The notes under the pieces are model-generated. The model did no database searches. It saw only the letters and a program-made list of their open reading frames with translations, and was not told the DNA's origin. Position numbers and translations under genes: made by a program. Of a stretch of 42,159 nt of DNA, positions 1 through 42,159 are shown piece after piece. Numbering within the stretch: position 1 is the first letter of the stretch; the number at the start of each line of letters is the position of its first letter. Source of the DNA: Campylobacterales bacterium (GTDB taxonomy: Bacteria > Campylobacterota > Campylobacteria > Campylobacterales > Sulfurovaceae); the NCBI GenBank assembly GCA_016937775.1, contig JAFGVX010000074.1, forward strand, positions 1-42,159, given 5' to 3'.

Positions 1-117
1 CCACATCATTCACTTCAAATGAAAACTCCTGTACAATATCTAATTGAAACTAATCCTCAGTGCCAAATGTTGTGGACTAATACAAAAGCTTGCTTTTTTC
101 AGACAATTTTAGTATAA
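1..117 (+). mobile_element. 3' end of an IS-type (rve/DDE integrase-core) transposase, truncated by the window start
   Basis: Frame 1 reads PHHSLQMKTPVQYLIETNPQCQMLWTNTKACFFQTILV*. The PHxSLxxxTPxxYL motif is typical of the C-terminus of IS3/IS481-like transposases. Not in the supplied ORF list because it has no start in the window. Confidence 0.7.
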
Positions 118-152
118 ATATTGTAACAAAATAAAAGTCGTCAGGAGCTATT

Positions 153-449
153 TTGCCACAGTTCAATACATCGACCCAGACAGATACACTACTTGATACA
201 CCAAAAATGTATAAAGTGATACTCCATAATGATCATTATACCTCTATGGATTTTGTTATCAAAGTGCTTATCGAGATATTTCATAAAAGCAATTTGGAGG
301 CGCAAAGAATCATGATCAATATCCACGAAAAAGGCAAAGGATTATGTGGTATATACACCTATGAGATAGCTGCTACAAAAGTCGAGCAGGTAACAAAGCT
401 GGCAAGAGCCCACGAATTTCCATTGCTAGCTACTTTGGAAGAGGAGTAA
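153..449 (+). CDS. clpS: ATP-dependent Clp protease adaptor ClpS
   Basis: MYKVILHNDHYTSMDFVIKVL...KGKGLCGIYTYEIAATKV matches the ClpS core; TTG start with AGGAG upstream; next to clpA. Confidence 0.93.
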   Translation: MPQFNTSTQTDTLLDTPKMYKVILHNDHYTSMDFVIKVLIEIFHKSNLEAQRIMINIHEKGKGLCGIYTYEIAATKVEQVTKLARAHEFPLLATLEEE

Positions 450-451
450 GC

Positions 452-2659
452 ATGATTTATACAACAGAATCCCTCAGAGATGTTCTTGGATACTCTCATA
501 GCTATGCAAAATCAAACCATCATGAGTATTTAACCGTCGAGCATGTGATGCTCTTTATTGCCAATAGTAAAGAAGGACAAGAGATACTTAGAGCTTTGGA
601 TGTTGATGTGGCAAGTTATGTAGAGAGATTAGGAGAGTATATAGAGAGATATACTCCAAAGATACAAAGAGAAAGAGATCCACTCCAAAGTACCTCTTTG
701 GAGCGTTCCATGAAAGATATGATGCAGCATCTTGATAGTTCCGGGAGAAATACGGCCGGCATAGGTGATATGCTTGCTGCTATATTTTTACAAGAGGAGT
801 CTTTTGGTGTCTCTTTACTTCAAGAAGAGGGGATACAAAGAGTAGATATCCTAGAGGTTGTTTCACACTATGGTTATAATGAAGAGGGTGAAGATATCGA
901 CATACAAGAGAAAGGTGAAGATGAAGAGGAATCGATGTTGAGCCTGTACACTATCAATCTTACAAAACTTGCACAAGAGGGAAAGATAGATGATGTTATA
1001 GGTAGAGTCAATGAGATTGAACGAGTTATGCAAACACTTTGCCGCCGTAAAAAGAATAATCCGCTTTTAGTCGGAGAAGCGGGTGTCGGCAAGACTGCTA
1101 TAGCCGAAGGGCTTGCGCTTAAAATTGTTACAAATGATGTGCCGGATATCCTAAGGGATGCAAAGCTTTATGCGCTTGATATGGGATCACTTGTTGCGGG
1201 AACAAAATATAGGGGTGATTTTGAAAAGAGACTCAAAGGTATCTTAAAAGAGGTAACGCAGATCGATAATGCGATACTTTTTATCGATGAGATTCATATG
1301 CTCGTAGGTGCAGGCGCTACAAGTGGTGGGAGTATGGATGCTTCAAATTTGCTCAAACCTGCACTTGCAAGGGGAGAGTTCAAATGTATCGGAGCGACTA
1401 CATATGCTGAGTTTAGAAATTTTTTCGATAAAGACAAGGCACTCTCAAGAAGATTTACCAAAATCGATGTACTTGAGCCTAATTTTGATGATACACTCAA
1501 GATTCTTCAAGGTGCGAAAAAGAAGTATGAATCGCATCATCACATCACATTTAGTGACGCGGCACTTAAACGTGCCATAGAGTTATCGCAAAGATATATT
1601 CACGATAGATTTCTTCCCGATAAGGCACTTGATCTCATCGATGAGGTTGGGGCAAGCTTTATGTTACACGGGAAAAAAGATGTTAAAGTGGGAACCAAAG
1701 AGATAGAGGTACTTGTGGCAAAAAATCTCTCTTTGCCTGCTACATCGGTAAGCAAAGATGATATCTCAAAACTACAATCACTTCAAAAAGAGATACACTC
1801 AAAAATCATAGAGCAAGATGAAGCGGTAGATTCGCTTACAAGAGCAATCAAGCGCTCTTATGCAGGCATCGGCGGAGAAAATAAGACGATAGGCAATTTT
1901 CTTTTCATAGGTCCAACCGGAGTTGGTAAAACAGCACTTGCAAAAGAGCTTGCAAATGCTATGAATATCAATTTTACACGAATCGATATGAGCGAGTATA
2001 TGGAAAAACACTCCGTTAGCCGTCTCATCGGCGCACCTCCGGGATATGTCGGGTTTGAGCAGGGCGGATTATTAACAGAGATCATCAAGAAACATCCCCA
2101 TAGTGTGTTGCTTTTAGATGAGATCGAAAAGGCGCATCCGGATGTAATGAATATATTGCTTCAGATTATGGATGATGCAAAGCTAACTGACAATAACGGA
2201 ATAGTGAGTGATTTTAGCCATGTTGTTCTAATAATGACATCAAACATAGGTACAAAAGAAGCAAATGTGATGGGCTTCAATCGTGACACAGGCATCAAAG
2301 AAGATAATGCGCTTAAAAGCTTTTTTTCTCCGGAGTTTCTCAATAGAATCAATGCAGTTGTCAAGTTTAAATCGCTTACAAAAAATGCGCTTGAGCAGAT
2401 TGTCTCTTTGGAGATTGATAAACTCAATACGATACTCAAAGAGAAGAAAGTATCTATAACTTTAAGCACGAAAGCTAAAAAATATATAGCTGACGCAAGT
2501 TATGATGAGCGATACGGTGCGAGACATATTACAAGAGTTATTGACGAGAAGATAAAAGAGTATTTAAGCGATGAGATACTCTTTGGTAAGCTAAAAAAAG
2601 GAGGGAAGGTTAAAGTTGATCTCAAGGGAGAGCATTTAAGCTTTCTCATTGGAGAGTAG
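452..2659 (+). CDS. clpA: ATP-dependent Clp protease ATP-binding subunit ClpA
   Basis: Two AAA+ modules with Walker A GEAGVGKTA and GPTGVGKTALA; Clp N-domain; downstream of clpS. Confidence 0.96.
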   Translation: MIYTTESLRDVLGYSHSYAKSNHHEYLTVEHVMLFIANSKEGQEILRALDVDVASYVERLGEYIERYTPKIQRERDPLQSTSLERSMKDMMQHLDSSGRNTAGIGDMLAAIFLQEESFGVSLLQEEGIQRVDILEVVSHYGYNEEGEDIDIQEKGEDEEESMLSLYTINLTKLAQEGKIDDVIGRVNEIERVMQTLCRRKKNNPLLVGEAGVGKTAIAEGLALKIVTNDVPDILRDAKLYALDMGSLVAGTKYRGDFEKRLKGILKEVTQIDNAILFIDEIHMLVGAGATSGGSMDASNLLKPALARGEFKCIGATTYAEFRNFFDKDKALSRRFTKIDVLEPNFDDTLKILQGAKKKYESHHHITFSDAALKRAIELSQRYIHDRFLPDKALDLIDEVGASFMLHGKKDVKVGTKEIEVLVAKNLSLPATSVSKDDISKLQSLQKEIHSKIIEQDEAVDSLTRAIKRSYAGIGGENKTIGNFLFIGPTGVGKTALAKELANAMNINFTRIDMSEYMEKHSVSRLIGAPPGYVGFEQGGLLTEIIKKHPHSVLLLDEIEKAHPDVMNILLQIMDDAKLTDNNGIVSDFSHVVLIMTSNIGTKEANVMGFNRDTGIKEDNALKSFFSPEFLNRINAVVKFKSLTKNALEQIVSLEIDKLNTILKEKKVSITLSTKAKKYIADASYDERYGARHITRVIDEKIKEYLSDEILFGKLKKGGKVKVDLKGEHLSFLIGE

Positions 2660-2661
2660 GG

Positions 2662-3390
2662 TTGAGCATTCTTTATGAAGATGAGTATATCATCCCTTCT
2701 CTCGGTACAGACTATACATTTCCAAATCCAAGAGAAGCATGTGATGATGGTCTGCTTGCTTATGGAGGCGATTTGCATCCACAAAGAATACTTAGTGCGT
2801 ATGAGGCAGGTATATTTCCATGGTTTAACGAAGGTGATCCCCCGCTTTGGTGGTCCCCAAACCCAAGATTTGTTCTTTATCCCAATCGATTTAAGGTCTC
2901 TAAGTCTTTAGAGAAGACGTTAAAAAAAAGAGTCTTTGAGGTAAAAATTGATACTGATTTTGAAAACATAATAGAAGCATGTGCAAATACACCAAGAGAA
3001 GGACAAAACGGAACATGGATACTTCCACAGATGCAAGCAGCATATAATGAACTTTTCAAAATGGGGTTTGCGCACAGCGTTGCAAGTTATTTTGAAGGCA
3101 AACTTGTCGGCGGACTTTACGGTGTGGCTATAGGAAAAGTCTTTTTTGGAGAGTCAATGTTTTCTCATAAAAATGATGCCTCTAAAGTTTGTCTAAAAGT
3201 ACTCAGTGATGTTTTAGGAGAGAGAGGATATTATTTTATTGATTGTCAGATAAAAACTGATCATTTGGTTCGCTTGGGTGCTTGTGAGATCGAAAGAGAT
3301 CTTTTTTTGGATTCTCTCAAAAATGCGCTTCAAAGACCGAGCGATATAGGCTCATGGCAACAATTTTATCGGGAGTATAGAGATGATTAA
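2662..3390 (+). CDS. aat: Leucyl/phenylalanyl-tRNA--protein transferase
   Basis: GLLAYGGDLHPQRILSAYEAGIFPWFNEGDPPLWWSPNPRFVL is the Aat signature; TTG start. Confidence 0.95.
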   Translation: MSILYEDEYIIPSLGTDYTFPNPREACDDGLLAYGGDLHPQRILSAYEAGIFPWFNEGDPPLWWSPNPRFVLYPNRFKVSKSLEKTLKKRVFEVKIDTDFENIIEACANTPREGQNGTWILPQMQAAYNELFKMGFAHSVASYFEGKLVGGLYGVAIGKVFFGESMFSHKNDASKVCLKVLSDVLGERGYYFIDCQIKTDHLVRLGACEIERDLFLDSLKNALQRPSDIGSWQQFYREYRDD

Positions 3391-4384
3391 TAGAAATAAG
3401 TCGTTCTCGCTATGGTTAGATTTTATAGAGAGAGATTTTTTAAAAAATGAATTTCCAAAACTAATCCAAGATGATATCATTAACGGCGCAACAAGTAATC
3501 CTTCAATATTCGCTGATGCGATACAAAAATCACCTGCATACAAAAACCAACTTAATGAACTTAAAGGCTTGAGCCCTAAAGAAAAGTATGAAGCACTTGC
3601 AATAGAAGATATAAAATTGGCAGCACATGCGCTTCGAGAATCATATAGTGAAGGGAATGACGGATATATAAGTTTAGAGGTTGATCCGTTTTTATCGAAT
3701 GATACAAAAGCGACAGTAAGAGAAGCAAAAAGACTTTTCAAAGCGATAGGTGAGCCGAATGTTATGATTAAAATTCCTGCTACGGAAGCAGGCTATAGTG
3801 CCATGAGACAACTTTTGGCTACGGGAATTTCTGTCAATGCAACGCTTATCTTCTCTCCGGAGCAGGCGATGCGATGTGTCAGAGCAATGAAAAAAGGTAT
3901 GAGTATATTTGAAAATAGCGGTGGCAGAAGAGTGCAAGCTGTTATTTCAGTATTTGTTAGTAGGTTTGATAGGCTTTTAGACCCGAAATTAAAAGAACTT
4001 GGTTTAGATATTTCTAAAACAGGTATCTATAATGCCGCTAGAATTTATAATATTATAGAAGAGAGCAATGCCCCTATGATTAGAACGCTTTTTGCAAGTA
4101 CGGGGGTTAAAGAGGGTGTTGCGCTGCCTTCCGATTATTATATCTGTGAACTTTTTGCACCTCATAGTGTCAACACGGCTCCGCTTGAGACGATTAAAGC
4201 ATATACCCAAAGATCTCAAGATGACTTTAGACTTCCTATTTCAGATGAAGAGATAGAGGATTATTTTGAGACGATGAACGATAACGGGATAGATATGAAT
4301 GAAGTTTATGGTAAACTTTTAGAAGATGGACTAAAAGCCTTTGAGAACTCTTTTGAGGAGATACTAAACGCGCTAAAAGATTAG
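3383..4384 (+). CDS. tal: Transaldolase
   Basis: GATSNPSIFADAI, SLEVDPFLSNDT, NVMIKIPAT, VNATLIFS motifs of class I transaldolase. Confidence 0.93.
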   Translation: MINRNKSFSLWLDFIERDFLKNEFPKLIQDDIINGATSNPSIFADAIQKSPAYKNQLNELKGLSPKEKYEALAIEDIKLAAHALRESYSEGNDGYISLEVDPFLSNDTKATVREAKRLFKAIGEPNVMIKIPATEAGYSAMRQLLATGISVNATLIFSPEQAMRCVRAMKKGMSIFENSGGRRVQAVISVFVSRFDRLLDPKLKELGLDISKTGIYNAARIYNIIEESNAPMIRTLFASTGVKEGVALPSDYYICELFAPHSVNTAPLETIKAYTQRSQDDFRLPISDEEIEDYFETMNDNGIDMNEVYGKLLEDGLKAFENSFEEILNALKD

Positions 4385-4410
4385 TCTTTGAATTTATAGA
4401 AAGGGATTTT

Positions 4411-5538
4411 ATGAAGAAAAAGCTAGATCAATATTTGAAATTTATGTTGCAAAAAAAAGCAAGTGATGTTCATATTAAAGCGCTCTCAGGTATAAGGATT
4501 CGCGTTGATGGTGTATTGACTAATTTTGGTGAAGAGAAGTTTTCTAAAACGCAGATGGAGCGTCTTGTTGAAGAGATAACAAATAGCGCACAACTAGAGG
4601 CACTCCAAAGAGATAAATCGCTTGACTTTTCTTATAAATTGGATGATGACGAAAGTAGATTTCGTGTAAATATATTTTATCAAATTGATGGATTGAGCGC
4701 AGTATTTAGAGCTATTCCGGAAGATATTCCAAAAATACAAGATCTTAATCTCCCGACATCTATAGAGGGTTTTAGTAAAATTCAAAGAGGACTTGTTTTA
4801 GTTACGGGAGTTACAGGAAGCGGTAAATCGACAACACTTGCTTCGCTCATAGATGTTATTAATAAGAATCAAAAAAAGCATATCATAACCATAGAAGATC
4901 CAATCGAGTTTGTTCATAAGGATAAAAATTCTTTTATTAACCAAAGAGCCATAGGGATAGATGCCCATTCCTTTAAAGATGCACTTCGTGCTTCACTAAG
5001 AGAAGATCCTGATGTAATACTTGTTGGTGAGATGCGGGACTTGGAGACTATTGAGATTGCTATTAATGCGGCAAATACAGGGCATTTAGTTTTCTCTACG
5101 CTCCATACGCTTAGTGCAAAAGATACGATCGACAGAATTATCGGGATGTTCCCGAATGATGAACAAAATAGGGTAAGACTCTCATTGGCAGCAGTTTTAG
5201 AAGGGGTAATTTCTCAAAGATTGTTGCCAACCATGAGAGGTGGCGGCAGAATACCTGCTGTTGAAGTGATGAAAAAAAGTGCGAGAATAGCTGATCTTAT
5301 CTCAAGCGGAAGAGACAATGAGATACTCGATGCCATAGAAGAAGGACGCAAGATTTACGGTATGCAAAGTTTTGATCAATCCATATACGATCTTTTTTTA
5401 GAGGGCAGGATAACAGAAGCAACAGCACTAGATCATGCTACGAGCAGATCGGATATGAAGCTCAATATATCAAAAATCAGTGATAGAGTCTCATCGGGCG
5501 ATGATATAGTGGATTTTAAAGAGGAAGAAGAAGCATAG
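4411..5538 (+). CDS. pilT: PilT/PilU-type twitching motility ATPase
   Basis: Walker A GVTGSGKSTTLAS, Asp box IITIEDPIEFVHK, Walker B DPDVILVGEMRDLETI, His box TGHLVFSTLHT. Confidence 0.88.
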   Translation: MKKKLDQYLKFMLQKKASDVHIKALSGIRIRVDGVLTNFGEEKFSKTQMERLVEEITNSAQLEALQRDKSLDFSYKLDDDESRFRVNIFYQIDGLSAVFRAIPEDIPKIQDLNLPTSIEGFSKIQRGLVLVTGVTGSGKSTTLASLIDVINKNQKKHIITIEDPIEFVHKDKNSFINQRAIGIDAHSFKDALRASLREDPDVILVGEMRDLETIEIAINAANTGHLVFSTLHTLSAKDTIDRIIGMFPNDEQNRVRLSLAAVLEGVISQRLLPTMRGGGRIPAVEVMKKSARIADLISSGRDNEILDAIEEGRKIYGMQSFDQSIYDLFLEGRITEATALDHATSRSDMKLNISKISDRVSSGDDIVDFKEEEEA

Positions 5539-5587
5539 CTTTTGCTTGATTTTGAGTTAAAAATAGACAATAGAGGGTGATTAAATA

Positions 5588-6559
5588 ATGTTTACACGTT
5601 TTAGAAGAAATCGTATGCATGCAGTGCTCAGAGATATGCTATGTGAAACTCATTTAAGGGTTGATGATTTTATTTATCCGCTTTTTGTGCGTAGTGGAAA
5701 AAATATAAAAAAAGAGGTTACGTCGCTACCGGGTGTTTTTCAAATGAGTATTGATGAGATACTTCAAGAGTGTAAAGAGTTACAAGAGTTGGGAATACGC
5801 TCAATCATTCTTTTTGGTATACCGGATGTAAAAGATAGTGTTGGCAGTGAGGCTCTCTGTGAACACAGTATTGTTGCGCAAACAATTCGAGCAATCAAAA
5901 AAGCATATCCTGATATGCTCATCGTAAGCGATCTCTGTTTTTGTGAATATACCGATCATGGACATTGTGGAGTGATTGATCCGAAAACACAAAGTGTAGA
6001 AAATGATATCACTTTGGAAAACCTTGCCGTACAGGCGGTCATACATGCAAAAGCAGGTGTTGATATGATCGCTCCAAGTGGGATGATGGACGGGATGATA
6101 ACGGCAATTAGAGACGGGCTTGATGCTGAGGGATTTGTGAATTTACCTATCATGAGTTATAGTACGAAATTTGCATCATCTTATTATGGACCATTTCGCG
6201 ATGTAGCAGAATCGGCTCCAAGTTTTGGAGACCGCCGTACTTATCAGATGAACCCTGCAAATCGTAAAGAGGCTTTGCGTGAGAGTGTTGAAGATGAGAT
6301 GCAAGGTGCCGATATCCTGATGGTAAAACCTGCGCTTGCCTATCTTGATATTGTAAGAGATATCAAAGAGTCCACACTTCTTCCTTTGGCTGTTTATAAT
6401 GTGAGTGGAGAGTATGCGATGCTCAAAGCCGCAGCTAAAGCAGGTGTGATAGATTATGAGGGAGTTATGATGGAAACGCTTTTGGGGATGAAGCGTGCCG
6501 GAGCGGATATCATCATTACCTATCATGCGAAAGAAGCAGCAAAAATACTCAATGGATAG
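5588..6559 (+). CDS. hemB: Delta-aminolevulinic acid dehydratase (porphobilinogen synthase)
   Basis: [40 protein letters not shown] motifs of HemB. Confidence 0.96.
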
Positions 6560-7625
6560 ATACGATATTATCGTTGTCGGATCAGGTCCTGCGGGCGCAA
6601 CTTTTACCCGCATTTTAAATGAGAATAATCGCGTTTTAATGGTGGATAGAAGACCTCTTGATAAAAAACCACTCAATGTCATTAAAAATTGCGGCGGACT
6701 CATCGCCCCTGATGCACAGAAAGCATTGGCAGGCTTTGGGCTTAGTCTTCCCGTAGATATCTTGGTAACTCCTCAAACATTTGCTGTTGAAACACTTGAT
6801 TTTGACAATAATATGATACGGAGTTATCAGAGGCATTATGTAAATGTTGATAGAGAGCTTTTTGATAGATGGCTTTTGTCGTTGTGTGATACCCAAAATG
6901 TACAAAAATCATTTTCTACTCATTTTATAGGGGCTAAAAAAACCAAAGACGGTTACATCGTAACGCTTAAAAAAGAGAATAAGAGATATGAAGTATTTAC
7001 TTCTATGATAGTGGGCGCGGACGGTGCTAACTCGAAAGTAAAAAAAGATCTTATGCAAAAAGAGAATAAGCCTGAAAAATATGTTTCTATTCAAGAGTGG
7101 TTTGAGAACAAAACAGAGCTTAACAGATATGTTGCAATTTTTGATAATGAGATCAGTGATTTCTATTCATGGGTCATACCTAAAGGTCAATATATCATCT
7201 TTGGAAGTGCCATAAAAGAGAATGAAAATGTACATAAATTACATCAACTCCAAAAAGAGAAACTAGCAAGATATGGATATGATTTAAGTGCTCCCGTCAA
7301 AAGATCGGGTTCATATATATTGCGTCCGAAATCTTTTAAAGATATCTCTTTGGGAACTAAAGATGTTGTTTTGATTGGGGAGGCTGCCGGGTTTATCAGT
7401 CCAACTTCCGCTGAAGGAATAAGCTATGCGATGATCTCAGGAGCACAACTTGCGCAAGCATTAAATAAAGATATGCAAAACTTTGCGTCACTTTATAGAA
7501 AAAATAGTACTTCACTCAGATGTAATATCATAAAGAAAATGTTGAAATATCCCTTTATGTATAATCGATTTATCAGAAAAATCATATTTAAAGCAAATAT
7601 CGGTACCCTAGATATAAAAACATAA
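6552..7625 (+). CDS. FAD-dependent oxidoreductase, geranylgeranyl reductase/lycopene cyclase-like fold
   Basis: N-terminal [18 protein letters not shown] Rossmann motif and ..[22 protein letters not shown] at 6552 overlapping the hemB 3' end by 8 nt is preferred over the 6495 ORF start. Confidence 0.8.
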
Positions 7626-7688
7626 TCTATTTAGGGAATAAAAAGTTATAATAAAATAATTTTTACAATCAAAACAAAAGGAGCACAG

Positions 7689-8420
7689 ATGAGACAAATG
7701 AGGATGTTGATTATTTGGTTTTTGTGTGCAGGGTTAACGACGCTACTTAATGCAGATACAAAACGTTATGATATTAAATCAGGCATTATCAAATACGCAA
7801 TAACGGGTAATGGTAATATGATGGGTGTTTCTATGCAGACAAGCGGAACTGCAACAAGTATTTTTAGAGATTGGGGCTCAGAGGAGTTATATGAAGAGCA
7901 AGTATCATCTGTTACGATGGGACAAAAAACACAAGAACACGAGATGAGTAAACTTGTTGATGGCAAAGCGTATATCGTTGATTTTGAAAATAAAGTAATC
8001 TTGGACTATAGTGGTCAAGTGCTTACAAATTCAGAATATGGCGATATGCTACAAAAAGGGAAAGACACACTCATTGCTATGGGCGGTAAAAAGGTTGGCG
8101 AAGAAGAGTTTATGGGGTATGATTGCGAGATATGGGAGCTTGCACCTGCAAAAATATGGATATATAAGGGCGTGATGTTAAAAAGTGAAGCTTCAATGAT
8201 GGGAGTAAAATATACAACTGCTGCTGTTGAAGTTGATTTTGATGTATCGGTATCTGATAGCCAATTAAAATTGCCCGATTTTCCTATAAAAACTATTTCA
8301 GCAGGTATGATTCCTTCTAATCAATCCACAGATGAAGAGGAAGGTGATATGCCTCAGTTGACACCCGAACAGATGCTAGAACTGCAAGAGGCGATGAAAG
8401 GTTTCTCAAAGGTGCAATAA
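7689..8420 (+). CDS. Secreted/periplasmic hypothetical protein
   Basis: Signal-peptide-like N-terminus MLIIWFLCAGLTTLLNA; AAGGAG RBS upstream; no family recognised. Confidence 0.65.
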   Translation: MRQMRMLIIWFLCAGLTTLLNADTKRYDIKSGIIKYAITGNGNMMGVSMQTSGTATSIFRDWGSEELYEEQVSSVTMGQKTQEHEMSKLVDGKAYIVDFENKVILDYSGQVLTNSEYGDMLQKGKDTLIAMGGKKVGEEEFMGYDCEIWELAPAKIWIYKGVMLKSEASMMGVKYTTAAVEVDFDVSVSDSQLKLPDFPIKTISAGMIPSNQSTDEEEGDMPQLTPEQMLELQEAMKGFSKVQ

Positions 8421-8431
8421 GCGTTCTCCTC

Positions 8432-8449
8432 GCATCTTTTTATAGATGC
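8432..8449 (+). terminator. Small hairpin between the hypothetical gene and argF
   Basis: GCATCT-ttttat-AGATGC perfect 6-bp stem followed by TTATTTGT; weak U-tract. Confidence 0.3.
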
Positions 8450-8521
8450 TTATTTGTATATGATATTTGAATTTACGATGAGTCATGTGGCTCGTATTTA
8501 TAAAGTCTAAAATCTTCAACC

Positions 8522-8536
8522 CTTTTATGCTACAAT
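8522..8536 (+). promoter_or_regulatory. Extended -10 promoter core for argF
   Basis: CTTTTATGCTACAAT upstream of the argF start at 8567; the same 15-mer occurs at 29875-29889. Confidence 0.55.
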
Positions 8537-8566
8537 ATCTTCTTTTAGTTCAACGAGGGTAGGGAA

Positions 8567-9487
8567 ATGAGACATTTTTTAACGCTGGCGGATTTTACAA
8601 AGCATGAGCTTTTGGAGATGATATCGTTAGCACAAAAGATAAAAAAACAGACATTAGAGCGCAAATATGTACCTTATATGCAGCATAAGACTTTAGGAAT
8701 GATATTTGAAAAGAGCTCTACACGCACAAGGGTGAGTTTTGAGGTAGGCATCTATCAGCTTGGAGGCATAGGGTTATTTCTTTCAAAAAATGATATTCAG
8801 CTTGGTCGCGGTGAGCCGATGAAAGATACTGCGAGGGTAATCTCAAGAATGGTCGATATGGTTATGATTCGCACTTTTGAGCAATCAAAACTTGAGGAGT
8901 TTGCGGCATTTTCAAAAGTACCGGTAATTAATGGACTTACAGATTCATACCATCCTGTACAGCTTCTCACCGATTATCTCACGATGATAGAGTTTCATAA
9001 AAGTGAGAATCCAATCGTTGCTTATGTTGGAGATGGAAACAATATGGCAGCATCTTGGTTGATGCTCGCTTCTATCATGGGATTTGAGTTGAGGCTTGCA
9101 ACACCAAAAGGATATGAGTGTGACGCAAAAGTAGTTGCAAAAGCACTTGAGATTGCCGATACGAGTGGAGCTAAAATCATTATTTTAAATGACCCAAAAG
9201 AAGCAGTTATTGGAGCCGATGTGGTGACAACGGATACTTGGATATCTATGGGAAAAGAAGATGAAAAAGTAAAAAGAGTTGCAGATTTTAAGGGATATAT
9301 GGTAGATTCTGATATGATGCAATTAGCAAAGGATGATGCAATATTTCTGCATTGTTTACCTGCATATAGAGGATACGAAGTAAGCGATGAAGTATTAGAG
9401 GCACACGCTGATGCTGTATTTAGTGAAGCTGAAAATCGCCTTCATATGCAAAAAGGCATCATGGTTTGGCTCGATGCACATAGATAA
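8567..9487 (+). CDS. argF: Ornithine carbamoyltransferase
   Basis: [15 protein letters not shown] (STRTR carbamoyl phosphate motif), [17 protein letters not shown] (HCLP motif). Confidence 0.96.
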
Positions 9488-9561
9488 TGATACAATAAAA
9501 AAATATACATTTAGATTTTTTACAACAATAAGCCAAACAACAAAAATACAAAAGAAGAACA

Positions 9562-10932
9562 ATGAGTGATATAGATTTTGAAAAATTCGGCAAATATTCT
9601 AAACCGGGTCCGAGATATACAAGTTATCCGACTGCATTGGAGTTTAGTGATGCTTTTAATTATGAGAGATATATTGAGCTCCTGAGTGAGCCAAGCGAGC
9701 AAAAACTCTCAATCTATATTCATCTCCCTTTTTGTAGAAGTGCCTGTTATTTTTGTGGCTGCAATGTTGTTTTTACCTCCAAAGAAGAGAAGTTGCAGCG
9801 TTATGTTGAGTATCTCAAAAAAGAGATTGATATCTTAAGTACTTATCTAGACACAAAAAGAGAGATTATACAGTTTCACTTCGGCGGTGGCACCCCCACT
9901 TATTATGATGCAAAGAGTATCGATGAAATCGTTACTCATATAAAAAATGTTTTTCCTAATTGGAGCGAAGACGCCGAGATTAGTTGTGAGATTGATCCGA
10001 GATTTTTCAATGAAGAGCAGATGCAGGTTTTTGCAAGACACGGTTTTAATAGGATAAGTTTTGGTGTGCAGGATTTTGATGAAAAGGTACAAGAAGAGAT
10101 TCACAGAGTGCAGCCCTATGAGATTACGCAAAAAGCCGTAAAGCTTGCGAGGGAGTATGGCATAGACTCCATTAATATTGATCTTATCTATGGATTACCG
10201 TTTCAAAATTTTGAGAGTTTCAAAAAGACACTAGCGCTTGTTTTAACGCTTAACCCCGATAGACTCGCCGTTTTTAATTATGCTCATGTGCCGTGGCTTA
10301 AAAAGACGATGCGAAAGTTTGACGAGACGACCTTGCCACATCCGAGTATTAAACTCGAAATATTTAAATATACGATCGATTTTTTTGAGAGTAACGGTTA
10401 CAATATGGTAGGGATGGATCACTTTGCAAAACCCCAAGACGAGCTTTTTACAGCTATTCAAAAAGGTGAGTTGCATAGGAATTTTCAAGGGTACACTACA
10501 AAAGGCGGTGCAATGCTTGTTGGAATAGGCCTAACAAGTATAGGTGAGGGCGAGAGACATTATGCGCAAAATACAAAAGATATGAAACTCTACGAGGCAG
10601 CAATCGATAGCGGAAAACTTCCTTTTGAAAGAGGCATTGAGCTTAGCATGGATGATCTCATTAGAAAAGCTGTTATTATGGAGCTTATGGCAAATTTTTC
10701 GATTGATATAGAACGCACAGAAGAGCGATTTGATATAGATTTTCAAACATATTTTTGTGATGCATTGGAGGAGCTGAAAACATTCCAAGACGCTGAACTT
10801 ATAGAGATGGATACAAAAAAAATTCAAGCAAATAAAACGGGAACAATGCTCATTCGCAATATCGCAATGCCTTTTGATGCCTATATGAATAAGTACAAAG
10901 CGAACAAAAAAAGCTTTTCAAAAACGGTTTGA
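9562..10932 (+). CDS. hemN: Oxygen-independent coproporphyrinogen III oxidase (radical SAM)
   Basis: GPRYTSYPTALEF, LPFCRSACYFCGCNVV radical SAM cysteines, FHFGGGTPTY. Confidence 0.95.
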   Translation: MSDIDFEKFGKYSKPGPRYTSYPTALEFSDAFNYERYIELLSEPSEQKLSIYIHLPFCRSACYFCGCNVVFTSKEEKLQRYVEYLKKEIDILSTYLDTKREIIQFHFGGGTPTYYDAKSIDEIVTHIKNVFPNWSEDAEISCEIDPRFFNEEQMQVFARHGFNRISFGVQDFDEKVQEEIHRVQPYEITQKAVKLAREYGIDSINIDLIYGLPFQNFESFKKTLALVLTLNPDRLAVFNYAHVPWLKKTMRKFDETTLPHPSIKLEIFKYTIDFFESNGYNMVGMDHFAKPQDELFTAIQKGELHRNFQGYTTKGGAMLVGIGLTSIGEGERHYAQNTKDMKLYEAAIDSGKLPFERGIELSMDDLIRKAVIMELMANFSIDIERTEERFDIDFQTYFCDALEELKTFQDAELIEMDTKKIQANKTGTMLIRNIAMPFDAYMNKYKANKKSFSKTV

Positions 10933-10933
10933 T

Positions 10934-12220
10934 ATGAGTAAAAACATTTTTGATTTTACCTCTGTTAGTGATGAGTGTATCAAGTGTGGGAAATGTATCC
11001 CCGTTTGTACTATTCATCAGATAAACCCCGATGAGGTTACGAGCCCAAGAGGATTTATTGATCTTTTGGGAGCTTATAAAAGAGGAGATTTGGAGCTTGA
11101 TAAAAACGCAAAAAATATCTTTGAGAGTTGTTTTTTATGTACAAATTGTGTAGATGTCTGCCCTAACTCTTTAGCGACGGATATGGTTATAGAAGAAGTA
11201 CGAGCAGACATTGCTGACAAGTATGGTATTAGTTGGTTTAAGCGAGTATTTTTTTGGCTTTTAAAGTATCGATTTGTGATGGATATTGCGATGAAATTAG
11301 GCTATAGTGTACGAACTTGTATATTGAGTGAAGATATACAAGGACGAGGATTGAAAGCTAGATTTTCACTGCCAATGATTAAAAAAGGAAGGTTGCTGCC
11401 TTCAATGGCGAGTAAAAGTTTTTTAAATAGCTACCCTGAGCATATCACTTCAAGTAAACCGAAACAAAAGGTGGCTATCTTTATCGGTTGTTTAGCAAAC
11501 TATAACTATACGACTATTGGTGATAGTCTTGTAGAGATACTCCAAGCACTTGAAATTGAGATATTTATTCCCAAAGATCAGCTCTGTTGCGGGGCACCGG
11601 CGTATTTTACCGGCGATGTAGGTTCCGTGGAGTATTTGATTGAGAAAAATGTAGCTTATTTTGAGACTTTTATAGATGAGTATGATGCGATGATTATTCC
11701 GGAAGCAACTTGTAGTGCTATGATCAAACATGATTGGATAACTTTTTGTAAAAATCACTCAAAAAGTGAGCTTATTCCCCGTATCGAGAAGCTTTTACCT
11801 AAGATTCATATGGCAACTGATTGGCTCTATAAAAATAGCGAGTTGAAATCACTTTTAGCAAAAAAAGGAAAACGATTTGATAGTGTAGTTACTTATCATG
11901 ATCCTTGTCATGCAAGAAAAGTACAAGGTATCTACAAAGAGCCGAGAGAGCTTTTGGCGCAAAATTACCCTCTTGTTGAAATGAGTGATTCAAATCGTTG
12001 TTGCGGGTTTGGCGGTGTGACGATGCAGAGTGAAAAATTTAAATTTGCTGAGCTTGCCGGAAAACCAAAAGTAGCCATGATAAGAGATACGGGTGCAACA
12101 TATGTAAGCGCTGAGTGCTCTGCATGTAGAGTGCAACTGAGTGAAGCGATGCATAGTGCAGGCGTTGAGACGATATTTAAAAATCCACTCGAGCTTATAG
12201 CTGAGGCACTTAAGGGTTAA
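10934..12220 (+). CDS. (Fe-S)-binding protein with 4Fe-4S and CCG domains (GlcF/HdrD-like)
   Basis: Two ferredoxin motifs (CIKCGKCIPVC, CFLCTNCVDVC) and CCG-type motifs (CCGAP, CCGFGG). Confidence 0.85.
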   Translation: MSKNIFDFTSVSDECIKCGKCIPVCTIHQINPDEVTSPRGFIDLLGAYKRGDLELDKNAKNIFESCFLCTNCVDVCPNSLATDMVIEEVRADIADKYGISWFKRVFFWLLKYRFVMDIAMKLGYSVRTCILSEDIQGRGLKARFSLPMIKKGRLLPSMASKSFLNSYPEHITSSKPKQKVAIFIGCLANYNYTTIGDSLVEILQALEIEIFIPKDQLCCGAPAYFTGDVGSVEYLIEKNVAYFETFIDEYDAMIIPEATCSAMIKHDWITFCKNHSKSELIPRIEKLLPKIHMATDWLYKNSELKSLLAKKGKRFDSVVTYHDPCHARKVQGIYKEPRELLAQNYPLVEMSDSNRCCGFGGVTMQSEKFKFAELAGKPKVAMIRDTGATYVSAECSACRVQLSEAMHSAGVETIFKNPLELIAEALKG

Positions 12221-12861
12221 ATTATATCGATTGCTACTATATTTTCTTTATTGCTCAATTTTTCATGAATTTCAAGCATTTTCCAAAGTGATGGAGAGTA
12301 TTCTTTAAAGCTCTTGTTTCCCAATTTTATGGTGGGCTCTTTAGCTGTTGCTTCTACAATCATAGCGATGCCAGACTCTTTTTTCTTGATGCTGCAGCGA
12401 TTGAGTATATCGACACATTCAAAATCGATTGAATCTACCACAATAAGGAGCATTTTTTTGTATTTTAAAGATTTGATTGCCCCCACTTTAAGTACCGTAT
12501 TTGATGTTTGATAGAGATCTGATACCGTTGTGATATAGCCTTTATTTTCTGCTATTATTGAGAGGTAAGATGCAGGTGTGTTGTGTACGGAGTTTTGAAA
12601 ATGTGTAGGACTAAGTGTTTTTTGTTCATTGATTGCTTTGAGTATCTCAAAAGTCTCTACAACTTCACCATAAGCATTGCCTATAACTATAGGTAAATCA
12701 AACGCATCAAGCTTATGAGCTAGATAGATTGCAATGCGGGCATTTCTTGTGAGTCTTCTGCGAATCATCATATTGGAGACGATCTCTTTTTCATTGAGAG
12801 TCGTAAATTTTTCATCATCGGCTATAAATTCACTTGCTAGAATATTAAGATTAATCTTCAT
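12217..12861 (-). CDS. Half-size beta-ketoacyl synthase-like chain-length factor (ApeC-like)
   Basis: ARIAIYLAHK...NAYGEVVETFEIL..SPTHFQNSVHNTPASYLSIIAENKG resembles the KAS N-terminal domain of aryl polyene clusters; lacks the catalytic Cys; start lies inside the 3' end of the KAS gene. Confidence 0.75.
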   Translation of the reverse strand: MKINLNILASEFIADDEKFTTLNEKEIVSNMMIRRRLTRNARIAIYLAHKLDAFDLPIVIGNAYGEVVETFEILKAINEQKTLSPTHFQNSVHNTPASYLSIIAENKGYITTVSDLYQTSNTVLKVGAIKSLKYKKMLLIVVDSIDFECVDILNRCSIKKKESGIAMIVEATAKEPTIKLGNKSFKEYSPSLWKMLEIHEKLSNKENIVAIDII

Positions 12862-13957
12862 CTACGCTCCCAATTACAATAGAAACGTTGCCACCACCAA
12901 AGCCAAAAGCATTTGAGAGTATATATCGCACATCACTTTTTATAGGATTAAGTATTAGATTGATATCACTATCAAGTTTATTGTCTATGTTAGCCGATGG
13001 GGGGATAATCTTATGTTTGATACACATCGCACTGATTGCTACCTCTAGGGCGCCGCAAGCACCAAGTGTATGTCCCGTGATAGCTTTAGTTGATGAAGTG
13101 GGAGTTTGATTGCCAAAAATTGCAGATATTGCTAAGGCTTCTGTTTCATCGTTTGCGACAGTGCCGGTACCATGTGCGTTGATATAGTCTATATCGCTTG
13201 GCTGTAGGCCGGCATTGTGGAGTGCCTCTCTCATCGCAGCAATTGCACCTTCTCCCTCAGGATGAGGGTGTGTGATATTATAAGCATCTGAGCTTGTACC
13301 GCATCCAAGTATCTCAACACATCCTTTGTATTTGTTTGATGATAACGCAAGAACAGCGATACCTTCTGCAACATTGATACCTTGTCTCATGCTATCAAAA
13401 GGTTTTGTTGGAGCATTAGAAGCAATACCTAAAGCATGAAATCCATTTACTGCTGAACGGCTAAGCTCATCTGCGCCTACGATGATAACATTTTTTACTA
13501 GATCGTTGGAGATCATATCGTAAGCGAGATCAATTGCGGCGGAACTACTTGTGCATGCAGTTGAAAAAGAGGTAGCGGATGCAAAACCGAAAGTATCAAT
13601 AAGTTCATCAGCAATTGATCTAATTGACAATCGTTCAGCTGTGATATTTTCACAATTATGATCTTTAAAATAGGCATCTTCTGCGAAGCACATGCCTCCA
13701 ACCGACGAGCCAACCAACAGCGTTACTTCTTTGGGATTAAAAGAGGGAAGATTTTTGATAGTTTTTGCAACATTTTGTTTGATAAGCTCAAAGAAGTCGG
13801 TATCATCTTGAATTTTACCGAGAGGGATGCTAAGATTATCTATGTAATTATCTTGGTAGCTCACGCCACTTTTTTTCTTTAAGATAGCATCAAATATCTC
13901 TTCTATATTCATTCCTGCACAACATGTAGCATTATAGTCATTGATATAGACTCTCAT
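12851..13957 (-). CDS. Beta-ketoacyl-ACP synthase (FabF-like, ApeO-like)
   Basis: FSTACTSSSAA (Cys), INAHGTGTVANDETEA (His), AITGHTLGACGALE (His). Confidence 0.9.
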   Translation of the reverse strand: MRVYINDYNATCCAGMNIEEIFDAILKKKSGVSYQDNYIDNLSIPLGKIQDDTDFFELIKQNVAKTIKNLPSFNPKEVTLLVGSSVGGMCFAEDAYFKDHNCENITAERLSIRSIADELIDTFGFASATSFSTACTSSSAAIDLAYDMISNDLVKNVIIVGADELSRSAVNGFHALGIASNAPTKPFDSMRQGINVAEGIAVLALSSNKYKGCVEILGCGTSSDAYNITHPHPEGEGAIAAMREALHNAGLQPSDIDYINAHGTGTVANDETEALAISAIFGNQTPTSSTKAITGHTLGACGALEVAISAMCIKHKIIPPSANIDNKLDSDINLILNPIKSDVRYILSNAFGFGGGNVSIVIGSVDED

Positions 13958-14943
13958 AGCTTGATACTTCTTAGAAATTTATAAGTTTGGTGCTCTTTTT
14001 GTATCGCTTCATCAAGTTTTGAAACAATATCATCCAAGGAATGCTCTTTTTCTCTACAAACCTTTGAAGTAGCAAAAGCAAACATTCTCCAGGCATCACC
14101 CGCATCTGTCATCATTTTTGATGCTTCTGTAAGTTCATTTGAATCAAAAAATTTATTTGCTTCAGATAAAAAAGCAGCATACATCAAACGAAAACCACCC
14201 CCGCCTGTACCTATCTCTTCTTGCATTCTGATAATATGCCCTAGATATAAAGAACGATATCTTTTATCTTTGTTATTTTCAAGCTTTAAAATTGCCTTTT
14301 TCATACTCTTCATCCCATTAATACCGATCCATGGCATAAAATTATAGAGCATCATCCCACTTGTTTTTTTAATCGCTTTTTTAATCGCTTTTTTTAAGTC
14401 GATATCTTTTGATACACCCTCTATAGTATAGCATGCACCATTAGGTGCAAATACGCCTTTTGCAAATCTAGCTTTGTCGAGTTCATCGATGCCAACTTCT
14501 TGTGGCGTATCAAATACCGGATCACTTATAAGAAATTTATCATCCTTGATGCCATAAGCAAGCAAGTTATGTGCATTAAAATGAAAACGCATATCTTGAG
14601 GAAAATAAGGTAACCAATAGACAGATGTTTGTAAACCTACCAATTTTCCCGATTCAAGCATAGTTATAAGATCCTCTTTTGCACTTTTTGCATCTTTGTA
14701 TTTTTTGATATTTAAAGTGAGCCCTAGTCTTTTCGTGATAGTTTTGATGATATGTTTAGGGGGCATTCTATAGGCAATAAGCGGCATGCCGTCAAGTTTG
14801 ATTATTGGAAGATAAGCAAAAGTAATACCGTTGCCGATACCAAATGCCATAGCTTCACTAATCTGAAAACCTTGATGTGTTATCAAAGAGGAGACAACCC
14901 CTGATTCGCAATGCGCTGCATGCATATGCTTGAAGTTTGTCAT
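13954..14943 (-). CDS. BtrH N-terminal domain / DUF4872-type protein, putative acyl-ACP-dependent acyltransferase
   Basis: HMHAAHCESGVVSSLITHQGFQISEAMAFGIGNGITF and HNLLAYGIKDDKFLISDP resemble the BtrH/C39-like papain fold with Cys and His-Asp. Confidence 0.72.
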   Translation of the reverse strand: MTNFKHMHAAHCESGVVSSLITHQGFQISEAMAFGIGNGITFAYLPIIKLDGMPLIAYRMPPKHIIKTITKRLGLTLNIKKYKDAKSAKEDLITMLESGKLVGLQTSVYWLPYFPQDMRFHFNAHNLLAYGIKDDKFLISDPVFDTPQEVGIDELDKARFAKGVFAPNGACYTIEGVSKDIDLKKAIKKAIKKTSGMMLYNFMPWIGINGMKSMKKAILKLENNKDKRYRSLYLGHIIRMQEEIGTGGGGFRLMYAAFLSEANKFFDSNELTEASKMMTDAGDAWRMFAFATSKVCREKEHSLDDIVSKLDEAIQKEHQTYKFLRSIKL

Positions 14944-15353
14944 TGTTCCAACTTTGTGGGATCTAGAAGTTCGGATTGTGTAATATCAAATACATCGGCA
15001 TAGACAGCCAGTCTCGAGGGTTTTAGTCTTAAAAAACGTTTATATTTGAAATCTCTTTTTATACTTATTTGCCAAAATCCTGTGCATTCGCTGAGTGTTT
15101 TGAGTGTCATTCTTCTTTTGTACATCCACACTTCAAGTGGTGATTTTTCTTGTTTTATATATTGCTCAAAAGCCTCTTTTTCAAGTCGCTTGAACTCTTC
15201 AACTGCTTGCATGGTGGCAAGCTCTTCTATCTCCCATCCACTGCTTGGTTCGATATCATAACTTCCATCATCATTTGATATATACAGTGCTTTTTTGACA
15301 CCCCTATGTGTGCAGATATTATCTTGAGGGGTGTCATTTTTTTTCATCTTCAT
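14940..15353 (-). CDS. Small conserved cluster protein with XRE/HTH-like C-terminus
   Basis: PLEVWMYKRRMTLKTLSECTGFWQISIKRDFKYKRFLRLKPSRLAVYADVFDITQSELL resembles an XRE helix-turn-helix; overlaps both neighbours by 4 nt. Confidence 0.55.
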   Translation of the reverse strand: MKMKKNDTPQDNICTHRGVKKALYISNDDGSYDIEPSSGWEIEELATMQAVEEFKRLEKEAFEQYIKQEKSPLEVWMYKRRMTLKTLSECTGFWQISIKRDFKYKRFLRLKPSRLAVYADVFDITQSELLDPTKLEQ

Positions 15354-16492
15354 ACAACCTCAAGAAGGATAAATGCTGTCGAAAATCTACCACTTTCCGG
15401 TACATAACATAACATCTTTTCCCCTCTTGTTAATTTATCTGAGTTAAATATCTCATCGAGGATTATATAGATAGAGGCACTCCCTGTGTTTCCTTTAGAG
15501 GTCAAGTTAGTGAACCATTTTTCTTGTGGGATAGCAAAATCTATTTTTTCAAGTCCACTAGCAACTTTGTCTTTAAAATATTCAGATGAATAGTGTGGTA
15601 AGAACCAGTCTATATCCTCAATTTTTAAACCTCTTTTTTCAATAATCTCTTTGAGAGGTTTACTTACTGTATACTCTATGATATTTTCATTAAGTAGCTT
15701 TACATCTTGTTCGATGGCAAATATATTTTTTTCCATCCACTCTAAGGGTTCGAAGTGTCTAAAGGGAGTGTAATTCCCAACTTCATCTTTATGGGCTCCT
15801 GCTGTCATGCACGGAGGCATTTCACCGGCATACGATATGATGTCAATCCACTTAATTTTTAAAGAGAGGGCATCTTTGTTAGGCTTGGGAGACAGAAGCA
15901 TAGCTCCTGCACCATCTGAGAGCATCCATCGTAAAAAATCTTTTCCAAAAGCAAGTTCCGGCTTGCTTGCAACATCTCCTTCAATAAGGGCTGTTTGTCC
16001 AAACATTTCAGCTCTTGTGTGGAGCGATACCGCTTCCGATCCTGAGCATACAGCATTTTTATGTTGACTTAAGGCAACCGACATATAGGCATATTTCATA
16101 GCAGTAACACCACTAAGGCATATGCCCGATGTTGCTATGGCTTCACACTTTTTTATTCCAAGTTCCCCTTGGGTCATGAGTGCATGATTTGGCATGATAA
16201 AATCAGGAAGCGTTGTACCACAAGCAATACACTCAATATCATCAGCTAAAAAATTCTCATCAAAGAGCCCTTTAATTGCATTAGCAGTAATCTCATAGTT
16301 TGTAAAAAGAGGTTTTCTTGTTTTTGGATCTAGCACATAGTATCGTTGTTTAATTCCATTATTTCTAAGTACAATACTTTTTGCTCGCGATCTGATTCCG
16401 CCTATATAACCAAGTACATTTTCGATTTCACTATTATCAATCGGTTTATTTGGCAGAAAAGATGAAATTTTATTTATGTACACATTTTGCAT
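15350..16492 (-). CDS. darB: 3-oxoacyl-ACP synthase III-like, DarB homolog (dialkylresorcinol ketosynthase)
   Basis: KAS III-like ATSGICLSGVTAMKYAYMSV (Cys), DWFLPHYSSEYF (His), KGNTGSASIYIIL (Asn); adjacent to a DarA homolog. Confidence 0.8.
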   Translation of the reverse strand: MQNVYINKISSFLPNKPIDNSEIENVLGYIGGIRSRAKSIVLRNNGIKQRYYVLDPKTRKPLFTNYEITANAIKGLFDENFLADDIECIACGTTLPDFIMPNHALMTQGELGIKKCEAIATSGICLSGVTAMKYAYMSVALSQHKNAVCSGSEAVSLHTRAEMFGQTALIEGDVASKPELAFGKDFLRWMLSDGAGAMLLSPKPNKDALSLKIKWIDIISYAGEMPPCMTAGAHKDEVGNYTPFRHFEPLEWMEKNIFAIEQDVKLLNENIIEYTVSKPLKEIIEKRGLKIEDIDWFLPHYSSEYFKDKVASGLEKIDFAIPQEKWFTNLTSKGNTGSASIYIILDEIFNSDKLTRGEKMLCYVPESGRFSTAFILLEVV

Positions 16493-16500
16493 AATACTCT

Positions 16501-17418
16501 TTATCTTCCCGAGGGTAACTCTATTTTTGAGAGTATTTTATCCATTTTTTCTTTAAATAAGCTCCTAAAAATAGAGCTAAGAGCCATATTGAGCGGTACA
16601 ATCGTTACGATTAAGGTAAAAAGAAATACAACATAAATAAATACTATCGGTCGGCGAATAAGTGCACCTCTTTTCCCGAAGAGTCTAATGAGTTTTCCCC
16701 ATATTCGAAAGCTTCTTTTTGCTATCTTCTCGGAAAATACAAATCTACCATCAGCTTTAACCGCACCAAGATTTTTTAACATCGATGTATAATCTTTTTC
16801 ATAATCGGCTTGGAGTTTTTCTGCAATCCTTTGACCGAATCTTTCACTCGCTTTGATATCTTCTTTACTAATGCCCGCTGCCGAAAGTCCCCAGAATGCA
16901 TCTCTTTTTCCTGTAAGCATCCATCTTGGTGTTGTAATAAAACTCTCAAGTGGCCCGCTTTGATCAGTAAGCACAATGTTGTCAATGAGAACTCCTCCGC
17001 ATTTTTTGATAAGCTCTTTCATAACTTCTTGAGCTTCTATCCACATATTTCTGCATCCTATGACTGTAATGACAGGTTTGTTTTTGAGTATTTTTTTTAC
17101 AGTATCTGAAAGCATAAAAGAAGCAATAGGCATAGAAGGAGATAAAAACCATGGCTGATACCCCAAGATAATAAGATCATAATCGTTTTCTTTGAGTATA
17201 AAAGGTTTAAGTTTCGGAGCATCTAGATATACGGTTTCAGGGAAAGCATCAAAGAATTTAAAAAAGCTCCATGGAAATGTAAACTTCTCTTCGCTTTCTA
17301 TCTTGAGAAAATCCAAATCAATCTCTTTACTCTTTTTGAGGGGCGAGAGCATGGTCTTCAAGAGTCTTTCTAGTTGTCCTGTTTGAGAGTAATATACGAC
17401 TAATACTTTTTTCTTCAT
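16501..17418 (-). CDS. darA: DarA-like dialkylresorcinol condensing enzyme (flavodoxin-like N-terminus, C-terminal hydrophobic segment)
   Basis: MKKKVLVVYYSQTGQLERLLKTMLSPL...FTFPWSFFKFFDAFPETVY resembles DarA-type proteins in flexirubin clusters; adjacent darB. Confidence 0.78.
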   Translation of the reverse strand: MKKKVLVVYYSQTGQLERLLKTMLSPLKKSKEIDLDFLKIESEEKFTFPWSFFKFFDAFPETVYLDAPKLKPFILKENDYDLIILGYQPWFLSPSMPIASFMLSDTVKKILKNKPVITVIGCRNMWIEAQEVMKELIKKCGGVLIDNIVLTDQSGPLESFITTPRWMLTGKRDAFWGLSAAGISKEDIKASERFGQRIAEKLQADYEKDYTSMLKNLGAVKADGRFVFSEKIAKRSFRIWGKLIRLFGKRGALIRRPIVFIYVVFLFTLIVTIVPLNMALSSIFRSLFKEKMDKILSKIELPSGR

Positions 17419-17479
17419 CTATCGTCTCCTTTTGTTAAGTAAAGATACCCTAAAATAGTCCAATTTAAAAAGGGATTTT
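17419..17479. promoter_or_regulatory. 61-bp divergent promoter region between darA (-) and the hot-dog gene (+)
   Basis: Plus strand: TAAAAT at 17451-17456 and AGGGAT RBS before ATG 17480; minus strand: AAGGAG RBS upstream of darA. Confidence 0.5.
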
Positions 17480-17839
17480 ATGGAAAACTTGCGACTTCCA
17501 CATGGTAAATTTCTTGTATTTGTTGATTCACTGTTGGAAAAAAAGAGTGATACCGTGAGATTTAAAACGCACTTTCCTTTTATTCCGACACTCCCGATGC
17601 TGTGTGAGGCAGGTGCACAAGGCAGTAGTTTTTTTTCATTTTCTCCACACTGTAATGCCGCTGTTGTTTTGTCATATAGAGATGTGAGATTACTACAAAA
17701 ACTTCGTACGATTATGCCCCAAATCTCTCTTAGTATAACCAATTCAATAGGAGATTCATATCTTTTTGATTTTGAAGTATATGAAGATGATATTATTGTT
17801 GCTAGTGGAAAGATTGCAATGTTTTGTATCACTATTTAA
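17480..17839 (+). CDS. Hot-dog 3-hydroxyacyl-ACP dehydratase-like protein (ApeP-like)
   Basis: LPHGKFLVFVDSLL and THFPFIPTLPMLCEAGAQ (His + Glu as in FabZ); RBS AGGGAT. Confidence 0.72.
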   Translation: MENLRLPHGKFLVFVDSLLEKKSDTVRFKTHFPFIPTLPMLCEAGAQGSSFFSFSPHCNAAVVLSYRDVRLLQKLRTIMPQISLSITNSIGDSYLFDFEVYEDDIIVASGKIAMFCITI

Positions 17840-19061
17840 CCCCTTTACTTAAAAGTGGTTTTCGTATTTTTTTACCCAAAGAAGTTTTTGGTATATAATC
17901 GCTAATAATAATCTTACACTCGATATGTACCCCTCCAAAAAAGTCATGCATTGATCGCTTGATATGTCTTTTATTAATGTTTTTATTTTTTGAGACTACA
18001 TATATTGTGAGTGTCTCGCCTCGTATGTTTTTTGGATCATACGTAGCTTCGACAAGTGCTTCATCGATACTATCCATATCTTCTAAAAATCGCTCCATCT
18101 CAACAACAGAGAGTCTTTTGCCACCAATCTTTACTATCTCGACTACTCTTCCGGTTATCTTAAATCTCTCATCTTGCAATGCAACCATCTCAGTTGTTTT
18201 ATAAGGAGAGGCTATTTTAGTAAGTGTGTCATCGTAAACATAATGGGAAGTATATGGCGAATCTACATAGAGGATATCCTCTATTGTTGCTATTGATACA
18301 TCCTGCAAGGGAGTCCAAAATATCTCGTTTGAACTTCTTTTTGCTACACCTCCTGTTTCGCTGGAGCCATATATCTGCATAAGAGTTGTTTTATATTTTT
18401 TCTCGAAAGCCTCTGCTTCATAAGGTTCAAGCGGACCACTTGAAGAGATAAAAAGGGTATTTGTGAGCGTGTAACTGTAGTTGCCTTTTAGCATTGAACG
18501 TATAAAAACGGGGTTGGTTATGCAAAGTGTCGGTTTGTTTGAGCAGATATCTAGTATCTCATTGGGCAAGAAATGTTCTTTTGTGATGATATCCAGTTGC
18601 ATTGCCAGAGGAATGCTAAAGCCAAATAAAAACCCATAGATGTGGAAAAAAGGTACAGTAACTAGACACTGTTTAAAATTCCATTTTTGAAGCCATTGCA
18701 ACTGTGCTTTTACTTCACTTTCTATATTTTTTTGATTTTTAAGTACACCTATCGGATTGCCGGTGGTGCCCGAAGTAAAAATGATGATTTTTGTATCGTC
18801 GGGAAGTGCATTATCGCCGGAGAGATTTTTTTGGCACAACTCTTGTGCTTTTTGTGCGCTTGAATGCATAGCATGATCAAAAAGTACAGGAATATCACCT
18901 CTATTTAAAGTCTTGATTATTTGATCTACTTGATCGAGTTTATTTGTGTTTGTTATTATTGATAAAGAGGGATTATGCTCTTGAAAATCTTCTCGAATGA
19001 GAATATTTTTTGTAACGACACTTTCATCATCGTAGATCAATGTTATTTTACTCATTTGCAA
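17832..19061 (-). CDS. AMP-dependent acyl/aryl-CoA(ACP) ligase, aryl polyene cluster type
   Basis: IIIFTSGTTGNPIGVLKN (A3 motif), LMQIYGSSETGG (A5), KITGRVVEIVKIGGKRLS, TSLGKKIRK. Confidence 0.88.
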   Translation of the reverse strand: MQMSKITLIYDDESVVTKNILIREDFQEHNPSLSIITNTNKLDQVDQIIKTLNRGDIPVLFDHAMHSSAQKAQELCQKNLSGDNALPDDTKIIIFTSGTTGNPIGVLKNQKNIESEVKAQLQWLQKWNFKQCLVTVPFFHIYGFLFGFSIPLAMQLDIITKEHFLPNEILDICSNKPTLCITNPVFIRSMLKGNYSYTLTNTLFISSSGPLEPYEAEAFEKKYKTTLMQIYGSSETGGVAKRSSNEIFWTPLQDVSIATIEDILYVDSPYTSHYVYDDTLTKIASPYKTTEMVALQDERFKITGRVVEIVKIGGKRLSVVEMERFLEDMDSIDEALVEATYDPKNIRGETLTIYVVSKNKNINKRHIKRSMHDFFGGVHIECKIIISDYIPKTSLGKKIRKPLLSKGVK

Positions 19062-21180
19062 TTTTGTCTCTTTTTTGTAGGATTAAAAATGTTATAGAAA
19101 TTATACCGATAAGTGTTATCTCCCCGATAGAACTTAGTGCATTCACATCACTAAAAGCGAGTATCCCAAATCCTGCAAAGGTCGTGACGCAAGAGTAGGC
19201 AACAGCTTTAATCGATTGAGATATGTTTTGTTTTGAAAGGTATATCCCGTAATCAACTCCATAAATGGCAACAAAGAAGACAGCGAAAATATGCATAATG
19301 TTAAATGAGCTCTCAAGACTCAAAAAGAGCATCTCCATTGCCAACGGAAAGAGAATAAAATTGAGTGCGTATACTGCTCTTTTTTTTGTTACAAAGATAA
19401 TGAGCATAGAGATGAAAACAAGAGCCATAAAGAGAATGTTTCGCATTGAATCAAGTGATCTTAAAGCACTCTTTTTTAAAATTTTTGAGGCATCGATGAT
19501 CTTAATATCTTTGAAATTTTCCAATTTATCCTCATCCTTAGAATCTATATACCCTAAAGATATATACTCATTATCAGATTTGATGATTTCAACACCAAAT
19601 GATTCAAGTATTTCCATATCAAGAGTATAAGGTTTGAGGTTTTGTATCTCCTTATAGACCGTATCAAAAATACCCTCTCTAAAGCCTGCTTCAGAGGCAT
19701 ATTGTTTTATATAAGCACGTAGTTGTTTGAAGTCATAATGAGCCAACGCTTCTTTTCTTTTTTGAATTTCTTGATTACTTTTTGCAACATTAGATATTGT
19801 ATAGCTACTCGGCACACTCTTTTTGATCTCATCTGTTTTTGCAAGAAGGGCATCGATATTTTGTGCATAAATCAATATGGGTGTTTTGGTATTTAAGGAG
19901 ACATCTTGAAAAAGTGCCTCTTTTTTCAGTAGCTTTTCATTTTGATAATCAAGGTGCCTAAAATCTGTATCAAAATTCAATCGTGTGATTGTTACAGATA
20001 AAATCACAAGAGATATAGCAGCTATAAAAAAAGGAGGGATGACTCCTTGGAAATGAAAATTACCAGTACTGTTTTTTTTATAAAATTCAAATTTCGGGAA
20101 GATAAAAACAAAGATGCCATAGGAGATACTCAAAGAGATTGCAGCAAATATAGAGAGTTGTGATATAAGAGGGAAGTCAATAAAACCAAGCAGTAGCAGT
20201 CCTATTTCTGTTGTTAGGAAACCCCAAAATACCTCATAGTTGAATCTCTTATTTTTATAATCATCATTTAAAAAGAGCATAAAAAGATAATCTTCGGCTA
20301 TAGAGGCTATTCCTATACCAAAAGCAACAACGAGTATTGATACATCTTCAAAGAGTATTCTTGTAATCAAAATAGCCGAGAGCGCAGAGAGTATAAGTGT
20401 TGTAACACTAAAGAGTAGCATCGTGATATTTCGCATGAGCATAAAATAGACAAATATAATTATAATAACAGATATAAGAGTGATACTGTGAACATCTTGC
20501 TTAATATATGCAGAGTTTTCAACGCTATAAAAATTTGGACAAAAAACAACGGTATTTGGATACTCTTTCAGAATGGTTTCAACTTCATCTTGAAGTAAAG
20601 TCGAGTTTTCTATATCGCCGATATTGGGTTTGATTGATGCTATGAGGAGATAGCCTTTATCTCCCAAAGTAAGGTTTTCGCTTGTATTGCTTGAGAAATT
20701 AAGCCCTCCTAAACTAAAAAGTCCCATTGGGTCTGATCTATTGAGGGATGCATAAAGGGCATTTGAAGAGAGTTCTTGCGCTAAATTTTGTATCTTTTTC
20801 TCGACATCCTCTTGACTAATGGGTTGTGTTTTAAAATCAGCAAGATAATACCAGTTTTCTTCAATATAATCTAAAGCTTTTTGAGGGATGTCAGAGCCGT
20901 TGAAGTAGATATCAGTTATCTGTGACGCGTTCAAAAGCTTCTTTTTTATCGCATTTGCTTTTTTGAGCGAATCTTCGTTGACTCCCTTTATTAAGACAAA
21001 GAGTTTTTTTGATCCACCAAACAAATTATAATCATCTAATGCTTTGGTTGTTTCATCTTGCGGTAATGCTTTTGATATATCACTATCAGGAGGATATAAC
21101 CATAGGCTATAAGAGATAAAGATTATAAGTAAAGCACTAAAAAATAGGAAAAGTGCTCTATTAATGTGTTTTGATTTCAA
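19048..21180 (-). CDS. MMPL/RND-family exporter (ApeM-like)
   Basis: 710 aa with two multi-TM blocks each preceded by a large periplasmic domain; GIGIASIAEDYLFMLFLND and VAIYGVDYGIYLSKQ MMPL motifs. Confidence 0.85.
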   Translation of the reverse strand: MKSKHINRALFLFFSALLIIFISYSLWLYPPDSDISKALPQDETTKALDDYNLFGGSKKLFVLIKGVNEDSLKKANAIKKKLLNASQITDIYFNGSDIPQKALDYIEENWYYLADFKTQPISQEDVEKKIQNLAQELSSNALYASLNRSDPMGLFSLGGLNFSSNTSENLTLGDKGYLLIASIKPNIGDIENSTLLQDEVETILKEYPNTVVFCPNFYSVENSAYIKQDVHSITLISVIIIIFVYFMLMRNITMLLFSVTTLILSALSAILITRILFEDVSILVVAFGIGIASIAEDYLFMLFLNDDYKNKRFNYEVFWGFLTTEIGLLLLGFIDFPLISQLSIFAAISLSISYGIFVFIFPKFEFYKKNSTGNFHFQGVIPPFFIAAISLVILSVTITRLNFDTDFRHLDYQNEKLLKKEALFQDVSLNTKTPILIYAQNIDALLAKTDEIKKSVPSSYTISNVAKSNQEIQKRKEALAHYDFKQLRAYIKQYASEAGFREGIFDTVYKEIQNLKPYTLDMEILESFGVEIIKSDNEYISLGYIDSKDEDKLENFKDIKIIDASKILKKSALRSLDSMRNILFMALVFISMLIIFVTKKRAVYALNFILFPLAMEMLFLSLESSFNIMHIFAVFFVAIYGVDYGIYLSKQNISQSIKAVAYSCVTTFAGFGILAFSDVNALSSIGEITLIGIISITFLILQKRDKIANE

Positions 21181-21637
21181 TGATATCTCTATTTGTGAAA
21201 TATATAATCATACTTTCGATATCATCCTTTAGAAGAGTGATATCGATTTTAGATATCGCTTTTTTAACCCTATTTTTTGGCAAAAGTTCAAGTTTGCTTT
21301 GATTTTTTTTGACTGTAAAATTTTCCTCAAGAAGTCCAAGTTCTTTAGTGTTAATCGATTTGATCATCTCAAAATAGAGCTTTAAATCAAGCCTTTTTGA
21401 GAGATCAATCGTTTCTGTTTTATTTGTGTCAAAATCTTCTATAACTAAAGATGAATCCATTTTGGTCAATCTTTTGTTGATAGGGGATGTATAGAGTATC
21501 GAGGTTGAATCTTGTTTTATCTCTATACTTCCATCATAAATTGTTGTCTTATCAAGAGCATAAATATACCTCTTTTCCGTAAAAGAGTTACTATATGCTA
21601 TAGCAAAAAAAAGAGCAAAAAAGAGCAAAAAACGCAT
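21161..21637 (-). CDS. LolA-like periplasmic lipid/polyene carrier
   Basis: Signal peptide MRFLLFFALFFAIAYS, LolA-like beta-rich 158 aa; sits between the flavoprotein and MMPL as in aryl polyene clusters. Confidence 0.65.
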   Translation of the reverse strand: MRFLLFFALFFAIAYSNSFTEKRYIYALDKTTIYDGSIEIKQDSTSILYTSPINKRLTKMDSSLVIEDFDTNKTETIDLSKRLDLKLYFEMIKSINTKELGLLEENFTVKKNQSKLELLPKNRVKKAISKIDITLLKDDIESMIIYFTNRDIIEIKTH

Positions 21638-21643
21638 AGTGTC

Positions 21644-22876
21644 TTAGCTCGCTTGTTCTATCTGTCCGATAACTGCATTGAGCAAGTCTTTCGGATTTTT
21701 AACAAATAGGTTGTGATCATCCCAAACATATCCGCCAAGTATTGAGGATATTGATCTTTTGATCTTTTCTTGTTTAAATGGAGCAAAAAATACTTTTTGT
21801 AGCCTTCCATCATACCATGCGTTGACAAATTCTCTAAATACATTAATCCCTTTCATCATATAATCAACATACTCTACATTCCAATCAACATCTTCGCCTT
21901 TTAGTGTTTTATCGATAACCATTGCCGCTCGATCACCTGATTCAAGTGCTAGAGTTACGCCGGATGAAAAGACAGGATCAAGAAACTCTGTTGCATTGCC
22001 GACCAAACAGTAGTTTTTGCCATGCATTGCTTTTACATTCGCGCTATATCCATCTACTTTGCCCACGGGAACAACTTTTTTTGCATTGCTAAATCGCTCT
22101 TTTGCACCGGGAGTTTCGCTGATAATTTTATCAAAAAACTCTTCATTACTGAGCCCATATGAGTTAAAATAATCATTAGTGCAGACAACACCTACAGATG
22201 TTGTGCCGTCAGAGAAAGGAATCGTCCATATCCAACCATCATTGTTGCCGTGAATAAATATATAGATATATCCATCAGTTCCATCTTCGGGTCGTATATC
22301 CTCTTTTATCCTTGTAAAGACAGCATCTCTTATCTCAAGTTCGCTTGGAGCATCAAGATCAAGAAGTCTCGGCAATACTCTTCCGTATCCTGAAGCATCA
22401 ACGGTAAATTTTGTTTGAAATTCTATCTTATCACCATTTTTATCAATAGCCATGACTTTGGAGCTCTCAGGGTCAAAACCGACAACTTCCGTTTCTTTAT
22501 AGAGATTAGCACCAAATTTAACTGCTTCATCTAAAAGGAGTTGATCAAACTCCTCTCTTTTTACTTGATAAGAGCTTCCATATGTTTGACCTATGTTTTC
22601 ACTAAAATCGTATTTTTCCAGTTTATGATTCCCCTCAAAAGCAGCACCGTGCTTTATCATATATCCGGCATTTTTTACGGCATCTAGCATACCGTTTCTG
22701 CTTAAAAGTTCATTGCACCTTGGAAGTAGCGATTCACCGATAACAAATCTAGGAAATGGTGTTTTTTCAACTATGCTTACACTATATCCCTTTTGTGCCA
22801 ATGAGGCTGCGGCTATTGAGCCGGCAGGACCTGCACCTATAACGACCACATCTGAAGAAATTTCTCGCTTACTCAT
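21644..22876 (-). CDS. FAD-dependent oxidoreductase of the flavin-dependent halogenase superfamily
   Basis: VVIGAGPAGS; FPRFVIGESLLPR; AGYMIKHGAAF; GWIWTIP (WxWxIP motif). Confidence 0.8.
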   Translation of the reverse strand: MSKREISSDVVVIGAGPAGSIAAASLAQKGYSVSIVEKTPFPRFVIGESLLPRCNELLSRNGMLDAVKNAGYMIKHGAAFEGNHKLEKYDFSENIGQTYGSSYQVKREEFDQLLLDEAVKFGANLYKETEVVGFDPESSKVMAIDKNGDKIEFQTKFTVDASGYGRVLPRLLDLDAPSELEIRDAVFTRIKEDIRPEDGTDGYIYIFIHGNNDGWIWTIPFSDGTTSVGVVCTNDYFNSYGLSNEEFFDKIISETPGAKERFSNAKKVVPVGKVDGYSANVKAMHGKNYCLVGNATEFLDPVFSSGVTLALESGDRAAMVIDKTLKGEDVDWNVEYVDYMMKGINVFREFVNAWYDGRLQKVFFAPFKQEKIKRSISSILGGYVWDDHNLFVKNPKDLLNAVIGQIEQAS

Positions 22877-22917
22877 GTTTTATCCTTAAAATTTAAAGTA
22901 GCAATATTATATTGCTT

Positions 22918-23733
22918 TTATCTTAAGCTATCAATAGAAAAAGATAAATATTCTCTTTCCCCGATTCGACTTATTATAGCTATTTTCTTGCACTCTTTTT
23001 TTTCTAAACACTGCAAAGCTTGCAAGGAGCTATTTGAGCATAAATAGTAGGAATCTTTATCGTTTGATCTTATCTTTTCATCATCGATATAGATCGATCT
23101 GTTTTCTTCGATATGTTTGAGCGCATCTTCAATATTTTTATATCTTTGAGGTTCTTGCATAATAGCTTTTGCATTTTCTTTTTGTGTAGAGAGTCTAACC
23201 CAAAAGCTTCCCTCTTGAAGTTTTTTATTTGAAATTTCTATTTTTTCTTTAAATTTATCAAGTGGTAAGGCTATCTCATCTATACAGCCGATAAGTGCAG
23301 AACTGTTTTTTTTATTTTTGATATCAAAATATGCCCCATCAAGCGCTATACTAAATGGTGAGTGCCTATTGGATATCGTAAAATTTCCTCCGTGAAGTTG
23401 AAGAGATTGCGCAATATGATAATTGACCATATTGGTCGATGATGCGATAAAAGTAAATGGCATTGGAAGTAGAGAGTTGTTATGAACTTGGTCAAGCATA
23501 TCAATTGTTTCAGTAATGCAACCGTTACGAGTACCTATATGAAGGGCGCAATTTGATTCAATATTTTCAATATCATTCATATTATATACTCCGGCAAGTG
23601 CTAAGATGATATATCGATTGATTCTACGATATTTTTTCCCGTTTTTTAATTCAAGTTCTTTTTTTATCTCTTTTGTCGGTCTATTTTGATCTGTTAAGAA
23701 ATAAGAAAAGTCTTCAATATATATTGTTGTCAC
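22918..23733 (-). CDS. Second half-size KAS-like chain-length-factor protein lacking the active-site Cys
   Basis: PMPFTFIASSTNMVNYHIAQSLQLHGGNFTISN aligns with the KAS N-domain without Cys. GTG at 23733 after GGAGGGATTTG overlaps the KAS stop (GTGA), preferred over the 23802 ORF start. Confidence 0.68.
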   Translation of the reverse strand: MTTIYIEDFSYFLTDQNRPTKEIKKELELKNGKKYRRINRYIILALAGVYNMNDIENIESNCALHIGTRNGCITETIDMLDQVHNNSLLPMPFTFIASSTNMVNYHIAQSLQLHGGNFTISNRHSPFSIALDGAYFDIKNKKNSSALIGCIDEIALPLDKFKEKIEISNKKLQEGSFWVRLSTQKENAKAIMQEPQRYKNIEDALKHIEENRSIYIDDEKIRSNDKDSYYLCSNSSLQALQCLEKKECKKIAIISRIGEREYLSFSIDSLR

Positions 23734-24866
23734 CAAATCCCTCCATATCGTATCACAAGTACTGTTCCGTTGCCTCCAAAGCCAAAATGATTTACAAGAC
23801 AAACGCCTTGACTTTGAATTTTTATCTCTTCTAAATTCGGAGTAATATCGATTTCTTCATCCTTGGTTTTAAAACCAAATGTTTTAGGAATAAAACCCTC
23901 TTGGAGCGTAAAATATAAAATTGCTAATTCTAAAGTTCCGCATCCGCCAAGTGTATGCCCTACATAAGGTTTCAATGCAAGGATAGGCGGTATATTATTG
24001 AATAGCAATTTTAATCCATTGCCTTCAGCAAGATCGTTATTATAACTTCCCGTGGCATGTGCTTTTATAAATGTTATTTCATCTTTATAGATAGAGGCAT
24101 CTTTGAGTGCATTTTCTATGGTTTTTGCTATAAGAGTGCCTTCGATTTGATGAGAAGTCGGTGAGGATATGTCACAGGTATTGTCTCCTCCGCATATTTC
24201 AAAGAAAAAACCGTCATTCGCACCTATTTCCTCAATAAGCATCGCTGCACACCCCTCACCTAAGACGATGCCTTTTCGCTCTTTATCAAAAGGTCTACAT
24301 ATATCATCGCTTAAAAGCCCAAGTGTCTCAAAGCCCGACATCGTTAAAAGATTATAAAATTCAAAGCCTACAACGATAGCACGTTTAAATCTTTTACTCT
24401 GTAGCCCTCTTTGCGCATAAAGCAGAGCGCTTGCAGAAGAGGTGCAAGCTGTAAGAAAGAGTGTCACCTCACCCCCTATATTTAGATTTTTAGCTAATGT
24501 TTCACCAATTTTGCCATACCCGATAAACGGAAGCATATTTTCGTTGCTTTTTTTATATATCTCTTCAGAACAAGGAATGTTCATTGATGTTGAGCCTATA
24601 ATAAGGGCACATTCATCAAGCATATCTTGAGTAAGTTTTGCCTTCTTGATAAGTTGTTTTGTTATTTTTTGCAAAATGGCATCAAAATCCTCAGGATTAT
24701 CGATTTTATTTTGGAGTATTCTTTTATAATTTCTTTTTCTTGTTTCTCTTCCGAAAGGAAAAACTATAGGTGTTATATCCGGCTCTTTTTTTATATTTTG
24801 TATGATACTCTTTCGGTTATCTCCCAATGAGCAAACAGCTACCGCCTCTTTTATCCCCACTCGCAT
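23730..24866 (-). CDS. Beta-ketoacyl-ACP synthase (FabF/FabB-like)
   Basis: FLTACTSSASALLYAQ, IKAHATGSYNND, PYVGHTLGGCGTLELA triad motifs. Confidence 0.9.
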   Translation of the reverse strand: MRVGIKEAVAVCSLGDNRKSIIQNIKKEPDITPIVFPFGRETRKRNYKRILQNKIDNPEDFDAILQKITKQLIKKAKLTQDMLDECALIIGSTSMNIPCSEEIYKKSNENMLPFIGYGKIGETLAKNLNIGGEVTLFLTACTSSASALLYAQRGLQSKRFKRAIVVGFEFYNLLTMSGFETLGLLSDDICRPFDKERKGIVLGEGCAAMLIEEIGANDGFFFEICGGDNTCDISSPTSHQIEGTLIAKTIENALKDASIYKDEITFIKAHATGSYNNDLAEGNGLKLLFNNIPPILALKPYVGHTLGGCGTLELAILYFTLQEGFIPKTFGFKTKDEEIDITPNLEEIKIQSQGVCLVNHFGFGGNGTVLVIRYGGIW

Positions 24867-24871
24867 AACAT

Positions 24872-25141
24872 CTACTCCGGCTGAATATAATCAGCAAGAG
24901 CATTTATCGATGTAAACACTCTTCGCAATTCCTTGCTGTCGCTTAGATTGACATTATATGCTTTTTGTAACTCTATAGATATCTGTAGCGCATCTATAGA
25001 ATCAAGCCCCAAAACACTCTCATTGCCAAACATCACGTCATTATCCCCGACATCTTGTGTGTCAACATCTTTTTCGCAAGCATCGATTATCAGTTGTTTT
25101 AAATTCTCTTTTAATTTTTTGTCTTTTGAGCCTTTCATCAC
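24872..25141 (-). CDS. Acyl carrier protein
   Basis: LGLDSIDALQISIELQKAYN 4'-phosphopantetheine Ser motif. Confidence 0.88.
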   Translation of the reverse strand: MMKGSKDKKLKENLKQLIIDACEKDVDTQDVGDNDVMFGNESVLGLDSIDALQISIELQKAYNVNLSDSKELRRVFTSINALADYIQPE

Positions 25142-26310
25142 CCCTCCGTAACTTCTTTTTTAAGTTTATAGCTTGCCACCATCAAAGACATGCTACCAAA
25201 TAATGTAAGTGATATAATGGGCATTATTGTCTTTGATAAGTCTCCATTATATAGAAAAATAGCTAAAAATGCCTCTAGGGACCATGCCATCGGTGAGAGA
25301 TTTGTGATATATTGCATAAATTGTGGCATTATGAATATTGGCACCATTACGCCTCCGAGTGCTGCAAAAATTATATTGAGTAGTCCTCCAAGGCTAACAG
25401 CTTGTTCTGTTGTTTTTACAAAAGAAGATATTGCAAGCGCAAAAGATATAGAAGCAAAAGATATAAAAGAAGAAACAAGGATTAAAAGGGGCCAATCTTG
25501 TAAGTGTACCATTAATTTTTCACCTCCTAAAAGAGGCACTAGATATATTCCCATCAATACCATAAGAATCATCTGGATAGTGTTTATAATGTAATAAGGT
25601 ATGAGTTTTGAGAGCAGTAGTTCCCCAACAGAGATATTCATAACTGCCAATCGCGAAAGAGTCTCTTGTCTTCTTTCATTGATAAAAGTGTTTGAGATAG
25701 GAATTACGATGAAAAACATAGAAAATATAAGCCAAGCCGGAACGCTTTGTTGTACAGAAGAGGGGCGCTTTGTTTTTTTATCGGAATATCCGATATATTC
25801 TTCTCGGATAATATTTTTGTCCTTAAGTATCTCATTTTTATCTTCTATACTCAGCCAAGGGTTAAGCGAGGATATCTGTTTGTTTGTTTCATATTGCATC
25901 GCTATCTTATAGATATTTTCACGGAATAAGAGCGCAATGTCCGGAGATACTTTCGGTGAGAGATAAAGTGTAATTTTAGGAGTATCTTTTTGCTCTTCTA
26001 TGTAAATTCCCAAGAGGATATCATTAGCATCCATCTGCTTTTTGATATTCGCGTCTTGTGTAGTGCTAAGCTCAAAACTGTTTGATTTTTTGAGTGCTTG
26101 CGTAATCGTATCTGTAAGTTCACTTTTTTCTTGAGCGTAAAGGATTGTTTTAAAAGAGATATTTTTGTGTTCAGAAAATGCATCTTGCATCGCAAGACTC
26201 ATAATCAATATAAAAGCTACAGGCATCACAAAGAGTACTAAGAGCGTATGGATATCCCTACTCATAAGAATAAACTCTTTTTTAATATTTGCAAGATACC
26301 TTTTTAACAT
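25138..26310 (-). CDS. ABC-2 type transporter permease
   Basis: N-terminal TM, long extracytoplasmic domain, C-terminal TM bundle; overlaps the ABC ATPase gene. Confidence 0.88.
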   Translation of the reverse strand: MLKRYLANIKKEFILMSRDIHTLLVLFVMPVAFILIMSLAMQDAFSEHKNISFKTILYAQEKSELTDTITQALKKSNSFELSTTQDANIKKQMDANDILLGIYIEEQKDTPKITLYLSPKVSPDIALLFRENIYKIAMQYETNKQISSLNPWLSIEDKNEILKDKNIIREEYIGYSDKKTKRPSSVQQSVPAWLIFSMFFIVIPISNTFINERRQETLSRLAVMNISVGELLLSKLIPYYIINTIQMILMVLMGIYLVPLLGGEKLMVHLQDWPLLILVSSFISFASISFALAISSFVKTTEQAVSLGGLLNIIFAALGGVMVPIFIMPQFMQYITNLSPMAWSLEAFLAIFLYNGDLSKTIMPIISLTLFGSMSLMVASYKLKKEVTEG

Positions 26311-27191
26311 AGATGTTCTTTCTCTAAAATATTGAGGAATTGCTCTAGGGAGTTTCCGCCTCCGTACATAATCTCTTCTATTTTATTGTCTTTGAGGTTT
26401 TCCAAAAGAAAAGGAAGTTCAGTTTTGAGATTGGCACTTGTGATATATATATAATTTTTTTGATTCCATTTACTTTCTTTAAGCTCAAGAGGTTTAGCAA
26501 GTCTTATCTCAGCAGTTTTAAAATCTTTAAGTAACTCGGAAGTGTTCCCTTGTGCCAATATTTTCCCACATTCAAGAATGATAAGCGCGTCGCAAATTTT
26601 TTCTACCTCTTCAAGATAGTGTGATGTATAAATAATAGTGACATTTTCTTTTTTTACAATCATCTCAAGCGCATTTAATATGATTTTTTTTGTTTGTGGA
26701 TCGACGCCGACTGTTGGTTCATCCAAAAAGAGTATTTCAGGATTACCGAGTAGACCGATGGCAAGATTGAGCCTTTTTTGCATACCACCTGAATATTTTG
26801 AAGCGATTATGTTAATTTGTTCATCAAGATCAACAATATTAACAACTCTTGTTATCTCGGAGTCAAGATGTTGACCGCTCAGCCCTAATATTGCACCGAA
26901 ATATCGAAGATTTTCCAATCCACTAAGATCAAAGTAGATCGCTGATTTTTGAGGTACATATCCTATCTTCGCGCGCACGAGATTTTTTTGTTGAGATGTC
27001 ATAAATTCATCAATCTTTACATATCCGCTATCTTCACTCAGCAGACCACACATAATCTTCATAAGAGTAGTTTTGCCGGCTCCGTTTCTTCCTATAAGGC
27101 CACAGATGGAGCCTTTGTCAACAGAAAAAGAGAGAGTGTCTATAACCTTTTTGTCGCCGAATGTTTTGGTAAGTTCTTTAACAACAATCAA
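26304..27191 (-). CDS. ABC transporter ATP-binding protein
   Basis: Walker A GRNGAGKTTLMK, signature SGGMQKRL, Walker B EILFLDEPTVG. Confidence 0.95.
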   Translation of the reverse strand: MIVVKELTKTFGDKKVIDTLSFSVDKGSICGLIGRNGAGKTTLMKIMCGLLSEDSGYVKIDEFMTSQQKNLVRAKIGYVPQKSAIYFDLSGLENLRYFGAILGLSGQHLDSEITRVVNIVDLDEQINIIASKYSGGMQKRLNLAIGLLGNPEILFLDEPTVGVDPQTKKIILNALEMIVKKENVTIIYTSHYLEEVEKICDALIILECGKILAQGNTSELLKDFKTAEIRLAKPLELKESKWNQKNYIYITSANLKTELPFLLENLKDNKIEEIMYGGGNSLEQFLNILEKEHLC

Positions 27192-27205
27192 GTCCTAATA
27201 CCGGT

Positions 27206-27457
27206 CTATGAATTTTTTTGGTTAATGAAGTCTGTCAATGTTTTTATGGAAGCAAAAACTTCTCTTGACTCTCCTGCATTATCTATCTTGATGCCGTATT
27301 GATTGTCTAGAAATATGATCAACTCAATGGCATCAACAGAATCCAACCCTAATCCTTCGTTGAACAATGGCGCATCATTTTCTATCTCATCGGCTGTTAT
27401 ATCTTCAAGATTCAAAGCCTCTATAATTTTTTGTTTTACTTCTTCATATGTTGTCAT
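27206..27457 (-). CDS. Acyl carrier protein
   Basis: NEGLGLDSVDAIELIIFLDNQYG Ser motif. Confidence 0.88.
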   Translation of the reverse strand: MTTYEEVKQKIIEALNLEDITADEIENDAPLFNEGLGLDSVDAIELIIFLDNQYGIKIDNAGESREVFASIKTLTDFINQKNS

Positions 27458-27527
27458 TCAAATTATCCACTCTTTTTTTGTTTTGGCATTATAACTTAAA
27501 ATATCTTTTTGGTGGTTAATTTTAAGC

Positions 27528-27533
27528 TATAAT
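27528..27533 (+). promoter_or_regulatory. TATAAT -10 box immediately upstream of the deacetylase start
   Basis: TATAAT ending 6 nt before ATG 27540; no Shine-Dalgarno between. Confidence 0.5.
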
Positions 27534-27539
27534 TATGCC

Positions 27540-28379
27540 ATGAAAGATGTGAATTTTTTGACATTTGATATTGAAGAGTGGTTTCATGCGAACTATAAAG
27601 GCATAGAAGGCTTACAATTTTGCGCAAAAGATACAAATTTAGAGCGTAATGTAGATATTCTCATCGGGATGTGTGCTCGTTACAATACGCAAGCGACCTG
27701 TTTTATACTCGGTGATGTAGCAGAGCAGAAACCGCAAATTGTAAAAAAACTTCATAGCGCAGGGCATGAGGTAGCCTCACACGGTTCTTCACACAAAATA
27801 ATCTCCACTATGAGTTCAAAAGAATTTGAGGAAGATTTATATAAATCAGTTGACACTTTAGAGCAGATAACAGGCGAGAAAGTCCTTGGATTTAGGGCAC
27901 CTTCATGGTCTGTTAATGCCACATCTTTAGAGTGGTTTTATGGGGTGCTTTCAAAACAGGGATTGCGTTACTCTTCATCTGTATTTCCTGCGAAACATCC
28001 GATGTTTGGAATCGCAAATTTTCCTAAAGAGCCTTCATACCCCAATAAGTATGGGATTATGGAAATACCGCAAGCAATTACCGATATCATTGGATTTAAA
28101 AGCGGTTATGCAGGCGGTGCTTTTTTGAGACTATTTCCAAATTGGTTCATTAAGAGAAATATTGATAACGCCAATAGAAAAAATCGCCCGGTTTTTTTAT
28201 ATCTTCATCCAAGAGAGATAGACGCTGATGAGAAGCGACTCGAATTGAGTCTAATTGATAAGTTTTTTCATTATTATGGAGTGAGTGGATGTCAAAATAA
28301 ATTTGAGGATTTGTTAGCGCAATATAGTGATACATTTATGAGGATGGATGCTTTCGAGGCAATGTACCGCACGAGTTAA
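27540..28379 (+). CDS. Polysaccharide deacetylase (XrtA-associated/DUF3473-like NodB family)
   Basis: NFLTFDIEEWFHANY, ATCFILGDVAEQKP, HEVASHGSSHK, GFRAPSWSVN, FLYLHPREID. Confidence 0.9.
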   Translation: MKDVNFLTFDIEEWFHANYKGIEGLQFCAKDTNLERNVDILIGMCARYNTQATCFILGDVAEQKPQIVKKLHSAGHEVASHGSSHKIISTMSSKEFEEDLYKSVDTLEQITGEKVLGFRAPSWSVNATSLEWFYGVLSKQGLRYSSSVFPAKHPMFGIANFPKEPSYPNKYGIMEIPQAITDIIGFKSGYAGGAFLRLFPNWFIKRNIDNANRKNRPVFLYLHPREIDADEKRLELSLIDKFFHYYGVSGCQNKFEDLLAQYSDTFMRMDAFEAMYRTS

Positions 28380-29049
28380 ATTTTTTGATTGCCAAGAGTG
28401 ACACAGGCAATCCAAATAAGATACCGCCTAAGACATCTATGAAAAGATGTTGATTGATCGCCATAGTAGAATATACAATAAGTGCAAACCAAATTGCATT
28501 AAATAGTTTTAAAAAGAGGGGTGCGCCTATATTTTTTAGATGCATATGTAGCCAAATAAATGCAAAAAGAGAAGATGCAACATGCATTGAGGGAAATGCG
28601 TTGCCTGCCATATCTATATCTTTAATTATTTGCAACATATCATCTTTGGATGTATGGATATCTTGTATGATTGTCGTAGGGAAAAAGATATAAAAGAGTA
28701 TTGCCATGGTGCCTAAAGCGGCAAGATATAAAAGATATGATCTAAGCTCTTCTTTATTTTTAATAATTGCCATAGAAAGTGATAAATAAACCCATAAGGA
28801 GACATAAACATAGAAAAATATGGGATCAAAAGATACGAGTTCGTCTATCCATGTTTTTGGAATGGTTGTCATCTCAAAAAGATTGTGTTGCAAAAAGTAG
28901 AAATAAAAATAGAAAAACAGCGCAATCATAGAGATTGAAAGGAGTGCTTTTTGCAACCACATGAAGAATATTCTGCATAGAAGATTTTGCAAAAAAGATT
29001 CCTTATCTTCACATGCCATAGTTCCTTTGCTTAATTCTATAAATTTCAT
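28336..29049 (-). CDS. PAP2-like / inositolphosphotransferase-type membrane phosphatase
   Basis: Six-TM-like protein with AFPSMHVASSLFAFIWLH and INQHLFIDVLGGILFG PAP2 motifs. Confidence 0.82.
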   Translation of the reverse strand: MKFIELSKGTMACEDKESFLQNLLCRIFFMWLQKALLSISMIALFFYFYFYFLQHNLFEMTTIPKTWIDELVSFDPIFFYVYVSLWVYLSLSMAIIKNKEELRSYLLYLAALGTMAILFYIFFPTTIIQDIHTSKDDMLQIIKDIDMAGNAFPSMHVASSLFAFIWLHMHLKNIGAPLFLKLFNAIWFALIVYSTMAINQHLFIDVLGGILFGLPVSLLAIKKFNSCGTLPRKHPSS

Positions 29050-29810
29050 TAAAATATATATGCTGCAGCCACTCCGCTAAATACGGCGTGATCGGTTTCC
29101 AAAAGAGGACTCTCTTCATAAACAACACCATTGAGATCATAGTATTTCACAAAAGCTCCAAACCAAAAAGAATCCACCCTTTTCGAGATACCAAATGCAG
29201 TTGCAAAGCCACTATAACCGCCTTTAGCTTTATAGTATGCTCTTTGCGGGGTAACATAACGTGTCTCAACGCCGTAATAGTATTCGTGGTAATGTGCATC
29301 TGCCCATACAGGTCCTGCCGAGAGATCAAAATTATATTTAGAAATATTCCAATTAAGTATGAGTTTTGGATCGCTAATAAGTCCAACATAATCTATACTT
29401 GAGAAATCCGTACTGAAAACAGCCCTCAAAGGCAACGAGCAATAAAAGTGAATATCATCTTGTTTGTAGATCGTGTACTCTATGGTTGGACCAAGTTCAA
29501 ATGTGGCATCAAGATCTTTCATTCCTTCTCTAGCACCTGTACTATCGCTAGGAAGCATACCTCCCCCACTTAATTTGACATTCAGCCCATCTACGTTAAA
29601 TATTTTTTGCTGGATTCCGTTTCTATCTATGGTAAGATTTTTATATTTGAGTACGATAAAAGGATATGGAGAGACAACAGCGCTTTGTGATTTTGATCCT
29701 ATATAATCAGGATAGCTTAAAACTCCTACGCCAAACCCAAGATCTAAAGTATAGTCTTCAGAAAATAAAAAAGAACAAACTGCTATTAATAAAATGATCT
29801 TTTTTATCAT
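29049..29810 (-). CDS. MipA/OmpV family outer membrane protein
   Basis: Signal peptide; LGFGVGVLSYPDYIGSKSQSAVVSPYPFIVLKYKNLTID typical of MipA/OmpV; C-terminal aromatic beta-barrel end YIF. Confidence 0.85.
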   Translation of the reverse strand: MIKKIILLIAVCSFLFSEDYTLDLGFGVGVLSYPDYIGSKSQSAVVSPYPFIVLKYKNLTIDRNGIQQKIFNVDGLNVKLSGGGMLPSDSTGAREGMKDLDATFELGPTIEYTIYKQDDIHFYCSLPLRAVFSTDFSSIDYVGLISDPKLILNWNISKYNFDLSAGPVWADAHYHEYYYGVETRYVTPQRAYYKAKGGYSGFATAFGISKRVDSFWFGAFVKYYDLNGVVYEESPLLETDHAVFSGVAAAYIF

Positions 29811-29874
29811 AGATATACTCCTACTGTGTAGCGAAAATAGTATCCTAAGTATGCTTAATGTGATTTGATATACT

Positions 29875-29889
29875 CTTTTATGCTACAAT
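29875..29889 (+). promoter_or_regulatory. Extended -10 promoter core upstream of the LpxL-like gene
   Basis: CTTTTATGCTACAAT, identical to the argF promoter 15-mer. Confidence 0.5.
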
Positions 29890-29919
29890 TCCATAAAAAA
29901 ATCGAGGATTAAAAATAGC

Positions 29920-30795
29920 GTGCAAAAGAAGAAGATTAAACAAAGGGGAAGTGGTTTTGGCATATCAATAGTCTATCTTTTTTTTCGAATCTTCGGATAT
30001 AAAGGTATGCGTTTTTTACTTTTTTTTGTAGTGTTTTATTATACGCTTACTACTCCGAAAATCAAAAGGTATCTTAGAGAGTATTATCTTCTAGTGACCG
30101 GTAAATTTAATTTCTTTATCTACTATAAACATATGTATACTTTTGCTCTTGTATTTGCAGATCGTATTTTAAGTAAACGGTTTTTATCGAAGTATAAACT
30201 ACAGACTTTTCAAGCGGATGTTATTGATGTAGAAAGAGGGTCGATATTTCTCTTTTCTCATATTGGAGATTGGAGTATGTGCGGGCTTGTGCCGACTCGA
30301 AAAAAAGTACAGATTAATGTGGTGATGCATGAAGCAATCAAAAAGAGTATTAAAAAGTTTTCGCAAACCATTCAAGAGGAGATTGTATCAAATATAAATG
30401 TAATCGATCTCGCAGAGGGCTCAATGAGTGTAGCACTTAAAGTTGCAAATGCCTTGAAAAATAGAGAGATTGTGGGAATGATGGTCGATAGATATCTTTC
30501 TAAAGAGGGAGCACAAGAGGTTAAATTTTTTGGTAAAAATGTTTGGATTAATAGAAATCCATTCGAAGTTGCTTACAATAGAGATGTGCCTATTGTTGCT
30601 CTTTTCTCGTTGAGAAAAGCAGATTATATCTATAACTCATATTACTACAATCTTCCAGCTTTTGATAGGTCGCTTCCAAAAAAGGAGAGTATCGCAAAGA
30701 TAGCACAGGCATACATGCATCTTCTTGAAGAGACGCTCAAGAAACATCCCGAGCAATGGTTTAATCATTACGATTTTTTTGAGACACAATCATAA
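29920..30795 (+). CDS. Lipid A biosynthesis acyltransferase-like (LpxL/HtrB family)
   Basis: FLFSHIGDWSMCGLVPT (HxxxxD-like), GMMVDRYLSKEGAQEVKFFGK; GTG start with GAGGA upstream. Confidence 0.78.
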   Translation: MQKKKIKQRGSGFGISIVYLFFRIFGYKGMRFLLFFVVFYYTLTTPKIKRYLREYYLLVTGKFNFFIYYKHMYTFALVFADRILSKRFLSKYKLQTFQADVIDVERGSIFLFSHIGDWSMCGLVPTRKKVQINVVMHEAIKKSIKKFSQTIQEEIVSNINVIDLAEGSMSVALKVANALKNREIVGMMVDRYLSKEGAQEVKFFGKNVWINRNPFEVAYNRDVPIVALFSLRKADYIYNSYYYNLPAFDRSLPKKESIAKIAQAYMHLLEETLKKHPEQWFNHYDFFETQS

Positions 30796-32005
30796 GTGTC
30801 CTGATTCTTTGTGCAAATGCGTTGAGTGATTCGTTTGGCATTTTTTTTTGAGGTGCAAGCATTATTATACGAATGGTTATACTTTTTTCTAAAGACCAAT
30901 TATAAGAGCCTTTTTTGACTAACTTTTTTGTTCCTTCGATGATAATCGGGACGATTGGAGTGTCTGATTTTAAGGAGAGAGAGAAAGCACCATTTTTAAA
31001 AGATTGTATCTCGCCATCAATACTACGAGAACCTTCCGGGAAGATGAGCACATTACTTTTTTGATCCAATTTTTTCAAAAGTTCATGGAGTGCATTAAAG
31101 CCAAATCCATCTACTATTCCAAGAAGTTTGGCAATAGGTTTAAGGTACCATGAAAGAGCTTCTTTTTTGTTTGTAAGATGATAAATGTCAATAAGATATG
31201 ATCCAAGCAAGGGATAATCAAGCCAGGATTGGTGTGTAGAAATGTAGATATAGTTTTGTGTGTCAGATATTTCCGGATCTTTTTTGAGATCGATTTTTTC
31301 TATATTGGGTATAAGTAGAAAGTAGAATCGAAATATTTTTGAGACGATGTATTGAAATATCACATGCGGTTTTTTATATCTAAAAAGTACAAAAAGAAAA
31401 TAGATTAGCATCGTAGGAAAAAACATCACAGTGATAAGTCCCCCAAAGAGACCATAGCCAATGACATTACTTGTCCACTGTCGCAACTCTTTTCTATGCA
31501 CAAAAAGTATCTGAACAGTAATTGCTAAACCTATATAGAGATACCATCCTAAAAATGAATATATTGCCCATATTTTGATGCTATAGTTCATAAAGAGGAT
31601 GATATGAATGAGCGAATTTATCGAAAGTACAACAATCCAATAGAGATGAGAGAGTTTTATATCACGCTCCTCTTGTGTGGTGAGCGCTCTTTTTTTTATT
31701 TTTTGGATGATATGCATCAGAGGATATTTTTTTTGGGTAACCGAGTAGATAAAAAATGTTAAAAATAAGATAGAAACGATAAGCGGATATGCCTTAATGG
31801 GCTCAAAATCACCTATAATAAATGCCGTTAAACCTAAAAGTGCTGCCAATAACGGTGATAAAAATTCTTTGAGTTCACTCTTTTTTAAGAAGTTATAAAA
31901 TATGAAGAGAACAGAGATTAAAACTAGTATTCCACCTGCTACTCTAGAGCCAAAGTAGACGTATGTCAATACACTAAGAGGGACATAGAGAGCAAAAAAT
32001 ATCAT
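30761..32005 (-). CDS. 1-acyl-glycerol-3-phosphate acyltransferase-like with N-terminal multi-TM domain
   Basis: STHQSWLDYPLL (HX4D), IFPEGSRSIDGEIQSFKNGAFSLS; N-terminal ~200 aa strongly hydrophobic. Confidence 0.82.
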   Translation of the reverse strand: MIFFALYVPLSVLTYVYFGSRVAGGILVLISVLFIFYNFLKKSELKEFLSPLLAALLGLTAFIIGDFEPIKAYPLIVSILFLTFFIYSVTQKKYPLMHIIQKIKKRALTTQEERDIKLSHLYWIVVLSINSLIHIILFMNYSIKIWAIYSFLGWYLYIGLAITVQILFVHRKELRQWTSNVIGYGLFGGLITVMFFPTMLIYFLFVLFRYKKPHVIFQYIVSKIFRFYFLLIPNIEKIDLKKDPEISDTQNYIYISTHQSWLDYPLLGSYLIDIYHLTNKKEALSWYLKPIAKLLGIVDGFGFNALHELLKKLDQKSNVLIFPEGSRSIDGEIQSFKNGAFSLSLKSDTPIVPIIIEGTKKLVKKGSYNWSLEKSITIRIIMLAPQKKMPNESLNAFAQRIRTLMIVSQKNRND

Positions 32006-32247
32006 GCTTTAGGAGCATGCGCTTTGATTTTATCGACAACATCTCCTACACTTTTTATGGAGTTGCCCATCTCTCTTTCAAATATAAAATTATACTCTGC
32101 TTCAAGTGCACAGATGAGGTCAAACATATCTAAGCTATCAAGCTCTAAATCTTCTTCGAGTAGTGTATCCAAAGTGATATCGGCTAGATCTTTTTCAAAA
32201 TGTTCAACTATAATCTCTTGAACTCTTTTTGCTATATCTGATTGCAT
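32002..32247 (-). CDS. Acyl carrier protein
   Basis: EEDLELDSLDMFDLICALEAEYN. Confidence 0.88.
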   Translation of the reverse strand: MQSDIAKRVQEIIVEHFEKDLADITLDTLLEEDLELDSLDMFDLICALEAEYNFIFEREMGNSIKSVGDVVDKIKAHAPKA

Positions 32248-32254
32248 ATTTCTC

Positions 32255-33475
32255 CTAAATTTTCTTTAAAATAATCGATGTATTGATACCGCCGAATGCA
32301 AAATTATTATTCATTGCATATGTGATATCGCACTCTCTGTGAGAATATAGATAATCAAGATCGGCGCACTGTTCATCTAGAACATTTAAATTTTTATTTG
32401 CAATGAGAGTTGAATTTTGTATCATAAAAAGAGACACAATGGTTTCAAATGCTCCTCCACCACCAAACATATGCCCCGTATAACCTTTGATGCTACTTAT
32501 TGGAGTTTTGTTACCAAATACTCTATTGGTTGCAATGGATTCATAAATATCACCTTTTGGAGTAGCTGTTGCATGTGCATTAATATAGTCTATCTCTTCC
32601 GGGTTTATCTTTGCATCACTTAACACATTTCTCATGACATCCTCCATGCCTCGTTCTGAGGGAAGGGTAATATGATTGCCGTCGCATCCTGTTGCATATC
32701 CAGCTATTTCACCAAGTATTATAGCACCGCGACGCTTAGCATGCTCATACTCTTCTAATACTAAAGCGCCGGCACCCTCAGATACGACAAGCCCGTTTCG
32801 CTCCTTATCAAATGGTCTAGATGCCTCTTCGGGCTTTTCATTTTTACCTATTGCAGTTGCGCCCATACTGTCAAAAATACCTGCTTCAACATAGTGTAAC
32901 CCTTCCGAGCCGCCTACAAACATGATATCACTCATTCCGTATTTTATAGACTCATACCCTGCGCCGATAGCTTGAGAAGAGGCGGTGCAAGCTGAGCTTG
33001 TTGGTATATTTCTTCCGATTATTTCAAACATTACAGCAAGATTTGCGCCAACGGTATGACTCATAAATCGTAGAAACGATGTTGCGTTTTGATGTCCAAA
33101 TCCATCATTGCCCGCGACATTTTCTGCATAACTAAAAAGTGTTTCCAATCCTCCCATGGCTGAGCCAAAAGAAATCCCCGTTCGTAAATTGGATATCTGT
33201 TCTTTATTTAATCCGCTTTGAGCTATCGCTTCTTGAAGCGAGAGCGCCGCCATCATCGAAACTCTATCCATTGTTCTTCGATAATTTCTCGGTATCTCTT
33301 TAAAATCATCTTTTTCAACAACACCTGCGATACGAGATTCTAATCCATTGATCTCATCCCATTCGTGCATATATCTTATGCCGCTTTTCATCTGTTCAAA
33401 ATTACTCTTTACCTCTTGAAGCGTATTTCCGATTGGTGAACAAAAACCGATACCGGTGATGACAACACGTCTCAT
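32255..33475 (-). CDS. Beta-ketoacyl-ACP synthase II-like (FabF)
   Basis: TSSACTASSQAIGAGYESI, INAHATATPKGD, GYTGHMFGGGGAFE. Confidence 0.92.
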   Translation of the reverse strand: MRRVVITGIGFCSPIGNTLQEVKSNFEQMKSGIRYMHEWDEINGLESRIAGVVEKDDFKEIPRNYRRTMDRVSMMAALSLQEAIAQSGLNKEQISNLRTGISFGSAMGGLETLFSYAENVAGNDGFGHQNATSFLRFMSHTVGANLAVMFEIIGRNIPTSSACTASSQAIGAGYESIKYGMSDIMFVGGSEGLHYVEAGIFDSMGATAIGKNEKPEEASRPFDKERNGLVVSEGAGALVLEEYEHAKRRGAIILGEIAGYATGCDGNHITLPSERGMEDVMRNVLSDAKINPEEIDYINAHATATPKGDIYESIATNRVFGNKTPISSIKGYTGHMFGGGGAFETIVSLFMIQNSTLIANKNLNVLDEQCADLDYLYSHRECDITYAMNNNFAFGGINTSIILKKI

Positions 33476-34164
33476 CGTACCATCCCACCTGAGATATTTA
33501 TAGTTTCAGCTGTTATATAGTTTGCTTTATCGGCAAGAAAGAATATGACTTCAGCTACCTCTAAAGCATTACCAAATCGTTTCATTGGGATGAGCTTTTG
33601 AAAGTCTTTTTCGTTAAAATCTGCCGTCATCTCAGAGTGGATAAATCCTGGGACAACGCAATTGACTCTGATATTGTGTCGTGCAACTTCAATAGCAAGT
33701 GATTTGCTCATCGAGATCATTCCCCCTTTGCTTGCAGCATAATTTGCCTGCCCTGCATTACCTACGACTCCTGCTATAGAAGCTACATTGATAATTGCAC
33801 CGTTTTTCTTTTTTTGCATTGCAGGTAGAAGTGCTTTTGTAACATAAAATGTTCCGTTTAAATTTGTTTGAATAATATCTTCCCAATCATTATCTTCCAT
33901 CCAAAAAAAAAGTTTATCGTTTGTTTTGCCTGCATTATTGACAAGCACATCCACTTCTATGTTTTGTAGTGCACTTTTTACATCTTTGCTTGAAGCGATG
34001 TCAAATTTGATGATTTGCGCATCTTTTAACTCTTTTGCGAGTGCTTCGGCTTTTGCTTGATTGCTATGATAGTGGATATAGACAAAGTAGCCGTTATCTG
34101 CAAAATATCTCGTGCATGCTTCACCTATAGCTCCAGTTGCACCCGTGATAAGTACTTTTTTCAT
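33472..34164 (-). CDS. 3-oxoacyl-ACP reductase (FabG/ApeQ-like SDR)
   Basis: VLITGATGAIGEA, VNNAGKTND, ANYAASKGG (YxxxK). Confidence 0.92.
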   Translation of the reverse strand: MKKVLITGATGAIGEACTRYFADNGYFVYIHYHSNQAKAEALAKELKDAQIIKFDIASSKDVKSALQNIEVDVLVNNAGKTNDKLFFWMEDNDWEDIIQTNLNGTFYVTKALLPAMQKKKNGAIINVASIAGVVGNAGQANYAASKGGMISMSKSLAIEVARHNIRVNCVVPGFIHSEMTADFNEKDFQKLIPMKRFGNALEVAEVIFFLADKANYITAETINISGGMVR

Positions 34165-35681
34165 ACTAATTCTCCTTGAAGCAGTCTTCTTTTGATGGTG
34201 TCTATATCGTTATCTAGCCTTCTATCTTCCAAGAGTGGCTCAGAGGTTTCTCTTATCTTTGTATAAAGTGTTTTAGTAAAAGGTGAGAAATTATCTACTC
34301 CTTTGATATCCACAGCTTGTGTGATACCTAACATCGCAATAGAGAGCATAGAAGCAAACTCATCTATACCGCCCTTGAGACCCAATGCCCCGGTCGTGCC
34401 CATACTTACTTTATCTTGATTCATCGATTCTGTCGATCTCGAAAATGCACTTGAGGGTAGCATCCGCATTAGTACATCCGCACTCAATGAACTTAAAGAT
34501 ATCTGCATCGCTTTGAAGCCATGATGGTATGATTTATCTGAGAGTTTGAGATTTTCCCCCAAACCTCTGTTAAACTTATCATCAACTAAGAGTGCAAACT
34601 GTTTGTCAAGAAGATCAGCCATATTAGCAAGACAAATTTTAAGTGTATCGGCAGCGTGCGCCATATATCCGCCATAAAAGTTACAGCCCGTATATATGAT
34701 ATTTTCTTCACAATTTATCAGTGGATTATCACTTACAGAGTTAATCTCTGTTTCTATCCATTTTTTTGCCAATTCTAAATTGTCCCATGCGACACCAAGT
34801 ATCTGCGGGATGCATCGTATGGAGTATCTATCTTGTATATTGTGATTTTCGCTGTCAAAAAAGTTTTTATATCTGCTGAGTCTATTGTGTACCAGTGTTG
34901 CGCCTTCTAATTTCTTTTTGAGGTTTCTTGCACACTGTATTTGTCCGCTAAAAGGTTTAATTGCATGCACAAAAGGTTCGATAGCTGTTGTATCTGCCTC
35001 CATTGCTTCAAAAAGTCCTGCGCAAAAACTCTCAAAACTTAAAAGTAGTCTTTCAAAATATTTTATTTGTGCTACCAAAATACCCGTCATCACAGAAGTG
35101 CCGTTCATGATTGCCAAAGCTTCTTTCGGTTTAAATACGTAAGGTTTTAGTCCACACATTTCAAGTGCTTCTATGGAAGGTGTAAGCTTACCTTTAAAGA
35201 GTACTTCTCTTTCTCCTGCGAGAGTTGCGGCTATATATGATAACGGCGTGAGATCACCGCTTGCACCGACTGATCCTTTAGACGGAATAGCAGGGTAGAT
35301 ACCGTTTTCGATAAGTGCCACAATCGCTTCAAGTAACTCCATACTTACCCCGGAGTGTCCTTTAGAGATGCTGATAAGTCTTATAATCATCGTATAAAGT
35401 ATCTCTTCGCTTGAGAGTATATCGCCTATGCCACAACCGTGAAATCTATAGAGATTTACTTGTAAAATGTCGGCATCATTACATACAAGGTAATTTTTGC
35501 CTGAATCTCCATATCCTGTTGTCACTCCATAGATTGGATTTCCTTCTTCTATCTCTTTAAGTAGGAGTGCTTGAGCCGATCTAATCTTTTGAGTAAAAGC
35601 ATTATCTTTACTAAGCTTTATCTTTTGTGCTGATACTACTTGCTCAAAGGGTATATGATCACCTCTAATTTCTAAAGTCAT
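34161..35681 (-). CDS. MIO-type aromatic amino acid ammonia-lyase (HAL/TAL family)
   Basis: YGVTTGYGDSG; GSVGASGDLTPLSY (Ala-Ser-Gly MIO motif); typical 506 aa length. Confidence 0.92.
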   Translation of the reverse strand: MTLEIRGDHIPFEQVVSAQKIKLSKDNAFTQKIRSAQALLLKEIEEGNPIYGVTTGYGDSGKNYLVCNDADILQVNLYRFHGCGIGDILSSEEILYTMIIRLISISKGHSGVSMELLEAIVALIENGIYPAIPSKGSVGASGDLTPLSYIAATLAGEREVLFKGKLTPSIEALEMCGLKPYVFKPKEALAIMNGTSVMTGILVAQIKYFERLLLSFESFCAGLFEAMEADTTAIEPFVHAIKPFSGQIQCARNLKKKLEGATLVHNRLSRYKNFFDSENHNIQDRYSIRCIPQILGVAWDNLELAKKWIETEINSVSDNPLINCEENIIYTGCNFYGGYMAHAADTLKICLANMADLLDKQFALLVDDKFNRGLGENLKLSDKSYHHGFKAMQISLSSLSADVLMRMLPSSAFSRSTESMNQDKVSMGTTGALGLKGGIDEFASMLSIAMLGITQAVDIKGVDNFSPFTKTLYTKIRETSEPLLEDRRLDNDIDTIKRRLLQGELV

Positions 35682-36406
35682 GCGCTGTGTTCCTTTGTAG
35701 TGTGTTGTTTATAAAAACCTTTTAGTAAAAAAATGCGTTTGATAACCAATATGGTATGTAAAATAATCATACGAAAATTATCTCTGAGCTTATCAAAGTG
35801 GGTAACTCTATCTTTTCCATAGACAGTTTTTATGAGTACCTCTTTTATCTTGCCACCTTTCCATAAAAAGTTTACTAAATTTTCTATCTCAAATTCATAT
35901 CTTGATGCTGTAGAATTATAGTATAAAAAATTTATAGGATAGAGTCTAAATCCCGTTTGCGTATCTTTTACCCATATACCTGTTTCTACCCATACCCAAA
36001 AATTACCTATTAATCTGCCGATAGAAGATGATTTTGGAGGATTGCAATTATCAAAGTCTCTCACTCCTATTATCATCTGCTTATCATCTGCTTTAAAAGC
36101 GTCTAGAAATTTTGGAATATCTTCCGCAAAATGTTGTCCGTCTCCATCCATTGTCAAGCAAAACTTATAACCCCGCTCATATGCTTTTTTTGCGCCACTA
36201 CGTAAAGCAATACCTTTACCTAGGTTTGTCTTATGGCGTATGATATCTATCTTGTGAGTGTCTATAATGGTATCAAGAGGCGTATCTGAACCATCATCAA
36301 TAACGATTAAAGGAATGTTATGATGCAATACTTCCAATGTAACGTTTTGTATGCTTTTTGGATTATTGTAAACAGGGATGAGTATGCATAAATTATCTAA
36401 CTTCAA
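35678..36406 (-). CDS. Glycosyltransferase family 2 (dolichol-P-mannose synthase-like)
   Basis: ILIPVYNNPKSI, VIDDGSDTPLD, LTMDGDGQHFAED, VKDTQTGFRLYP. Confidence 0.9.
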   Translation of the reverse strand: MKLDNLCILIPVYNNPKSIQNVTLEVLHHNIPLIVIDDGSDTPLDTIIDTHKIDIIRHKTNLGKGIALRSGAKKAYERGYKFCLTMDGDGQHFAEDIPKFLDAFKADDKQMIIGVRDFDNCNPPKSSSIGRLIGNFWVWVETGIWVKDTQTGFRLYPINFLYYNSTASRYEFEIENLVNFLWKGGKIKEVLIKTVYGKDRVTHFDKLRDNFRMIILHTILVIKRIFLLKGFYKQHTTKEHSA

Positions 36407-36713
36407 GACTCATCTCACTTACTGTTTTTTCGTTTTTTTGGATTTTTGCATTTAACTTTGAGGCATCCTCTTTGATAATAAAGGTTATTATATCAAGGGG
36501 TTTGATGACATCTTTAAATTTTGTTTTTTTGATCTGTACAATCTCTTTTTTTATAAGTTCTTGGAGGATATCGAGTTGTGAAAAAGCAGGCAATATAGGG
36601 TTATTTTCAAAATGTGCTTGAAATAGGGGGTGTGATGCGTCTGCTAGCTGTATGTGGAAATGATTGGCACTTTTATCTAGTATCGTATATAGATTATGCG
36701 TAAATTGATTCAT
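36393..36713 (-). CDS. Hot-dog dehydratase-like protein (ApeI-like)
   Basis: HPLFQAHFENNPILPAFSQLDIL resembles FabA/FabZ/ApeI HF...P.LP.....D. Confidence 0.7.
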   Translation of the reverse strand: MNQFTHNLYTILDKSANHFHIQLADASHPLFQAHFENNPILPAFSQLDILQELIKKEIVQIKKTKFKDVIKPLDIITFIIKEDASKLNAKIQKNEKTVSEMSLEVR

Positions 36714-36743
36714 AAAAGAAAAACCCCTGCCTTTTAAAAGTGA

Positions 36744-36749
36744 ATTATA
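36744..36749 (-). promoter_or_regulatory. TATAAT -10 box for the APE operon starting at 36713
   Basis: Minus strand reads GCTATTATAATTCAC; spacing to start ~31 nt. Confidence 0.5.
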
Positions 36750-36775
36750 ATAGCTAAAATATAATTATTTTATAA

Positions 36776-38020
36776 TTAATGTCTTTTAGGTTTTCTTTTT
36801 GCTTTTTTGCTTTTGATTTTAAATGTATTTTCGCCGTTTTTGTAAATATAGCTGAGTGTAAATCCAAGCTTTTCCAAGATACTATCGACAATATAAAGTC
36901 CCAACCCAAAGCCACTACTTCGTTTTTCTTCTTGTGAAAAAGGCTCAATATAAAATGAGAGTGGATGTTTGAGTTCATTGCCTTTCGAGATAACTTCTAT
37001 AATGCTGTCTCTTGCCGTAATTCTTACATTTTTATCCGGGCTATATTTGATACCGTTATCAAGAAGATTTTTCAGTGCAAGCGCTAGGAGTTTCACATCG
37101 GTAGTAATCTCAAAATCTTCAAAATCCATTTCAATGCGTTTTTTATCTATCATTAAAAGCTCTTGTGCTTTTTCTACAATTTGAGAAAAAGAGGTTTTTT
37201 CTATATTGGGAGTGAAGTTTTGGGTTGCAACTCTTTCTACTTCTGCGAGCTCATTTATAAGTTCATTCATTCTATCAAATGCTCTTATGAGTATCTTTTT
37301 TGTTGCCTCATCATCTATGGATTCTACAACAATTCTTCCTTTGGTTATCGGGGTTTTAAGTTCATGCATTATGTTTCTCATAAAGAGGTTTTTCGAGGCG
37401 ATGAGTCTATTGATATGTAAGATAGCGTGATCAAAACTTTTAGCGATCTTACCTATCTCATCATTGTAAATATAGTCGATCCTGCTTTGTATATCCCCTG
37501 CGGCAAATCGCTCTATCTGTTTATGTAGTTTTTTGAGTGGATGAAGTTTTTTAAGAATCGCAAGATACAAAAGCACAAGAAGAATGATGAGAAATGCACC
37601 GATACCTATGGCGATTTGTATCGTATAGTTTTTAGGGCGATTGTCTTGGAGCATAAGATTGTATCCAAGTCTTTGCACATAGATATAGTGTGCTTTTGGT
37701 GTTTCAAATACTCTGACTTGACCGAACATCGATTGTCCACCGAATATTGTTTGACCCTCATTTTCTATCTCTTCTTTCACCTTTTCGACAGAGACAGGCT
37801 TAACATAGAAATCTTTATAGAATTTTTGGAGCTGTTCTTCCGTGGGATTAAGTTGTACGTTTGAGAGAAAGGCATCTGCTATGAGCTTGTAATGACTGAC
37901 TTCATCAATCTTGTATTTATCGTTGTTCCACGAGATAAAAAAATAGATCGTCAAAGTAAGTATGACAATCGCCAAAGAGAAGAGTAGGTGGATAAAAGTT
38001 CCAACAGATAAGTTTTTCAT
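36776..38020 (-). CDS. Two-component sensor histidine kinase (ArsS/RacS-like)
   Basis: HAMP-like region, NIMHELKTPITKGRI H-box, ALKNLLDNGIKYSP N-box, GFGLGLYIV G-box. Confidence 0.92.
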   Translation of the reverse strand: MKNLSVGTFIHLLFSLAIVILTLTIYFFISWNNDKYKIDEVSHYKLIADAFLSNVQLNPTEEQLQKFYKDFYVKPVSVEKVKEEIENEGQTIFGGQSMFGQVRVFETPKAHYIYVQRLGYNLMLQDNRPKNYTIQIAIGIGAFLIILLVLLYLAILKKLHPLKKLHKQIERFAAGDIQSRIDYIYNDEIGKIAKSFDHAILHINRLIASKNLFMRNIMHELKTPITKGRIVVESIDDEATKKILIRAFDRMNELINELAEVERVATQNFTPNIEKTSFSQIVEKAQELLMIDKKRIEMDFEDFEITTDVKLLALALKNLLDNGIKYSPDKNVRITARDSIIEVISKGNELKHPLSFYIEPFSQEEKRSSGFGLGLYIVDSILEKLGFTLSYIYKNGENTFKIKSKKAKRKPKRH

Positions 38021-38703
38021 ACTCTGTCTGTCAACATATAGCCTACACCGCGAATCGGTTTGATATAACTCTTTTCACTATCGATCTTTGCAAGCTTATG
38101 TCTGATTCTCGATATCATTACATCTATGTTCTTGATAGAACTTTCATCATCTATGTGATCGCTGTCATAGATAAGTTGTTCTCTTGAAATGGAGCCGTTT
38201 TTGTGGTTTATGAGTGTCGAGAGAATATCAAATTCTGCTGCTGTGAGCTCTAGCATATGTCCTTTAAAAATGATAGCATTTGCCGCTTTATCAATCTCAA
38301 AGAGCTGCTCCTCTTTTTTCGCTGCCTCTTCACTAGCATTAGTGCGCCTTAAAATCGTTTTTATACGTGTTACAAGCTCTCTAGGATCGTACGGTTTTGG
38401 CATATAATCATCGGCACCTCTCTCTAATCCTATGACCTTATCGGTGATGTCATCACGCGCAGAGGAGATGATGATAGGGATGTTGCCAGTCGCTCTTATC
38501 TTCGGAATCACCTCCAGCCCATCCATTCCCGGAAGAGTAAGATCAAGAATAACAAGATCAAACGAATATTGATTTAAGAGTGAGAGCCCCATATAAGGAT
38601 CCTCAGCTCCTATAACTTCCATATCGTGTTTTGTTAAAAAGTTTGTAAGTATAAGTGCTAGTTCAGAGTCATCTTCTATAAGTAATATGCGAATTATGGT
38701 CAA
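38017..38703 (-). CDS. OmpR-family response regulator
   Basis: IRILLIEDDSEL, DLVILDLTLPGMDG, DDYMPKPYDPREL, C-terminal winged helix IDVMISRIRHKL..IKPIRGVGYML. Confidence 0.95.
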   Translation of the reverse strand: MTIIRILLIEDDSELALILTNFLTKHDMEVIGAEDPYMGLSLLNQYSFDLVILDLTLPGMDGLEVIPKIRATGNIPIIISSARDDITDKVIGLERGADDYMPKPYDPRELVTRIKTILRRTNASEEAAKKEEQLFEIDKAANAIIFKGHMLELTAAEFDILSTLINHKNGSISREQLIYDSDHIDDESSIKNIDVMISRIRHKLAKIDSEKSYIKPIRGVGYMLTDRV

Positions 38704-38710
38704 TCCTTTT

Positions 38711-40114
38711 TTATCTAATAACCAACAGAATGATCATTCCATAACGGTTTATATAGACTCTTTTTGCACCTTTTGGACTGTTTTTGAGGTATCTGCGAAG
38801 ATGCTCTATGGAGCCAATTGGTGAATTTTCTACTTGTATGATAACATCTCCTACTTGAAAACCTTCTTTTTGCGCTTTACTATTTGATTCGATCGTGGTA
38901 ATGGCAACTCCATCGGAGTTTATGGGCAGTCTTAGTTCTTTGGCAATTTGTGGAGTGATGTCGGCAAGCTCGGCACCTTCAAGCAGTTTTGATGATTTAC
39001 CTGTGATAACGGCATTTTGTTGATCGCCAAGTTTGAGTGATATGAAATGTATATCTTTGTCCCGCTCAAGTTTAATCTTTATGGTCTCATTTGGATTTTT
39101 ATCGCCGATTATTCTTGAAAGTTCTTGTGGTGAATTGATCTCTTCGTCATCAACATTTAAGATAAGATCACCTCTTTTTATACCTGCTTTTTCAGCGGCG
39201 CTTTTTTCTTGGACATTGGTGATGACGGCACCTCTTTTGCTTTTATAGAGGCTCCTGAGATCTTTTGTCAACTCTGAGATATTTACACCCATATAGCCTC
39301 TACTGACTTTGCCGTTTTTGGCAAGTTGGGTGATGACATTTTTAACCATATCTACAGGGATAGCAAACCCGATGCCGTGATTGCCACCTGAGCGAGAGAG
39401 GATAGCAGTGTTGATTCCTATAAGTGCACCTCTACTATCTATAAGCGCACCTCCTGAGTTACCCGGATTGATGGAGGCATCTGTTTGGATGAAATTTTCG
39501 TATCTATTGATGCCTACAGCATCTTTCCCGAGTGCCGAGACAATCCCTTGTGTGACACTTTCGCCGACTCCAAAAGGATTACCTATAGCAAAGACGACAT
39601 CGCCGATTTTTATATCTTTTGTGTCTCCAAACGCTACAGGATGGAGCTCTTTAGCTTCTATCTTGATGAGTGCTATATCGCTATCTTTATCGGAGCCTAT
39701 GAGTTTCGCTTTATGCTCCACATCACTTCCACTGAGTGTTACGCTTATCTCATCGGCACCGTCAATCACATGATAATTGGTCACGATGTAGCCGTCTTCG
39801 GTGATGATAACGCCTGAACCTAAAGTTCTCTGTGTTCTATCTTGCGGCACTCTTCCTTGGTAATTTCTTCCGAAAAATTGTTCAAAGAAAGGGTCATTGA
39901 AAATATTTGGTCGATTGCCCATCTTTACATTTGTCTTTGTGGAGATGTTGACAACGGCGTCTATTCCATTTTTTAAAATAGGCGCAAAGGAGAGAATCTC
40001 ATCATCATCTTGAGGTAAGATGCGATCGGGATTTTTTGGCGCCTCTTTAAACTCTATGTTCGCCGCATTGAGACCTATAAAAAGAATAAGGGGTATGAGA
40101 AGTATCTTTTTCAT
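38711..40114 (-). CDS. htrA: HtrA/DegP-family periplasmic serine protease
   Basis: GSGVIITEDGYIVTNYHVIDGAD, QTDASINPGNSGGALI, two PDZ domains, signal peptide. Confidence 0.95.
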   Translation of the reverse strand: MKKILLIPLILFIGLNAANIEFKEAPKNPDRILPQDDDEILSFAPILKNGIDAVVNISTKTNVKMGNRPNIFNDPFFEQFFGRNYQGRVPQDRTQRTLGSGVIITEDGYIVTNYHVIDGADEISVTLSGSDVEHKAKLIGSDKDSDIALIKIEAKELHPVAFGDTKDIKIGDVVFAIGNPFGVGESVTQGIVSALGKDAVGINRYENFIQTDASINPGNSGGALIDSRGALIGINTAILSRSGGNHGIGFAIPVDMVKNVITQLAKNGKVSRGYMGVNISELTKDLRSLYKSKRGAVITNVQEKSAAEKAGIKRGDLILNVDDEEINSPQELSRIIGDKNPNETIKIKLERDKDIHFISLKLGDQQNAVITGKSSKLLEGAELADITPQIAKELRLPINSDGVAITTIESNSKAQKEGFQVGDVIIQVENSPIGSIEHLRRYLKNSPKGAKRVYINRYGMIILLVIR

Positions 40115-40241
40115 AATGATAGCCTTTTGTTTTTTTATGGTTGATTATAAAAAAGGAGGGTAAATTGAATGTAAATAGCATTGAGTTGTTTTTCTCTGTG
40201 TACTAAGTGGGTAATAATCCGTAATTTGTGAGTGTTAAATA

Positions 40242-40679
40242 TTAAACCTTCAGTGATTTTCTATAAAGAAATGCAGCGATGGCTAAAAACACTAAAGACA
40301 CTAAGATGCCAAAAGGCAGATTGTATGCCAAAATTTCTCCTTGAAACATTTCTTTATTTTCGGCTAACTCCAAATCTAAGTTTTGCATATCTTTCATGAT
40401 GAAGTAGTTGTTAAGTGTTCCAATGAGCATAAGCCCAACAGCTATAAAGAGTGTGATAGCTGTTGGTTTTTGCCAATTTTTCGAGGGGTAGATCCAAGAG
40501 GCTAAAGCAAAAAAGAGTATAGATATAGTTGTTAATATGGCTATGACAATTAATTTGGTATTCATTCCATCACTATCGTGAGCAATATCTTGAAATGAGC
40601 CAAATACTATTCCTGCTACAAAAATCCCGGCAAAGACATAAATAACTATAGAAAAAAACTTACGCATTTTCTCTTTCAA
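40242..40679 (-). CDS. Small hydrophobic membrane protein, unknown function
   Basis: Four predicted hydrophobic segments; overlaps the upstream gene by 20 bp. Confidence 0.65.
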   Translation of the reverse strand: MKEKMRKFFSIVIYVFAGIFVAGIVFGSFQDIAHDSDGMNTKLIVIAILTTISILFFALASWIYPSKNWQKPTAITLFIAVGLMLIGTLNNYFIMKDMQNLDLELAENKEMFQGEILAYNLPFGILVSLVFLAIAAFLYRKSLKV

Positions 40680-41061
40680 AATATCTATTGATATTTGGAA
40701 GGTAGAGTAGCCCTAATATAATTATGGTAATCAAAATAGTTACCATGAGTGATTGTTTCATATTTGAAGCTGCGAAACTGACAATCAAAGCAAGAACGGA
40801 ATAAGCTACATAAAAAGTTCTTGCAATTTTCATGCCTTTAAGCATGCCGATAGCTGCTACCAATCCAACAATCGAACCAAGTACTATCATGGCATATTGT
40901 ACCGATATTGAAAGTTGGCTTGCTTTCTCCATTACATCCATTGCGAGCGGATTGTTCATCACTCCATAAATCGAAAGAGGAGCCAATATTGCACCAATGA
41001 TGATTAATATGCAAATAATAGTAAGTAGTATGGGTCGTTTATTCTCTACAGTTTCTTCCAT
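40660..41061 (-). CDS. Small hydrophobic membrane protein, unknown function
   Basis: ILLTIICILIIIGAILAPLSIYGVM and further hydrophobic helices. Confidence 0.65.
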   Translation of the reverse strand: MEETVENKRPILLTIICILIIIGAILAPLSIYGVMNNPLAMDVMEKASQLSISVQYAMIVLGSIVGLVAAIGMLKGMKIARTFYVAYSVLALIVSFAASNMKQSLMVTILITIIILGLLYLPNINRYFERENA

Positions 41062-41208
41062 AAAGTTCCTTTAATCAAAAATAATAATGACAAAAGTATA
41101 CCAAAAAAGACTAAGAATTGCAGGTTTGGCATAGCGTACCCCTTATATCTTAAATGATTTTATATATAATGGGCATCAATAAAAAGTGAGACTCAATGAA
41201 GGATAAGT

Positions 41209-42159
41209 ATGTATACAGATGAAGATTTAGACATAGCAGTAGATAAGGGGATTTTTACCGCCAAATCTGTTGAAGAGTTTCGATCTTTGCAGTCATCGTC
41301 AAAAAATTCACCCTCCGTTGATGAAGAGAATTTCAGACTCATTGGTGGATTCAATGATATCTTTATAGTCATAGCATGTTTGCTACTTCTCTTCTCTTCG
41401 TTGTGGGTTCTTAAAAAGGTAGACCCAAGCTTGGGATATTTTGTTTTTACTGTTTTATCGTGGGGATTGTCTGAATTTTTTGTACGAAAAAGAAAAATGG
41501 CGCTTCCGGCTATCGTTCTTCTGCTCTCATTTCTTGGCGGGGTTTTTGAGCTATCTATGTCTCTTTTGACCCCTTTTCTTTCAGATGTATCTCTGCTTTT
41601 TGCCGCTGCCATAGTGGCTATAGCCGCATATTTTCATTGGTTGCGTTTTAATGTTCCCATTACTATCGCTGTTGGTGCATTAGCGGGAGTTGTTGTGTTG
41701 GTTTTGGTTACTATGAGTATCTTTCCTAGCACAAAGGAGTGGTTCTCGACCATGCTATTTGTATGTGGCATCATGGTATTTTTGTTTGCAATGTATTGGG
41801 ATTCTTCTGATATCAGCAGAACCACCCGTAGATCAGATGTGGCTTTTTGGCTACATCTTCTCTCAGCCCCGCTTATCATCCACTCTGTCTTTTCAAGCTT
41901 GGGTATCTTAAATGGTGAGGAGAATTTGGGGAGTATGGCTATCGTTATAGTTTTGTATCTACTGATGACTTCGATATCTATCGCTATTGATCGGCGTGCA
42001 TTTATGGTCTCTTCACTTATTTATGTTCTCTATGCACTCTCTAGCTTGATCGAGACATATGGTGGAGTCGGCTATAGCTTTGCACTTACCGGCATTCTCA
42101 TCGGAAGTTCGCTTTTGTTACTTTCAGCATATTGGCACCGTGTAAGAGCAAATCTAGTA
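41209..42159 (+). CDS. Polytopic membrane protein (DUF2157-like), 3' end beyond the window
   Basis: Open frame from ATG 41209: MYTDEDLDIAVDKGIFTAKSVEEFRSLQ...GGFNDIFIVIACLLLLFSSLWVLKK..., to the window end without a stop; absent from the ORF list because it is unterminated. Confidence 0.75.
   Translation, partial: MYTDEDLDIAVDKGIFTAKSVEEFRSLQSSSKNSPSVDEENFRLIGGFNDIFIVIACLLLLFSSLWVLKKVDPSLGYFVFTVLSWGLSEFFVRKRKMALPAIVLLLSFLGGVFELSMSLLTPFLSDVSLLFAAAIVAIAAYFHWLRFNVPITIAVGALAGVVVLVLVTMSIFPSTKEWFSTMLFVCGIMVFLFAMYWDSSDISRTTRRSDVAFWLHLLSAPLIIHSVFSSLGILNGEENLGSMAIVIVLYLLMTSISIAIDRRAFMVSSLIYVLYALSSLIETYGGVGYSFALTGILIGSSLLLLSAYWHRVRANLV

Follow-up and report, generated by a model that had tools for sequence, protein, structure and literature searches.

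Knowledge of flexirubin-type pigments dates back to 1974, and they are used as chemotaxonomic markers. Arcuflavin of Azoarcus sp. BH72 was proposed to be an ester of a polyene and a dialkylresorcinol (DAR), and its dar cluster includes, next to darD, darB and darA, a gene (darE) labeled as encoding a BtrH-like peptidase; the mutants reported there carry plasmid insertions in arcK and arcT, none in darE (PMC3949708, 2014). For the joining step of flexirubin in Chitinophaga pinensis, Schoner et al. (2014) suggested a ligase-like protein, FlxW, and heterologous darA and darB alone were found to yield DAR (PMC3992019). Thus, DarH, the BtrH-like protein considered here, is not needed to make DAR. 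As to the enzyme that joins the two halves of flexirubin, the open literature searched offers only a guess, and no functional test of a BtrH-like/DarH protein was found in the open papers searched, a scope from which subscription journals were mostly absent.

Several related enzymes have been described. BtrH is regarded as a C39-related enzyme that acylates aminoglycosides from an ACP donor (PMC10318531). CcbD has a Cys-His-Glu triad and works by a ping-pong mechanism, in which an acyl group taken from a carrier-protein thioester is moved from the Cys to an amine (PMC12945683). CtaG was described as a peptidyl transferase that would shift a hydroxybenzoyl group from one carrier protein onto the chain borne by another (PMC6772006).

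The window analyzed here, a stretch of 42,159 nucleotides from a member of the Campylobacterales, forms contig 9 of a draft genome of 1.49 Mb with 89% completeness, and its aryl-polyene/DAR cluster extends as far as position 38.7 kb or so. The gene darH (13954-14943, on the minus strand, as are all genes of the window described below) is an intact, real open reading frame of 329 amino acids, as judged from the translation of the window. Its product has a BtrH-type layout that spans the protein, with BtrH_N (PF14399; residues 11-142, E=2.7e-46, 157.6 bits against a cut-off of 29.7) followed by DUF4872 (PF16169; residues 153-322, E=3.2e-48, 164.2 bits against a cut-off of 28). In addition, the NCBIfam model NF053550 (DarH_acyl, "BtrH-related acyltransferase DarH") matches it with 452.7 bits, above the curated cut-off of 300, and aligns residues 3-324 with model positions 1-324 of 325, i.e., over the whole length. 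The protein thus belongs to a family that NCBIfam has already named DarH, a name that is an annotation and not a demonstrated activity. The idea put forward in an earlier note on this DNA is less novel than that note implied, as both the family name and the BtrH-like protein of the Azoarcus dar cluster were already on record. The latter protein (darE, azo0290) is likened to DarH by description and not by sequence: it is BtrH-like and clustered with darD, darB and darA for arcuflavin, but unlike DarH it is labeled a peptidase.

The conserved Cys, His and Asp of DarH occur in the order expected of a cysteine enzyme with a papain-like/C39 fold. They correspond to Cys12 (TGC, 14908-14910), His125 (CAT, 14569-14571) and Asp141 (GAT, 14521-14523), and were invariant both in 12 of 12 relatives fetched by HMM and in all members of a wider set of 42 sequences. 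In this wider set, His125 is part of a peptide pattern that served for fetching, which accounts in part for its invariance among these sequences, while Cys12 and Asp141 lie outside all of these patterns. The earlier note had placed AHCESG, with Cys12, at about 14908-14910, where the TGC codon was indeed found, and the motif it quoted around His125 and Asp141, HNLLAYGIKDDKFLISDP, is present as such in the translation.

An AF2 model of DarH built from the 42 sequences (pLDDT 89.6, pTM 0.89) has a helix beginning at Cys12 and a strand at His125. In a Foldseek search against the PDB, the predicted fold matched solved members of the papain-like/C39 fold, and the full-length matches were AziU3 (8gs1, E=1.4e-10), CtaG (9qvj, 6.5e-10) and CcbD (7yn1, 8.1e-8). 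The C39/papain-like fold and the Cys-His-Asp layout proposed in the earlier note are therefore supported by the model and by its full-length matches, among which are carrier-protein-dependent acyl/peptidyl transferases with a catalytic Cys. Against PDB sequences, a profile of the 42 sequences gave matches at chance level only, for the most part to designed coiled coils, so the link of DarH to CcbD, CtaG and AziU3 is one of fold and not of sequence. The viral library BFVD yielded peptidase-like matches, all of them weak. According to PDB records, CtaG was crystallized as C11A, H128A and D144N mutants; the His-Asp spacing is 16 in both CtaG and DarH, and the Cys is one residue off. Cys12, His125 and Asp141 may thus be viewed as an invariant candidate triad that parallels the mutated residues of CtaG; the case for its assembly comes from this parallel numbering, and nothing seen in the model speaks against it.

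These relatives resemble and differ from DarH in several respects. BtrH of the butirosin pathway, compared by domain and not by alignment, has the BtrH_N domain in common with DarH, but its acceptor is an aminoglycoside amine and that proposed for DarH is a phenol. CcbD (celesticetin) combines a full-length fold match with a catalytic Cys, a carrier-protein donor and ping-pong kinetics, but it has Glu where DarH has Asp in the triad and makes an amide with an aminosugar. CtaG (closthioamide) takes an aryl acyl donor from a carrier protein, as proposed for DarH; unlike the proposed reaction, it forms an amide to a carrier-bound beta-alanine chain, and the identity is about 12%. AziU3 (azinomycin), the best fold match at about 13% identity, had its structure determined together with that of a partner, AziU2, in a complex.

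The published label of the Azoarcus protein (PMC3949708) raises the question of whether DarH could be a C39-type peptidase tied to the neighboring ABC transporter. The C39-like peptidase 3erv does match DarH in part, and ABC transporter genes occur in 65-68 of 80 loci described below. On the other hand, 3erv ranks after the full-length matches, which are to transferases and not to peptidases, covers only about 200 residues of DarH and has a TMq of 0.38. The linked ABC-2 transporter is encoded by genes separate from darH, and no gene for a leader-peptide substrate was seen in an unsystematic look. A peptidase role is very unlikely.

On each side, darH shares 4 nt (ATGA in both cases) with its neighbor, the gene 14940-15353 upstream and the ketosynthase (KS) gene 12851-13957 downstream, which suggests translational coupling. 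The earlier note had described DarH as 4 nt from its neighbor and next to darAB; the 4 nt are in fact overlaps, present on both sides, and the small gene 14940-15353 separates darH from darB (15350-16492). The order of transcription is darA-like (16501-17418), darB, darD (14940-15353), darH, the KS gene and a KS-like gene (12217-12861). DarB, the DAR-forming KS of the StlD/DarB family, matches NF005293 with 565.6 bits (cut-off 450). The DarA-like protein, matched by no family model, is a predicted DarB partner from position and conserved linkage only. Family matches identify the downstream KS as a beta-ketoacyl-ACP synthase of the polyene set, and the KS-like gene codes for a Ketoacyl-synt_2 (chain-length-factor-like) protein (PF13723, E=7.1e-19), PF13723 being the aryl-polyene marker of our genome surveys.

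Farther upstream lie an AMP-binding acyl/aryl ligase gene (17832-19061; PF00501, E=2.3e-22), a dar-module KS with a KS-like partner (22918-24866; family matches and linkage), a dar-module ACP (24872-25141; PF00550), a dar-module ABC-2 permease and ATPase (25138-27191; family matches and linkage in the loci), an ACP that probably belongs to the polyene set (27206-27457; PF00550), and a polyene core (32002-36713; family matches) comprising ACP, KS, ketoreductase, aromatic amino acid ammonia-lyase, and glycosyltransferase-like and dehydratase-like proteins. The cluster holds three ACPs in all, as well as LolA-like and exporter-like genes. Between darA and the AMP-ligase gene (17419-17839) lie overlapping open reading frames, on either strand, that match no family; there is probably no real gene here, or a small unrecognized one.

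We surveyed 298 Campylobacterota and 299 Pseudomonadaceae genomes, and in both surveys DarH was present only where genes for DAR and polyene are. The genomes of the first survey, drawn from the window's phylum, fall mostly in one order, with 58 genera and small genomes, and Campylobacterota are among the named database relatives. DarH occurred in 14 of the Campylobacterota genomes; those with a member of the StlD/DarB family were the identical 14, all of which carry the PF13723 marker. Among the Pseudomonadaceae, DarB was found in 39 genomes and DarH above its cut-off in 37, all within those 39. The Fisher p-values for co-occurrence (3e-24 and 3e-45, respectively) ignore the phylogenetic relatedness of the genomes and hence overstate the evidence. 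The same distribution would be expected of the other dar-module genes, i.e., the KS (23730-24866) and its partner, the ABC transporter and the ACP. Among the control genomes, none has DarH, but one, either Caulobacter vibrioides or Bacteroides ihuae, scores above the broad StlD/DarB cut-off and is a possible counterexample. In two Pseudomonadaceae genomes without DarB (G394 and G514), the DarH-like matches below the cut-off are other BtrH_N/DUF4872 proteins; such proteins lie at L157:8702-9790 and L158:8202-9272.

In the Pseudomonadaceae, PF13723 was dropped as a means of separating polyene from non-polyene genomes, because it occurs in 39 of 39 genomes with DarB; for that reason, the two DarB genomes that lack DarH (G460 and G582) were read gene by gene. 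A polyene cluster is present in both (L160, L161), and their dar locus consists of darA-darB-ACP only (L154, L155), a layout that matches darABC of P. chlororaphis PCL1606. According to a title cited in PMC8719888, the darABC genes of that strain make 2-hexyl-5-propyl resorcinol. The two genomes are probably P. chlororaphis-like and may produce free DAR. They also bear on whether DarH acts earlier, by loading fatty acyl groups for DAR formation, as its place in a translationally coupled operon with darB might suggest. Such a role is extremely unlikely, given both these darA-darB-ACP genomes without DarH and the sufficiency of darA and darB for DAR in a heterologous host (PMC3992019).

The surveys are likewise relevant to the view that DarH acylates some other acceptor, such as a lipid or protein, with a polyene or other acyl group, and that the DAR ester comes instead from acyltransferases of the PlsC or LpxL type encoded in the polyene cluster. 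Genes of both types occur in the window, and in E. coli the acyltransferases ApeD/ApeJ were proposed to fix aryl polyenes to a lipid anchor (PMC8253772). However, PlsC/LpxL-type enzymes belong to polyene-only systems, and DarH, present wherever DarB is in the Campylobacterota, is missing from 41 further marker-positive genomes of that phylum, which have neither DarH nor DarB. We therefore give this view little chance.

The neighborhood of darH was compared in 80 named loci from Pseudomonadota, Campylobacterota and the former Deltaproteobacteria. DarH was recognized in 79 of them, DarD in 76 (and truncated at a contig end in two further loci), the ABC ATPase in 68, DarB in 66 and the dar ACP in 64, and the order DarA-DarB-DarD-DarH is kept in most. 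Eleven genomes, chosen because no DarB lay within 10 kb of DarH, were searched whole. Six had a strong DarB elsewhere or just past the flank (328-479 bits), and those loci were rejected as counterexamples; the other five, all metagenome-assembled drafts, gave no DarB match above 45 bits, possibly through incompleteness. In two Deltaproteobacteria/Syntrophaceae drafts (L016 and L022), DarD-DarH adjoin polyene-type KS and PlsC genes, with no darAB nearby, and the genome of L016 has no strong DarB match.

The small gene upstream of darH codes for a protein of 137 amino acids called DarD in the Azoarcus nomenclature ("DarG family" in NCBIfam; NF053536, 136 bits against a cut-off of 70). It mostly remains beside darH even where darAB is located elsewhere, and in most loci without DarB within 10 kb it still accompanies DarH. 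No DarD was detected beside darH in L024. The N-terminal stretch of DarD, about 36 residues long, is poorly ordered and carries a conserved VPQ(D/E) motif. The domain that follows is predicted with high confidence and resembles Cro/C1-type HTH proteins by AF2 and Foldseek; the HTH_26 match is weak (E=0.012). Candidate roles are those of a regulator or an adaptor. A likeness to AziU2, sought by fold, brought up HTH domains, none below E=0.001. That DarH is a two-subunit, carrier-protein-dependent, papain-fold maker of phenyl esters, with the HTH of DarD repurposed as an adaptor, is a tentative idea that we consider unlikely.

The main rivals to DarH for the joining step are the dar-module KS pair, acting as a C-O bond-forming KS, and the AMP-ligase (17832-19061), in which case DarH would do something else. 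The KS of the pair (KS2) is present in 59 of the 80 loci. The partner (22918-23802), a 294-residue open reading frame with no family match, looks like a degenerate KS, and its relatives track the dar-module KS in 49 loci. The KS (23730-24866) weakly matches AmcF (126 bits against a cut-off of 325), which is a KS-type acyltransferase subunit, but it retains Cys-His-His by eye, as expected of a chain-extending enzyme. A ligase has in its favor the published guess of FlxW, and in a Campylobacterota draft (L030:856-3105) an AMP-ligase gene directly precedes darH, with no DarD between. Nevertheless, the polyene clusters of both genomes that have DarB but lack DarH (L160, L161) also contain AMP-ligase matches, so AMP-ligases do not track the joining step. 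Within the shared dar module, moreover, DarH is alone in having a fold known from transferases that pass a group from a carrier protein to a heteroatom acceptor. An origin of the ester from the KS pair or the ligase appears improbable.

The evidence points to DarH acting late, after DAR formation, in a step specific to genomes with both halves of the pigment. Because of this, and because its fold is the only one of that kind in the module, DarH is the leading candidate for the enzyme that esterifies the halves of flexirubin-type pigments. We estimate a probability of about 70% that it is a cysteine acyltransferase forming the phenyl ester of a flexirubin/arcuflavin-type pigment, i.e., a polyene-DAR ester synthase, a proposal based on family, fold, the invariant candidate triad, operon position, and co-occurrence with DarB and the polyene marker. 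The earlier note had already suggested that DarH joins the polyene to the dialkylresorcinol; co-occurrence lends strong support to that role, which is still a putative one. In the proposed mechanism, an ACP would carry the completed aryl-polyenoyl chain on its phosphopantetheine thiol, and Cys12, activated by His125 and Asp141, would take over this chain, forming an acyl-enzyme. A hydroxyl group on the dialkylresorcinol that DarA/DarB produce would then attack the acyl-enzyme and yield the polyene-resorcinol ester. In this scheme the acyl-enzyme and the ester, as well as the ACP as donor and the dialkylresorcinol as acceptor, are inferred. A counterpoint is that the characterized fold relatives for which records were found form amides with amines, not phenyl esters. 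The novelty of DarH relative to them would be the acceptor, a phenol giving an ester in place of an amine giving an amide.

If DarH joins the two halves, then the last coupling step of flexirubin-type pigments becomes testable, and the BtrH/C39 fold would gain a phenyl-ester-forming member. Moreover, darH would then be a marker that tells makers of polyene-resorcinol esters from makers of free dialkylresorcinols.
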